From: Polytrichum commune
Lineage: Eukaryota; Streptophyta; Polytrichopsida; Polytrichales; Polytrichaceae
Assembly (NCBI GenBank): GCA_950295325.1
Contig: OX485809.1
Span: 24,118,001 to 24,182,000, forward strand
DNA length: 64,000 nt
Direction: 5' to 3'
The notes under the pieces were generated by a model. The model did not search any database. It was not told the DNA's origin and was given only the letters and a program-made list of their open reading frames with translations. Positions 1 to 64,000 of the stretch are shown in pieces. How positions within the stretch are numbered: position 1 is the first letter of the stretch; every line of letters starts with the position of its first letter. A program made the translations under genes and the position numbers.

Positions 1-184
1 TAGGATGTCTAGTAAATGTAACCGTGCAATATTCATAATAAATAAAAACCTCGATGATGACCACATTCCAACTGACATGTTTAACAACAAAACAAATCTA
101 CTTTATGATATGTTGGCCCCCTAATTCCACATGATAATGCTCAACCAACAAAATTGCTTGATGATAAGATATTTGCAAGTGTTA
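1..184. other. Gene-free AT-rich flank
   Basis: No coding signal or recognisable repeat boundary is visible. The sequence is AT-rich and continues into a dispersed repeat. Confidence 0.4.
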
Positions 185-375
185 TCCACTTACTTCTTAA
201 TTGGACGTTTATATTTGATTGGTGTGTGGTTAGGTGAGGATCAAGGAACAAACACTAGAAAGACACATGCGTACAAGAGATTGGACTGCGTCTTTAGACT
301 TATTTAGCTACTCCACACTCAATAGTGGACATAATTGGGAGGACTTATGTATTCAGCTAAGGAAGCAACCGGCAT
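185..375 (+). repeat. Dispersed repeat family B, partial copy
   Basis: This stretch resembles 2118-2440 and 54145-54465. Shared pieces include 'cttaattggacgtttatatttga', a 'gtgtggttaggt' segment and 'cataattgggaggac'. It is a diverged partial copy of a repeat found about eight times in the window on both strands. No inverted repeats or target duplication were found. Confidence 0.45.
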
Positions 376-1261
376 GCAATTTTGATAATAAGAATTAAAT
401 CAATGTGAGTTCGATTCCCAATCTTTAAGAAATTATTTTAAAAAAAGAGTAAAAAATTACCACAAATTTGCTAATGCAATGCAAATATGAATGCATAAAT
501 ATGATCAATAGAAGATATGTACCCCACAAATATACTAACTGAATAACAACCCCTTGGGGGGGGGCACTCAATATAGCCCATATGGTGTCACACGGTGTAC
601 AAAAGGATAATAATAATGACAATATGGCTGACAAAGTATACATATGGGAGAAGTAGAATCTGGTGGGGTAAGGTTCGTATGTGCCAACTAGCTACTCCCA
701 TCTTCTGAAACTTGAACCCGCCTACTATCTTGCTCCTCCAAATTAAAACCTCCTCGGTGACCGGCACTTGTAAGTTGAAGATTCTTTAGTGGACGCATGG
801 AAGTCTAGCTGCCCGCGTCCATGGCCCTCCACATTATAGCTGACCGCCAAAATGTGATTGTGCTAAAAAACATGTGAACACGTCCGACCCGTTAATGTCT
901 AGAATCTAATGCACGAGCAGCCTCCATGGAAACTCACCCATAAGCTAATCCAGGTTTCAAGTAACCTCCAGGCTGCATACTAATTAATTTACGGCGTTTA
1001 TGTTGGATGAACGAGAGGCATGATGCTCACGTATGATCATTCCTTTTGTCTGCCGTAAAGTCTAATATTTTCCTGCCGTCACACATGCATGGGGACTCAG
1101 GAGAAGTGACTTTTGTGCTGCTGGATGAAGGGCAAGTTGCCAAGTGACTTTTGTGCTAATGGATCAAGGGCCTCCTCACGTGCTGCTGCGGCGCATGCTC
1201 GCTCTTCCTCGTCGCCATTCATGGCTGACTCCACTACTGAACGGAACGTGGAGAACCAACT
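376..1261. other. Gene-free stretch
   Basis: No gene is supported. A GTTCGATTCCC string near 410 resembles a tRNA B box, but there is no matching A box or cloverleaf. A run of ten G lies near 547. A somewhat GC-richer part (700-1240) shows no long open frame. Confidence 0.4.
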
Positions 1262-1480
1262 GCTAAGTTACATATGAACCAGTTGGAGCTTGAAAAAAAA
1301 TATAAAAAATCCAGTGTCAAAGTCAAGACTCCACGAAAATTGCCCATCATTTCTGAGGAATATTGTAGAGAAAGATACCTCAAAGCAATAAAGAAAACCT
1401 GAAAGATGACAACATGTAACTGGCTGGACTTGGAAACACTGGGATCTCGACCGATTATGCCCATAAATCTCCCAGGACGC
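1262..1480 (+). repeat. Dispersed repeat family A copy
   Basis: The copy begins with 'atgaaccagttggagcttga' and ends with the strongly conserved 'ggatctcgaccgattatgcc'. The same sequence recurs at 48790-48990, 50590-50752, 53885-54065 and 56098-56305 on the plus strand and 52682-52880 on the minus strand. Better copies carry two ACCGGTT-type boxes near the start. No coding capacity is seen. Confidence 0.6.
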
Positions 1481-1484
1481 TGGT

Positions 1485-1718
1485 TGACTCTCTCTCTCTC
1501 TCTCTCTGCACATGTGCCCATGCAGCCTAAGTTGACAATCAAGATCTCTCTCTCTCTCTCTGTGCCTGCGCATGTGCCCATGCAGTCTGAGTTGACAAAC
1601 AAGAACTTGTTGCAGAAGTTAGCTTTTGACACGATCTTTCGATCTCTCTCTCTCTCTGCACATGTGCTCATGCAATCTGAGTTGACAAACAAGAATTGTT
1701 GCAGAAGTTAGCCTTTAC

Positions 1719-1761
<43 letters not shown>

Positions 1762-1822
1762 GCATGTGCTCATGCAGTCTGAGTTGACAAACAAGAACTG
1801 TTGCAGAAGTAAGCCTTTACAA
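1485..1822. repeat. Minisatellite with embedded (CT)n tracts
   Basis: About four diverged tandem units are present. Each has a (CT)n run, then 'gcacatgtgcycatgca', then 'tctgagttgacaaacaagaa' and a 'ttgcagaagttagc' segment. The longest (CT)n run is at about 1723-1757. Expansion of the CT tracts explains most of the length variation between units. Open frames across it are simply repeat translation. Confidence 0.75.
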
Positions 1823-2117
1823 CACCAAATGTTCCAACCACTTCTGATCACATGGAGAAGTCCACCAAAGCCCCTCTCATCTCGTCCCATCCCCACGATC
1901 ATTGCTGCTTGCCCGGCTGTATACTGAGCTTCGAATCAGATTTTAATGTATTGTTGCAGTGGCGGTGTGTTTGGCGCTAGTGATCACGTGCGCTGAAGAT
2001 TATGTGTTGTCATTCTCTCAGGACGCTGGAAATGGTGACTTGGAGCTTTGATGTCGAATCAAAGAGGTTTCCAAACACACGATTATAACGTAGATGTGCC
2101 TAATAATGATGATTCAG

Positions 2118-2440
2118 TTACTTATCCTTAATCGGACATCTATATTTGAGTTTTATGTGGTTTGGTTTTGGCTCCGAGAATGGATACCGAAAAGACGTGT
2201 GCTTGAAAGGGATTAGATTGCATGCTCAAAATATGATAACTGTTCTTGGTTCAATAATCAACACAATTGGGGGGGACCTATGTCACCGTTTGATGAGCAT
2301 GAGAATCCTCGCTTTGGTAATGAATATGATATTTATATGGGCGCCGAAAACTAGCTATGAGGAAAAGAGGCGGTGACGTTGACTTGGATTTGCTAACCAT
2401 CTCGTACTAATTGTGTGTTTCATTTCCTAGGAGAATGGGG
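2118..2440 (+). repeat. Dispersed repeat family B copy
   Basis: This is a long copy. It shares with 54145-54465 the ordered blocks 'atctatatttgag', 'gtggttaggt', 'agattggactgcatg'-like, 'ccgtttgatga', 'agaatcttcactttggtaat'-like and a final 'cgtactaattgtgtg'-like block. Minus-strand copies lie at 7316, 45405 and 46408. Confidence 0.6.
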
Positions 2441-2465
2441 CTAGTTGGAAAAAGTAACCATCTAA

Positions 2466-2950
2466 GGGCCACTTCACACATGAGATTGAGAGCCCTTCAA
2501 GCACTCTCATTGGTGGGAAAGGCGGAGACAGTCCAAGTTCGCTTCACACTATGCTTGAGAGACCAACGGAGTAAGTGAATGCAAGATGGATGCAAAGTCT
2601 ACATGGATGCCTACATGACATCAAATGGATCATGTTTCATGGTCACTTGGATTATTTCCAAAAACCACCTCTTGGAGGTAGGCCTAGCACAAAACTTGGA
2701 GACCATGGCACTCTAAATGCTCACAACCTTTGGTTTATTCTATTTTATTATGTGTGAGGACCTACATGCATAGAAATTCATTGAAATAGCATTTGGTTGA
2801 GGGCCCGGTCACATGTGACTTCACACTACACTTGAGGGTCCGTGACCACACTACATGATTTTGGAAGTGTTTTGGGATGGCCTTGGAAACATTCTTTTGG
2901 ACTCTAAGAATTTCATGGTCACAGCGCTTGGCTCATGTGTGAAGTGGCCC
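2466..2950 (+). mobile_element. MITE-like element, family 1 (TSD TAA)
   Basis: The ends are inverted repeats (GGGCCACTTCACACATGAG at the left; its near-complement ending GTGTGAAGTGGCCC at the right). The direct duplication TAA flanks it at 2463-2465 and 2951-2953. The length of 485 bp, TAA duplication and GGGCC ends fit PIF/Harbinger-type MITEs, which is an inference from family knowledge. Two relatives lie at 43376-43878 and 52198-52677. An internal 60-codon open frame (2575-2757) is largely conserved in the 43-kb copy but broken in the 52-kb copy. Confidence 0.8.
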
Positions 2951-2953
2951 TAA

Positions 2954-3485
2954 GCCCCAGATACCTTAATAGATATTATAGATATCATCTTTCCAAATGA
3001 AGAGAGTTCATGACATTCCACTTTGATGCAGATTTTTTCAAGAAAGCTTGCAATGCTACAATAACCCTAGATTAATATGCTTTAATTGGCTAAGTAAGGT
3101 CTACTATGCTCATGAAGTGTCTTCGGCATATTAAATAATTTGGAAAAATAATATCTTGTAAACTACCCCCCCTCATTTTACATGTAGTCTTGGGGATGAA
3201 ATGGCCTTGAGGGAATCTCCTTGCCCTCTTTTTGACATCCAAAAACGAACCCCTGTGCTTCAAATTCTGCTGAAATAATGAACAAACACATGGAAATGGT
3301 CAGCGGTTCATGATTGCTTGGAACTTTTGACCAAAATTTTAATTTTACAAAAAAAGAAAAAGGGAAAAAGAAAAAGGAAAAGGAAAGGGTCAGCTTAGAC
3401 CCCGAAGGCCAATCAAAGTGAGTGTTAGATCCTATGAGTTTAGGGGCTAAGCTCTCTTACATGATCATCCCCAGTTGAGAAACCA
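2954..3485. other. Gene-free AT-rich stretch
   Basis: Nothing is recognisable apart from an A-rich low-complexity run (about 3351-3385, AAAGG-type). Confidence 0.4.
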
Positions 3486-3493
3486 AACATGAC

Positions 3494-3899
3494 CACGGGG
3501 AGATCACTTCATTGTCAAGTTGACACCACATGCGGACAAAGTTTGCTACCCCTATATTACATGCCATATATCATTTTAAAATTTATGATATTTTCTCTAC
3601 ATATACATAACCATTGATAGTATCTTTTGTATTGTTTTGAAATTTTTAGTCATCTTTATTTTTTTATTAATTGTTTTAGTTCAATTTTGTGTCATTCTAG
3701 TTAGAAACGGTATGTTTTATGAAAAAAACAAATCATCAAATTTAGTTACCATTTTTAACTATGTCATAGGTACTGTGTATATCTACTCATGAAAAAATTT
3801 TGATAAAATTTTGACCCATTTTGGTGGTGCAACTTACCAAAAGAAGATTTTTTTGGTCGCACGTGGTGTTCAACTTGACAATGTAGTGACCCCCCCGTG
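3494..3899. mobile_element. MITE with 8-bp TSD AACATGAC
   Basis: A 406-bp element with inverted repeats of roughly 40 bp. The left end begins CACGGGGAGATCACTTCATT; the right end complement begins CACGGGGGGGTCACTACATT. Both then continue with TGTCAAGTTG. The flanks are an exact 8-bp direct repeat, AACATGAC, at 3486-3493 and 3900-3907. The interior is AT-rich and non-coding. An 8-bp duplication fits hAT-type mobilisation; a Mutator-type element is an alternative. Confidence 0.85.
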
Positions 3900-3907
3900 A
3901 ACATGAC

Positions 3908-6900
3908 ACGAAGAACAATGAACCATTTTCATACACATTCATACTAGATATAAATTACTGGAGATTTATGTCAAAGATTTCATGTGATAGCGAGGGGGAA
4001 GTCGACATCCAAAAATGGACAACCGTTTTAGAGCAGTGGTTTTGGTAGTCAACTGGTCATTAGCTATCAACTTCAAGCATGGCGGATTGCTCTTCAGCAA
4101 TTGCCTACCATGTCAACTGCTACATTAGCAATCAACAAGGCATGCAACAATTATCAAGTAGTCAACCATGTCGATTGGTTGCACCCATGATCATGTGTTA
4201 TCCAATGGTTGGTTGGGGATGGATCACATCCAATCAACACCCTCCCCATGGGTATATATGAACCCCACGGCCTCATTTCACCCTCACTCCACCCTCACTC
4301 CATTGAACCTCCGGGGGGTGGACTCTTCACTGGATACCTAAATGTTGTGCGTGGATCACTTTGAAATTAAACCCCCTCTATACGGGAACTTTATGGAAGA
4401 AAAAAAAAAAGGTATACATTCTAATGGCATGCTAGAAAATGGATTCATGTATTTATACTAAGCCTTTCAAGTGAATATGATAAATGCCTCCACTGCATGT
4501 ACAAAACATAACTATTGACTTGAATAGGCCCTTATTACATATAAAATCCACTTTCACTTTCCAATGAGAAAGTCATTGAACAAATTTTCATTCATAGCAT
4601 GTAACCCAACAATTGCACCAAACAAACAAAGACTAGAGCATAATAACTTAGCCAGAATCAAGAGAGCAAATCTCAAGGAAACTTATGTTGTCCAAGAGCC
4701 TCCAATTTGTAGAAACCTAGAACCCAAATGCAAACCCTAACAAAAATGGACATGGTGGTCATTGGGGACTAGTATTACCATACGACAACAATGGATGAAA
4801 ACGTGTATTGGATGAAATGAACACATCTCTTGTCAAATTTTCCTCTAACCCTTAGGGCCCCCTTTGGTACATCTAGGTTTTAATTTAAAATTCTTCATTA
4901 ACTTCTTAAATGTACACAGTGGTTTGTGGCGGGGGGGGACTCTCTCTCTCTTACATATATTATTCATGCTAATATCTCAAGTAATACCCCTTCTTACTCT
5001 CACGTTAGTTTGTACATGGTGTGAAGAGTCCATCCTCTGGGGGTCGACCTCAATTTTCTAACAATTGTTGCCATTTGGAAACCAAAGGTGAGTTGGAGGT
5101 CCCTGCCCCTGCGGGATGGGAGTTTGTCTAATTTATGTATATACTAAACCACGTCATGGCATTGCATTGCAACAACCATGGATCGGTAGCCAACGTTTGG
5201 ATTATGGCATAGCGTTTGGAAATTGATTTTAATTTGTAGACACTTATTTTGAAAGTGTTTTTCATAGAATATTATTACAAAATATTGGTTTAGGTTTATT
5301 TATAATAGAGATTTTGGATTTAACCACTTATTTTGGAAGTTCAACCATGTTATGTTAGATTAGGTCCCAAAAATATAGCATTTGGTTTAGTGGCAATGAT
5401 TATGGGCTTGGAACTTAATCTAGCACATTATCTTATGTCAAGAAGAAAACGAGAATATATTTGCATGTTCAACATTGATAATCAAAATACTCACTTCTTA
5501 TTTGCACCCAATTTCCAAATTTAGTAGCATTAAGGTATTTGATCGCGCTTGAGGAATAAAGTTCTAAATTGGATCGCTTTTGACACAATAGGCTTAAAAT
5601 GAAAATATGTAGCTAAAGCCCGACTTAACCACATGTTTTTGTGCATGGAGGTCCAAATTAGGCCTTCTAGATGATTTGGGATTCAAGTAGGTCTACTGGG
5701 GGTGCACTCATTATTAGAATCGGGAACCACATGCATGCATGACCCTAAAATTATACCCCTAGTCTACAAGAGTTTCATCTGTTAAGAATGATATACATAC
5801 AATGTAGTTGGGAAATCCCCTCAAATACATCCACAAGTGAGAAATATATAAATCATATATACCCAAATCATATGTATATGTTGGGAAGATCATATGTTAA
5901 AATACTCTTAGCAAGACATATTTATTTATCATTGATGGAATCATTGAACACGCGTTCATCCATTGGATGTAATTCATAAAAAAATTGTTTCTATAGTATA
6001 TATCATTATAGCCAATGCAATGATGGTTTCTAACTCTACCATCAAATGATTTGCCAAATCGTAGGTCCACATTGACTCATTCTTATTTTGCTACCAACAC
6101 AACCTTATTTCCATGTTGAAAGGCATGTTCTAGATGTCAATTAGTTGTTGAGACTCAATCCACATATTGCCAATTATGCGGCACATCCTATATGCCTTTC
6201 CCAAATACCAAGTCTTGGTGGTCAATGTTTTAGCCGACATGCTTTTTGAATCCATTTTTTTCACTTCCTCAAGTACTGCTTGAGAGAAAAATGATACCCC
6301 ATAGTCACATTTCAATTTCAACCAATAAACATTATCCTTGGCTCTAGATAGTCAAACTTTAGGTTTGACATGTAACATATCATACTTGATTCTAGTGAAC
6401 CTATCCTTAGACAATGTGAGATTACCATTCATACTCACATATTGGATGAAACATTCATTTGGACCTCTTGTAGATTACCCACTTCATTATAATTGATTAT
6501 AAACGTAGACATACAACTAGGAGTATATGAATAATACCCCTAGGCATGATTAATACCCCCTTTTGCGCACCCAAAACCAACATTAAATCTAAAACATTGC
6601 ATTTGCACCAAACTCATACATTTGAGACTTCAAATGTGTGAGATTGGTACTAGAGACAAGCATGACATTTTAGCATCCAAAACTGATACTTGAGTAAAAT
6701 TGGACTAAGTTTAAATCCAAATTACAACACGAAGAATTCTTTCGGGGGATTCTACAATAAAGTTGTATGGGTAGAGTCCTCCAATAGAATATGGAGAGTT
6801 TGATTATGATAATATTATGGAAGTAGTGTTGATGATATTTCCATCATTATCATTTATGTATATAGATTCTACATCAAAAATAGGCATATTGGTTTTTCCA

Positions 6901-7315
6901 TCATATTTTAATATCAAAAAATTCAAGTAATCATAGAGGATTCAAATATCTTATGTGAAGTGTATCGATTGATCCACCCACAGAATTGAAGCAACCATGT
7001 GGTCCACATCTTAGGAATCATATATCCAAATATACTTGAATATGAGTTCCATGGGATCAGGTGGGAAAACACCCTAAGGTAAATGGTGATAGAACCGTCA
7101 CTTGAAGCAATGTGCATGTATATTACTAATGACTTTACATTTAGATTAATATCATTAGCTATTGACAAGATTGGATTTCCACATGCAAAAAGCCTATAAG
7201 GTTTCAACTTTCAAAGTTTTTTTGGCAAATGACTCCAAACCAACTCACGGAAGATGTTTATGTGATGGACAATCTCATGATCAATATGTACTTAAGGTAA
7301 GTAGAATGTAAATGG
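3908..7315. other. Gene-free AT-rich interval
   Basis: No open frame longer than about 95 codons and no recognisable protein. Around 4850-4930 there is a segment similar to 16200-16290 ('tagggccccct' followed by an AT-rich tail). This shows a further dispersed repeat, also present inside the 17-kb element. The rest looks like decayed intergenic DNA. Confidence 0.45.
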
Positions 7316-7480
7316 ACACTTTTAGTTGTGCACCCACTTCCTGTAGGATATGAAACGATGAGTCAATGCAAGATGATTAGGAAGTTTAAATCATACCCAT
7401 AGCTATTCCCCTCACGATTTTTGGAGCTCATACAAATATGTTATTCATTATGAGAGTGAATATTCTCTTTCTCATTCAAT
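7316..7480 (-). repeat. Dispersed repeat family B, reverse copy
   Basis: 'gcacccacttcctgtaggat', 'gagctcatacaaatat' and 'attcattatgagagtgaa' match the 46408-46640 copy and the reverse complement of 54145-54465. A nine-C run follows at about 7493. Confidence 0.55.
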
Positions 7481-9284
7481 GATCATAAAGACCCCCCCCC
7501 CAATAAATAAATTATGTTGAGTGTTGAACCTAGCATAGTTGACAAATTTTGAACCAATAGTCCAATTTTTGGAAACATGTGGCATTTTTTTATGCTTTCT
7601 TAGATCCACAATGTGAGCCAAATTTTTACATTAATGATTTCGCTATAGGCATTTTAGTGGTATTTTGATGGAGATTGTACATAAATGGATGAATGTAGTG
7701 AACTATGGGCAAAAGCAAATGGTTAGAACTATACCCATGGGTTTAGGAGCCCTTAGTGGAACTATCATCTTCCCCACCTTGCATAAGTAGGCAAAGCAAA
7801 CAAAGGTAGGTAAACATTCCCTTAGATAATTATGAGCGCATTGTTGAACTCAATGATTTGGTCTCCCTCAAAATAGTGATTGTGTGAGGATAATAGGTAA
7901 ACTATTTTCTATGAACCAATTGGCAATTGCCGTAGTGATTGTGGGATTACAACTTTGAGATTAAGTTTATTGCTATTCTGAATATGAGTTATACATCAGT
8001 GCCAACGACTAGTTAAACTATATTTTTGTATGTGAGATTGGAAATGATTGGAAACTATATTTTTGTGTGTGGTGAATGTAGTTGATTATGTCAAAAGATA
8101 TGAGTGAAATGTCTGTGAATATTAGAGTGTATGTTTGTGAAATGGGAAGATTGCATTGTGATCGAGTTACATTTGATTGAGTTGGAATTGTGAGCAAGGT
8201 GGATTGTGAATGTGAGAAGAGTGGAGATTGAAAGAGGTTGAGTAAAGTGGTCACAATATGGGTGTATGTATGAGTTTCCAGAAGATGAGTAAGAACAAAT
8301 TGAGATAGATAGAGACTAATCATTGTATGAAAAAGAGACCAAAGTAAGAGTAAAAGAGAATAATGTTGTTTGTAGAAGAGAAGGAGGCTTAGAAGTAAAT
8401 CCATCTAAGAGTAAGTGGAACTATTAGCAAAGTGACAAAAGACACTAGGAGCTTAAGACCAAATGTAAAACTATTGGCCAAGGGTGGCCACTGAGTAATT
8501 ACTCAAAAATGAAAAATAGAGTTAAACCATACTTTGGCGGCGCTTTGAGAGGAAGGTCCCCAAGCAACATAGACAAAGTTGAGAAATAATCCAATTGGAA
8601 AGAGGATGAAGAAACTGACTATTGGAGACTGAGAGTTGGAGAAATGCCCTGTGAAAGGGAGAGATTGAAAATCACCAAGGGTTACTTGACAGAGGAATCA
8701 CTTGAGTGTAGTTAAGTCATGTGAAAGACAAAGGAGTATTTGAAAGATGGAAGGTCAAGGGTTAGTTTGAGATAGAGGCCACTTGACAATTGTTGAGACC
8801 TATGAAAGGTGAAGCATGTGATGGATCATGTTGTTGCATTTGTGATTGTGATGAAAGAAAAGAACTATAGTCTTATTGGTGTGTTTGTAGAAGTTGAGTT
8901 AGATGAATCTTTTTACCAACTGAAGATGATGAAAATATAATTATGATTAGTTGAGCAGTTGTGAGGATGTCAAATTATGTGAGAAGAATATTTCCCACAA
9001 TAGAGCTATGGTCTGTAGTAATGATCAGACAAACTATAGTAAATATCTAGAACATCTAGGCATGAGTCGTCCTAGTATTAAGTAGGAATCTTAGATTGAT
9101 ACCTAGTCGGTGAATTATGATCCTTGTATGAAATGTAGGGTAGTCAAGACTATGGTCCTAGCTAATGATTGCATTATTATGAGTAATTATTAAATTTTGA
9201 AAGTAATGAACAACAATTTTGTCTTGCATTGAAATTAACAGTGACCAATTGATAAAGGAACTTGTTGTGAACCAAAGATGTATT
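7481..9284. other. Gene-free interval left of the copia element
   Basis: The plus strand is purine-biased (8000-8800), which creates long spurious pyrimidine-side frames on the minus strand. No protein family is recognisable. Confidence 0.4.
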
Positions 9285-9552
9285 TGTAGAAGTAGAGCAT
9301 TTGATTGCTCGTAGTCAATACAAATATAAAGAAAGAAGCATGAGAAAGAATAAGATTAGAATAAGGCTATCATGCTAGGCCGAAGAGGGATATGAATTAT
9401 CCTATATTGTTTGTGTGAACCAATGAAGAAAAAAAGAAGTAATAAAAGGCAAAGCAAGGAGAGCATAAGACCATCTCATTCCAAGCATTGTTCATATGTC
9501 TTTGGATAGGTGTGTATGCTTGTGCAATCTTATCTCGTATTGATTCCAATAG
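9285..9552 (+). repeat. 5' LTR of the copia element
   Basis: This aligns with 31054-31322 from 'tgtagaag' to 'ttgattccaatag', with scattered substitutions. A 'TGGCGCATCAGAGC' string at about 9629 resembles the plant initiator-Met primer-binding site (TGGTATCAGAGC). It lies about 80 nt past the alignable end, so either the LTR is longer than aligned or the 3' copy is truncated. Confidence 0.75.
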
Positions 9553-9769
9553 GTTATGGGCCCACCATGCAAATGAAGTGCTTAGAGAGTTGATTGAATT
9601 TGAGTATGCGGAGGGGATCTCGAGGAGTTGGCGCATCAGAGCGTTGGAGGTGTCCGAGGGCACATTTTGTTGTTGTAAGTATTTTTTGTTTTTTGTTTTT
9701 GTTTGAATGTACATTTGATGTGATTTGAACATGTGATTTGAGTTTCTTGAGTGTTGAGAGGTTTGGAGG

Positions 9770-10426
9770 TGTGTAAATTTCAAACGTCTGGCATAAGTGT
9801 TTTGAGTGTTCAAGGGTTTTTTTGAGAGCTTTGAAGGAGTTAAAACTCCAATAGTACATGACTTGAGAGACTTGAGTATTGACAAATTTATTTGAAAATT
9901 TTGGAGGTGTTTAGACTTTAAAGCATTTGACTTGAATGTTTTGAGCATTCAAGAGTTTTTTTGAGAGCTTTGAAGGTGTTTCGACTCCAATATTAGCATA
10001 TAACTTGAGAGACTTGAATGTTGAGAAACTTATTTGACAGATTTGGAGGTGTTTTGACTTGACTTGAATGTTTTGATAGTCCAAGAGTTTCTTTGAGAGC
10101 TTTACATGTGTTAGACTCCAATAGTATATGATTTGAAAGGCTTGAGTTTTTTTTAAAGATTCTTTGAGCGTGTAGGATATATTTGAGTTGAAGAGATCTC
10201 ATTTGAATGATTTGAGTGTCCTTAAAATTCTGTTGAGGTGTCAAAAATCTTAATTATTTGAAATTATAAGGCATTTGAGGTAAAGAATATATTATTTGAA
10301 TGATTTAAGTACCTTTCGAACTCTCTTTAGGTCTAGAAAATATTATTTGAATGATTTGAAAGTGTAAGGAATTTGAGGTAAATAAAATCTTATTTGAATG
10401 ATTCGAGTGCTTTAAAGACTTTCACG
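9770..10426 (+). repeat. Degenerate tandem repeats in copia leader
   Basis: About three to four diverged units of roughly 165 bp share 'gacttgaatgttttgag', 'caagagtttctttgagagct' and 'ttggaggtgt'. The same kind of sequence resumes at 27662 on the far side of the 17-kb element, which shows where that element inserted. Open frames here are repeat artefacts. Confidence 0.7.
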
Positions 10427-10430
10427 AGGT
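10427..10430 (+). repeat. Target site duplication, left (AGGT)
   Basis: AGGT immediately precedes the left inverted repeat and is repeated at 27658-27661. Joining the flanks with one AGGT gives 'cacgAGGTGTAGAAG'. This matches the neighbouring repeat unit 'ctttAGGTCTAGAAA' at about 10330, a plausible empty site. Confidence 0.75.
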
Positions 10431-10458
10431 AACACTATATTCGTTAATTGGAGACTTT
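10431..10458 (+). repeat. Left terminal inverted repeat
   Basis: The repeat starts AACACTATATTCGTTA and continues TTGGAGACTTT. It matches the reverse complement of 27630-27657 at 27 of 28 positions. Directly inside lies a subterminal dyad, GAGACTTTGGAAAGTCTC (10450-10467), which could form a hairpin. Confidence 0.85.
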
Positions 10459-10867
10459 GGAAAGTCTCAAAATAAATTGGACCCGTAGTTTCGGATGCGA
10501 ATATTGTGAACGTAGGGAACATGGGGAACAATGGCAACATAATGTTCGAAAGATCCATATGTGATGAATATATATGTTTCTAAATATAGTAATTATTTGG
10601 GGGATAATCAAAACTACGCCAACACAATATTCCAATGTCACAAATTCACAATTATTTTGTATTTTTGATTTTGTATTGAACAAAATTAATGAATCTATAA
10701 ATAGCCATCTGATTTTATATCTAGGGACTCTTGGATGCGTATCCCAAACATAACATCTTAGCCAATTGTGGGTGAATTGAACGGCACATCCCAAACGCAA
10801 CAATATTAAAATAATTTGACAGTGTGTATAAGAAATTGCAAATTAGCATCTGCAATATAATTATATA

Positions 10868-10950
10868 GTTTGGACTCCACATCCGTAAACACAAACATAT
10901 AAAAAACATTTGATAGCGCATGTGAAGTTGGATTCCACATCCGTAAATCA
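10868..10950. repeat. Two decayed palindrome copies
   Basis: 'ggactccacatccgtaaac' (10872-10890) and 'ggattccacatccgtaaat' (about 10929-10947) keep the right half-site ATCCGTAAA and a degenerate left half. They lie downstream of the stop of the left gene. Confidence 0.5.
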
Positions 10951-11087
10951 ATACAATCATGATATATAATTGTAATCTATAAAATTGCTATAAAATGTGT
11001 CTAATATAGTATTCGACCCCAATGTCATATATTTCATGAAAAACCAAGACACATTTCAAATAATTGTGGTCCAACCCTACGTCAATA

Positions 11088-14000
11088 TCATTCTCCATCT
11101 TCATCTTCAGCTTCATTTCCATTCTCGACATCGTTTTCTGCAGCAGCAATACGTGCCAAGTTGTCTTTGGCAAAATCTATATGTTTTTGGGGGATGGTCA
11201 TTGTCTCTGATTTGGAACCTTTGCGTGGTTTCCAAGCACAAAGTATGGTATCTGTGTTTATCCATATTGGTTCGTATGCTGAGTCCATTGTCCATTTGAA
11301 ACCTTTTTTGGTGTCCCACCCTAAATATGTGCGGAGCACATTTTGATCTTTGGTGCTGGGACGGCAATATTCCACCTCAATTTGATGAAAATTTGGGCTA
11401 GTTGGAACAAAATTTGGTGATGACAATGCTTTTACCAACCAAATCGGTTTAGGGTGCTCCTCATCTCCAGGACGTACGAGGATCATATACCCTTCGTAGC
11501 AATCAACAGCCACACGAAATGATGGAGCCGGACGATTACGAGCTGGGCCAACATAATGGTCGTCCGCTGCGAACTCTTCACGGATGTCCCCATTGTCGAA
11601 GAACATGGCCTCAGATTCCACGATTGTCACTCGGCTTTGTGGCCAAAAACCTTGTGTCAAACATGAATGTGTTTCGACATCGGGTGCTAGCAATGCTGAG
11701 CGAATGCGATCCCAGTACGCAATCAATGGTTCGTGGGTATCCCGAACACGCCTTGTGATGTCTTCCTCGCACAATTCTTTCCAATATTGGATGAATCCGG
11801 ATATACCTTTGATGATTTCTAGTCCATTCCTCATGGGGTTGGGTTTGCAAGGCTTCGGCTCCCCATTAGGTAGCATACATTTGCCTTCTTCGTTTTGGCG
11901 CCATACGAGTATCCCTTCCTCTGGACCCCAATCCGGGGAAGTGCACAAAACTTTGAATTGCATGGCCGGCAAACCATCATCACGCATATAGAATCGGAAT
12001 TGTTGAGCCTTGGTATGGCCCACTAAACGGTCACCTCCCTTAAGAATGAATGGTTCGATAAACGCTTTGAAATCGGGCACTTCTTCAATCAAATGCGGGA
12101 TGACTGGCACATTATCCAAATCCATGTATGATTTCATGAGAAGAGGAATCGTCGGAAAATCCTCCTCGTGCAACTTCATACTCCAACGTCCAAATGAAGC
12201 GTCAATGTCATCATGCGTGTGGCCAACCATCAAAAAAGACACAAACACTTCTTTGAAAATGCCCTTGGCTACGAGCAATGACCAAAAACAAAACACGTAT
12301 CGACATTTGTTGTCTTTGGCACAATTGTCCAGTTGCACATGTAGAGTTGGAGGCAAAGGTTTAGCAAGAACGGTTTGTTCAGGCGGTTCTTGCAGTGACG
12401 ATAGACATACTTCTTTCCCCTCTAGCACAGCCTCATAAATCGGTGTTGTTCCACATCCAACAAAAAGAGCGCGAGAGGATGATGTTGGCGGACTCTCAAG
12501 ATCTCGTAGAAGTTTTGCAAAAGACCCTACGGTATGATTGGCGTCGCCTGGATAGAAATCCAAGCCATAATGTGCATACTTGACGTCCACATGGCCATGT
12601 GCGATCATACCTGAATTAAGACATACAAATGAAAAGTACATTCCAATATCATTTATAATAAGGAAATTCAATTTTTCCGCAAGCAGGCCAAGAAAATGAA
12701 CAAACACTTACGGATGTACATCCGTAACTCTTAACGATGAGTATGTGGGTTCGCAAAAAAAATGTGAAAACCAACGAACCTGTGACAGATATTGGGAGCT
12801 TGAAATATCCATCTGTAGCCTTTATTTTCCGTGCATAACAAGGGCACGCAGTCTTCGCATGGTCCATTTTGTCATGAATGATTGTCAAAACCTCATTCGG
12901 CCTCATTATCGATAATGCGCGATTCTTGTAGTAGTCTTGACGGTGTGCCTCTTGGTTGTTGACATGCTCAATGTATTTCCGTTGATGTCTATTGTGCGAC
13001 TCAGTCCCTATGGGATGTGCATCTCGAAGGCCCTTGTATTTTTCACAAGCAGAACACCTGGCAAACTTATCCCCAGGCCTCTTCGTAATGTACTCTGCAA
13101 ATTGTTGATTCTTGATCACACTCAATTTTGACAACGAAATCGGCCCACATCCAGCCTTTTCGCCAACCTCATTAACATCCATAAGTATGTTCTTCCATTT
13201 TGTCCCTGTAGGCAAAACCATCTGGACAACCTTTTCCCCCGACGGCAGAGTCCGTGTTTTGTGTGGCATCGCATCTGCTAATGGCATAATGATGGTTGAT
13301 AGTGTTGCAGCTGCTTGGAGTGTTGCCTCCCTGGGCTTCTTTGTACCAGAGTTGCCATGGAACCGAGAACGCCGTCCTTGCAGCGAGTAGTTCCGGAACC
13401 TATAAAAATCTGCCTTTGAAACTGCATGTATAATGTACCATGCCGTGCAGCATACCTCTATATTTTCCAAGGTCACAACCTTACGACCTTCGGCATCAAA
13501 GTGCATGTTGCGATGGACTTCAAGTTTCTTTGCAGATCGCATCCGAAAGTCCGCAAGCCACATCTCTTGTCTCAAAGATTTGATTTTGTCACGGGGAAAT
13601 AATTGGCAACACATTTTTGCACAACAATCCTTTGTTGCTACGGACCTAATAGATGTGTCTCCCAATGTTAGATCTCGACGACGTTGCGTGGGTTCACGGG
13701 GCACGCGAACGGAATCATATTTACGCCGACCTTGTCTAGGACGCATTGTGGCGAACAAAGTCTTTTGTATTTCCTCAAAACGACGTGCATGATTCCACAA
13801 GCTGACACCATCGTGAAGAACACTTCGCAACGGCCATCGACGAAGAGAGAATCTCCAACCAGGAGGTACTTCCAATGGATGTAAGGAGTTCAAAATGCAC
13901 ACCCCAACATCTTCCTCCCCAAGGGGATTTGCATCAATACAGTCCATAGGATTTGAGTTCCTACAAACACCATTGGCCACGGGGACGCCGTATCCATTGA

Positions 14001-14106
14001 CTATGACAACATCAAGATCAATCCATTGTTCCCGCGAATAACCCTCACATGTTGGTATGAAATCATCCTCTGCATTGGCGACACCAATTGTAGTTTCATG
14101 TTCCAT
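11088..14106 (-). CDS. DUF7869-type protein, DDE-transposase-like
   Basis: Two exons, 14106-12780 and 12610-11088, join in frame (intron 12611-12779, GT-AG, phase 1) to give 949 residues. Seen: a C-x2-C pair (C351, C354) followed by an H-rich R/H/Y segment, MDHAKT (about 414), LHVQLDN (about 533-538), GHTHDDID (about 572-579), a C-terminal SH3/chromo-like segment and an acidic tail. Known: the LDN and GHTHxDID blocks typify DUF7869 proteins, which I recall as expanded in non-seed plants and thought to have an RNase-H-like fold. Inferred: the aspartates at MDH, LDN and DDID could be a DDE/DDD catalytic set, which would make this the transposase. The start is uncertain. An in-frame ATG at 14184 is followed five codons later by TGA (14167-14169), then an open frame runs into the ATG used here. 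Confidence 0.75.
12708..12727. repeat. Intronic palindrome, symmetric variant
   Basis: TTACGGATGTACATCCGTAA is a perfect 20-nt palindrome in the intron of the left gene. Compared with the main form, four central bases differ, and they change symmetrically in both arms, so dyad symmetry is kept. Confidence 0.85.
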
Positions 14107-14325
14107 AACACCTTCAAATTCGCTAGCATAGCTTGACGCTTCCGAAGAGAACTCGAATGCACTATCTCAGACGTTGGAATCCATGGCCACTACAAGTGAC
14201 CCACATGAAGAGTATGTCAAAATATCCCATTCAATAAATGTCATGGATAGTCCTAACGCTTATTGTCAATGAAACACAATGTCAACAATAGTGGATTTCA
14301 TGGCCTGGAAACAAAGACACATTGG
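14107..14325 (-). promoter_or_regulatory. 5' leader of the left gene with possible splice acceptor
   Basis: On the minus strand 'cacttgtag' followed by 'tggccATGG' (ATG 14184) looks like a splice acceptor just before an upstream start codon. If it is used, the palindrome array at 14.33-15.28 kb would lie in a 5' intron, as in the right gene. No TATA box could be assigned. Confidence 0.3.
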
Positions 14326-14863
14326 TATACGAACGCGCGTACGTATATCTCCATGTAACAACATTATCAGTGCAAGCACGCGCATACATATGTCTTTATT
14401 TGTTCATAGTCGGCGGAAAGGTCCAGACAACAAAAACATGACAGTTTTATGGGCGCGCACCCGTAAATCTCTTCGTGGTCAAAGAGGTCAATATCATGCG
14501 CAAATGTTTTCGTAAACTATACAACATAGGTATACGGACGTGCGTCCGCAAACATCCGAATGTCAAAAGTCAGTGTTGTGCAAGACACACAGAGGTTTAG
14601 GAAACCAAGATGTCCAGGTGCCAGGTTCCTACTGTGTATTATGAATGTCAAAATATTATACTATGACACATAGGGTGATGTAAGCTTAGGGTTTAGGGAT
14701 CTTATACCTCCATTGACCGTACAGTCTCAATGTAATATTCTACATGGCACATAGTGAAAAGTATGGAACCAAAGGTTTGCAGGTTTACGGATGCGCGTCC
14801 GTAAACCTCTCTGTACCTCATTACTAGCACAAATAGGTTTAGGTTACTGGACGTGAGTCAGAA
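14326..14863. repeat. Diverged palindrome copies upstream of left gene
   Basis: Copies of varying decay lie at 14326-14347 (TATACGAACGCGCGTACGTA core), about 14447-14466 (half-decayed), 14532-14552 (ACGGACGTGCGTCCG), 14781-14808 (28 nt, one mismatch, GGATGCGCGTCC core) and about 14841-14863 (strongly decayed). Many changes are C-to-T or G-to-A at CpG positions. Confidence 0.75.
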
Positions 14864-14949
14864 AATTTTCATGACAATACAGTCTCGTTGGTATACTATA
14901 CATGGCAAGTGGTCATGATGTCAGCTCAGGTGCAATACCGAACAATGGA

Positions 14950-15285
14950 ACAAAAAGGTGCAAAAGTTTACGGACGCGCGTCCGTAAACCTCAATGTAGA
15001 TGAAATAGGTCAAGTATAATTCTCACTGCAATAGATATCCAATCAAGCAAGAGGTTAAAGGTTTACGGACGCGCGTCCGTAAACCTCAATGTAAATGAAA
15101 TAACTCAAGTATAATTCTCACAAAAATACATATCCAATCAAGCAAGAGGTTTAAGGTTTACGGACGCGCGTCCGTAAACCTCAATGTACATGAAATAGCT
15201 CAAGTGCAATTCTCACAGAAATAGATATCCAACCAAGCAAGAGGTTTAAGGTTTACGGACGCACGTCCGTAAACCTCCGTGATTT
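14950..15285. repeat. 95-bp x4 tandem array with palindromes
   Basis: Perfect copies of TTACGGACGCGCGTCCGTAA start at 14968, 15063 and 15158, and a one-base variant (GCACGTCC) at 15253. The spacing is exactly 95 bp each time. The spacer is conserved ('cctcaatgta', 'gaaataactcaagtataatt'-like, 'atatccaatcaagcaagagg'). The array lies 5' of the left gene. Confidence 0.95.
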
Positions 15286-16497
15286 GCGGCGCCATAATAG
15301 GACCATTTCACCAGGAACGATACTTGCCATAAACAAAAATCAATCACTATAAGGATCCAGACAGTGCAATCCACATAAAATTGGCTCCACTAATGGGTTT
15401 ATGGCTTGGAATTTAGTGTTTAGGGTATAAAAGGTCCATTGCAATAGGATCTGTACCTGCACGAAATAAACATCCAGAACACTACAAGGGTCCAAGCAGC
15501 GCAACCCACATCTGAGATGCAAAAAGAGTCCCTTGGTGGAGGGGTGTCCCCTTAAGTACTGATCGTTTCCCTTGGATCCGTTTTCCAACATAGGATACTA
15601 GCCACCATCTACGTCCTATAAATAAAAACCTAACATTACTACATTCCGTGTGCCAGCCTTACAATGGAATGTGTATTCATAGTGGACAACATGCATAGAC
15701 GATGAGTCCACATAATGACAAAGCAAAAGGCATCTACGTATTTATGGTGGACAACAAAGAAAATAGGCTAATAATATATGAGCATTGAACATTGTTGAGG
15801 GGTGGTTTATAATATTGAAGTACCTAATATTGAGAGGTCATTGTAGAACTAAGAGACAGAAAATTATAGTGTCGTGTGAAACATCAACCACAACAACAAC
15901 AATAGTACATGGAGTATAAAAATACGTGTCATTCAAAATTAAACTAGCATCTATTTTATTGTTTTGCATACGATGTAATGATATTCACTCCAATATCATG
16001 TTATCTCCTCTCATCTAGCATTTAAACTAGTAATTACATTTGCCACCACCCTACCATCCAACCCGTTTAATTTACCCACTTTTACACACCTATACATAAT
16101 TATACTAATACGTACACAAACTTTGAGCGCCTAGATGCCATGAAAATAGCACATCTATTGTCATAGGCACTATGGGTTGCTTTAAAATCAATATTCTCAA
16201 TTTCCTCTCTTAACTTTAGGGCCCCCTTCAATACATCAACATTTATTTCAAAAAAAATAATACTAGCATTCTTAATGTACTATACGTGAGACAAAAAACA
16301 ATTTTTAGTACCCCATGTACATTATCTACAATATTGACTCAAACAATAGCAGTTGTTGTTCTAAGTAACATTATGAGCCCAACAAACCATAATGGAGAGA
16401 AGGGGAGGGTAGGGTATCCAAATATTATAAAGGCAAGCAATTTTAAGTTGGTGACAGAAGGGGGATACTCTCATTAGTTCATACGTGGTACCCTAAA

Positions 16498-16562
16498 TCC
16501 TAAACCCTAAACCCTAAACACTATACCCTATACCCTATACCCTATACCCTATACCCTATAAC
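16498..16562 (+). repeat. Interstitial telomere-like tract
   Basis: CCTAAAT, then CCTAAAC/CCCTAAA units, then about five units of the variant CCCTATA. The first part matches the plant telomere repeat CCCTAAA; the second is a homogenised one-base variant. Confidence 0.8.
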
Positions 16563-18431
16563 CGCCCACCCCTGAACAAACACAACGACATACGGTACGC
16601 ATGGTTAACTGAATAACTCCCAATACATGTGTAGCCTTAAGTGGAAGTAATTCAAAACTATATGACTACCTTTAAATTTTGTAAAATAAAACCATAAACA
16701 TTTCAAATGTGAAGCAAATTTAGGGGTAACCTTACCTTTCATTTTTTTAAATCTTTCTTTGGCTTTAAACCATTTGCTTTAAACATATACTTTTGATGAA
16801 AGGTTTTGAAGATCGTATATTGGTATTCTATAATCGAGTCCTAAACACAACTCACCACCGAAAGAAAACTCCAAATATAAACAAGTTTGCTACTACTTAT
16901 AAGCGATAATACAAGCTGAGGCCTATGTGTGGAAGGATTGGATGGATCCGAAAGGTTGTTTAATGTACAAGAGGGATGTACATTCAACACATACCCATGC
17001 ATTTTGTTTTAATACAAGCTTAGACCTATGTGTGGAGGGATTGAATTAATCCGTAATGTTGTTTAAGGTATTACAAGCATATGAATTCTCCCCATATCTC
17101 GATGTTTCGGTTTTGTTAATTGCGTTTCACAACTTATTGCGATAATTGAGGGATTCACAAGTATTTCTTGGCAAAGTTTCATGAGAATTTGTGGCCAATT
17201 GGTATATTGCCCCAATTGCATTTGAATCCCACCTTTGAGAAGAAAAAGAATTCTTATAATGAAGTTAATCAACAAGACATCCTTTTATTGAATATTATTA
17301 CTATTCTCGAAATATAGAGTCCCCTCCATAGCTCGGGGGGTGCACTGTACTAAACATGTACGAGTTATACGTGAGTGCACAGGAGGGGTATTGATTTGGA
17401 CCTTGCCGTATTGCATATACATATGGTATACATGTTATAATTTATAGTTACGTACATATATGGAAGGCCTTTAAAAAGTATAGAATAATTGTACTTGTAT
17501 GGTATTGTTACTATACTATATATCATAAGTGTTCATATTGGATAAGTTTTCATAAGGTTTGGTTTGTTGGGAGAGTTTATAGGATGCGGAGGAAGTTTGG
17601 TAATCGTTGGGTGGAGTATAGGGATCCATTTGACTTGATGGACCGTCCATCAAACGTGGAGATTGGTTTATGTTGGTATCAAAAGGGGCTAACAACAAGT
17701 GGACATATGATCTTATTGATCATTCCATGGTAGACTTCGAGACAATAATTGCATTTGTATACTTATGTTAATGACTCTCGGGGGGGGGGGGGGGCAGTCA
17801 TTGGTTGGAGTAGCAATATACGTGCAAACAAATGATAGGGTATTTTAAAAACATGGGGGCAAAAATTTATAAATGGACTTAAGAGTAATATAGGGTATCA
17901 AAAATGGCACTGGACATCTTTAAAGTAGTATAGGGTATGGAATAATTGGTAATTTGGAATTATAAGTAATGCAAGCCATTTTTCTATTAACCCAAAGTAG
18001 AAATTTATATAATGATAGCATGTGAAAAAAAATAAGAGAATTGAAAGTAATACCCCCCTATATCCTTATTTTTTTAACACACTGCCCCCCCGAGTAATGA
18101 CTAATATATATGAATGGATGTTTTTTTGTGTATACATATTGTTGCTTGTATATTTATTGTTGCAATTGTATGTGTATTACTTCATTTCACAAAAAATCAC
18201 TTGTATATATTAGGGGGTTTTTAGAGTATGCAGTGAACGCACGTGATTCTAGGTTTTAATGAAAGGTGCTCCCCCACTCTCCATAGAGGCCACACTAGAA
18301 ATTGTAGTTAGTTTCTCTCATTGTTTGGAGTTCCAAAATGATATTATTATTATTATTGATGTCATTTAATTGTTGACAATGACATAATAATTTACTCAAC
18401 CTCACACCCTAATATAATTTCCTAAAATAAT

Positions 18432-18490
18432 GAATACTTTCTAGAGCTCGTATGAATATTTCACTCATTATCAAAAGTGAAGAGAAGAGG
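18432..18490 (-). repeat. Dispersed repeat family B fragment
   Basis: 'agagctcgtatgaatattt' and 'attatcaaaagtgaag' match the copies at about 45510 and 46500. This fragment lies inside the 17-kb element. Confidence 0.5.
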
Positions 18491-18599
18491 CAACGAGATG
18501 GCTCATTTTATATTTAGAGTGACATTTAGTGTGACTTTTAACTTGCCTTAGCATAAACATAAGATGTTATTATGACATAATATGATAATAAAATCACCA

Positions 18600-19661
18600 A
18601 ACTAAGTATAAATTAAACCCCTATTTCAATACCAAATATAGACCAGTAGGGTGATGCCACGTAAGGGTATAGGCCGGCGATTGGGCGCGACGTTTGGGGT
18701 AGGGACACGTGGAGGCACGCCATTGTTTTAGGGTTCCAAGTACTCCAGCACCCTTTCGCCCTCGCTCTTCGTGCTTTTCCTTCCTTCTCTATCATCTCTT
18801 CCTTCCGTTCCTTCTACTGTTGCTCTTGCTTCTCTTGCTTTAGGGTTATAGGGTTTCAAAGTACACCAGCTCCCTTTTGCCCTCCTCTTCGTGCTTTTGC
18901 TTCCTTCTCTTGCAACTCTTGTTTATCTTGTTTCTCTTGTTTCTCTTGTTTCTCTTGCTCATCTGCTCTTGCTTCTCTTGCTCATTTGCTCATCTTCTCT
19001 TGCTCATCTGCTCTTGCTCATCTTCTCTTGCTCATCTACTCTTCTTCTCTTGCTCATCTTCTCTTGCTCAACTTCTCATCTTCTCTTGCTCATCTGCTCA
19101 TCTTCTTTTGCTTCTTTTGCTTCTCTTCACTTTCTTCTCTTGTTTCTCTTGCTTCTTACCCTTATCTTCACTTTCTTCTCTCTCTTCTCTTGCTTCCCTT
19201 GCTGGTCTTGCTTCTCTTTCCTCACAATGCAAAACTCATTCTTATTGGTCAATTGCTGATGCGCGTCAGAGCTAGAGTAAGTTCTCCTTGTTTGCTGCTC
19301 ATTTGCTTATTAGCTCATTAGCTCATTAGTAAGTTTTGCTTGCTGCTTGCTTGCTTGCTGCTCATTAGATCATTAGGATGCTCATTGTTGCTTGCTACTG
19401 CTCATTAGGTTGTTTTCAGTTGTTGATCTCAGTTGTTGCAAGGGTAATTAGTGTTTCAGATGTTGCTCATTAGGGTTTCAGTTGTAGCTTCACCATGTAG
19501 TTCATTATATTTTTTGCATACAAATCAATAGTTTCCTTTCACTTGTGTTGCATGAATCTGATTTATGAGCAACTTTTTTGAGTAGTTCTCAATGTTGAAT
19601 CATGCATGTGCACATTGAATTACTAGAGGTTTCTGACCTCAATTTTATTGTTCATTTGCAG
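18600..19661 (+). promoter_or_regulatory. Putative promoter/leader of right module
   Basis: A GC-richer island (about 18650-18730, with GCCACGT and ACACGTGG motifs) is followed by a duplicated segment of about 115 bp (18735-18840 and 18840-18940, each with 'agggtt', 'tccagc' and 'ccttcttctct'-like blocks). Then comes a strong pyrimidine-rich tract of TCTTGCTCATC-type repeats (about 18890-19230). CT-rich tracts of this kind are common in plant 5' UTRs. Long frames across it are low-complexity artefacts. Confidence 0.4.
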
Positions 19662-19989
19662 TTGGTATTAGCTGCAGCAGGAGCAGCTAGTTGTGGTTTA
19701 GGAGCAAACACTCTAGAAAGGTAAGTTTTTTAGAACATTGCAATTGCATTTTGTATGATTGCAATTTTGGGTTGTTGTGGTTTAGGGCTTAAGGTTAGCA
19801 TGACAGAATGTGAGATTCCAGTTTCAAGGAATTCTGAATTTGTTTAGTACTTTGTCTATGGCTACATTCTAAGAATCATTTAGTTATGGACATGTCAGTG
19901 TTCTGAAAGTGCCTTATGTTGTCAATCTGCAGTGCAGTGAAGTAAAATTGCATTCTTATTTGGAGGGCAAAACCATATTGGACGACAAG
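19662..19989 (+). other. Candidate 5' exons of right gene
   Basis: Two stretches have good splice borders: 19662-19720 (after TTTGCAG, before GTAAGT) and 19933-19989 (after CTGCAG, before GTAAAG). The second is open for 19 codons in the phase that runs into the ATG at 20857. If they are used, the 135-bp palindrome array lies in an 867-bp 5' intron (19990-20856). No start codon was identified upstream. Confidence 0.35.
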
Positions 19990-19999
19990 GTAAAGTCCC

Positions 20000-20540
20000 G
20001 AAAAACACGGAGCATTAATGAAAACATTGGAATACGCAAACATTACAATAGCCTTTATAATCCTCAAAGTTTACGGACGCGCGTCCGTAAACTTTGTGGA
20101 TCTTTGTGTAGGTGAGAGACAAGCCTCTCAAACAACATATTACGCAAACGAAGCCAAATATTGTAATATTAGGCATATTAAAATAGCCTTTATAATACTC
20201 AAAGTTTACGGACGCGCGTCCGTAAACTTTGTGGATCTTTGTGTAGGTGAGAAACAAGACTCTCAAACCGCATATTACACAAACGAAGCCAAATATTGTA
20301 ATATTAGGCATATTAAAATAACCTTTATAATACTCAAAGTTTACGGACGCGCGTCCGTAAACTTTGTGGATCTTTGGGTAGGTGAGAGACAAGCCTCTCA
20401 AACAATATATTACGCAAACGAAGCCAAATATTGTAATATTAGGCATATTAAAATAGCCTTTATAATACTCAAAGTTTACGGACGCGCGTCCGTAAACTTT
20501 GTGGATCTTTGTGTAGGTGAGAAACAAGACTCTCAAAAAT
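20000..20540. repeat. 135-bp x4 tandem array with palindromes
   Basis: Four 32-nt perfect palindromes occur at 20065-20096, 20200-20231, 20335-20366 and 20470-20501, each with the 20-nt core (starts 20071, 20206, 20341, 20476). The period is exactly 135 bp. The spacer is conserved and unrelated to the 95-bp array's spacer. Because 135 is divisible by three, both strands show repetitive open frames; I treat those as artefacts. Confidence 0.95.
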
Positions 20541-20656
20541 ATATGTAGGTGAGAAACAAGACTCTCAAAAATGTAGGTGTGAAACAAGACTCTCAAAAAA
20601 ATATTAACCGTAACTTGAATACATTGATATTTACCACCATACTATCTTTGCGAAGT

Positions 20657-20676
20657 TTACGGACGCGCGTCCGTAA
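20657..20676. repeat. Single perfect palindrome
   Basis: TTACGGACGCGCGTCCGTAA, upstream of the right gene and outside the 135-bp array. Confidence 0.95.
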
Positions 20677-20777
20677 CTTATAGAGATATTTGAGTATATA
20701 ATATACGCGTTATGCGTATTTGGAAGAAATGTATCTTTTCATTTGGATCCAAAAATATAATTGAGACAATTTGGAAA

Positions 20778-20803
20778 ACTTTACGAACGCGCGTTCGTAA
20801 AGT
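20778..20803. repeat. Palindrome with compensated change
   Basis: A 26-nt perfect palindrome with core TTACGAACGCGCGTTCGTAA. Relative to the main form, G-to-A in the left arm is matched by C-to-T in the right arm, so symmetry is kept. Confidence 0.9.
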
Positions 20804-20856
20804 ATGATCTATATCTTTTGCCAAGAATTCTAACTTATCTATCTTATCATTTGCAG

Positions 20857-23800
20857 ATGGCATCTAAAAAGAGACATGCAATTGAGATGTTCGCAGAAGC
20901 TCTCATTCCTCCGCTACCAGAAGCCATCAAAGACATAAGTCCCAACGACCATTACAAGCCACAAGATGAAATTGTGGATAATTGGACAGTATTGGTAGAA
21001 AAGGACGAGAAAGAAATATTTGTGCTTAGATTTGCATATCAAATGAAGACGGACATAGATGAAGCTGAGAAGTGGATAAAGCTTAAATCGTGGACAGTAG
21101 AGTGTGCAGTGGCACAAGGGGATTATGTAGTAATAGACCTTGAGAAGAAAGAAGATCGGGTCACTTTCATTTTGCACGAATCCTACCACCCCTTCAACAA
21201 AAATGAGTGTGAGAATGCTAGTACAGATGCGGCTTGCTTCAATCTCCAGACGGAGTTCCAAGACTATGCATGCAATGCACCTTGGACGGGTAAGCGGCTT
21301 GGACGACTATTGAACAATGTAACAAGAGTAAATGGAGCCTTGCTAGAGGCCAGAAAGGGGAAGGATAAGAAAAAACAAGTCGTTCCTGAACGACCTAAGC
21401 GTGTGCCTAAACCAGTGCCGGAATCCTCAAGGTCCTCGCAGAGTGGTGCATCAAGAGGGAGCAGACAGGCGAGTAAACGCTCTCACTCGCAGATGGACTC
21501 TGGACTAACAGAGGGTCCGGATGTCAGCTCTACACTGACTGTCGCTCCACTCCTCAAAAATGGTCAACGCCCTGACGCCGAACTCTCAACAAAAATATTC
21601 CAAGAGTTCGATGAGAAGACGAAGGGATGCTGGCCCCTTGGCAGGTATTTTACTTTCGAAGTAGACGTCTACAAATGCCACAAGGGCACCGAAAGTATGA
21701 ATACCAGAGCAAAAGAAGAAAGCGGTGTATGGTGGCAAATGAACAACATCATGAACAACCCCAAGTTTGACAGGCAAACCATTTGTGTGACACCAAAGGA
21801 TCCTATCGTTGAAGTCAACGAAAAAAATTGGCCGATTCTCAAGAATGGAGAGTTCTACATTGTCGACGGCCAACATAGTGTAATGGCTGCAAAAGCTCTC
21901 CTTGAAGACGACGAGTGGAAAAGCCCATTAAAGGAGACAATCCGATATTGGAAGGCATTCGTCGTGCATTCCAAGGACTCGAACCAACTCATAGCAATAT
22001 CTGCCTTCATGAACCAGGGGAATAAAGTGAGGCAGTTCGAGGCTTCATGGGCAGCCAACATCGTGGCTGGGAGGACCTTGTGGGTGGAGCACGAATGTCC
22101 CCCAAAAGAAAGAGATAATGCTGTCGTGAAGAACCCAAAATGGCAGGTATGTTACTCAAATAGATTTACGGACGTGCGTCCGTAAATGTGGCCCTTCTCC
22201 TCCCACTGCTTCAAATATTTAAATTTAATTTGTACTGAATTCAATGTTCTGATTTCTTGCAATTCGCGCCTCTTGCAGACATTCAGCAATGCCATATTGA
22301 CAAAGTTCTCGAGTATAGACATGAAGACAAGCGGCATGAAAACAGTGCATGAATTAAAAGGCGAACTCAAGCTCATCACTGCAACAGAAGAGACGTGGTC
22401 AATATGGTTGCGACTTTTCGATGCCCACAACAACGGCGACCTTGTCAATCCAGATACGGAGAACACCTACAAGAGCGACTCAAAAGTTAAGGTACCACCA
22501 ATCCTGCGAGAGTTCTTTCATCCCCTCCAAGGATTGATGGACTCGGAGCTGTACAGGGCAGCAGAACACATTCTTCTAGAAACTCCTAGAAGAACTCTGC
22601 CCTATCCCAAAATCTTTCTGAAGCGGCCGAAGCACATGAAGCCATCCACGTACCACATTAAGGAATGGTGCGATTACAGAAAGAAGAAGACCATGGCTGT
22701 AAGGGAGATTAGCAAATTGCTACCCACCCACAACCTCATTAATAGTGATGGTGAGATCGTGTGGGAGAATTGGAGGAAGCTGAAGGGTGAATACCACATC
22801 AATGGCGTCTCAATGCGAGCTTTGATAAGAGGGGCATCATCCTTCCTTGCCCAACGATCCAGAAGGAACGAAAAGAAGGGATCCATCGACGAGAGGGAGG
22901 CAGGGTTGTATGTTCACTTTCTCGATAGGAAAAAGAACGCGAAATTTGGAGGGTTTGCAAGATTCTGCACGGTCGCAAAGGGCATGAAGTTCGGCGCATG
23001 GGACACCCATGCTTCAAGAGCCTCTGTGAGAGATGACCCCAGGGGTTGCCCTTTCGCCATTTTTGATTTTCGTGCAATTCCCGGAGCATGGAAGCAAGAC
23101 GTTGCGGGAGCACCCTTCTACGAGCCCTTCTTAAAAGCCTTCAAGAGCTATCGCTCGCCTGCCCTCTTCGAGCCTCATGTGTGGTTATGGATTGTAGAGC
23201 AAGAGAGGTCCACATCCATTGTCCATCTGTACACATCAACGATGGACCTCGAATACGATATGTACCACAGCACCTACATCCCAACGAAGACAGAAGGGAT
23301 CACTTTCATTCAAGAGGCAAGGGGGGTGAAGCAAGTGGGAGCTGTGCAGCTTTATTTCTTAACACGCAAGTCTTCCCCAACTGGGCGATTGCCCATTAAA
23401 CCACACGAGGTGTTCAGGAAAGTCTATTCGTTGCCGCCACCACATCCCGAGGAGCTTGTTGAGGAGACAATGCATGCAATCTATCCGGCGTTCGAGCTCC
23501 GGATGGACTTTTATATAGGGGTCTTGAAGGCTTTAACTGTCATGAGTGAGACAGTTTACAACGTCTTCGGAGGCACGAAGTTTATGTATGCAGCACTGGT
23601 GAGTATTTGTTTGTCTTTCTACCCACCTATCTTTTGCATAGTTATTTTACGGACGCGCGTCCGTAAAAACCCAGTATCAGGTGCATGTGAATTTTACGAC
23701 CGTGCGTCCGTAAAATTGTCCAACTTTTGAGTGGTGGTTTTACGGACGCGCGTCCGTATAACGTGTTGACATCTAGCCTCATTTATATGCAATCACCACT

Positions 23801-25265
23801 ATTGTTCTTATCTAATTTTCTTGTTATGGTCCAGATGCTTGGCTTGCAGGTGAATTCTTTTGTGCAGGATTCCGACTACGATGACGCCCATACTCACAGG
23901 GTAATGGCCTCCAAAATGGATATCCAGGACATCATGGACGTCCTTACACCCCATCCTGTTGTGCCTCTTTCTTCTAGAGAAGAGGCAATGCCCGGAATGG
24001 AGACAGACCCTGAAGAGGACCAAGATCCCAGTTCCCCAAGAGCGCAACCCTCCACACAGGAGCCTTTACACGGCCTTGTTCGCGACCCAATTAATCCAAG
24101 TGCTTTCCTGCTGGGAACAGACGACACGGATGCGCAGGAGGCACGCGTGAACTTCACTCCGATAAGGGTCCCTCATACCCCTGTTCTCTCACCTTTTGGG
24201 ACTCCCACCTCTCGAGTTGGATTTCCCTCAACTGCGGGTCCATCTCGTGCTCCAGGAGTTATGGCCGAGAAGGATGTGGACCTTGCGGCAGAAAGCGGAT
24301 GCACCGCTTCATCTGGAGGGGGATCTCAACATTCAGATCTACCCCCTATGGAGGGGAGGGATGTGCTGGAGTTGATATTGAGGCCTGATATCTCTCTATA
24401 TCGTGAGAGTCGACGAAAGAGGAACAAGACGCCATACAACGAATACCCTGAAGGCGCGGTCTTGGAGCTCTCCGATGAAGACGAGGATGAGATTAGGATT
24501 CACAATGCCATCTCTGCCTTGCCTACGGAACCTGGCAAGGTGAAGAAAGAGCCGATGTCAGTGTCCGAATTGGATGAGAAGATGGAGAGGCGAATGAAGG
24601 AAGAGCTTGACCAACGGCTTCGAGAAGCTAACGAGGAGCACGCCAAAAAGATGGCCGCCATCCAAGCTGAGATGGAGCAAGCTAGGTTGGAGTCTGCTCG
24701 AAGGCACGCCGATCTCATGGCCCAAAATCAACAGTTCTTGGCCCAAAGTCAACAATTTATGAGCCTGATGCAGAGCTTGCAGGCAAGACCCCCTGTAGTC
24801 TATACAGCTCCCGATGCCGTCATGTCTATGCCCCCCACTCTCATGCGGCCTCCGTCTAGTAGCCATGCGGTGTATATACCCGAGCATGCTTATCCAGCCC
24901 CCACGTTGATTGTCCCGCCCTCTCCCCTTGTTGTCGCCACTCCAGAGGAGCCCTCCTCTCATCCTACAGGAGTGGAGGAGATACCGGCACGTGACATGGC
25001 GGGTGCCGCCGAGACAGATGTCAATGAAGGCAATGCCCCCATCGGCGATGAAGATGTACATATGCGGGGCAGCCAAGACTCCACAGATGAGGATCAGCCT
25101 TACGTGGATACTCAAGGGTCGCAAGCGGCTGGAGACACCTTGTTGGTGGTCGAAGATCTGGACAATTTTGCGGACGCGCGTCCGGATCCTGTGCCCATGA
25201 CGGGGCCAGGTGAGGGAGGCACTGCTGGCGCGGACCTCGCCCTTGAAGAGGTAATCAACCTTTGA
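20857..25265 (+). CDS. ParB-like plus methylase-like protein, multi-exon
   Basis: Three exons joined at phase 0: 20857-22146, 22279-23598 and 23835-25265. The first ATG directly follows a TTTGCAG acceptor. Seen: a basic/serine-rich linker (about 170-240), YIVDGQHSVMAAKAL with D337-S341, then ISAFMNQGN; in exon 2, VYNVFGGTKFMYAAL (857-871), spliced to LGLQVNSF and SDYDDAHTHRV; then a proline/acid-rich region and a coiled coil (about 1113-1186). Known: DGQHR/DGHHR motifs mark ParB/DGQHR domains, and 'VxDxFxGxGTT...AA...lg...D..Y..A..R' marks amino-methyltransferases; bacteria and phages fuse the two. Inferred: a ParB-methylase-derived protein whose methylase core is degenerate (D replaced by N, GTT by GTK, no DPPY). 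It is divergent from the left gene. The last exon may instead splice at 25250 to 25591. Confidence 0.6.
22164..22187. repeat. Intronic palindrome variant
   Basis: ATTTACGGACGTGCGTCC followed by GTAAAT. One central mismatch (GACGTGCGTC). It lies inside the 132-bp intron 22147-22278. Confidence 0.9.
23645..23759. repeat. Three palindromes in one intron
   Basis: Intron 23599-23834 holds a perfect copy (core 23647-23666), a two-mismatch copy (23691-23716, ACGACCGTGCGTCCG) and a near-perfect copy (23740-23759, last base changed). Confidence 0.9.
25171..25184. repeat. Palindrome core inside coding sequence
   Basis: CGGACGCGCGTCCG is embedded in the third exon and read as Ala-Asp-Ala-Arg-Pro. It lacks the TTA/TAA arms. 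Confidence 0.85.
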
Positions 25266-25278
25266 GCATGCCTCCCAC

Positions 25279-25300
25279 GTTACGGACGCGCGTCCAAAAC
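25279..25300. repeat. Partial palindrome after third exon
   Basis: TTACGGACGCGCGTCC followed by AAAAC: the left arm is intact and the right arm decayed. It falls in the alternative intron 25251-25590. Confidence 0.8.
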
Positions 25301-25590
25301 TTCCTTGTCTGCCTCCTTCGTGGCGTGTGTATATTATCGAGTTCAATCCTCGACTTCGCCCGGCGGGTGGATACAATTTTGTTAGCATAGATTCCATTAA
25401 CTTCAACAGATATTTTTTGCGACAATGTATATTATTCACCAAATGTATATCACCAATTACATTAATACCAATTTTTCAACTGGATGGTTCGGATTATTTT
25501 TGGCCTTATAATTTGTGTTGAGTTTATCCATGCTTGTCAATTGGTTTTCTTGAGTAGTACCATTTACCTAGATAGAATGTTCCATCACAG

Positions 25591-26358
25591 GGTCCGTCGG
25601 AGATATGTCGCAACCCCGCGGGAAAACCAAGCGCGCCCATGATGAAACCGTTCATAATATTTGACCTCAATGGGGTGCTTTGTCAATCCAAACATATCTC
25701 GAATAGTGCGTCCAAGGGGCCCTTCCGTAGTCCACAAGACATGGATTACGGCGGACATTTCGATACTCTCATAAATAAGAAGGTTGTACGTGCCCGCCCC
25801 GGTTTGAGGAGCTTCCTTCGTGAGGTCCTTGGCTTCGCCCATGTCATCATCTGGAGCTCTATGCTCATGGACAACACGAAGGCCATCGTCGGTTTCCTTT
25901 TCCGAGAACTCGCAATGCCATGCTTGCTTCTCGGTCAAGAACACTGCGATGACCTCTATGACCGTAGTGGCAATATTGTACCCAAGGTCGGAGGGGGTCG
26001 TGGGCCTCAATTCTTAAAGGTCCTGAGGAAGAACCTCTGGGTGGGCGTCCCTATGTTGGAGGGGGTTCCCCACGGTTGTTGGCCCACCCCGGATAACACA
26101 CTCCTCATTGACGACAGCCCGGCAAAGAGTATTCTCAATCCCCCGGGCAATTGCATATTCCCGGATCCTTGGGAAAGCGATAGAAATGACAACTTTCTAG
26201 AGAGTGAACTAAGACCCTACATTAGGAGGCTTGCCTATCACCCCGGAAGTGTCCCGGATTTTGTGCTCTCCAACCCAATTGGCAATAGGCCTCTAGGCCC
26301 ACAAGATGAGGAATTTAGGAGATTGTACGGCTACGCTAGACTCAATAAATTAATATGA
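25591..26358 (+). CDS. FCP1/NLI-type HAD phosphatase-like protein
   Basis: Read from the ATG at 25639 this is 239 residues. The frame is open back to 25591, immediately after an acceptor (CCATCACAG). A phase-0 splice from 25250 (GAG before GTAATC) would fuse it to the ParB-like protein, giving about 1,597 residues. Seen: FDLNGVL (D9, N11), VIIWSS (S73/S74) and LLIDDSPAK (D158, D159). Known: these are HAD motifs I, II and IV, spaced as in FCP1/SCP-type phosphatases that act on phosphoproteins; motif I is usually DxDGT/V. Here the second Asp, the general acid/base, is Asn, a DLNG form I recall from some plant FCP1-like proteins. Catalytic competence is therefore uncertain. A host gene captured by the element is an alternative origin. 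Confidence 0.65.
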   Translation, partial: GPSEICRNPAGKPSAPMMKPFIIFDLNGVLCQSKHISNSASKGPFRSPQDMDYGGHFDTLINKKVVRARPGLRSFLREVLGFAHVIIWSSMLMDNTKAIVGFLFRELAMPCLLLGQEHCDDLYDRSGNIVPKVGGGRGPQFLKVLRKNLWVGVPMLEGVPHGCWPTPDNTLLIDDSPAKSILNPPGNCIFPDPWESDRNDNFLESELRPYIRRLAYHPGSVPDFVLSNPIGNRPLGPQDEEFRRLYGYARLNKLI

Positions 26359-26450
26359 AAACTTTGATGATTTTGGGTTTGTACTTGGACTCTCCATGTA
26401 AATATCTAACATTTCTCCCCTTATCTTTGTAATGTATTTTTGTGTCTTAG

Positions 26451-27347
26451 TTGCCTCACCAAGCACCCAAAAGTGTCGTCAATGGCATGTCTGCATCTCA
26501 GGCAGACACCGGCTCCCTTTCCCTTGGTATGAGCGACGTTGCAATGCCTTCACTATTCCAATATTCGGCCGTCGATGCTGCCTCTGCTGTTGATTACTCC
26601 AAAGACTCCGGGTTTGAAGACGGAGTCGTGGATAGCCCTCCTGCAAAGGTTGCAAAACTCAATTACTCTCCAAGTCCATCTCCATCTCCCCTCCGCAGTG
26701 AGAAGCACGTCCGTAACCCACGGTCGACCAGACGCCTTTGCATGGATGAACCCCAAATTGATGTCCCGGCGTTTGCGAACGTCCCTCTCGGGCTTGTATC
26801 TACACCCGTCGATGTCCCAAAAGCTCTAACCAGCGCCCCAAAGGCGAAGGTGCCCAACTATTGGCATTCTCAAGTTTTTCCTTGATGATTTCCGTGTATT
26901 AGTGCATTTCAACTTCTTGGGTTTTTCGGACTTCCATCCGTAACTTGTAACCACTTATACTAACCCACTTCATTATATATATTTATGGTCATTGTTCAGA
27001 CCCCAATGTACACGAATGTGGGCCGGGCATCATCGACTTCGTCATTGGATAGGCGAACACTGAAGACAGCTTCTTGCGAGTCTGATCGTTGTTTGGCCCT
27101 ACGGAAGAGTGCAAGACGTTCGGTTTCCCAAACGCATTCGTATTCCACTTATTCGGAAGGGGGTCGGCAAATATGGGCAAATGGCGCATATTCGGGGTCA
27201 ACAAATAAACAAGGTTACAGCCGCGGACCCGAGATCTTTAGAGCCATGGAGGCCATGAAAGCAAAGGAACGTGAAACGGCCGTAAATGCTAATAATAGTA
27301 TTGCAAAAGCAAAAGTAGTGAGTCGTAATCATGATCCGAACGTATAG
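26451..27347 (+). CDS. S/T-rich protein of unknown function, two exons
   Basis: The frame opens immediately after a TGTCTTAG acceptor at 26450. It can be spliced at 26874 (CAA before GTTTTT, a weak donor) to 27000 (after GTTCAG), both phase 0, giving about 257 residues ending near 27347. The protein is Ser/Pro/Ala-rich with an SPSPSPS run and a basic C-terminal part; I recognise no family. No initiator ATG is at the border, so this is probably the 3' end of a longer transcript, perhaps an alternative end of the upstream gene that skips the HAD exon. A decayed palindrome (TCGGACTTCCATCCGTAAC, about 26926-26944) lies in its intron, and an ACGTCCGTAAC half-site at 26708 lies in its first exon. 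An AATAAA-like signal is at 27443. Confidence 0.4.
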
Positions 27348-27629
27348 GCTATATTAACATACATGTAGTTGTGGAATTATGTTTCTAGGACTTTCGCCTA
27401 ATATTGGATATTCCACTTGCATTTTGTACTTCAACCCCTATTCAATAAATATGATATTGATTTTCCATATGCAAATGTTTTCATATATCCCATTTTCTTA
27501 TTGTTAATGTGTAGTTCCATGCATTTGAGTCTCTTATTTGTTTCCAAAATTGGGAACATAGCATATTTTTAGTGTTTTCATTCCTATAAATGTGAAAGCC
27601 ACGTCCTTAAATAGTCTCAAAATTAACAA
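27348..27629. other. Right subterminal region of the 17-kb element
   Basis: AT-rich, no gene. A GAGACT-type motif near the right end echoes the subterminal dyad of the left end. Confidence 0.4.
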
Positions 27630-27657
27630 AAAGTCTCCAAATAACGAATATAGTGTT
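27630..27657 (-). repeat. Right terminal inverted repeat
   Basis: On the minus strand this starts AACACTATATTCGTTA and then TTTGGAGACTTT. It matches the left end at 27 of 28 positions and is followed by the duplication AGGT at 27658-27661. Confidence 0.85.
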
Positions 27658-27661
27658 AGGT

Positions 27662-27841
27662 GTAGAAGATCAAACTTGAGATGTTTGAGAGTGTAGGGCA
27701 TTTCGGGTGAAAAATATATTGTTTGAATGTTTTGAGCGTATATCTGAGTATACAATGACATCATTTGAAAGCGAGGCCGCTAGAATCATTGACAAATTTC
27801 ATAAAGGGAAATTCAATATTTGAAAGTTCAAAATTAAAATG
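27662..27841 (+). repeat. Copia leader, continued
   Basis: 'ttgagagtgtagggcattt', 'gaaaaatatattgtttgaat' and 'catttgaaagc' match the style of 10330-10420. This confirms that the 17-kb element split one repeat region. Confidence 0.65.
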
Positions 27842-28282
27842 TTATTGGCACCCATGGATCTTGGGGATATTGTGGACGGATCCAAGGAACCTCCACCTTC
27901 CAATGCGGATCCTAAAGTGTTGAAGGAGTATTAAAAATGCGTCAAGAATGTCATGTCTATCATCAGTCTCAACTTGGCAGACAACCAACTTGTGCACATT
28001 AAAAATTGTAAAGAACCCGCGGAGGCGTTTAAGACCCTTCCATACATTCACGAGACAAAGACTTTATCTAATATTCTTTTCATATGCCGCAAATTTTTCA
28101 CATGTAAGATACAAGAGGACGATGATTTATTGGACCATATCAACAAAGTCAAGGCGTTCGCATATCAACTCATTTGTTTGGAGGTACCCATGAGAGACAA
28201 AGACAGTGTCATAACCTTGCTCGAGAGTTTGTTGGCGTCGTTCGAATACTTGATCACCGTCATGGAGACGATGAGAGTGTAG
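27842..28282 (+). pseudogene. Copia gag fragment (UBN2 type)
   Basis: The translation shows SKEPPP, then CVKNVMSIISLNLAD, PAEAFKTLPYIHETKTLSN, LLDHINKVKAFAYQL and VITLLESLLASFEYL. This is the typical order of copia/UBN2 gag alpha-helical segments. A TAA at about 27932 interrupts the reading frame, and the frame ends at 28280 before any zinc knuckle. The copy encodes only the first half of gag and cannot make a working capsid protein. Confidence 0.8.
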
Positions 28283-28289
28283 GATGCAA

Positions 28290-31000
28290 ATGAGTGTTCC
28301 GCACCAAGAATGATGCATTGAGTGAAATTGTTAGGTATAAGGCACGGTTAGTAGCAAAGGGATATTCTCAAGAGATTGGAGTAGATTTTAATGAGACTTC
28401 TGATTCCGTGGCCAAGTTTATCACCATTAGATGCATACTCGCATTAGGAGCAGCCTTGAATTGGAAGATCCACCAAATGGATGTAAAAACAACGTTTTTG
28501 AATATTGGAGGTAGAAACTTATATGGATCAACCGGAGGGTTTTATACAAGAGGGGAAAAAAAATCTTGTGTGCAAACTCAAGAAAACTTTGTACATGCTC
28601 AAGCAATCGCCAAGGGCGTGGTACCACCGTATCAATTTATTCTTCATTAACAAGGGTTTTTGTAAGAGCCATGTGAGCCCAATATGGTGCCTACATGTGC
28701 TCTTAATCGCAAGGGGTTAACAAACTTGGACTTTCATTTGTGTTCAAATATTCAAAAACATAAAAACAAGTTGTGTTCTTAGTTATTACTTGAATTAAGT
28801 TGAAACTAGGGTGTTAGTACTTGAGTGTTAGTAGGAATTGTTAGAGTTATTTAGAGGTTGGTCAATGGGATTCCTAGGCTTGAAGGCTTAAGCTTAGTAA
28901 ACATGGTTCTATTAACCTATATAGATAGTCACTAGATTTTGGCACATCCGCCTGTGGATGCAAGTTGTGTGTAAGAGACTGGATTAAGGTCTGGACCGAC
29001 CTGGGTTCGAATCCGGTTGGTTCCATTGACTGGTGCTATCCCAAGATGAGCTAGTGGTAAAAGCAAGAATAGTCTGTAGGCGGATACGGAGAAGAAGTTA
29101 CTACATATGTGTAAATAGAACCTTCTCAATTACTTTTCATATTTTAGAGGCATTTTACTTATATTCACCTAACCGCTCACGGTTTATGAAGGTTCGCGGG
29201 TTAATTAGAAAGGAAGTCAATGGGTCAAATTAGATTTAAGTTAAGTAATTCGTATGAAGAAATCAAGATATTTGCGAGGGACACAAGGATGGCAACGAAC
29301 GGATGATGAAGACGAACGAATAAAGGATGGCAACGAACGGTGGATGATGCTAAGCGAATGAAGCCGAACGGATGAAGACCGTTTAATCAAGTGGATGGAA
29401 GACCAAGACCGTTGGATCTAGGGATTTTAGGGATGACGGCTAGAGTATGACGGCCGGCAATTCCAACCGTTAGATGTGAGTATGGTTAAATCTACGGCCG
29501 GTAAGGCTTGGTGATGGAAGGGGGTAGTCCCCCGAAGGGGAGGGCGGAGGCTCATTCTCTCTCTCTCACTCTTGCAATTAGGACTATCTTTCTTTCTTTC
29601 TCTCCCTCATTAGGTAGATGAAGGCACAAAGTTCTTAGAAGGAAATGATAGGAATGTTTAGCAAAAGGATTTATAAATCCTATGAGTGTTGAATGACAAG
29701 GTTGGAGTAGGTTTAGTGATAAGCTTGGTAATATGTCATGTGTGTGGTGATCAAGTAATGAACTTCAGTGAGAGGCATTATATCATTAGATCTCTAGGTT
29801 AATATTATTTAGCCTACAACCTTGAACTCGGGTTTTTTCTTTGATTTGTGTGAATATGATACTCGAGTGTTTGTAAACACTTGAGTTTGAGTTAATAAAG
29901 GAAGAGGTGTCAAGTACATTGATTCACCAATTGGAATGGATATAAGTTGCAACTGCTTACCAAGGCCAGTGGAGTTCATGTGAGTCATGAGCTCTCACCC
30001 GGATTACGACGCATAAGGGTGGGAGTTTAGGGCTCACAAGCCAAGCGGATCATTTATTATACGTCAAACAAACGGGAGAGTATTTGTTGGTGGCAATCCT
30101 CTACATGGATGATTTTATCATATTGGCAAGCAATGTTATCCAATTGAAGTGGCTCAAATTGGAGCTCGAGAAATAATTTGAGATGAGCAATCTCGGAGAA
30201 TTGCATTATTATATAGGAGTGGAAGTCCCGTATCATTATCATGAACCAAAAGAGCTATATCGAAGAGATTCTCAAGCGTTTTAACATGGAAGAATGTAAA
30301 CCGGTTGGACCTCCATTCGATGTGAATTCTAAATTGTTAAAACTTTCGGATGAGAAATTTATAAATGTGCAAAGGGAAATGGAAGGTGTTCCGTACAAGG
30401 CCGGAGTAGGATCTCTCATATATGCAATGATGGCCACGAGGGCGAATATTGCATTTGCGGTAAGTACGGTAAGCCGGTCCACCGCATTGGATGGCTGTAA
30501 AACGCATCATGAGGTATTTGAAGGGCACTTTGGACTTTAAATTATCCCTCAGAGGCAGGGATATTGTCTTAACAGGTTTTTATAATGCAAATTGGACGGG
30601 AGATGCAAACAACCAGCAATCCACCACGGGGTACGTGTTTTTTGTTAATATTGGAGTCATTTCGTGGAAACACAAGAAACAACCAACCATTGCATTATCT
30701 ACGACAAAAGCGGAGCACATGGCTACTAGCCATTGTATTAAGGAAGCAATTTGGCTTCAACAACTTTTGGCGGATGTGGGATATGTGCAAGAAGGACTGA
30801 CATCCATCATGTGTGACAATCAAGGATGCATAGCACTTGCAAAGAATCCCACACATCATTCTCGCACTAAACATATCAATGTACAACATCACTTCATTAG
30901 AGAGAAACTAGAAAACCAAGAGATATATTTGAAATATTATCCTACGGAGGATATGATAGCGGACGTGCTAACCAAACCACTTGCAAATGATAGGCATTAA
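28290..31000 (+). pseudogene. Copia reverse transcriptase-RNase H, disrupted
   Basis: The copia RVT_2 signature is clear: YKARLVAKGYSQ, GVDFNETSDSVAKF, NWKIHQMDVKTTFLN, then in another frame YMDQPEGF, VCKLKKTLYMLKQSPRAWYHR. The solo LTR interrupts after KS. The frame resumes at 30044 with LYMDDFIILASN (the YVDD box), NLGELHYYIGVEV, then YLKGTLDF, TGYVFFVN, WKHKKQPTIALSTTKAEHMA and DVLTKPL of Ty1-type RNase H. Defects: a frameshift near 28500, the 1.37-kb insertion, TAA near 30174 and a frameshift near 30480. Protease and integrase are missing because gag runs straight into the RT. Confidence 0.9.
28672..30038. mobile_element. Solo LTR in the copia RT (TSD AGCCA)
   Basis: A 1,367-bp insertion has ends TGTGAGCCC...GGGCTCACA (perfect 9-bp inverted ends, TG...CA) and the 5-bp duplication AGCCA at 28667-28671 and 30039-30043. 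Removing it plus one AGCCA restores the RT frame (CKS joined to QADHLLYVKQTG). No internal second LTR was found, so a solo LTR is the simplest reading. Inside are a (CT)n tract near 29555 and tRNA-like B-box and A-box strings at about 28988 and 29046 in the wrong order for a tRNA. Confidence 0.9.
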
Positions 31001-31053
31001 ACATTAACAAAGGCAATGGCTTTAGAAGCCTTTGACTACTTGCAAAGTGAGAG

Positions 31054-31322
31054 TGTAGAAGGTAGAGCATTAGATTGCTTGTAGTCAATACAAATTATAA
31101 AGGAAGAAGCATGAGAAAAAATAAGGTTAGAATAAGGCTACCATGCTAGCCCAAAGAGGGATACGAGTCATCTCATATTATTTGTGTGAACCAATGAAGA
31201 GAAGAAAACCAATAAAGGGCAAAGCAAGGAGAGCATGAGACCATCTCACTCCAAGCATTGTTCATATGCCTTTGTATAGGTGTCTATGCTTGTGCAATTT
31301 TATCTCCTATTGATTCCAATAG
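31054..31322 (+). repeat. 3' LTR of the copia element (possibly truncated)
   Basis: This begins TGTAGAAGG right after the purine tract and aligns to 9285-9552. Similarity stops at 'ccaatag'. No copy of the 5-bp sequence GTATT that precedes the 5' LTR follows it, so either the end is truncated or the duplication has decayed. Confidence 0.75.
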
Positions 31323-32513
31323 CATTCGCCAATGATTACAAAGACAATCATTACACTTAAGAAGATCATGGATACTAAAGACTATTGTTACACATTACAA
31401 TTAGGGAAGGACACTAACAGACAACACACAGAAGACAAACAAAATGAACTACTAAAATTGAGGGCTCGAGAGGAACCCTTGGAAGAAAGAGGAGTGAAGA
31501 ATATGTCAATTATGTTTTTAGAGTGAAATAGCAACATTTTTGTCTAGTTCATGAATTGTAATGTGACAAATGCATGTAAAAGAGACCAATTAAGCCTTCC
31601 TTGAGAGATTGTACCATGAATTTTAGTTGTCTTAAGCCATAGCAAAAACCTAACCACACACAACTAACCACATGCCAGTCAAATATGGGTGTTCATTTTA
31701 AATCAATAATCAAATTAGGCCCGTTTACCTTCTTGTGCAAATTTTTATATTGGTGATTTTTTTAAGAATGCTATAAATGAGATGTGCCTAATTCTAGCAC
31801 CCCCTTGAATTCAAATCGGTAATAATTAGCTAATAAGATAATGTTATTTTTTCTTTTCTTTCATGGCAACGCTTGTAGCTAACAAAATAAACCAAGATGA
31901 TGCGTCTTACAATAAGATTGGACAATGTGCTTAAATATAGACACCATTTTAGGCTCAATAGTCGTCACAACTAGAAGGGACTTGTGTTATCCTTTGAAAG
32001 TATAGAGAATCTTCATATTAACCTCTTGTGATCATTGTATTTCAAACTCCAATTCTAAACTAAAAATGACAATCTTTATGATTCACATTGCTAGCTAGAC
32101 AAGACAATTCATAATATTATCCCACAACCACAATTGTCTATGGACTTGAAATTGCTCACAATAGGGCCACACATCTTATGCCACATCTTGTAATTTGTGG
32201 GCACTTTCAACTCTCTTTCAACCCCACAAACAACCTTTGGCCATTAGATTGAATTCAGAAAGTTCTTGTGAGGTTAACAATTGCGAATCGCAAAGATTAT
32301 TATTTCAACTTTCAACAACTAAAGATGATTTGATGCGAAAGTTACAAGAGGTCAAAGTGAAGATGCTCATTGTCCATAAGTGAGACCACAGATGTTGTTC
32401 CATTTGGGTTTTCAGGTACACCTAGAATGGTTAAAACTTTTTGAGTACATATTCCGTCCTCATCGTACCTTTGCATGTCTTTTTGGTGTTTGTCCTATAT
32501 TACAAGCCTTGCC
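31323..32513. other. Gene-free interval before the gap
   Basis: AT-rich sequence with no supported gene and only short frames of fewer than 65 codons. Confidence 0.4.
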
Positions 32514-32713
32514 NNNNNNNNNNNNNNNNNNNNNNNNNNNNNNNNNNNNNNNNNNNNNNNNNNNNNNNNNNNNNNNNNNNNNNNNNNNNNNNNNNNNNNN
32601 NNNNNNNNNNNNNNNNNNNNNNNNNNNNNNNNNNNNNNNNNNNNNNNNNNNNNNNNNNNNNNNNNNNNNNNNNNNNNNNNNNNNNNNNNNNNNNNNNNNN
32701 NNNNNNNNNNNNN
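32514..32713. other. Assembly gap (200 N)
   Basis: Exactly 200 N, so probably a fixed-size scaffold gap of unknown true length. Sequence on the right is clearly more GC-rich than on the left. Confidence 0.99.
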
Positions 32714-33948
32714 GCAAGAGCAGATGGGTAGAACGAACGGGGATGACAAGAATGGCGGAGTTCAAGCAGGGTGGAGCCTACCTGTGTAGAGCCCGCCGCC
32801 GAAAATACACAACCAGACTGCCCGATTAATTTTGGCCGTTGATGGCTCCCTGCCCGAGGCAATGTGCTGCCCGAGGCAATCTTGACCGTCCATCAGGGGG
32901 CGACGATGTGGATGGGAAAAGTTATTCACACGTGTTGAGGATGACGTGTCTCCCACCACGTCATCGGTGGGGGCTGGAGTTAACCCCATGATTGCCATGG
33001 CCATGCTGCCAGGCCGCTGTGCGTACGTGGGGATTTGATCCAGCCCCCGGGTGATGATGGTTGAAGATCTTCGACACGATTCCCCTTCGCTCGAGGCTGG
33101 CAGTTGGCCCACCCTCATCAGGCACACTTTGTTGCAGACTCTTCCCATTTCGACTTTCCCCCGGAACGGATCTCTTTCGCTTCAATTTCCCGCTGCTTGG
33201 CAATTGAATTTCCCTCGAGGTCCCTCTGAGTCGGTTTGGTTCTGCCTCGACTTGCATACATCCTGTCAATCACCTGCATTCGTTAGGAGTCTCTGTTAGG
33301 TGCATCGTCTCCTCGTCTCCGCGAATCTTTCTTTTCTCTCAGACTCACTACATCGTCTCCTCCTCGCCTTTCTCACATGAGCAGACTCTATCCTCAACAT
33401 CAGCGTGCATTGCCTCTCGGTCTTTGTGTGCCTCCGCCTTGCTACCCTACACTGTACAAGGAGTGGAGTGTTGCAGTGATCCATGGTCACTTTCGCACTT
33501 GCCTCCCGTTGGCCAATCCAATCACCTATCTGTGCGCAGCCTGTGGTTTCCATCTCATGCTGGCATAGGTGTGCAACATGTGCAGTTTTCATACACGCAA
33601 GTTTCCCTTCGTTCTTTGTCGCTCTGACCTGCCTATAGCATGCCGGATGCGGACCCTAAAGCATCGCCATGTTTTTTGCGCCAGGGGTCTTAGTCAAGCA
33701 ACCTTCTTTTGGTGTTGAACCCTTCGCACGCCCCGTCGCCTTTGTCTGGGGGCTCGACTATCACTTGTGCGTCAGAGTGCACCAGTTTGTCTGCCTGTGC
33801 CACACAACCCCACACTGTGCACCCTGATGTGTTTGACCTGTGTTGGGTCGGTGTGCAAACCCAACATGTTGATGCTGCCAAGATCCCCCGCCAATGTTGT
33901 TGTTTTGAGCTACCTTTAACACGCAGGATGTGGCTGTGCCATTTTCCG
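32714..33948 (+). other. GC-richer stretch, possible leader of downstream gene
   Basis: No long frame with a recognisable product. Its composition (GC-rich, with CT tracts at 33300-33370) is unlike the AT-rich sequence left of the gap. It could hold the promoter and 5' UTR of the gene at 34.8-39.8 kb, but no start site can be assigned. Confidence 0.3.
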
Positions 33949-34570
33949 TCATCAGTTTTTTCAATTTTGGTCTGCTTTCAGTTTGTTGGTGATTGTTTAG
34001 GCAACATTTGATACATATGTCCATGTTAAAACTAAACCCTGCTCAAGTTGCCTCCTGTGAGTACGGTCTTGTTGTATCCGGTATGTGGCTATTTTGTGAA
34101 GACTCTTAGTCAGATCTGTTTTGAGTGGTGTATTGGCCCAGCATGTTTGCCTATTTCCCCTAGAATCAAATGTGTGGACTATGGTGATGGGCTATTACAC
34201 CACGGAGAGATCATCTGTTACAGTTTTCCTGTCATCGTTCACTTCAAAATGACCATATCGTCATATTTTTCAGTCTTGGTCTGCGGCAAGTTTGTTGGTG
34301 AGTGTTTAGGCAGCATTTGATACATATGTCCATATTAATCTTCCTTGCTCAAGTTGCCTCCTGTGAGTATTCTCTTGTTGTTTCCGGTATGTGGGCATTG
34401 TTTGATCACTCCCAGACAGATATGTTTTGAGTGGTGTATGGCAAAGTGTGTTACGACTATTTCCTCTATCCTCAAATGTATGTCATATGGGGATTGGCTA
34501 TTACATCACGCAGAGTTCCCTCTGTAACAGTTTTCCTGTCATCGTGCATTTTGAAATGACCATATCAATG
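33949..34570 (+). repeat. Tandem duplication, about 310 bp x2
   Basis: 33949-34257 and 34258-34570 share 'tttgttggtgattgtttagg', 'catttgatacatatgtccat', 'ctcaagttgcctcctgtgag', 'ttttgagtggtgtat' and 'cagttttcctgtcatcgt' in the same order and spacing. Confidence 0.8.
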
Positions 34571-34828
34571 GTCCCCTCCTGGATGAGGGAACCACTGCGC
34601 AATTGTGCCGTCGACTCGCTGTAGTGTCGAAGTGGTCGTATTCGGGTGAGATGGCAATGGAAAAGTAGTCCGGTGCTAACTATTTTTTGGCATGCTTGTG
34701 ACCACAATTATTTCTTAATCCGGGGTGACATTGTTTAGATGCGTGGTTGAGAGATAAACTTATGTGCTGGTATTCTCTATTAAAGACACTATGCTTAGAA
34801 CAGTATTTTGCCTTTGGCACCACTGCAG

Positions 34829-36027
34829 CGTCTTGAACGTGCACACAGGAATGTTGAAAACAAACCAGAAGAGGCTGTAAGTAATCCGATTTATGTAGCG
34901 ATACTTTGCTCACCAATAGTTAGCAATGTCGATGTGGATCCCGTATGGCCATGTCCTGTGACATGTAGTTGTATGCTCCTTGGAACTACACACTCCCTGG
35001 GATTTGTCTTCCTTCCAATTCGTGGTCATTGCTTATGCCGTGTTCAAGTTGGACAACGGCAATAGTGTATTGTGTTTGATGCCGGTTTAAGGGTACACGC
35101 TGTGTCGTATATTTCTCCATGCTTGAGTATTCCGTGTTGCTGGATGTTAGATTCTTCTCTTTTGATTCTCTATGTGACACCCTTTTTAGGACTCTTCACA
35201 AAATTTCTCAACTTTTTCTAGCTTGCAGGCGGTGTACTTTTGCAGATCAGAGATCACTCTCCCATTGGTTCATGATTATGGAGTAGCAGGCCTCTTACAT
35301 ACACATTTCACATCAGCTTATCCAAGATCAGCAGGTTCTTTTCACTTTTCCATCATAAACCCATTTCCAGCCTCCATTCAACCTTGATCCGTATATTGAT
35401 GGTCTGTAGTGTGTAGTGGTCTCAAATCAACCTCCATTTTTTATTAGGTTTCTCTATGGCAGAATTCAGTGATCGAGGCCATGCCAGTTGCAATGCAAGA
35501 TATGGCCAGGTATTGATGAAGTTGGTTGCAATGCCTCCGTGATAGTGCACAGATTCCACTCTGTAACTTTGGGCAGACACAATCTACGACCACAATTACG
35601 TGATCGCCCAACACTCAGAAGTCCTTCGCATAGTAGGGCCCCGATATTTTTCCCAGTTCTATATTGGACAATTATATGAATACTATGGCCGACCAATACA
35701 GTCAGGGGACCCTCACGGAATATGACGTCGTGAGGAGCACCCAGTTTGTGGACGACTTGTCCCGACCGGTATGTGTTTCTCGCACTCTGCATCCTCAGTT
35801 GGCCAACACTAATGCATGGCCTTGTGGCAACATGGAAAACGTGCCTGTAAGTAATTCTGATTTATGCACATTCACATTGAATTGCACTCTTTTGCAACGT
35901 CGTTGAAGTAGTTAGCTGTCATTTCCACCACAAATAGGTCTTGCATTGACACTCATGTGTTCCCCCTTTGTATATACAGGTATTTAGAGGTGCATCAGCG
36001 CAACCACAGAGGATCGACCAATCACAG
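34829..36027 (+). other. Candidate microexons of the downstream gene
   Basis: Four short stretches have splice-like borders and are open at phase 0: 34829-34876 (48 nt, before GTAAGT; begins RLERAHR), 35456-35509 (54 nt from ATG; MAEFSDRGH), 35799-35846 (48 nt, before GTAAGT; LANTNAWPCG) and 35980-36027 (48 nt; VFRGASAQPQ). The donor sides of the first and third are similar for more than 20 bp, suggesting exon duplication. Which of them are in the mature transcript is unknown. Confidence 0.35.
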
Positions 36028-36252
36028 GTCCGACCCCTCCCCTCCTCACCAGTGCAGTCGCCCTGAGATCATACCGATGTCTCTTTATTGTCCTTCTCCC
36101 GTGCATTATGAATTGGATGTAATGCAGTTCTCTCCTGGCATTGCCAATGTAACATATTGGATGCCCTGCATATAGTTGTCTAGGTTCCGTGCTCATGGTT
36201 GGTATGCCCCAGACGAAGATAAACTTGCCTACTCACAAATCATTGTATGCAG

Positions 36253-39200
36253 ATATTCAGCATGCCTTATTCAGCGCCCTATCACCAACAACAGAACACA
36301 ATTCCGTGGCAATCTGTCCAGCCGGTTTATGGAAGTATGGGTGGTCTACCCCAATCCATGTACAATCCGTATATTGGTACACCAGTTACTCCATCCAATG
36401 CATACAACAATCACGTGTCATATCCTGCACAGCCACGAGACACGCAGTTCGATGGGACTACCTCTGGCCGCGCATTGTTGCCGCAGCAGAATCGGCCACA
36501 AGGTGCACCATTTGGCTCCCCACCCAGTCATGCGGCAGCCGCAGAATACTACACATCAGGACAGGTGCAAAATCCACCACATGAAAGTACGCAACCTCGC
36601 ACACGGACACAGTGTATGCCTGTGGAAGCTGCGGAGGGCCAGACAGTTGCTGGACTCCTAACTGGAATGGGACAAGGCAGTTGTGGGCAACAAAGAGAAA
36701 CCCATACAACCAGAGATACGAGTGGGGGTCGTGTGGAGTCTAGCAAGGTTTTGGGAGCAGAGAGTGCACGGCCAGCGCCATCAACATTGGGGCGGCAATC
36801 TGTTCACACAGTTGCCAGTGCCCATACATCATCGGAAGGAGGTACCTTGCGCGACCGGCGTCACTCCCTGAAGGAGCCATCTTTGGTGATAAATACAAAC
36901 AATAGCCCCACATTGTTAAGTCCAACATCCAGTAAGTCATCCCCACCCTCCACGTTGTCACAGAGAAAGCAACTTAGAGTAGAAGAGAAGTCATATCTAA
37001 AAGAAGTGAAAAGATCCATTGCAGAAGGTAGAGTGCCACAAGTCCGGCTCGAACAAAACCACAATGGTGCCATAGTCAAATACAAAGCGCAATTCTTGAA
37101 CGCACTCAAACTAGCTGCACTTGCAATTGTTCCATGCGCCGATATAGACATAAAGAATCCATGCACCATGCAAGAAATCATGAGAGAAGTGAAGCGACAG
37201 TTCATAATAGAGAAGCCACTCCCGGACGGCATGGTAGAGGGGTATCTCCAACGTCTATACAAGAGAAATAGATCATTGTATCATCGTCAATGGCTCCTAC
37301 ACGGTGATAGTAGCAGGCCTGATGATTGTTCATCAGCGGCATGGTTGCAATTGGTAGATTACTGGAAGTCATCGGAAGGGAGCAGAGAATGCGAGAGAAA
37401 CAAGGCAAATGCATCAACAAAGAAAGGCACGGGAGTACGTTATCATATCCTCTCCTTGTACTATGAAAATTTGTAATGAGGATTCAGCTGTTCCTAGTTC
37501 AGGAATTGTGAGGTCCACCGTTCTTTGGTGGCTGCAAGGATTTGTCTCCCCTCACACCTCCTTGGGGTGTGCAATTCTTGACACCTGTCCTAACTCATCA
37601 CTTTGTTTGGGTGTATGTAGGCAAAACGCCATAGTACCTCCAGAGATAGGAGATCCACAACCGAAAGTGAAGGTGGCGCTCGTTGCAGCTCCTATGCGCA
37701 GGAGAAAGCACATCCGGTAATATCATGAACCCCTAAATGGCCACTTTATTGTGTTTGCATGAATTTTCCAACACAGGAGTCCCACTGATTGACGGCAGGA
37801 GTTCAGGAAGTATAACACTTGTATTTTCCCCCTAAACCAGACTGCACACGTAGAATCTCTAACCCATGGGTGTGCTGCCCATGTTATGAACCTGCAGAAA
37901 GAAAATCCCTTACGGGGTACGGGACTGCCGCGTCTATCGCACACATCGTCGTCATCGAAAATTTCTTCTTCGGACGGTCTTGTGGAGCGACCGCCCATGC
38001 TCGACATTAGCAACAAACTCCATGCATTGGTAGATGAGTTTGTATCTAATTTGTCGTCAGAATGTGACTCTCTAGCTAACATTGTCTGTGTTGAAGCCCA
38101 TAAGTATGTCGCACACGACAGTGCATTAACTCAGACACAGACTCAGAGGCCGAGCAATCGCACGACGTCAGAGGTGTTGAAGGGGTTGACCAGGCCCTCC
38201 ACCACTCCCTTAACCACATTGCAGAATAGAGAAGGCAAGTCACATGTGCAACCGGGCAAACCAAACTTCCAGGCAGGCAACAAAGGAAATAGAGAGGAGG
38301 ACAGTGACTTGCGATACATGAAGAACACGAAGGCGAAAAGTGCAGCTCCGCAGGAGTTGGACGACACAGTTCCCTTTAGAGTTCTGGAAGTGGATATTGA
38401 GGTCCAGACGGCGAAGGATGTCCCACATCGTGGCGGCCGCACAAATCACACGGCGGCGAGAGGGAGACCCAACCAACCTGTTGAGCTATTGTCATCCGAC
38501 TCAACTTCGGATGAAAGCCCTCGTGCACGCGCCAAACAATCTGTGAGAAAGCCAGTCACCCAATTTGCCACAAAGGGAAGAGACTCAACCTCTCAAAGGA
38601 GCTCAAGAAGGAAGGAGACTAGGAGCCCCTCCTGGTCTCCAGAGAGTTCACATTTGATGAACTATTCATATGAGGAGGATACGGCAGGACTTGGTGGGAC
38701 AAGTCCTCATGGTGAAACGACGTTCCCAAAGTTGAGGTGGCCTGCGGACTTAGGCGATGGCTACCTTGATGGAGGTTCTGGTCAGAAAAGTGACGACAAT
38801 GATGTACATAGCAAAACAATGAACGGGCCCAAACATGAAAGGTTAAAATCCGATGTGGACATCAGCCTGGAAGAGGGTGATGAATCTAATGGAGAAGATA
38901 CTGGACGCGATGCAATCCAAACAGAATCAGATGGCGAAGAGCTGCCTGTGCTACCCAAGGTTCCAGTGAAGCGGAAGGTGGCGAATCCACCCAAAGTCTC
39001 CGAGAGAAGGACCCAAAGAGGCAATGCAAAAAGTACAAGTCCCTCGACAAAGAGACAGAGAACTCCGCAGATGGATGCATCTGTCATCACTCAACTTTCA
39101 TTTGCCAGGCGGCCTCCCAATAGTGTGAGTGTTCCACCTTCTGGTTGTGACTGTAATGCATAATAGAATTGTCGTCTTCAAAGTTGGCTGAAGTTGACCC

Positions 39201-39767
39201 TGTAATTAAACGAATGGCAGTGACTTGATATAATTGTGGGTATCGATATTTGTGTCGCAGAGTCCAATCAGAGTCAGAGTAAAGGTTTGGGTTTTGCATC
39301 CAAAGTTCGACGGGAAGGTTGTGGCGGAGGCCTACGCCGGAATCAACCACAAGTCTAGGTGCCTAAACGACGAGCAGGATTTATGCAAGAAAGGAGAACA
39401 AATGATTAGTGTAATAAGAGTGTTCTACAAAGACACTCCGGTGATGTTCAAGAAGGAAGGGCGCTACCCAAAGCACATCGCCTTCCTGGACCAAGCAGAG
39501 GGACTGCCCAACAGTCCCATATTGTGGGGCGTATGCTACATAATGCAGATTCCGACTATGGAAGAAATAACTCGGTTGATGGGTAAGCTCACCTCAGCTG
39601 TTTGTGGCAGGGCATCCTCCAATGCGGTTGGAGAGGGGCCGAAAGGGAAGAGAACGAACTCACCATCCACCACGACAGAATCTTTGGAAGCTGCCAAGCC
39701 GCGGGATTCTTCGCAATTGAGGAAGAAGACCGAGCAGAACAGACCCCCCAACAAGAAGGGTACCTAA
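36253..39767 (+). CDS. En/Spm-accessory-like plant protein, four main exons
   Basis: Exons 36253-37434, 37621-37716, 37898-39124 and 39261-39767 all join at phase 0 (GT-AG), giving about 1,003 residues plus any microexon product. The first exon opens after GTATGCAG. Seen: a Gln/Tyr/Pro-rich N-terminus; a helical KAQFLNALKLAALAI region; LVDYWKSSEGSRECERNKANAST near the end of exon 1, continued by SEGGARCSSYAQEKAH in exon 2; a long Ser/Lys/Asp-rich disordered exon 3; and a compact exon 4 (VWVLHPKFDGKVVAEAYAGIN ... LDQAEG). Known: the 'W..L.dYW.s...s..NkaNR...h..Gs.sfa' pattern is typical of plant transposase_24/Ptta-En/Spm-associated proteins. Exon 4 is loosely like the DNA-binding-type domain found with them. 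Inferred: a transposon-derived protein, active or domesticated. No inverted repeats were found. Confidence 0.6.
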
Positions 39768-42700
39768 ATGCCAAACAAAGTGAATGGTAAGAGGAAGGTC
39801 CCACCCAATGTCAATTGCAATGTTTGAGTCTTGTAAGTAGTGTTATTTGCAGTAACAGACCCTCACGCGAAGCACAAGGAGTTGACGGATTTGTCGCCGA
39901 CAAATTGTAGTGGAACTGATCCAATTCAGCCCTGTATTTGTTGACCCTCAACCCCAATATGCATAATAATTTCGGTTGTGCAGCTGTGCCCCCTATGTGT
40001 AGTAGGAGGTGGAGATTTATTAATTAAGGTGCAGGAAAGCTGTGCGGCCAAATTCAGCATATAAATGTCAACAACACGTGATATGTTTACAGGCGACGAG
40101 TTCCCCCCACCCCCTCCCCACCATTCATGGATTTTGTTTATTGATAATGTCACTTTTATTACATCACATATTTTATGTTGGATGATCCCTTGAATGAGTT
40201 CATGAGGACACTTGTTTGGATATGAAATGTTGTTACTTGCAAGGTTTAGCCTCACGCCAGCCATGCACGGTATTTGTGAGAACACCCAGAACTTTGAAGA
40301 ATAGTATGTAGTGCAGGTGCAGACTATTGTTTATCAACGCATTGTAATTGAGGTGTGCCGCACAGTAAGCTGCTCGGCATTCCTTGGACACACATGCAAG
40401 CTGATATGAATGTGTTGAAAGGACAGGTTGTATTTCACACCTACTCGCAGCGACATATTTAGAGGCATGACTCCGAATTTGTCCGGGAATTTTAACGTCC
40501 AGGTGGTTTCTTGCAGTACGGGGACGGTGTCGCAATCTGTTTATGAGTCGGTTACCTGGAATTCGTGCGGGATGCAGACATTGATGACTGCCCACAGCGA
40601 AATTGGACTGCCCTCTGGAGAAGAGCCCCAGCATATGGAGCACAGCAACCCGGTGGAACACATAATGGAAATTGTGGAATCTTGATTGACAAAGTTGGTG
40701 GGAGCGATTGGAATGAGCCTACATTTGGTCACCGTGGAAGGAGACCATCGGACGACGCTGTAACTAGGAGATATGTATTTTAGTATGGACATATGTAGGA
40801 ATTTCCGAGTTCCATGAACTGCATAATTAGATGATGTCAATGCCACAGTTTACATATGGACATGTTTTTGTAGGATGAAGCAAGAAGTTTGCCTTGGTCT
40901 TATGTGGAGTGATATGTGGCTCTGATACTCACAAATGACCACAAAATTGTAGACTTGATGGCAAGGAGGACATATATGATTTCAAAACATTCTGGCGTTG
41001 AATTGGCAATTTTGAATGATACCCAATTTATGTGGCGAGAGTTCCTTGCTCGTCCTCCATTATATGTGTTGGTTTTCGTGGAAAGCAACGTATATGCTGC
41101 ATTTTTTTCACTTTACAATGGTGTAGTTACTGGCATAATGCCCTGCATTCTAATGAGCTAAGAATTGTTGTTATCGGAGTGTTGCATACATCTTGTACGC
41201 TCCGAGTATGAAGCAATCCATGGGCATGCATGAAATGTCTGTGAACATTGGATTGATACAATATTATGTACAGCATTAAGTGCATTGATCCATTGCCGTA
41301 TGCATGGGTTTCTCGTTTTTAGTCTGCAACTTCATTTTGAGCAGGTTCCATGTGATGTGTCGGTGTCAGAATCACATTTCACACGACACATAGGCAGTAA
41401 AACCAACTTTGTACACATCCAAACTCAATTTGCTGAGGTTCCGTTGCCCTTCATTCTACTGAAAGACTAGCCACTCAAAGGTGTTCTTCTCACTATTGTT
41501 CTTTAACCATGTGCATCCGATGTGGAATAAATTCATGTTTGAATCTCTGCTTAGTCGTGACCTCAGACCTATGGCACCCTGAACCTGTGCGTTGATGGCT
41601 TATTCGTCGGGGCCTCCATTTTTGGAGGTGTCTCCTTAATGTTGCCCACCATTTAGCATCGTGAGTTGAGCTCCAGTGCAGTTCCCGCCTCCCACTCTCC
41701 CGTGGAGAATACTGGCTCCATCAAAGATGACAATAAGTGTCTCCAAGTCCAACCAGCTAATTGTTGGGAACTTTCGGTCCGTCTTTACTACTTTGAGCCA
41801 GTTTGCATATATTCAGCCAAAAAGTCAGCCATTTTTCACTAGGTTCTTGAACGTTCACTGGAAGTTTCTCAAACTCATCCGCCTTAAGGTCTTGTGAATG
41901 GCGGACAGTACAGTAAGATTGGTACACACTGCGTTGATTTGCACGCATGGTAGAGAAGATTGCATAGGACTGGGCCATTTTATGGTACATGACTGCACGA
42001 TTTACAGCTAAAACCATCAGTACACCAACCACAACACAAGCGAAAAAGTCAAGTCAGTAATTGCATTCCGGTTGCTTGTTCTCCTTCGATATTCACATCT
42101 TGTTCATAATTACAAGAGAGGAAATTAGTATTGGAGCGCGCAGCACTGCGAACACCGATGCATTCAATGAAGGAATGGCATGTACTCCAAACACGCGTGG
42201 AACATATACATGTACACTCGTATTTTCATTCGGCACTCAATGGAAATTGCAAGTGTAGCATGATTTCACGTTTGGCGCAACACCCCACAAAACAGTGGTC
42301 AAAAGAACCGCAATAGAAAAACGACTGTGGTTTTTTTTAACCATGTTTTCTACTAGTGGTTATACTTCTTGACTCCCACAATACAAAAATATAATTGGAA
42401 AGAAGTTGATCAAGATTCCACCTCATCCGAGAGAGAGAGAGAGAGAGCGAGAGCACTTAAGGTTAAGAAAAACACTAACCGCACAAAGCCCACAAACCAT
42501 GACCCCTAAAGATTTTTGCAACATGATTTGAGCCTCTCATGCATACGGCATTTTGGGATTGTACAACATTAAGATACATTGTGATGTAAATTTTAGGTAG
42601 ATAGTGATAGCTCTTGTGTGCCTTGCAAGGTTATATTCGATACCCACAAAAAATAACTTGGAAAGAGCTCGATGAAGATTTATTATCATCCAATATAAAG

Positions 42701-43372
42701 AGAGAATCATTACTAGCATAGGAGTCTTAAGCAATCGTCCCACGTTGATGAAAGAACAATGTAAGTCTATTATCTACATAAGACAAGTTTCTCGTGACGT
42801 AGGTGCCTTGTCAATTCCCTAGGACTCATATGCTTGTAGTGAATGCACAACTTATACCAAACTATTAAGAACGTTTATGGGAACCAAGAAGGGTGGCCAC
42901 GTAAGTAAGACCCGGAGACCTCACAAGAATATATTAAAACATTCCAATTCACTATTTTTTATTGCCAGGGTGGAGTGACAAACTAGGAGACCTAGCCCCA
43001 ACATAACAACCGTTTCCTCTGCCTGCATCAAAGGGTTAATTCTTAAATGCACGGATGAATTTGCATGGGAGAGATTCATTGATGAAGCTGATTGAAGTTG
43101 AGAGATATCACTACAAGCATATGAGTCATCAACAATTACCCCGCGTCACTGGAAACTTGTCATACATCACTAGAAAAGCCCACCACACCACATCGATAGA
43201 TTTTACATTGTTCTTGTTACTCCCACATAGAACTCACATGTTGGTGGTGCGAAGCTGTTCGTACCAATCCCCTATAAAGATCATCTAATACACAATCACC
43301 ATGGAACTGCTAAGAGCATTTACGGGGTTGAGAAAGAAAGAGTGACCACGTCGTAAGACCCACAAAACAACC
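39768..43372. other. Mostly gene-free, possible 3' exons near 40.4-40.8 kb
   Basis: Around 40440-40790 two frames look weakly protein-like (one containing GILIDKVGGSDWNEPTFG), with nearby AG/GT borders, but no consistent model could be built. The rest is AT-rich with a (GA)n tract at about 42430-42450 and no recognisable gene. Confidence 0.35.
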
Positions 43373-43375
43373 TTA

Positions 43376-43878
43376 CGACCACTTCACACACGAGCCACGA
43401 CCCGTGACCGTGACATTGTGAGAGCCCAAAAGAAAGCGTCCAAAGGCCGGCCCAGGACACCTCCAAAAACATGCAGTGCGGTCACGGACCCTCAAGTGTA
43501 GTGTGAAGCCATATGTGACTGGGCCTCAACCAAATGCTATTTCAATGAATTTATACTCTCACGGGTCCTCATGCATGATACCATAGAATAAACCAACGGT
43601 TGCGAGCGATCGGAGTGCCATGGTCTCCCAATGGTTTTGTGCTAGGCCTACCTCCAAGAGGTGGATCTTGAAAACAGTCCAAGTGACCATGAAACATGAT
43701 CCAATCAATGCCACATAGGAATCCATGCAGACATTTACATCCATCTCGCATTCCACATACTCCGTTGCTCCCTCAAGCGTAGTGTGAAGCGAACTTGCAC
43801 CGGCTCCGGCTGTCCCACCACTGAGAGTGCGTGAAGTGTAATGGTCACGGGCTCTCAGTCTCGTGTGTGAAGTGGCCC
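43376..43878 (-). mobile_element. MITE-like element, family 1 (TSD TTA)
   Basis: A 503-bp relative of 2466-2950 in reverse orientation. The ends CGACCACTTCACACACGAG and CTCGTGTGTGAAGTGGCCC are inverted repeats, and TTA flanks at 43373-43375 and 43879-43881. On the minus strand a 60-codon frame (43569-43751) shares WIMFHGHLD, FQ-PPLGGRPSTK and GDHGT with the frame at 2575-2757. Confidence 0.8.
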
Positions 43879-43881
43879 TTA

Positions 43882-45404
43882 AACCATAAAACGTCGTCGA
43901 CAACATTCCAGTTGACCACGTCGTGCTGGTGGCCCGAAGAAGGAAAGAAGCACTAATAACAAAAGGAGACTGAGCCCTAGCCCTAGCCCTAGCCCTAGCA
44001 GCAGCAGAACGAGCGCCTGCCTGCATTGAGGGTTAAGTTTTGCATGTGCGGATGGATTCGCACGGGATAAAATTTATTGGTAAACCTGATTGGAATCGAG
44101 AGACACAGTAGCAGTAGCCATAGCAGTAGCAATAGCAATAGTAGTATGGGAGGGAGGGCCGGCCGGAAGGGGAAGGGAAGGGGGGGGGGGGGGTGGTCGT
44201 CCCCTCATAATCAGTCCCCTCTCCATGCATAAATAGTCCAGTGGCCGACAGCGCTCTTTTCTGTTATTGACTCTATGGTCTTGGTCAACTGACACTTTGA
44301 AGCCTCCCCCCCCGGCCTCAGCCTGACCTCGCAAGGACAATAAGCTTACATACATGCCTCGCCCTCCTGACTGTTTCATGCTTTTGTCTTGCTTTGCTAC
44401 TTAACTTACTTACAAGCTGCCCTTTGTACTCCCCTGCGCGAGGGGAGGGGAGGGGAGTCCTGCTAAATAGGCAGGTAGCTAGCTAGCTAGCTGCTGTTGC
44501 TGGTACTCCTCCTCCTCCTACGACGACCCACCCCCGAGTTTCAAATTAGAGCTTAGCCCGGCCCCTCCCTCCCTCCTCCACAGCGAGATTTGTATGCAGG
44601 AGACGCCTGTCACCCAAATCAAATCATGCCAAAATTTATGTCTCAATATTTGCCTGCTGGGGCTGCCATGCACCCACACACCCAAAGCAGCGCTGCTGCT
44701 GGTGCGTGCTGGTACCTACGTAGCCTGCCTGTAAGGTTACCACACTGCCTGATCGCCATGCTGATGATCCCACGTGGTACTACTGCTTACAACAAATTGG
44801 CATCCGCTTCAACCAATATTCAAAGGGAGGGGGATGAGGTAGGGTGAGATAGAGGAGAGTGAGGAGAGAGAGAGAGAAGAGAGGAGAGGAGTCCTCCCGT
44901 GCCGGTACCCACCGATCAGCTAGCTAGGCTACGTGGAGATGACGATCGAGGGTTAAGCGGAGTTAAGTTAATCCTGCAGCCAGCCAGCCAGCCAGGCGCC
45001 AAAATTTCCCATGTGTCAGCAGCAGCAGCAGCTTCAGCCTGGGCGATTGGTTCCTGAGTGGCGGGCACTCCGCCGGATCCAAACAAAATGTGGCAGGGCT
45101 TCTATCACTTGCTCGACTGACTCCCAAAGCACCGCCCAGATTATTGCAACCGACTTATTACTTAACCAAGTGAGGGAGGGAGGGAGGGAGTCGGCCGTAC
45201 CCGGCCTTCGACAATTTGATACCTAATCTACTCTACTCTACTCTACTCTACTCCCGCTACGCTAGACCTGCTAAGTAGGTGTCATGCATGGGACTCATTT
45301 TTATGAGCTGCATGCATGATGCGGGGAATGAGCTCGTACTACTTTAGGGTAAGCGAGTGAGGAGCCTTGACGTGGGCTGTTTAGGATACTTATCCCTCCT
45401 CTCT
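43882..45404. other. Gene-free GC-richer interval with simple repeats
   Basis: This holds (CCCTAG)n at about 43977-44000, a 14-bp G run near 44178, (GCTA)n near 44478, (CAGC)n near 44980, (AGC)n near 45020, (GGGA)n near 45175 and (CTACT)n near 45231. Composition resembles a plant promoter/UTR, but no coding region is visible on either side. Confidence 0.45.
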
Positions 45405-45610
45405 GCACCCACTTCTCGTACGTATATGTAGTAGGGGATAGAGATGAATGATTAGCGCCTCCTTATGATCGTGCCCGTAGTTGTCGTTTGCCTCCTCATG
45501 CTTTTCCAGAGCTTGTATGAGTGTCTCATTTATTATCAAAAGTGAAGGTTTCCATGCTCATTGAGTGGTCGTATACGTTCCCCTGATCATGTAGACGACG
45601 CAACCTAGAG
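45405..45610 (-). repeat. Dispersed repeat family B, reverse copy
   Basis: 'ctgcacccacttctcgtacg', 'cagagcttgtatgagtg' and 'tttattatcaaaagtgaagg' match 46408-46640 and the reverse complement of 54145-54465. Confidence 0.6.
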
Positions 45611-46407
45611 TGATTAGTAGAGAGTTTGAGCATGTAGATATACACATGTCTTTCGGGCGTTCATTCTAGATCCATATATACCTAATCTCGTATCACTTAA
45701 GTGCAGTTGTCCAAATTCTTGTTGTGTTGGAACCCGGCCCGGACATGGGGTGGCAACTCCCATTATATATTGAGCAAGGGTCCTTGGAATGTAAAGGCAA
45801 CTGTGGGCGCTTCCAATTCCACAAACAATTGTGGTTGTTGGAACTTGGACCATGTTGCAAACTGCCTTTGTCCAATCAACGCTTGTGAGTCATGAAGATT
45901 GTCGTTTCAAGTTTAAAATCGCAATTTCAAATACAATGATTATAAAAGTTCAAAATGAAGATTCCGCATCTTTTCAAAGGATTACATAGACCCTTCCGGT
46001 TGTGATAACTATTGAACCTAGAATGATGTCTATATTTGAGCACACAGTCCACTCTCGTTGTAGCACATATCATTTTGGTGTACATTGTCGACTATAAGGG
46101 TGGCCACAAAAGAAGAGATTAACTAACATTGATATTATCACCCTATTACTACGGACGTGAATTCGAGCCCCATTTGAGCCCCATTTGAGCATGTTGACTC
46201 TACCATTTGAGTATTATGGTATAACAACAAAGACCCCTATGTGAGGGGAGGTACTTACGATTGTTGGCTATTCAATTTGTGTTTGTTTGGAACCAAATAT
46301 TTGAGATAGTTGATGATTGTTTGGTGTATTGCTTTAGTTGAATTTTTTCAATGTATTATTGATGGGGGGGGGGGTGTGTAAGGGACACATGCCTCAAAGA
46401 TGGTCTC
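45611..46407. other. Gene-free AT-rich stretch
   Basis: Part resembles the flank of family B (45690-45740, similar to the 'caaattcttgttgtgttg' block of the 134-bp array). A run of G is at about 46363. Confidence 0.4.
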
Positions 46408-46640
46408 TACACCCACTTCTTGTAGGATATGAAACATGCGATCAATGCAACATGATTAGTAAACCCAAGTCGTGCTCGTAGCCATTTGCCTCACAATGTT
46501 TAGAGCTCATACGGATATCTTATTCATTATCAAGTGAAGATTTCCATGCCCATTAAGTGGTTGTATAAGTTCCGTTACTCATGATGACTATTGAACCTAG
46601 AATGATTAGCCTATTTTGAACACAGAGTCCAATTTCTATA
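46408..46640 (-). repeat. Dispersed repeat family B, reverse copy
   Basis: 'acacccacttcttgtaggat', 'agagctcatacggatat' and 'ttcattatcaagtgaagatt' match the other copies. It runs directly into the 134-bp tandem array, whose monomer seems to derive from the repeat's distal part. Confidence 0.65.
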
Positions 46641-46649
46641 AGACATGCA

Positions 46650-47870
46650 TCTTTTTGGTGCTTGTTCTTACATCTACACCTAATGACACACCACTCAAAT
46701 ACATGTGTCCAAAATGTTGTTCTGTTGAGATTAAGCACATCTACCTTAGGTGTTATAATAGGTTTATGCGTCCTGGGTGTATGGCGCCTCTTACTCTTAC
46801 AGTGGAAAACAATACCATATACCACTCAAATATAGGTGTCCACATTCTTGTTGTGTTGAAACTAGGCACCTCTATCTTATGTGACCTAGTAGATTTATGC
46901 TTCTTGCATGTATGGCACCTCTTAATCATGTGGTGAAAAACATTATCATATACCAAGTTCAAGTATAGTTAACCAAATTGTTGTTGAGCTAAAAATAAGC
47001 ACCTCTACAGTAGGTAGTCCAATAAGTTTAGGTTTCTTCTTGCATGTATGGTGCCTCTTACTCTTGCGATGACAACTATTACCATAGACTACTCAATTAC
47101 AAATGCCCAAATTGTTATTGTGTTGCAACTAAGCAAATCAACTGTAAGTGGTCCAATAAGTTTATGCTTCTTCTTGTATGTATGGCGACTCTTACTGCTG
47201 CGGTAACAAACATTACCATAGACCACTCAAATACAAATGCCCAAATTGTCGTTTTGTTGCAACTAGGCAAGTCTAGTATAGGTGTTCCAATAAGTTTATG
47301 CTTCTTCTTATATGTATGGCGCCTCTTACTCCTATAGTGACAAACATTAGCATAGACCACTCAAATACAGATGCCCAAATCGTTGTTGTGCTACAACTGG
47401 GCAAGTCTACTGTAGGTAGTCCAATAAGTTTATGCTTCTCCTTGTATGTATGGCACCTCTTACTCCTGCAATGACAACTATTATCATAGACCACTCAAAT
47501 ACAAATGCCCAAATCATTGTTGTGTTGTAGCTAGGGCATGTCTATTGTAGTTGGTCCAATAAATTTATGCTCCTTCTTACATGTATGGCGCCTCGCTTTG
47601 TCCTGTGGGCTCTGGATCATTGTCGAGACGAACAGACACTCTATTCACGCCGGCCCAGAATAGGGCAGGTGTTCATATCTATCTATGGCGCCTCTTACTC
47701 TTGCGGTGACAACCATTACCATTGACCACTCAAATAAAAAGCGCCCAAATCGTTGTTGTGCTACAACTAGGCAAGTCTACTGTAGGTGGTCCAATAAATT
47801 TATGTTGCTTCTTCTTCTTCTTCCTGTATGTATGACACCTCTTACTCCTGCGGTGACAACCACCAGTCCC
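46650..47870 (+). repeat. Tandem array, about 134-bp unit, about nine copies
   Basis: 'atggcgcctcttactc' recurs at about 46781, 46912, 47047, 47182, 47315, 47450, 47586, 47685 and 47832. Each unit also carries 'accactcaaatacaaatgcc', 'ttgttgtgctacaactaggc' and 'ccaataagtttatgcttctt'-like blocks. The unit at 47586 is interrupted by about 90 bp of unrelated GC-rich sequence. Confidence 0.9.
47592..47680 (+). other. Unrelated insert in array, rDNA-spacer-like
   Basis: This GC-rich insert contains 'ctctGGATCATTGTCGAGAC', which resembles the 3' end of 18S rRNA plus the start of ITS1 in land plants (GGATCATTGTCGA...). It is too short to confirm. Confidence 0.25.
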
Positions 47871-48789
47871 ATAGATGACCACTCAATCAAAAAGTGCCGA
47901 GTCAAGAACCGTGATCACATGAGGCGGTAGATACCCCCTCCCCCTTCCCCCTCCCCCTTGCGATACTTGCGTGGGTGGGGGGACATAATTCACAATGCTG
48001 GCAGCACCAAGAGCACGGACGGATGGACGGATGGACGGAGTGAGTTACGGACGGATGGACGGAGGGGTTGGGCTGGCCTGGCCTGGCCTGGCCTGGAGTA
48101 CGAAGCGAAGAGAACTAGAGAAGAGGCAGGGGCAGGCCGGCAGGCAGGGCAGGGCAGGGCAGGCGGGCAGGCTGACACCCTGGGGGGTGGTTCACCATTC
48201 ATCTAGCCTAGCTACCCTCTTCACGGCCCTTCTTACACATGGGATGATGGGCCCAGCTCGATTGCCTGTTACCATACCCTACAATACAATAAGAAATTGA
48301 AACGGCGCGACACGGAGACCGTGACCGTGACCGTGACCATGACCGCCACTCCGTTCACGTAATGTTGAGTTTAGAGTATAGGACTTGGCTTGTTACCCTC
48401 ATTACGGCCTCGGTAACTTAACTCGGCCCGATCCACCAAATATACCCTCGACCTGACACCCGATATCATATTACATCGGAGGCGGATTCCGCCACCTTGC
48501 TAGACTAACCCCGTTTCCGATAACCGCAACTAAACCGATCATGGTACACAGGCTCTCTTCAATTAGGTTTTGTCTAATTAGTGTGGGTTACCGATTGAGG
48601 TGACGCGTTGTTATAACAATTTACTGAGAGTGCTGTTTGTCTACCCAAGTGACATTAGTAGGTAGTTTGCACACCGCAGAAATGTGATGTGATATGATTT
48701 AGGTGGTGAGAAACGATGGTGTCGGTATAAAGTTATAGCAACATGTAATTTTGAATGGTAACCCATGTTAGTTAGACCAAACAGTGTAG
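47871..48789. other. Gene-free GC-rich stretch with simple repeats
   Basis: (CCCCCTTC)-type repeats near 47935, (GGACGGAT)n near 48018-48065, (CTGGC)n near 48070-48095, (GGCAG)n near 48125-48170 and (GACCGT)n near 48320. No gene is supported. Confidence 0.45.
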
Positions 48790-48990
48790 TTATAGATGAA
48801 CCGGTTGGGTTTGAGGAATAACCGGTTGGAGTCTGAGGCTTGAGGAACAAGACTGATAGTTTCAGAAGAATTTGGAGAATGTGCCTCAAGTTAATGAAGG
48901 GAAACTGAAAGATGTCAACACAATATTGGTTGGAGTTGGAAACTTTAGGATCTCGACCGGTTATGCCCAAAAAATCTCCCTGGACATCGG
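48790..48990 (+). repeat. Dispersed repeat family A copy
   Basis: A good copy: 'gatgaaccggttgggtttga', 'ggaataaccggttggagt', 'gaagaatttggagaatgtgc' and 'ggatctcgaccggttatgcc'. It has paired ACCGGTT boxes. Confidence 0.7.
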
Positions 48991-50589
48991 CCGTGAAGTT
49001 CCACACCTGTAGCCGTCGTTCTGGAACTTGGAATGTTGGAAATAGAGAATGACCAAGTGAGAGATGAAACTTAGATGTTGAGGAACTCAATGTGATGGGA
49101 AATAGTAAGTTAAAAAGGCACGGGTTTGGGTTCCTTGAGAAGGGAGGGTATTTGCCTATTAGTTATCAGAAAAAAGATCGACCTACTTTGAGAATATGGG
49201 TAAGGAGAGGATGTTGCATTTGAAATGTATTGTAATTTTGATACTACAGGATAAATTATGTGTGTGTGTGTGTGTGTGTGTGTGTTTTTGGATTGAATGT
49301 CGTGATACCAATTTCCAAGTGTGTGAAAAATCACTCCAATATCACACATTTACCACACTTATGCAAAAATGCTTAAGTAATTGGAAATGGATTTGTCTAC
49401 CTTAGTATGGGAACTTTAAGTTAGGCTCCCTTACACTAAGGTAAGTGGCCCTCATTTAGTTTTAGGAAATTAAGCTAAGCCTCCTATCCACTTAGGTAAG
49501 TGGCCCTAATTTGGTTATGAGACGTTAAGTTAGGCCTCCACTACATTAAGCCAAATGGCCCATTTTTGGTGACTTATCTTGAATGGGCACCTATATTTGA
49601 TGGTATATAGTTAGGTATGGATCTAAAAACAATCACATGAAAGCATATGTTTTGAAGAGAATAAAGTACATGTTCAAGCAAAAGAATACTCAAGAGCCCG
49701 TTGTCTTGGAGCCTACAATGTTGCGAGCTTGGCCTCTGGACATGCTTAACAACTGCCATAAAGTGGCTTAGGATTATTTTAGCAGGGGCTTCTTGTAGTC
49801 ATTCCCCATGAGAGCCATCAAGGCACTAGTTAAGGGTTATTAGCCCAATACTAATATTTGAAGCTCTCAAGTTAAAAGCTCAAGAGTAAATTGGATTTGA
49901 GTGAACAAACTTGCATAAGAGTCTCCCCTCTGCTAATGAGAACTGATAAGACTCCTTTCTTTGAGCTCTCAACCACTCCGTTGTAAAATGGGCCTTGGTC
50001 ATAACTATGCATAACATGCATTAGCTCCATGTTTCAATATGCTTTTTAATACAATAAACCAACTTCATCAACTCCCTTAGCCCATTGGATGTAGCCCAAC
50101 CCAGATGGGACTGGGGCCCAATTACCAAATCAACTCTCAATGCCTGGAATAGTAGTAATCTACATACATGTTGGATGCTACCACCAAGAGTAATCTACTT
50201 GTCTATTGTCAAACACTATGGTAGAGGATGCCCGACAATTCATTAAACAACGTGATGCAATAAAAGATAAGATCCAATTTAACATTTCAAAATAAAAATT
50301 ATAAGAACATTACAAAAACTTAACATATTGAAAACTATTCTATAACTTTGCGGAACATAAATTTTAGACTATTCATTAAACATGCGGTGTATATCACTCA
50401 CATATATGTGTCCAAATGAAGGCAAGTGACCACACGAGGTCCGTGAACTTAAACTAGATGCGTACGTCATCTTGTCTATGGTTTAGTCCATTGTGCAAAA
50501 GGTTGCTCGATGTTGGGTTTTTGTCAAAATGAAGAACTTCCCTCACATTTTTAAACACTCAGTCGGCCTTTTGGATAGGATCCCAGATC
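48991..50589. other. Gene-free AT-rich stretch
   Basis: This contains (TG)n at 49258-49285, a short tandem of 'ttaggcctcc...taagtggccc'-type units (49430-49565) and a weak family B fragment near 49585-49680. No gene. Confidence 0.45.
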
Positions 50590-50752
50590 CTAGACTTCAG
50601 GAATATAACTGATCGTTTGAGAGGAATCTATGGAATATACCCCGAATTCACAAAGAATACCGAAATTATGGTCACAACATGTAACTGGTTGGACTTGGAA
50701 AACAACACTAGGATCTCGACCGATTATACCCAAAAATCCCTCCAGACATTGC
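50590..50752 (+). repeat. Dispersed repeat family A, partial copy
   Basis: 'aggaatctatggaatatacc', 'acatgtaactggttggact' and 'ggatctcgaccgattatacc' match other copies. The 5' ACCGGTT part is missing. Confidence 0.6.
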
Positions 50753-52194
50753 ATATGATATGTGTTGGGGGCTTACTATATGACCACTATAATTGGTTTC
50801 AATTCTCAATAATCCTTGATGTGGAATTTGAAAGTTTCAAAGTCATTCTATAATAATATGCAACATCGGGCAATCCGATGTGAATTTGAGCATGTTGGTC
50901 CTACCCTACTCAAGGATCCCCTTGGTGCAGGGTGGGGTTTATTGACTACCTTGTGGTGGGTGGGCTCTTGGTTTTTCCATCAAGTAGAGAGAAGATTTCA
51001 CAGTCGGGAATCGAACTGCCAACCCCGTTGTTTGGATTTGGGTACCTCTCCACTGTCATCCAGTAGTTTAGTATCATCTCGGACCAAAAATCATTCCACA
51101 TAGATAATGGCTACCATGTCCGTGGCATAATCACCAACTTGTTTGAATCATCCAATTCACATCTCCAAGACCCCTTGTGTGCCACTAAGTTAAATGTAGG
51201 AACTAAAATCTTCTTCTTGTATAGGTTATGTTGCCCTATTGTGGGCACTTCCAACTCCACATACAAATTTAATTGTATGATTGGACCGGGAATCATGTCA
51301 TCTAATAAGCAGTTGCAAATCACGCAGATTGTTAGTGTAAGTTTCAAGATCGGAGTTGAGATAGTGCAAATGTTAACAAAGGTAAAATTGCATATTTTCC
51401 TCTTCTTTAAATGTACACAATATTGCTAATATCATATTCCCTCACCCTAGGCAACAACATAACACGACCAAAGACCAGGATTAAACATGTTGTGATTTTA
51501 AACAAACGAAAAGTTCTAAGTCTTAATGCCATGGCAAGGTCTCCCATGAAACACGACATCTCTTTTATTTGAAAATAGGTGAGGGAACATGAGATGATGC
51601 AATGCTATATTTCTCAGACGTCCTTCCCACTATTTTATTTTCTGAAACCTCAAATGACATCCATGTTTTGAGCACACAGTACAATCCCGTCGTAACATGT
51701 AATTCAATGTCCATTCCTCAAGTACAAAGCCTCGACACACACCACTCAAAATAGAAGTGTTCGATCAAGAAGAGTGACCCCATATATAAGGCCCACACGT
51801 GATGTTAAATGACCAAAACATACCACGGGCACACCCACATTACGGCCGGTCATAAGTTGCTCTTGTAGTTCCTTGCTTCTATTCTTTAGAGCACATGCAT
51901 TATTTGCATGCATTGAAATATCATTTATGTGGAAGGAGGGAAGGAAGGACGCACGAGGCTTTTGTGGTGGAGTTGGTGACATAAAGCAATAATAGGTGTA
52001 TAACCAAGTCTCCTCTTGGAGCAACGTATGGCACTTCATAACTTAGATATATGCATGAGGGAATTAGACATACAATAAAGTTTGCAAACGGAATCCCTAG
52101 CTAGCTAGCTCCACTTCAACAAACCCCCTTTGACTGTGCGTACTTTTGACAGACCTAATGCGTGAATCTCAGTGTCCGGGGAGATTTATGGGGC
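50753..52194. other. Gene-free stretch with tRNA-like remnant
   Basis: The minus strand at about 51005-51070 has an A-box-like 'tgacagtggagaggta' followed by B-box-like 'cagttcgattcccgactg'. This is suggestive of a tRNA-derived SINE or decayed tRNA, but no cloverleaf folds. No protein gene. Confidence 0.3.
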
Positions 52195-52197
52195 TAA

Positions 52198-52677
52198 GGG
52201 CCATGACCACGACATTATGAGAGCCCAAAAGAAAGTGTCCGAAGGCCGTCCCAAAGACACCCCCAAACTCGTGTAGTGTGGTCATGGACTCTCAAGTGTA
52301 GTGTGAAGCCATATGTGACCGGGCCATGTACCAAATGTTATTTCAATGAATTTCTATACATGCGGGGTCCTCACACACGATAAAATAGAATGAAGCAACA
52401 GTTATGAGTGTTCAGAGTGCCATGGTCTCTCGGTTTTGTGTCAGGCCTACCTCCAAAAAATGGTTTTTGAAAATAATCCAAGTGACCATGAAACATGATC
52501 CAATCGATGCCATGTTAGAATCCATGTGGACTTTACATCCATCTTGGCATTCACACACTCCGTTGGTCCCTCGAGCGTGGTGTGAAGCGAACTCGGACCG
52601 GCTCTGCCTTTTCCACCAATGAGAGTGCGGGAAGTGTAACGGTCACGGGCTCTCAGTCTCGTGTGTGAAGTGGCCCT
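52198..52677 (-). mobile_element. MITE-like element, family 1, diverged
   Basis: A 480-bp relative of 43376-43878 in the same orientation, with shared internal blocks (GAGAGCCCAAAAGAAAG, AGTGCCATGGTCTC, GTGACCATGAAACATGATCC). TAA precedes it (52195-52197) and TAA follows at 52678-52680. Its left end lacks part of the inverted repeat. The internal frame is broken by a stop five codons after its ATG. Confidence 0.7.
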
Positions 52678-52681
52678 TAAT

Positions 52682-52880
52682 CGCTCGAGATCCCAGTGTT
52701 TCCAAGTCCAATCGGGTTCGTGTTGACATCTTTTGGGGGTGTTCTTTTTTCTTTTTTCCTTGATGCATTAAAAGTATATTCTCTAAATTCCTCTAGAACA
52801 ATCGATGATTTCCCTGAAAACTCGAGCTTCAACCGGTTATTCCTCAAACTCCACCAGTTATTCCTCAAACTTCACTGGTT
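52682..52880 (-). repeat. Dispersed repeat family A, reverse copy
   Basis: 'gagatcccagtgtttccaag' and 'caaccggttattcctcaaac' are reverse complements of the plus-strand copies. It abuts the MITE's right end. Confidence 0.65.
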
Positions 52881-52904
52881 CATCTGCAACTAGTTCACCC
52901 CCTC

Positions 52905-52950
52905 CATTCATTCATTCATTCATTCATTCATTCATTCATTCATTCATTGT
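52905..52950 (+). repeat. (ATTC)n microsatellite
   Basis: About eleven units of CATT/ATTC. Confidence 0.95.
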
Positions 52951-53884
52951 GTGTGATGATGAGAAGAGGCTCTCTAGGTGGACGGATTTTGGGGGCATTG
53001 AGAGGGGCCGAATTTCCACTCAATGTTGGTTTTTGGAGGATCTATTGGCTTCTTATGCGTTCGCGGCACTAGCACCGCACAGGCCGGCCCGGGGGAAAAG
53101 AGGGGGTGGGGGGGGGGGGGGGGATGATTGTAATATGGTCGGTCGGGGACATGATTGAAAAATGTCATCAAGTTGTGGGTAAGGAAATGGCAAAATTGAA
53201 TTTTCTTTTGCCGTGCCCCTCTACCTCCCCCCCCCCCATGGTTTCACAACCGAAGGAAGTTGTGTGTTGAGGAAATAGAGGAGGTTGGGTTTTCTATGGT
53301 ACTCTTTTCAAAAGCGTCGATTCCACGTGACGATCGTCTTACCATAAGATGGAGTGTTTGTGATTGTTTTGGTATGACACCACTTGTCAAACATACATGA
53401 TGTTTAACAATTCTAATCACTGCATAGCACTACTATGTTGTAGGTTGGTGCACCGTGGGGTCGAGAATTTGTTGGACACTATTCTCCTTTGATTCTAGGG
53501 CTTCTCTTACGAAATGAATGTAAGCTTGAGTATAGTTCATAACACATTGCCGATTAGTGGTGGTTGGCTAACCTCTAGGTGGAGGTTACCTACCATAATA
53601 TTTCAAAAGGCTTGGTTTCTACATCCTTGCTTGGCTTGGTTTCTACATTCTTGTTGTATGGATGGTGATCGAGAGCCTCACATGAAAGCTTGACCCAAAT
53701 CGTCACATGCTAGCGAGGTCGGTTTATGCATTTATTTGCGTGTTGACCTCGAATCTTGGAAGGTTGTCAGCCTTGGGCCTACCCCTCTCCTTTCGGATTG
53801 GGTGCATGGGGCATGAGATGTGTGATGTTATGTAATTAAGTCACAAGATGAATTTTATACCAATGAAAAGGGAGAACCGACCGC
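52951..53884. other. Gene-free stretch
   Basis: Contains long G (about 53104-53124) and C (about 53228-53237) homopolymer tracts. No gene. Confidence 0.45.
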
Positions 53885-54065
53885 TAGTTACAAATGAACC
53901 GGTTGAGTTTGAGAAATAACCAGTTGAAGTTTAATATGTCAACAAAATCAACGATAGTTTCAAAGGAATTTAGAGAATATACTTTTGATTAATGAAGGAA
54001 AACCCAAAAGATGTCAGCATGTAACTGGTTGGACTTGGAAAGCCCCATAAATCTCCCTAGACATT
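53885..54065 (+). repeat. Dispersed repeat family A copy
   Basis: 'aaatgaaccggttgagtttg', 'atttagagaatatactttt', 'atgtaactggttggacttgg' and 'cataaatctccctagaca'. The 'ggatctcgacc' block is deleted. Confidence 0.65.
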
Positions 54066-54144
54066 GCTTTATACGCAAGATTTTCTTCTGATGATGAAAG
54101 TGCAAAGGTAGACCATTTTGTTCATCCAACACCTCCAAGATGTG

Positions 54145-54465
54145 GGACACCTATATTTGAGTGATGTGTGGTTAGGTGTGACTCTAAGAACAATCACAAC
54201 ACATAGATGTGCTTAAAATTGGACTACGTGTACAAAGTATGTTAAGTGTTCTAACAACAGTCAACAGAATTGAAGGGACCATTATGACCATTTGATGACC
54301 ATAAGAATCTTCACTTTGATAATGGGTAAGATATTTACATGAGCTCCAAAACTTATGAGGGAAATGGCTATATATGGATGTGATTTGGATTCGGTATTTA
54401 TCTCACACTAATTACGTGTGCATATCGTACGAGAGAAGTGGGTGCAGAGAGAAGTAACCCACTTA
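54145..54465 (+). repeat. Dispersed repeat family B copy
   Basis: The clearest copy: 'cacctatatttgagtgatgt', 'gtggttaggtgtgactctaa', 'ccatttgatgaccataagaa', 'cttcactttgataatggg', 'actaattacgtgtgcatat' and 'gagaagtgggtgcagag'. Confidence 0.65.
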
Positions 54466-56097
54466 AGTTACACTTGGAGTTAAGGCAATTAACGGGATGA
54501 CGCTCACTTGCATACAGTTGTAAAATCCTAGTACTCTCATAATCAATATTTCAAGCGGAGTGTCTATTGATGACTACACTGATTTTCCCAAATAGTGTGT
54601 GTTACTATTTGGAGTTACCCAGTCTAATAACGTCTTACTCAGGAGTTGAATTTTTACTAACAAAAATTCAATAAGTTGTTCGGACATTATAGAACATAAT
54701 TAACTTTGCTTGGTAAAATGGAACATTCTCATTGAATAGTTATAGCATGGCGCAACTCCCAAATAGTAACATGCATTATTTGGGATTCATGCCCCAATCA
54801 CACCAACATGTCTGTCCGGTTTCAGCCGTGAAATTGCTACAAATTATGTTAAGAAATAGATGATGGCCCACCATTTTTTCACATTATTACAGCCGGAGTT
54901 GCCAATAGATGGTGCCAGAAGCGGTTGGTGTGATCAGCCCCTCAGTGTATTGTTTCCCACTACAGATACCCATAATTTAGGGCATTATGGGCACAAAGCA
55001 TATGTTTAGGGGATATTTAAATAAAATTAACATAAAATCCAAGTGGAAGGATAGCACAACCTATGTGAACACAAGTTTTTACATCTTCAAGATCCATTGT
55101 TTAGCTTATCATGTCAAAGACAAATACTTGGACGCTTTGATATAGGTGGGAACATGGACATGCTCATAGTTATTTTTAATGAGTTACAAAATAGGTTGTC
55201 ATTGGAAGCAAGTGTGGCACATCACTTGTGGTGATACTTTCTCAAAATCATAAGGTTTGAGGAAGTCTATAACAAGTCACTTAAGAAGCATCTTCATTCC
55301 ACTTAGAATGTGGGGTATGACTTGAATGATTAGAAACACATGGATGAACTAGAATAACAAACATAGTTGTCTTTTAATTCACTTGAAAATTTTGGTTGGG
55401 AATTGGTTGTTTTGCATATAATGTTTTCCATGTTTGGTGAGTTTACGGTGCATACGTGGAGTTAGTGTGGAGGTTTGAATGAAGAACTTTTTATATCGGT
55501 TTGTTGAGGGTCAAACTCATTTTGACATGCCAAGAGGTGCTATAATGAGTTTGGCCCCGAATGAACCAATAGAGATTGTTCTTCGTTCAAACCTCCACAC
55601 CGATTGCAAGCATGCACTAAAAACTTACCAAATTTGGATATTCTTGGGAAGATTCGAATTACAAATTTATCCAATTCAATCTATATATTTTGATGTTTAC
55701 GGCTTCAAAATCGACCTCGAAAAGCCAATCCAACAAGATAATCATCGTGTAAATTACATCACTTGAAGTGCAAAAATCCTGACCCAAAATAGTGTCAAAA
55801 ACAGTGTCGAATTGCCCAAGTGTCCCAAATAGGTTTGACTACCTCAAACAAGCGCTCGTCAAAATGAACTGTCAGAAACTCAACACCCTTCACAATACAT
55901 TTGAAAGCATGCGACTACAAAGCATCACAATTATAATAAGCATCAAAACAAACACTCGTATTCGCCTGCATGGCGGTTGATTGTAGGTCAGAATCTTGGA
56001 CGAAGTCATCTGCAGGTGAAGCTTATAATCATTGAACGACAGAACTTTAAAAAACCACACTTCTTGCAAATCGGTGTCAATGAACGAGGAACACCAG
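54466..56097. other. Gene-free AT-rich interval
   Basis: A frame of 95 codons at 55479-55766 resembles no family I recognise and has no splice or codon-bias support. Nothing else was found. Confidence 0.4.
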
Positions 56098-56305
56098 CTG
56101 CTAGTTACAGATGAAACGGTTGGTTTTGCAAAAGAACTGGTTGAAGTTCAAGATTTCAGGAGAATTGATGATCGTTTTCGAGGAATCCTATGGAATATAC
56201 CTCAAATTAATAAAGAAAGTCCAAGAGATCGAGACATGTAAGTGGTTGGACTTGGAAACACTAGGATCTGGACCCATTTATGCCCAAAAATCCTCCACGA
56301 AACAC
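56098..56305 (+). repeat. Dispersed repeat family A copy
   Basis: 'cagatgaaacggttggtttt', 'agaactggttgaagttca', 'aatcctatggaatatacc' and 'gtggttggacttggaaacac'. Confidence 0.65.
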
Positions 56306-56659
56306 GTGGCCAGTTCCACTGTAAGTCGGAAGTAATTTTGACTTGCTTTCGGAGTGCCTTCAAGAAGGAGGAATCTGACCGTGAACTGAGTGCTGTCAAA
56401 CTTTGATATTTGTGTACACAGCAAATAAAGTTTCTGATCTGCGTTAGCATCTTGCTAGTACTGTGTGATGGTGAGGAGTGTCCTCTAATATGGGTGCTGG
56501 TTGTTGGAGCTGGGCCAAGACTTGACAATTTCAAGTAAGATGAAACTGATCAGTAGGGTACGTATACCCCAAAACCAATGCTAATTTCTAGAATCGACAT
56601 TATGTATCATGAAGAAAGAAAAAAATGAAAGAAAAAAAAAAAAAAAAAAAAAATCACAT

Positions 56660-57955
56660 TTGGGGGCTTCAAATGTATGACGATAGTAGTACATGGTGCT
56701 CATTGTGGGTGTGTCTCTTTCGGTTTGCATGTTTGACGTTCCTTCAAGATTTTCAAAAAAAGGTGGAATAGAGAGTTGTGACTGTAGTCGGGTCAATTCT
56801 AGCTATAATGACGGGGCGATAACTTAGTTTGTAGGAGATTTTCAAAGGGGACTGACTTTCCTCGTTGTTGTTGGAGGTGGGCCAAGGCAATCCCAAGTGG
56901 ATAAAGGTGGTCTATAAAGTTACTCATATCCAAAACCAACACTATGGACATAATCATACGCATGATGGGCTTCAAATGTATGACAATAGTACACAATGTT
57001 GATATTGGTTGGTTTGGGTGCGCCTATCTTAGCCCACAAATTTGACTTTCCTAAACAAAAAGGAGGAGTAAAGAGAGTTGCGACTATAGTTGGACCAATT
57101 ATGGCTATGGTGACAAGACATTAAATTGGATTGAGGAGATTTCTCGGAGGTTGGAGTTGGGCCAAGTAGATAAATATGATTTTGAAGGTACATATACCCA
57201 AACCCAACACCATGCACCGTGGTCATCCATTATGGGGGCTTCAAATGTATGACAATAATACATAGTGATGGCTTTACGTTGTACATGTTGAGTTTGGGCG
57301 TGCCTACCTTAGCCCACAAATTTGACTTTCCCTCTAATATATTTCAAAAAAAACAGGAGTAGAGAGGGCCGAGACTATAGCTAGGGCCGGTTGTGGCTAT
57401 GGTGATGACATGTCCACAACTTAACTTAGTTTGAGGGAATACTTCAAAGGTGACCGACCTGCCTTCTTCCTCTTAGGTGGATTTCTCATACGTAATCATA
57501 CATTTGAGGACTCCAAAATGTATGACAACCATACACAATGTTGATGTTTAGGGTTATACATACATGTTGAGTTTGGGTGTGCCTACCTTAGCCCACAAAT
57601 TTGACTTTCTTCTAATGTATTTCAAAAAAGCAGGAGTCGAGAGGGCCGAGACTATAGCTAAGGCCGGTTGCGGCTATGGTGATGGCATGTCCATAACTTA
57701 ACTTAGTTTGAGGGGATATTTCAAAGGTGACCGACCTACCTTTGTCCTCTTACGTGGATTCGCCATACGTAATCTTACCTTTGAGGACTTCAAATGTCTG
57801 ACAAGCATACACAATGTTGATGTTTAGGGCTATACATACATGGTTGAGTTTGGGTGTGCCCTATCCATGTAGCCCACGAAATTGACTTTCCTCCGAAACT
57901 GGCCAGAAAGCAAGGGAGGAGCGAGCATGGCAACTGTGGCAGTAACTTAACTTAG
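56660..57955 (+). repeat. Tandem array, about 275-bp unit, five copies
   Basis: 'ggcttcaaatgtatgacaat' or variants recur near 56666, 56969, 57237, 57510 and 57788. Units also share 'tgagtttgggtgtgcctacc', 'ttagcccacaaatttgactt', 'gagggccgagactatagcta' and 'ttaacttagtttgagg'. The last three units are closest to each other, consistent with array growth toward the right. A run of A/T (about 56620-56655) borders the left side. Confidence 0.9.
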
Positions 57956-60326
57956 TTGTTTCAGACTGGGTGACTAATTAACAACTGACCAGCTTCAGCT
58001 TCTTCTTCTCCAGAGGGATTTGTCAAACAGAGATGCCCACGTATGAGTTACCGAGCATGGAATCCGAAGTGGAATCCAAAGACAAAGTACGTGTGCGTGC
58101 CCAGGCAGGCTGATGATCAGTCGAGCATTATGGGCTTTTTACATTTGGAGCATAAATGGGAGAAATTGGCCGAATTCATGGAAACCGTACCCGAGTCCTG
58201 GCCTGGCCTGGCCTGCCATTGCCTGCCCTGCCTGCACTGCACTCAAAGCTCCTCTGCTCATCAGCAGGGACACCCCCTTCGCTTTGACTTGACTTTCCCA
58301 GGTCATCAAATCTTCCACAGTCCCACTCCATGATTTCCTCACACTTGTTGTCCCGCGCAGCGAGGCAGTCAAAGAGGACCATGAAATCTCCACATCAGTT
58401 AGCTGCTTGGACAGGCAATTCGGTGATCGCTCTCCCTCTCTCCCGCTCTCTCTAACTTAACCCTAGTAATCGGTGAGCATGACCCTTTTCCCTTGCCCCT
58501 TCGCTTTGCCTTGTGTTTGTTTCATTAACTCACTGTCTGCACAGACAGATACATACCCAGGTTGCAGGATGACGGGTGAGTTAGGAGAGATGCGAGGCTT
58601 GGCAGGCAGAGTGCCCATTCACCCTACACGGAGAGAGACACTCGCAGAGAGAGATGTTTCTCACCGTCATTGGGAGCAACTAACCACACGAATACCAAAA
58701 TCTGACTAAACTGTTGGTAAGTTGGTATTGTGCCCTTGGTGAGTGAAGTAGTACCTCTGTACTGTGTGGAGAATCAATTGTTGCAGGGATGCTTGACTGT
58801 GGTCTCATGCAAAGTAGCCCTCATTCCCCGGGGGGGTTGTGCTCAGTTGGAACAGGGAGTCAGCATGGACTGGGGGGTTAATGGAACACTCCGAGCAGGA
58901 TCCAATGGAGAAACAAGATATCGGTGATGACGTGGAAACTTAGAATACTCTTGTGCACGGTTTTCTACTTACCAGAGGTAGAACCCACACAGACTGGTAA
59001 TTCAATGGTTGAGAAAAGCCTGGTGGAATGATGAAACACATAGCTACATCGATGGAACGGAACAGGGACACAGAAAGCACCGGCACCAAACCGTTCACCA
59101 GATCAAGGATTTGTACACTCCCTGATTAAAGAAAAAAGTTGAACAAGCGCAACAGTGTCATCATCCCCAGGAGGGTGGTGGTGGTGGTGGTGGTGGTGGT
59201 TCCCCCACTCTTGAGACCAAATAGATATCCACTTGAGACAGTATTCTCACATCCAACAGAAATGAAAGAGCGAGATGAGACTGTAAAGATACCACCACAA
59301 AAATTTCATATCTCCAATTGTTGTATCATGCAACTTTACAAATGCTCGCGCCCCAAAGTTATTCCAAATTCTGTGGACGAAACAAAAATTGTCTGTACTA
59401 TTTCCCTACTCTTGCTTTGCAGCCCCTGTGCCTCTACTTCCTCTTCCTTTCACTATGCTTCTGCCAAGAAAAGTTACACGGGTCTTGAGCACGTCCACAC
59501 ATTTCCCTTCCAAACCGTTGTTGCCCCAGGTCAGTCATCACAAATGCTGGGAAGTGGAAACGAGAGTGGTGGTGATGGAGCCATAACGTAGTTGAATGAG
59601 ACGGAAGAAACAAGGGGAAAAAAGACGCTGCTCGTGAGGAAACTCCACAAAGAGTACCACTACCAAATCAACCTGAACCCAGCCACACCGAGAGACGCTG
59701 CAGAAGACGACGATGACGACGACTGCGGGCCTTTACACCATCAGCAGGCGGTGTCAAGAGAGACTGTTCCAATACTTGATACAATATGAGCAGCAACTAT
59801 ATCCCATGGGCTTGCAACCAACCTGGTGGGTGGAAAAATGTTGGTATACCTGACATTGACCTTACCATGAAACAAAACCTTTACCAGTCTGTGTTACTGG
59901 GTAGCGCATAGGCAAATTTAATCTCCTCCATCAAATGAACCCTAGACCATTTCCTGTGTTTACTAAGCCGCGTGACCAGACGCTCCACCCACTGCCAAAA
60001 AAAAATTTAAAAAACAGGGACTCCAGGCAGCAAATCCCAGTGTCTCTCGCAGAGTCCACAGTCTGACCCTCTTATCAGGGTCCAACATCAGTCTCAGCCT
60101 TTCTTGCTTGCTACACTAGTCTTTTGGTTAACCCTCTCCCATCCCCTTTCCCCCTCCCCGATCAGAGATAAAAAGACCCCAAAAATGTAGAACAGGAGCA
60201 CACAAATACAAAAGTTACGGCTGGTAGCCTACCCTAAGGTGTTTGTATCTAAGTGAGCTGATGTTGTTGTTGTTGTTGTTGTTGTTGTTGTGTAAGCAAC
60301 TGTTGATAGGGAAAGAACCAATATCA
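57956..60326. other. Gene-poor interval downstream of the hAT-like gene
   Basis: Simple repeats: (CCTGG)n near 58197-58220, (GGT)n at about 59173-59200 and (TTG)n at about 60263-60292. Short frames only. The part nearest 60.3 kb probably includes the 3' UTR of the minus-strand gene; its poly(A) site was not identified. Confidence 0.4.
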
Positions 60327-62809
60327 TTACAAAGTTGCATTGAGGAGGACCTCATCTGGGAATTCCTCGCCGCCATCACTGCCATTCATAAAAAGCTCCG
60401 CATCCTTTTCTTCTTCCGTGGAATAATCCTTGCGCTCTAGCTTCGCATGCGAAGCAATGAATATCATCTTCTCTGCTTTATCAAGGGCAAGCCGGGAGTT
60501 CCCATTCCGATAAGCCCACCGCCATAGCGACCAATTGCTCTTGAGGCCACAGCTAGTGACATGTAAGAAAATAAGGCGGACAGCTACTTTCCCTAGAGAT
60601 TTGAACTCACTAAGGCATGTCTCCCAAACAAGCCGCCGGCTTTGTGGGTTTACAGCCTTTTCCCGACCTGTCAATAAGTCCCTCTCTTTCACCTGCACAG
60701 CCTGGGCATAAAGAGGGTCCAGACCATCCGCACGCCATTTCATCAGTTCCATCAATGCGATATGTGCTTCCTCCCTTGCCACCAGCCGGGTTATCAACCG
60801 ATCCACATCTTTCTCCTGCTCAGATGTCAGGCATCGGAAGGGAGGCAAATATTTTCCACTAGAGTCACGCAGCAGGTAGAGGGGGTCCAGGATGAATGCG
60901 GCCGCCCAGGCCGGATGGTAGTTCTTGCTGAACCGCTTTTGAATAATTTCCTGTATAGGGGTTTCATCTTTGTCATAGCGAGTGCACCAATCCTTCACTT
61001 TGGTTCTTAGCTCATCCCAGAGCGGCAAGCACTGGCTAACCAGCGGCCGATCCACTTCGATATAATTCACCATAACTTTCACTAACTTGATCAATTCTTG
61101 GACCGCTTCCAAATCATTCCAGAAGCGCATGCTGCCCACCATGTCTGCCACATCACGGCCCAGCTGATCATCGGAAAACTGAACACTAAAATGCTCGTCT
61201 AGCACGGTATGCTGGAGGGCACGTGCAGACGCAGCAATGTCATCGAGCATGTCTGGGGGAGTTCGTAGGAGTTTGATGCTATCATATTCCTGGTGCAGCA
61301 ATATCAAAAAAAGAAGAAGGGGGTTTACATTCCGTCAAAATTTGGCACGTGGGAGATTAGGAGGAGCAATCAATAAATCGATTCCATCCAAATGATGGAG
61401 TGGAGGAGAGGAGAGGAGAGGAGAGCAGAGGAGAGAAGAGAAGAGGAACACGAATGAATGTGGAATTTCATCACGGGCTATGTACTTACCTCGCGCTGGT
61501 ATTTTTGCAGATACGTTCGAGCTTGGGGTTGATTGTTGAAAAAAGCAGAGACCTTCAGACATTCGGAGCCTACAGACCTAAAAAGCAACAGGTGTTTGTT
61601 GAAGTCTTTCAACAAATTGCTGAACCCTTGCGCCTGGCAGGACAAGTTTACCATCCGCGGATACCGAAACTCCAGTTCTTGCAATGCTTTCATTGTATAC
61701 TTATCAGCGTCAGCAACTATCCCCACACACCGCTCCAAACTGGGTCCACAGATGGAGGAGATGGCATCCGCCAATGTATCCTCGACTTGCTTCACAGACA
61801 CAACACCCGCGTTCACATGTGCAACACTCCGGAAAAGGGAGTTCCCATTAGGCAAATTAAGTGTGATGTTAATAAGAGATTCACCCATACCGGGACTCCT
61901 CTTCTTCCACCCATCCGATGAGAGCTGGAAGAACAAAGCCTCCCGTAGCTTCAGCTCCGATTCTTGCTTCACCTCCTCGAATTTGGCATCCAATTTGGCA
62001 CCCGCAAGGTACCGCCTGCTCACGGGAGGTAACCCCAGCTGGCTCAAAAATGCCTTGAACTTAGGGTGCTCAACACATGAAAACGAAACAGTCCCACACG
62101 ACTCATATAACCATTCCGCAAGCAGATTGAGGGCAGCTTCCGCTTGTGCCTTATTCGGCCCCCCTTGCCCATGTGCGCCTCCCAACTTCATCCCGGGGCT
62201 CTTGAGCTTCTTGACACTATCCTCCAGAAGTGCAAGAGCTCCCAAATCCTCCTTTCCCCCGGACAGCAATAAGGGTGTCCCCGGTCCCCCTCCACCAACA
62301 CGAACAAGCTCGGTGCTGGAGCCGCGTGGCGCTCCTGATGCTGTTGTTGCGCCTGCTGCTGCTCCTCCTCCTCCTCCTCCTGCTGTTGTCGCAGCTGTTC
62401 CTGCTGCAGCCTCCGACATGGAGATCGACGACGGTGTGCCCAATGCCGTGGGAGCGCTCCGCTTGCGAGGTGTGCTGCCAGGCGGGGAAAGTGCTGTGGG
62501 TTTGGGCCCCGGCTGCGATGCGAGAGGCTTGGGCACCACCCCATTGAAATTGGGGCACGTCCCGCGCTTCAGATGCTCCGAAGCCGTGCGTGATGGATTG
62601 GAGGCTGAGAACATGGCATTGCACAGGGAGCATCGCAGCTTCACGGCTTTCGGTAACCCCGTGTCCGGGTGCTGCACCAAGAGCGGCAGGAGGTGTGACC
62701 AGTACCACGCGCCTTTCCCCTTGATTGCCTTGTTGCGCACAGTCACGAGCCCCTCATAGCGCTTGTGCAGCGCCTTGAAAGACAAATCGTTGTCCTCGTG
62801 ACTGGCCAT
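60327..62809 (-). CDS. BED zinc finger/DUF659/hAT-derived protein
   Basis: Two exons, 62809-61490 and 61289-60327, with one phase-0 GT-AG intron, give 760 residues. Seen: KRYEGLVTVRNKAIKGKGAW (about 16-35), a BED-like finger with C60, C63, H79 and C85 (RCSLCNAMF ... HLKRGTCPNF), a Gly/Ala/Ser-rich linker, a DUF659-like region (about 265-410, with FQLSSDGWKKRS and VGIVADADKY) and a C-terminal hAT-dimerisation-like segment (about 670-730, CGLKSNWSLWRWAYRNG). Known: this N-terminal block closely resembles a conserved family of land-plant hAT-derived proteins that I recall from Arabidopsis at about 790 residues. Inferred: a domesticated transposase acting as a nuclear DNA-binding protein. The frame is intact and its GC content is higher than its surroundings. 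No flanking inverted repeats were noticed. Confidence 0.85.
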
Positions 62810-64000
62810 AAACTCTCCCCTCCCCCTCCACCCTCACCCTCACTCAACCGCCTCTCCCACCTCTCACTTCTCCTCTTCCTCCTCTTTTGCCCTGCCCATC
62901 CCTTCGTCTTCTTCCCGCCTCATCAACATTGCCCCATTATTCTGCACAACAACGTCAACATCCCTACCCCTCCCACTGAGCCTCCGCAGGCTCGCCTCCT
63001 TGCCTCGGTCGCTCATCCCACACATACAAAAAGATAAGACCCCAACCAACGATCAACCCTTTCCGCAACCGCCTCCCCAATCTCACCCAACCCTCCCCTC
63101 CCCTCCCCTTTCACACCCCTACACCTAACTTCCCATGCCTTCCCCGCGATTGCTGTTCAACTCGGATGCTAATGATATTGCTGTTTGATGTCGTCGTTGT
63201 TGCTCGATCAACCTCCCTTGGTGCCGTCTAGGGTGCATGGCATCTCGTCAGCAATTACTCTCCCGGGCATGTTGTTTCCTATCCATCATCCTCGTCCCTC
63301 CTTCTTCCTCCTCTTCTGCATCCCCCCCAGATCCACCCCACCCTTTTCTTTGCCCTTTCCCTCAGCCCCGATGGCCAACCCCCTGTCCCGCGAGCCCGGC
63401 CATCATCACCATCATCCTATTGCTCCGACGAGCTCTCAACCTGCTCCTCCTCCTCTTCATCAACCCCATTCCCCCTCAGGCAACTGCCCTGCCCTCCTCT
63501 CCCTCCTCCTTCCTCCCCATCACTCCTACTACTACTACTACCACCACCATACCATCGACATCCCTGCCTGCCTCCTGCTCAAATTCGAACCCAAGACTCG
63601 CTGTGCGCCCCCCGCTGACAAGCAAGTAACCCGAACCCCGAACCCTCCTTCCAGCCTCCCTCCCCTATGAACATAATAGGACAGAAAATGTGGCGGAGAC
63701 CCCCCAGCCTCCTGCACTCCTCCCCTCCCTCGCCCGCTGCCAGCAGCACCCGGTAAGTTAAGTAAAGTTAGGTACTTTACCCTTCAAAACAGACAACCCC
63801 ACAAAGTTCCAACCCCTACTTAACCTTCACTTTACTTACCTTGACTTACACCATCCGAACCCAGCCACACACCAGCAACACCCGAACACAAAACAACACA
63901 GCACCCACCAAGCCACGGCCAAAGCCAAGACCGGCCCTCTTCTTCTTGCCAATGCATTCAACCACAATACTACTAACTTACTTTACCTACTTACTTACCT
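62810..64000 (-). promoter_or_regulatory. 5' leader and promoter region of hAT-derived gene
   Basis: The plus strand is extremely C/T-rich (purine-rich on the gene strand), with CTC, CCA and (CTA)n tracts. This is typical of a long plant 5' UTR or promoter. Open frames on either strand here are low-complexity. Near 63750-63990 short TTAAGTAAAGTTAGG-type repeats occur. No TATA box could be assigned. Confidence 0.4.

Follow-up and report, generated by a model that had tools for sequence, protein, structure and literature searches.

A giant, high-copy DNA transposon of the moss Polytrichum commune with a probable DUF7869 transposase, a ParB-like fold and family-specific palindromes

Giant DNA transposons that carry a ParB-like gene have a precedent among the Sola elements. 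Sola elements are described as having a DDD transposase and a 4-bp target-site duplication (TSD); some exceed 15 kb, and a Sola1 is known in a moss (PMC10741241; PMC9033089). Their terminal inverted repeats (TIRs) range from 11 to 1124 bp with variable terminal sequence, and most elements measure 2-9 kb (PMC10741241); a Sola1 element of choanoflagellates, for instance, has a 32-bp TIR and a single gene (PMC6875170). The 21.5-kb Sola1-1_Ec32 of Ectocarpus is described as encoding a protein with ParB-like and DNA methyltransferase parts on the strand opposite the transposase, and its authors suggest that proteins of this kind bind and modify their own transposon DNA (PMC12477816). Another precedent comes from the VANDAL elements of Arabidopsis, in which an element-encoded protein, VANC, is reported to recognize brief sequence motifs within introns and upstream regions of its own element; these motifs are arranged in tandem repeats and vary from one related family to another, the transposase being more conserved (PMC5735166; PMC10398659).

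The window analysed here is a stretch of 64,000 nucleotides of P. commune DNA, within which positions 10431-27657 (17,227 nt) are, to virtual certainty, a giant DNA transposon (Table 1). The initial annotation had described 28-bp inverted ends matching at 27 of 28 positions, with CACTA two bases inside them, a flanking AGGT duplication, and an interrupted host repeat resuming on the far side, and all of these were borne out. A repeat search of the window returned an inverted pair of 29 nt with 97% identity (10430-10458 and 27630-27658), and because its outermost T/A belongs to the AGGT duplications, the true ends are the AACACTA at 10431 and 27657. When the flanks were joined with one AGGT and aligned to the neighbouring repeat unit at about 10272-10369, the alignment crossed the junction with a score of 70, against 59 at best for 200 shuffled right flanks. 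Neither the Rfam nor the tRNA scan of the whole window gave a match.

Table 1. Features of the transposon and its insertion site (window coordinates)
Feature	Position	Strand	Basis and remarks
Target-site duplication AGGT, left	10427..10430	.	Identical to 27658-27661
Left TIR AACACTATATTCGTTAATTGGAGACTTT	10431..10458	+	Inverted pair; first 16 bp high-copy in genome
Transposase, second coding part, with DUF7869	11088..12707	-	PF25273, E 4.2e-40; stretch conserved across families ~11124-12614; 65-66% identity to A502 family
Third Asp motif VGHTHDDID	12201-12227	-	In second coding part
Second Asp motif VQLDN	12324-12338	-	In second coding part
Transposase, first coding part	12649..14166	-	First Asp motif IIHDKMD at 12862-12882; stretch conserved across families ~12772-14127; 63-66% identity to A502, 40% to 25-kb family
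Divergent palindrome TTACGGATGTACATCCGTAA	12708..12727	.	Lies in the inferred intron separating the first and second transposase coding parts
Palindrome array 1	14532..15272	.	5' of transposase gene; six sites of TTACGGACGCGCGTCCGTAA, <=3 mismatches
Palindrome array 2	20071..20800	.	Six sites, four spaced 135 bp
ParB/Srx-fold protein	20761..22185	+	AlphaFold2 model, Foldseek, VIA; matched domain ~21625-22032 (model residues 289-424); DGQHS motif 21862-21894
Palindrome at end of ParB-like frame	22166..22185	.	Inferred intron
Conserved ORF, methyltransferase-like	22186..23730	+	Motif resemblance; C-terminal signature NVFGGTKFMYAAL at 23560-23598
Inferred GT-AG intron	23599..23834	+	Holds three palindromes at 23647, 23694, 23740
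Next ORF	23691..25265	+	Continues methylase-like signature (QMLGLQV..., 23832-23903)
Two palindromes	25168..25299	.	One inside end of ORF 23691-25265, one just after
NIF-type (HAD-like) phosphatase	25576..26358	+	PF03031, E 2.8e-13; FDLNGVL 25660-25680, LLIDDSP 26101-26121; 41% identity to A502_2, 36% to 25-kb family
Small conserved ORF 6	26451..26885	+	39-42% identity to A502 family
Small ORF 7	26964..27347	+	41-45% identity to A502 family
Right TIR	27630..27657	-	Inverted pair
Target-site duplication AGGT, right	27658..27661	.	Identical to left AGGT

The element is a single representative of a giant DNA transposon that has many copies and has been active recently. Its terminal 16-mer, AACACTATATTCGTTA, has 635+638 occurrences in the 408-Mb genome and the reversed control has 0; the ends are therefore not a product of chance. 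On contig C1, 20 end pairs were examined, a subset of those in which a + end is followed by a - end among the first 100 ends listed. An identical 4-bp duplication lies exactly outside AACACTA in 19 of them and a 5-bp duplication in none, the single exception being a pair 37 kb apart. Copy number and target duplications together rule out chance or an assembly artefact, and the further copies that the initial annotation had proposed to look for do exist.

The same ends flank other DUF7869 genes, a point that the initial annotation had proposed to test, and they keep their place relative to the genes, the distance from DUF7869 to the TIR being nearly fixed. Among 14 DUF7869 matches on C1 up to 45.32 Mb, a subset of the 150 matches listed that was compared by eye, 12 have an exact TIR word within about 2.3 kb on the expected side. 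For the 29 listed matches with a 692-aa frame, the near-end TIR word lies within 3 kb in 24, the far-end word at 10-35 kb in 25, and both words are present in 20. DUF7869 occupies the same element end in two further families, the A502 family and a 25-kb family, and gene order is conserved in all three. The first 16 bp of the TIR are identical between the A502 and window families. The 25-kb family element (24,986 bp; TIR ATGGGGATATTAACTAAAATGAG) shows a 4-bp TSD in 7 of 10 pairs read by eye, and on its DUF7869 side the TIR matches AACACTATATTCGTTAAATTGAGAC at 16 of 25 positions in an ungapped comparison.

Two observations make DUF7869 very probably the transposase of the element: the shared ends keep an almost constant distance from other DUF7869 genes, and a second DUF7869 family, whose ends are its own but related to these, likewise shows 4-bp duplications. 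The protein is very likely of the three-Asp type and active at the AACACTA ends. The prospect raised initially, that this orphan family would thereby gain a mobile element, is thus very probably realized, with ends and TSD defined. In the transposase frames scanned, Pfam matched PF25273 and nothing else. In a weak AlphaFold2 model (mean pLDDT 49.8, and below 50 in the stretch holding the third Asp), three conserved Asp motifs are placed on strands in the order known from RNase-H-like transposases. With this low-confidence model Foldseek returned nothing at E<=0.001; the best VIA row, MutYX (Z 7.7), falls outside the core, whose top rows, Argonaute-type, reach Z 5.9 at most. A PDB sequence search with the DUF7869 profile gave nothing usable. 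The family search matched 0 of 14 control genomes, and a weak search with few contig patterns found no relatives in viral contigs and prokaryote genomes.

Which superfamily should claim these elements? EnSpm/CACTA elements have ends that begin with CACTA and a 3-bp TSD. The present element shares CACTA near its ends, but it starts AACACTA, so that CACTA is not terminal, and has a 4-bp TSD and another transposase domain; the ends and the TSD rule out EnSpm/CACTA, and no membership follows from the motif. The TSD of MuDR/MULE elements is usually about 9 bp, yet the published range for MuDR and IS256 is 4 to 10 bp, so the 4-bp TSD alone does not exclude MuDR; no MULE transposase matched in the Pfam scan of the DUF7869 transposase frames. 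Academ elements (AcademX) have a nuclease (XPG) beside the transposase. Their published TSD of 3-4 bp would fit, and a scan of 8 of the ORFs gave no significant Pfam match to such a nuclease. Harbinger/ISL2EU (PHIS; published TSD 0-4 bp), Ginger, IS3EU and IS481EU each have their own transposase or integrase core, none of which was matched by Pfam in the transposase frames scanned.

The initial annotation held that the gene content fits no known transposon class and that the element has no obvious named superfamily. This is probably wrong, as the 4-bp TSD, three conserved Asp, giant size and ParB-like gene opposite the transposase match Sola1, which we favor as the leading rather than a proven name, the likeness being one of features. 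The 4-bp TSD of Sola recurs in both families read (19/20 pairs, and 7/10 by eye), the 28-bp TIR falls within the wide and sequence-variable Sola range, and the three Asp stand in the expected order in a low-confidence model with weak fold matches. From the Ectocarpus type, the ParB fold and the opposite strand are present, the methyltransferase as a motif resemblance only. Like Sola1-1_Ec32, the element is giant and has ParB-like and methyltransferase-like parts opposite the transposase. Unlike it, each of the two parts has its own frame (inferred exons), the methyltransferase-like one looking degenerate; an NIF phosphatase and palindrome arrays find no mention in the accessible portion of the Ectocarpus report (PMC12477816). 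With Sola elements generally it shares the TSD and a TIR of tens of bp, with some of them a size above 15 kb, and with one Sola1 a moss host, though at 17 kb it is larger than the 2-9 kb given for most of them (PMC10741241).

A lesser but serious possibility is that DUF7869 elements form a separate, unnamed superfamily sharing only 4-bp duplications and accessory genes with Sola1. The term DUF7869 was not found in the literature searched, PF25273 stands as the sole Pfam match, and the ParB/methylase-like frames are not diagnostic of a superfamily because they are also present in a MuDR-like element (see below). Weighing against a separate superfamily, the TSD, three Asp, size and moss occurrence fit what is described of Sola (PMC10741241; PMC9033089), and the literature already describes a giant Sola1 whose ParB/methyltransferase protein is encoded opposite its transposase (PMC12477816).

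The ParB-like frame is conserved in the three families. Its AlphaFold2 model has a mean pLDDT of 38.5 overall and about 70-80 in most of one well-predicted domain. The first 13 Foldseek rows are all Noc, ParB or KorB (E 8.3e-4 to 1.5e-2), and the first 27 VIA rows run from Z 10.2 to 6.4 before row 28 drops to Z 2.6. Titles of ParB, Noc, KorB, PadC, sulfiredoxin or SbnI account for 25 of these 27, the other two being a free serine kinase and Atu1540; the best match is 7ng0 (Z 10.2, 95 residues, rmsd 2.0). Structure comparison thus recovers the ParB N-terminal fold, and the gene is predicted to have a ParB-type fold, which is new as far as literature searches show. No Pfam or NCBIfam model matches it to ParB.

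The methylase-like ORF that follows probably forms one gene with the ParB-like part. Beyond the signature, the next ORF is low-complexity and coil-like, with 26-30% identity to the A502 family. The methyltransferase-like part has no Pfam or NCBIfam match and no DPPY-type motif was seen in it, so it looks degenerate and may be inactive. PDB sequence searches with the ParB-like and methylase-like profiles gave nothing usable; a match of the latter to a cytochrome trimer (E 8e-6) was judged chance, with 31 residues and no stretch passing alone, and its ParB-C match (E 0.11) was set aside. As for the gene content first proposed, DUF7869 and the HAD-like gene stood on their Pfam matches and ParB on its fold, while the methylase stands by motif only.

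Between the window element and B539_2, which represent two subfamilies, dN/dS is 0.11-0.26 in the six main coding blocks; that of ORF 7 (0.68) indicates no clear constraint. It is very improbable that the accessory genes are host passengers without a role for the element, for although the accessory genes of giant Ectocarpus elements are described as mostly of unknown function (PMC12477816), the gene set and order are identical in three families and the dN/dS values of the main blocks argue against it.

The ParB/methylase-like block appears, from its divergence, to have a history different from that of the ends, which is new as far as literature searches show. Its proteins share 31-40% identity between families, versus 63-66% for the transposase. 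That the block just diverges faster, with no exchange of modules, would account for these identities, but we consider it unlikely: in the two pairs compared, synonymous divergence is 1.4 (window element and B539_2) or saturated and incomputable (the A502 pair) in the ParB- and methylase-like parts, versus 0.03-0.41 in the transposase, NIF and small ORFs of the same pairs.

Each element examined is also studded with palindromes of 20-26 bp. The window element has 21, three relatives 22, 26 and 22, two A502 elements 35 and 32, and the 25-kb element 22; each of the seven carries its own type only, with 0 of the other types, and shuffles gave 0 or 1. Chance would give 0.00 such sites in the window. 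Four of the six in array 1 are spaced 95 bp, and array 2 either precedes the ParB-like frame on its 5' side or coincides with its start. Only 1 of the 21 overlaps coding sequence conserved across families (7,488 of 17,227 nt), namely the site inside the end of ORF 23691-25265. Such family-specific palindromes, 21-35 per element and mostly outside conserved coding sequence, are new as far as literature searches show.

Are these palindromes confined to DUF7869 elements? For the B type, 50 of 878 places were listed, and 49 of them have a correctly oriented TIR end no more than 20.5 kb away. Of the A type, 19 of the first 100 places listed lie outside DUF7869 elements, which rules out confinement of all three types. 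Sixteen of the 19, all but the three at C1:463 kb, were read: 5 are in a MuDR-like element, 2 in a partial copy of it, 7 in a piece that shares about 90% identity with it, and the last 2 (C1:475.3 kb) adjoin the ~90% piece outside the alignment. The MuDR-like element carries ParB/methylase-like frames and one palindrome type of a DUF7869 family together with a different transposase. Its ParB-like protein has no significant similarity to those of the DUF7869 elements, and a PDB sequence search with its methyltransferase-like frame gave nothing usable. A palindrome shared by the two kinds of element is new as far as literature searches show.

Taken whole, the explanation that we consider likely is a recently active giant transposon with a DDE/D-type transposase, likely Sola1, and a self-management module. 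The DUF7869 three-Asp transposase would act at the AACACTA ends and produce 4-bp target duplications on insertion. A ParB-fold protein joined to the methyltransferase-like part would bind the element's own palindromes, which are located 5' of genes and in inferred introns, and binding would mark the element's DNA or chromatin, allowing escape from host silencing or tuning of its own expression; host transcription may be the target of the NIF-type phosphatase. Reading of the palindromes by an element-encoded ParB/methylase-like protein falls only a little short of probable. The palindrome would tag an element with its family identity, because it is family-specific and the block's history is separate from that of the ends.

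VANDALs are MuDR-type elements. As reported for VANDAL/VANC, a variable element-encoded protein and family-differing motifs stand against a more conserved transposase, the reading being proposed here; VANC is described as carrying DUF1985 and DUF287, unlike the present protein, and the VANDAL motif as short and non-palindromic. Anti-silencing is shown by experiment in VANDAL/VANC only, and for the window element it is a proposal. In bacteria, classic CTP-binding ParB carries an arginine motif and parS sites are palindromes. Like ParB-parS/Noc, the element combines a (predicted) ParB fold with palindromic sites; unlike them, no ParA was recognized, DGQHS replaces the usual arginine motif, and the candidate sites lie in arrays inside a eukaryotic transposon.

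The palindromes could instead be of host origin, as promoter, insulator or replication elements that are bound by a host protein and were captured by transposons. The type common to a DUF7869 family and the MuDR-like element, in which no significantly similar protein is shared, speaks for a host factor, yet we find it rather unlikely given the clustering of B-type places near TIR ends and the use of three unrelated words by three families; sites of a host protein should turn up at host genes too. That they are internal binding sites of the transposase, like the subterminal repeats of CACTA elements, is most unlikely: A502_1 and the 25-kb element do have some palindromes near their ends (with up to 4 mismatches), but the outermost ones of the window element are more than 1.8 kb from either end, and the A502 palindromes are unrelated to its own despite a transposase of 63-66% identity and 16 identical TIR bases.

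The preferred reading, of palindromes read by the element's own protein, invites a wider and distinctly tentative one: that giant transposons of eukaryotes run a ParB-like self-recognition code, in which family palindrome arrays are read by a ParB/methyltransferase-like protein of the element. The module would be exchanged between lineages, even Sola-type and MuDR-type, independently of transposase and ends, and in self-marking and silencing escape it would behave as an incompatibility or immunity group does.

The orphan family DUF7869 gains a probable job, that of transposase, together with young copies, defined ends and a target duplication. What had been a published guess, that ParB/methyltransferase proteins let giant transposons mark their own DNA, becomes testable, as candidate sites can now be named: the palindromes specific to each family, situated at the borders of genes and in inferred introns. 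If true, this would be a parallel to the anti-silencing by VANC in Arabidopsis, using different proteins.

The element spanning 10431-27657 is a mobile, high-copy transposon with terminal inverted repeats (TIRs) and a 4-bp target-site duplication (TSD). The inverted ends, the AGGT duplication and the resuming host repeat of the initial annotation are all borne out: the TIRs pair, and the flanks, joined with one AGGT, align over the junction to the host repeat unit at about 10272-10369 with a score of 70, against a best score of 59 from 200 shuffles of the right flank. The search covered the 408-Mb genome (64 contigs, of which C1-C7 measure 42-78 Mb each; the window lies on C7), and both other copies and their target duplications were found. 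A 76-bp left-end query gave at least 41 matches (40 of 842 candidates scored), many of them 100% identical inward from the end, and the 16-bp end occurs 635 and 638 times in the genome, its reversed control 0 times. Twenty end pairs were read on C1, selected as a plus end followed by a minus end, with some further such pairs outside the sample; in 19, at varied sites, the four flanking bases are identical on the two sides, and none shares five. The sole failing pair has its ends 37 kb apart. Two good pairs are just 3.6 and 4.8 kb apart and have duplications, so shorter derivatives also moved. Two full C1 copies, B539_1 and B539_3, share about 99% identity with the window copy across 17.2 kb, which argues for recent activity; a third relative, B539_2, mostly shows 76-89% identity in the alignable parts.

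Positions and ends of the transposons and their partial copies
Feature	Position	Length	Ends and flanks
Window element	window 10431-27657	17,227 bp	28-bp TIRs at both ends, AGGT flanking each side
MuDR-like element	C1:2151944-2164288 (in L084/L082/L085 = C1:2143001-2170000)	12.3 kb	GGAGGGAAGCTATC.../GGGGAGTGCTATC...
Partial copy of MuDR-like element	~C1:433656-441151		
ParB-side piece of MuDR-like element	~C1:477725-480000		

Several other features were seen in and around these copies. Repeats of CCCTAAA/CCCTATA, plant-telomere-like by eye, lie inside the element at window 16490-16566, and a Copia gag-like frame (by eye) stands directly to its right at 27935-28282 (+). B539_2 (C1:37219826-37237711) contains at about 318-1257 a repeat some 940 bp long that shares 77% identity with one at L081:8611-9567 and is lacking from the window element; it probably represents a small transposon of its own, nested within B539_2. 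Farther along the window, a minus-strand frame at 61478-62833 matches DUF659 below threshold (E 9.5e-07; 29.1 bits, cut-off 34.7) and a BED zinc finger weakly; our guess is a hAT-transposase-like or domesticated gene.

The DUF7869 protein, tentatively put forward as transposase in the initial annotation, is very probably just that, as judged from its association with the TIRs, the 4-bp duplications in a third family and its Asp motifs. In the window element the left TIR and the minus-strand domain are 1.5-1.9 kb apart; in the A502 subfamily this interval measures 1,348 bp for four copies and 1,347-1,349 bp for a further three (by eye). Other DUF7869 genes are flanked by the same ends: among the C1 matches up to 45.32 Mb (14 of the 150 listed from 1,491 candidates), 12 have the TIR word, without mismatch and on the side expected, no farther than about 2.3 kb away, and two lack it (by eye). 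The third family has a 692-aa frame, elements of about 25 kb and the TIR sequences ATGGGGATATTAACTAAAATGAG. Seven of its 10 end pairs examined by eye carry a perfect 4-bp duplication; the other three show a one-base difference, no match, and a TIR without its first bases. Among 29 listed matches with this frame, the near-end TIR word accompanies 24 and the far-end word 25, with both present in 20. On the DUF7869 side, the TIRs of the window and third families share 16 of 25 positions in an ungapped comparison. Given this association and the related TIRs across families, DUF7869 and the ends travel and diverge together. Further DUF7869 lineages (L053-L058) are 27-35% identical to the 692-aa frame and cover most of the profile.

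Three Asp motifs, [IV]I.D.MD, Q.DN and VGHTH[ED]D[IV]D, are kept in most alignment rows; the second Asp is gone from row L055. The predicted model places the motifs after strands 1, 4 and 5 of what we read as an RNase-H fold; it also has additional short strands, its mean pLDDT is 49.8, and values drop below 50 around the third Asp. Foldseek returned no match to this model at E<=0.001. In the VIA search, Argonaute-type proteins, which are RNase-H folds, make up 33 of 50 rows and fall on the core with Z no higher than 5.9, one retroviral integrase appears at Z 4.2, and the top row, MutYX (Z 7.7), is located outside the core. The predicted fold is thus consistent with a transposase, though not proof of one.

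The initial annotation saw no obvious named superfamily, a view that probably gives way to a Sola1-like assignment based on the 4-bp TSD, TIR, size and three Asp. Passages of published descriptions give Sola a DDD transposase, a 4-bp TSD, TIRs of 11-1124 bp and a length usually of 2-9 kb and sometimes above 15 kb (PMC10741241), report it from a moss (PMC10741241, PMC9033089), and give a choanoflagellate Sola1 a 32-bp TIR and 4-bp TSD (PMC6875170). The fit in these described features is good, and the element is filed as Sola1-like, a putative rather than proven member. The term DUF7869 was not found in the open-access papers searched, the same scope within which any novelty is claimed.

The accessory genes form a conserved set across families. 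Between the window family and A502, DNA alignments longer than 80 bp are confined to the DUF7869 gene, but the protein order is the same in both. Protein identity is 63-66% for the transposase, 31-34% for the ParB-like protein, 31-40% for the methylase-like part, 26-30% for the following frame (coil) and 39-45% for two small ORFs; the NIF-type (HAD-like) phosphatase is 41% identical to that of A502_2 and is split into two frames in A502_1. The third family also has the transposase, together with ParB-like (21% identity), methylase-like (28%) and NIF (36%) genes.

The ParB/methylase-like label of the initial annotation holds in its first half, where structure comparison supports ParB. Built from five sequences, the AlphaFold2 model averages a pLDDT of 38.5, with one domain at about 70-80; with that predicted domain, Noc, ParB and KorB fill the first 13 Foldseek rows, and 25 of the first 27 VIA rows (Z 10.2 to 6.4) are titled ParB, Noc, KorB, PadC, sulfiredoxin or SbnI. 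The other two are a free serine kinase and Atu1540, and the next row falls to Z 2.6. The methylase half goes back to a signature spread over two inferred exons (ELRM...FGGTK..., then Q.LG..V), which recurs in A502_2 and less clearly in the 25-kb family. No DPPY-type motif was seen in this part and it had no database match, which makes methyltransferase activity doubtful.

Each family also carries its own palindrome. Allowing up to 3 mismatches, TTACGGACGCGCGTCCGTAA has 18 sites in the window, all between 14532 and 25299 (expected 0.00); with up to 4, there are 21 in the window element and 22, 26 and 22 in B539_1, B539_2 and B539_3. Another word, TTTGGGTCGnnCGACCCAAA, occurs 35 times in A502_1 and 32 times in A502_2, and a third, CCACGGGTGnnCACCCGTGG, 22 times in the 25-kb element (both up to 4 mismatches). 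The other families' types number 0 in each of the seven elements, shuffles giving 0 or 1. In the window element, the transposase gene has array 1 on its 5' side and the ParB-like gene has array 2 there, with other sites between frames and in inferred introns; cross-family conserved coding sequence (43% of the length) is overlapped by 1 of 21 sites, those in tandem units not being independent. Exact genome-wide counts, from patterns of somewhat different strictness, come to 878, 9,731 and 819 sites on each strand, with 0 for the controls. Among 50 listed places of the window-family word, 49 have a right-oriented TIR end no more than 20.5 kb away (chance at most about 5%), and among 100 listed places of the A502-family word, 81 are at DUF7869-type elements and 19 elsewhere (by eye).

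Divergence is uneven along the elements, which look mosaic. Between the window element and C1:37219826-37237711 (B539_2), synonymous divergence is 0.29-0.35 for the transposase, 0.41 for NIF and 0.20-0.30 for the small ORFs, as against 1.4 for the ParB-like and methylase-like parts and 0.7 for coil; dN/dS is 0.11 for the ParB-like and methylase-like parts, 0.16-0.18 for transposase and NIF, 0.26 for coil, and 0.37 and 0.68 for the small ORFs. Between A502_1 and A502_2 (C1:27537293-27551721 and C1:28958577-28975442), it is 0.04-0.15 for the transposase, 0.03-0.28 for the NIF end and 3.6 for coil, and saturated beyond computation for the ParB-like and methylase-like parts; dN/dS is 0.18-0.43 for the transposase and 3.4, on few changes, for ORF 7. 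Central-block proteins are 72-85% identical within each pair. The simplest reading, from a small sample of two pairs, is that the central block may have been exchanged between lineages.

The 19 A502-type places outside DUF7869 elements revealed a second transposon class. The nine bases AGTTGGCAT flank both sides of a 12.3-kb element (one copy, by eye), and this duplication together with its ends fits a MuDR-like element (Table). Its minus strand has transposase-like frames, one of which matches SWIM weakly (E 0.076). Its plus strand holds two frames, one ParB-like and containing DGNHR, the other methyltransferase-like, neither of which had a Pfam match. The A502-type arrays occupy places of comparable kinds to those in DUF7869 elements. 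Palindromes and ParB/methylase-like genes therefore occur together in two transposon classes.

This bears on what reads the palindromes. By BLAST, the MuDR-like element's ParB-like protein had no significant match to those of DUF7869 elements, and a word shared by two classes with such dissimilar proteins makes a host factor a possible reader. The pairing of palindromes with ParB/methylase-like genes in both classes argues against the transposase in that role. We infer with confidence that DUF7869 is the cutting and joining enzyme of the element and, less confidently, that the ParB/methylase-like protein would bind the element's palindromes and mark the element. According to a proposal made for Ectocarpus, ParB/methyltransferase proteins bind the transposon that encodes them and modify it; the relevant passages of that paper make no mention of palindromes, and the word palindromic has a count of 0 in it (PMC12477816). 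The closest working model for the proposed reading is VANC of Arabidopsis VANDAL elements, an element protein described in passages of two papers as reading motifs in introns and upstream regions; these motifs are arranged in tandem repeats and change quickly, whereas the transposase stays conserved (PMC5735166, PMC10398659).

Follow-up and report, generated by a model that had tools for sequence, protein, structure and literature searches.

Why does a short palindrome recur many times inside one mobile element of a plant genome, and what could act on it? This question is raised by a 64-kb stretch of DNA from the moss Polytrichum commune, analyzed here in full length and called the window below. 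The first-pass annotation of the window had reported nine perfect copies of a 20-nt palindrome inside a 17-kb element, and each copy was found at the start given there.

A palindrome restricted to one transposon of the window

The element itself is supported by its inverted ends, in which 28/29 bp are identical between 10430-10458 and 27630-27658. The element lies between direct AGGT repeats (10427-10430, 27658-27661), which the 29-bp inverted repeat overlaps by its outermost base. The ends read TAACACTAT..., where CACTAT is flanked by TAA and TTA (3 bp, unequal). AGGT fits a 4-bp duplication, and the AGGT repeats are possibly the target duplication of the element. All this evidence comes from the single copy in the window, within which no paralogous empty site was found.

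The window contains 22 palindrome sites with up to 6 mismatches (12708-26924), 11 of them perfect 20-nt dyads. All 22 lie in the element and none outside, which upholds the proposed restriction of the motif within the 64 kb. The perfect dyad variant at 12708 falls beyond the interval initially annotated. The sequence GTCCGTAA occurs 27 times in the element and once in the rest of the window. A scan with the run of N set aside revealed 12 perfect gapless palindromes of at least 18 bp, all in the element and all the motif or close variants; the other palindromes with 8-bp arms in the window are three 16-mers, all outside the element. Several copies exceed 20 nt and form dyads of 24, 26, 28 and 32 bp, including a perfect 32-mer at 20065-20096. 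Chance is an unlikely origin, as had been argued: 18 matches with at most 3 mismatches (14532-25299) compare with 0 in 100 dinucleotide shuffles. The copies are not all independent because part of them sit in tandem arrays, one of 95 bp (14968, 15063, 15158 and 15253, the last four of the eight copies upstream of gene A) and one of 135 bp (20071, 20206, 20341 and 20476). There are roughly 16 independent sites, with the flanks of 14785 and 15063 still in common. The exact palindrome was found in neither viral contigs nor GTDB contigs, collections from which the window's own and near genomes are possibly excluded.

Table 1 Features of the element in the window.
Feature	Coordinates	Strand	Remarks
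DNA transposon, 17,227 bp, ends AACACTATATTCGTTA...	10431..27657		inverted ends and AGGT repeats
Two half-sites ATCCGTAA (10881, 10939)	10881..10946	+	~450-510 bp from left end
Gene A, 949-aa DUF7869 protein	11088..14106	-	exons 14106-12780, 12610-11088
Perfect dyad variant TTACGGATGTACATCCGTAA	12708..12727		intron of gene A
Eight palindromes or variants	14327..15272		upstream of gene A; starts 14327, 14447, 14532, 14785, 14968, 15063, 15158, 15253
135-bp array, four perfect 32-bp palindromes	20065..20501		upstream of gene B
Palindrome at 20657 with a symmetric variant TTACGAACGCGCGTTCGTAA (20781; 26-bp dyad 20778-20803)	20657..20803		probably within a 5' intron of gene B, judging from CAG/ATG at 20857
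Gene B, predicted ~1,597 aa	20857..26358	+	exons 20857-22146, 22279-23598, 23835-25250, 25591-26358
Palindrome variant	22166..22185		intron 1 of gene B
Three palindromes (23647, 23694, 23740)	23647..23759		intron 2 of gene B
Degenerate copy	25168..25187		sole copy in coding sequence
Degenerate copy	25280..25299		intron 3 of gene B
Degenerate copy	26924..26943		between 3' ORFs

Two large genes in the element

A Pfam scan of the gene A protein gave DUF7869 (PF25273, E=3.4e-42) as the sole match at E up to 1. The protein has at least 101 homologues at E<=0.001, and the position of its intron agrees with relatives that lack the interruption. A possible RNase-H-like fold was noted for the relative P0005, and the gene A product is probably a transposase. 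A profile search of PDB sequences with the gene A alignment returned no match. No relatives were found in viral contigs, plasmids or phages, and the relatives that carry organism names are mosses. The literature searched yielded no mention of DUF7869, and its titles and abstract openings no description of the motif or the element.

The C terminus of the predicted gene B protein is a NIF/FCP1 phosphatase (PF03031, E=1.4e-11). Its Pfam scan gave NIF and a sub-threshold YEATS match. A ParB-like DGQHS motif is present. On the DGQH stretch, exon 1 of the window gene matches phrog_1033 with E=0.017, below the curated threshold, and PF20188 matches the relative P0102 only, at E=0.03 and with 14.3 bits where the cut-off is 26.8; no ParB-like domain in gene B scored above a curated threshold. 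The AlphaFold model of P0102 has a pLDDT of 37, and the profile search of PDB sequences with the gene B alignment gave two matches, both to unrelated proteins (E 0.17 and 0.41). A candidate DNA-methyltransferase motif at the end of exon 2 was dropped, being unsupported in Pfam, NCBIfam and PHROGs. No DNA-binding domain was identified in either protein, a negative that weighs against the explanation preferred below.

Placement, mutation and symmetry of the sites

Non-coding DNA makes up 51% of the element and holds 21/22 sites (P=8e-6), or 15/16 of the independent ones (P=3e-4). These lie upstream of both genes, partly in tandem arrays, and in introns. Among the changes found across 21 sites, the 12 at CpG are all C>T/G>A, and the remaining positions contribute 8 transitions and 9 transversions. 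The changes at CpG point to past methylation of the sites in the germ line, which we count against the explanation preferred below.

The central bases are mostly conserved among the independent sites, the innermost pair being CG in 11/16 and the next pair GC in 15/16. Outside the core, position -2 is symmetric in 10/16 independent sites with four pair types (shuffle p 0.0012) and position -3 in 11/16 (p 0.0078). Over all flank cells 48/96 are symmetric against 34.5 expected, a value reached by 2/5000 shuffles; no excess is found at -4 to -6 (p 0.31, 0.75 and 0.60). Flanks that are symmetric with bases differing by site are not predicted by a plain fixed protein site, and this counts against protein binding. 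As RNA, the 32-mer site folds with z -8.2 and the two sites tried from a distant relative, L001, with z about -5; among 9 sites folded, 23694 barely folds (z -0.79). Such z-scores are a consequence of palindromicity and cannot discriminate between DNA and RNA readings.

Conservation in introns of relatives

The proteins of relatives whose frames read through into an intron were checked for the ability of the peptide to encode the palindrome. For intron 2 of gene B, the shuffles kept composition and nothing more, and the window consensus was the sole motif. Seven of 11 relatives cross the boundary in frame, two of them by no more than 5 residues. All five read-throughs of sufficient length match the consensus with at most 2 mismatches (P0109 with 0, P0107 with 1, P0103, P0104 and P0105 with 2). 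Only 0-5 of 2000 shuffles were as good, and 0/3000 random 20-aa coding segments. The window's own intron 2 gives 0 mismatches in the same test. In the other four relatives (P0106, P0110, P0111 and P0112) the boundary is not reached in frame.

Results for intron 1 of gene B (n=4) are mixed, with two good matches, one weak and one absent, and we count them against the preferred explanation. P0105 has 1 mismatch to the 20781 variant and P0106 has 2 mismatches (0/200 shuffles as good for each), P0104 has 3 (5/200), and P0103 encodes no palindrome (7 mismatches, 188/200). Three motifs were picked for this test after the tails had been seen, so the intron 2 test is the fairer one. For gene A, seven relatives enter the intron in frame, two of which end after one residue. 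No palindrome was found in the other five (P0028, P0030, P0031, P0034 and P0065; 10-68 residues), where the best fits have 5-7 mismatches, at shuffle level; the window's own intron gives 0 mismatches to the 12708 variant. The 12708 site is thus not conserved, and this negative lowers our confidence both in the preferred explanation and in its extension to a moss family.

A distant relative with a different palindrome

L001 is the sole gene A relative among 4 stretches from GTDB contigs and is filed under a cyanobacterial MAG. Its gene A is 45% identical to that of the window; its best match is P0017 (75%), and its named relatives are mosses (P0052 from Ceratodon, 59%). Therefore we infer that L001 is plant contamination of the MAG. 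It carries a 21-nt palindrome, TTTAGCTCGA(S)TCGAGCTAAA, with 12 matches at <=7 mismatches (7 at <=5), all non-coding, against a mean of 0.42 and a maximum of 3 in 300 shuffles. This consensus was chosen after the L001 sequence had been read; an unguided scan (arms >=10, <=1 mismatch) found three palindromes, all of them the L001 motif. The window motif (<=7 mismatches) is absent from L001, the L001 motif (<=5 mismatches) is absent from the window, and viral contigs hold no motif of the L001 type. The CpG spectrum of its 7 sites is less clean, with 6 CpG transitions, 1 other CpG change and 12 non-CpG changes.

What the palindromes may do

Several functions had been offered for the palindromes. 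Binding sites and methylation targets are favored by conserved CpG-rich dyads that are nearly all non-coding, by changes at CpG that are only C>T/G>A, and by the other motif in L001. Recombination fits badly, as the clear sites are internal and the nearest is ~2.3 kb from either end. For replication or partition there is nothing except the sub-threshold ParB-like matches of gene B. On balance we favor, with somewhat better than even confidence, the explanation that the palindromes are sites bound by a dimeric DNA-binding protein encoded by the element, the product of gene A or gene B, and likely serve self-specific control. Because sites occur in introns as well as in arrays upstream of either gene, such a protein would be able to mark the element DNA along its length. 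The bound protein might then keep the CpG-methylatable DNA of the element open or de-silenced, like VANC on VANDAL, or it might instead regulate the promoters of the element. Anti-silencing is the leading, unproven role by analogy, because the layout parallels that of VANC motifs. We infer the binding, the choice of protein and the anti-silencing effect alike.

Among the competing explanations, a structural role is unlikely but carries more weight than the others: the palindromes would act as RNA hairpins in 5' leaders and introns or as DNA cruciforms, for example in splicing, RNA stability or small RNAs. The covarying flank pairs at -2 and -3, the strong RNA folds and the intronic or upstream position of most sites agree with it. 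However, the dyads lack a spacer, the would-be loop center is largely conserved, the flank excess does not extend further out, one site barely folds, and Rfam has no family in the window at gathering score. Rather less probable is a function as transposase-binding sites that help to pair the transposon ends, as subterminal repeats do in En/Spm (CACTA) elements. The transposase-like protein, the two half-sites near the left end and the motif adjoining gene A in L001 would suit such a function, yet the clear sites form internal clusters at least ~2.3 kb from the ends (12708 to 10431; 25299 to 27657), and only the degenerate copy at 26924 approaches the right end more closely.

We consider it improbable that host factors read the sites, either for silencing or as a host transcription factor exploited by the element. 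The CpG-rich dyads, whose mutation spectrum is of the methylation type, would be compatible with this, but one common motif is expected and L001 has another, which is not decisive as hosts may differ; the window motif also occurs nowhere else in the 64 kb. Least credible of all is a functionless by-product of tandem duplication and self-templated correction of imperfect palindromes. Tandem arrays and symmetric flanks of varying sequence are the expected trace of such correction, and relatives do not share the site in the intron of gene A; against it, the core is conserved at dispersed sites, gene B relatives have a compatible one in intron 2, and coding sequence is avoided.

Relation to known systems

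VANC motifs of Arabidopsis form tandem repeats upstream of VANA21 and occur in the introns of VANB21 and VANC21, according to PMC5735166. VANDAL elements, which are Mutator-like, resemble the present case in that a short element-restricted motif is non-coding, upstream and intronic, multiplied in tandem, and different between related families (PMC5735166, PMC10398659). In the window the motif is likewise confined to the element, enriched in non-coding DNA and accumulated in arrays; L001 has a different one, and the peptides of gene B relatives point to variants. The VANC21 motif differs, being the 9-bp YAGTATTAY in one orientation, whereas here it is a CpG-rich dyad of 20-32 bp. The element is not a VANDAL member: transposase family and host differ, and no Mutator-like (MULE) transposase was found in gene A, whose Pfam scan (E up to 1) gives DUF7869 only. 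Anti-silencing here is proposed by analogy.

TnpA sites of En/Spm (CACTA) are subterminal and non-palindromic. The many copies of an element-specific motif, a proposed target of an element protein, recall this system, and the ends here contain CACTAT, but the palindromes are internal rather than binding repeats near the ends, the protein is of DUF7869, and a 4-bp rather than a 3-bp duplication fits. ParB-parS partition also uses palindromic sites in several copies. Multicopy palindromes and the sub-threshold DGQH stretch of gene B are reminiscent of it; the element, however, is a nuclear transposon, its ParB match is below threshold, and a partition function is not expected. Fungal transposons with TET/JBP enzymes follow another anti-silencing route, as reported in PMC12730594. 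In the literature searched, sequence-specific anti-silencing is described for Arabidopsis VANDAL elements.

A more far-reaching possibility, which we put forward tentatively and regard as clearly less probable than element-protein binding as such, is a new family of giant moss DUF7869 transposons with VANC-convergent anti-silencing. Each lineage would have its own CpG palindrome (TTTACGGACGCGCGTCCGTAAA here, TTTAGCTCGASTCGAGCTAAA in L001) distributed over its non-coding DNA, a dimeric element protein reading this motif would keep the element unmethylated, and the pair of protein and motif would diversify by compensatory symmetric changes in both half-sites. If true, this would be an independent case of anti-silencing in an early-diverging land plant, with the palindrome itself as methylation substrate. 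It would point to a repeated evolution of private control sites by transposons, and would offer a tractable moss system for the co-evolution of element proteins and their sites.

Palindromes lie mostly in the non-coding DNA of the element

The first-pass annotation had counted nine perfect copies of the palindrome TTACGGACGCGCGTCCGTAA, and each was recovered at its position. Allowing three mismatches gave 18 matches in the window, and 100 dinucleotide shuffles gave no match at this threshold. The motif had also been described as restricted to the element, which holds at up to six mismatches: all 22 sites in the 64-kb window fall within 12708–26924. The element holds 34 occurrences of the half-site TCCGTAA, and the rest of the window one. 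All 12 perfect gapless palindromes of at least 18 bp in the window (a run of N excluded) are this motif or close variants of it, and in several copies the dyad is longer than the core, reaching 32 bp.

Non-coding DNA makes up 51% of the element and holds 21 of the 22 sites (P = 8e-6), or 15 of 16 when only roughly independent sites are counted (P = 3e-4). Eight copies fall in two tandem arrays with units of 95 bp and 135 bp.

Palindrome sites and other features of the element and the window
Feature	Position (strand)	Palindrome sites	Description
Upstream of gene A		8	
Gene A intron	12708	1	
Upstream of gene B		6	Probably in a 5' intron, since CAG/ATG precedes the first coding exon
Gene B introns 1, 2, 3		1, 3, 1	
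Exon		1	
3' spacer		1	
Telomere-like array, inside element	16489–16563		ACCCTAA decaying into TACCCTA units
Gene B	20857–26358 (+)		Weak ParB-like (DGQHS) region, long Pro/Ser/charged stretch and FCP1/NIF-type phosphatase in one predicted protein, a set unusual for a transposon; sub-threshold YEATS match (E 0.018–0.099)
Two ORFs, element 3' side	26451–27347		144 and 120 aa; Pfam matches sub-threshold only; possibly 3' exons or small genes
Ty1-copia fragments, just beyond right element end	27953–28647		gag (PF14223), RVT_2 (PF07727)
Nested tandem repeat array	46690–47594		134/402 bp; short unit in 6.8 copies
443-aa ORF	61478–62809 (-)		DUF659 match (PF04937, E 9e-7) below its cut-off; perhaps a hAT-type relic

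CpG decay and symmetric flanks

Across 21 palindrome sites (26924 excluded), 29 bases depart from the consensus. The 12 changes at CpG positions are without exception C>T or G>A, while the 17 at other positions comprise nine transversions and eight transitions. Judged from sequence, we take the former to be the trace of methyl-CpG decay, so that the palindrome CpGs would have been methylated at some time. Despite this trace, all five CpGs are intact in 13 of the 21 copies.

In the flanks of 16 sites, 48 of 96 cells are symmetric versus 34.5 expected, a value as high in only 2 of 5000 shuffles, and the bases differ between sites. The symmetry peaks at position -2 (10 of 16 sites, four pair types, p = 0.0012) and is seen at -3 (p = 0.0078); positions -4 to -6 of these sites give no excess. 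Since varying bases are symmetric above expectation, symmetry is kept or generated a few bases outside the fixed core.

Palindromes in relatives of the element

Intron sequence of the eleven gene B relatives found was read from genomic reading frames extending past their exon ends. Seven cross the intron-2 boundary, two of them stopping after at most five residues. By back-translation, the other five peptides (P0103, P0104, P0105, P0107 and P0109) are all encodable by the palindrome with at most two mismatches, as was none of 3000 random 20-residue coding segments; that of P0109, FTDARP-stop, is an exact fit. In this test the window's own gene B scores 1 for intron 1 and 0 for intron 2. The peptides of P0103 and P0104 fit a dyad altered on both sides at one pair, and that of P0105 a dyad altered at another pair, TTACGAACGCGCGTTCGTAA, which also stands at 20781 in the window; the half-sites may therefore change together. 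Back-translation shows only that these sequences are possible at the DNA level. Intron-1 read-throughs are mixed (n = 4: two clear, one weak, one absent). In gene A, all five relatives whose frame extends 10–68 residues into the intron lack the palindrome there, which argues against conservation of the site at 12708; it is either private to the window's element or lost in those of the relatives.

A distant relative of gene A lies on L001 (CADCWO010000071.1, 4327 bp), encoding an uninterrupted 944-aa protein with 45% identity to the window's gene A and 55% to its relative P0005. L001, with its moss-type eukaryotic transposon gene, is filed under a cyanobacterial MAG (AVDCRST_MAG81), probably as contamination of that genome record. 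The window palindrome has no match in L001 at up to seven mismatches. L001 carries its own, TTTAGCTCGA(S)TCGAGCTAAA, with 12 matches at up to seven mismatches (300 shuffles: mean 0.42, maximum 3) and seven at up to five, all non-coding and flanking gene A on both sides. Two are extended to 27 nt by CAG..CTG flanks that are symmetric, and one of these two has an internal mismatch. In the window, the L001 motif has no match at up to five mismatches. On the evidence of this one contig, the two share a design, a CpG-containing, non-coding palindrome of about 21–22 nt that has TTTA and TAAA at its opposite ends, but differ in sequence.

Possible role of the palindromes

The literature search found no paper mentioning DUF7869 and no description of this palindrome motif. 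VANDAL membership of the element is ruled out because its probable transposase is DUF7869 and not MULE, and we have not placed it in CACTA either.

The palindromes might act as RNA or DNA structure, or they might be a by-product. The flank symmetry speaks for pairing constraints in the one case and self-templated correction in the other. It also speaks for a dimer site, and counts against a plain protein-site reading. The palindromes could also be host factor sites or transposase sites. A role in pairing the ends is argued against by the clear palindromes lying about 2.3 kb or more from both element ends.

The target motifs of the Arabidopsis VANC proteins, as described in PMC5735166, are element-specific, lie upstream of genes and in introns, are multiplied by tandem repeats and are replaced between lineages. 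The likeness to the window palindromes is one of layout only. Because of this layout we propose an element-encoded binder: an element protein, the product of gene A or gene B, would bind the palindromes as a dimer and, once bound, would influence the chromatin or transcription of the element itself. Of these two genes, gene A is the one seen both in the window and on L001. Anti-silencing would be the most attractive role in view of the palindromes' CpG content and the trace of methylation that they bear.
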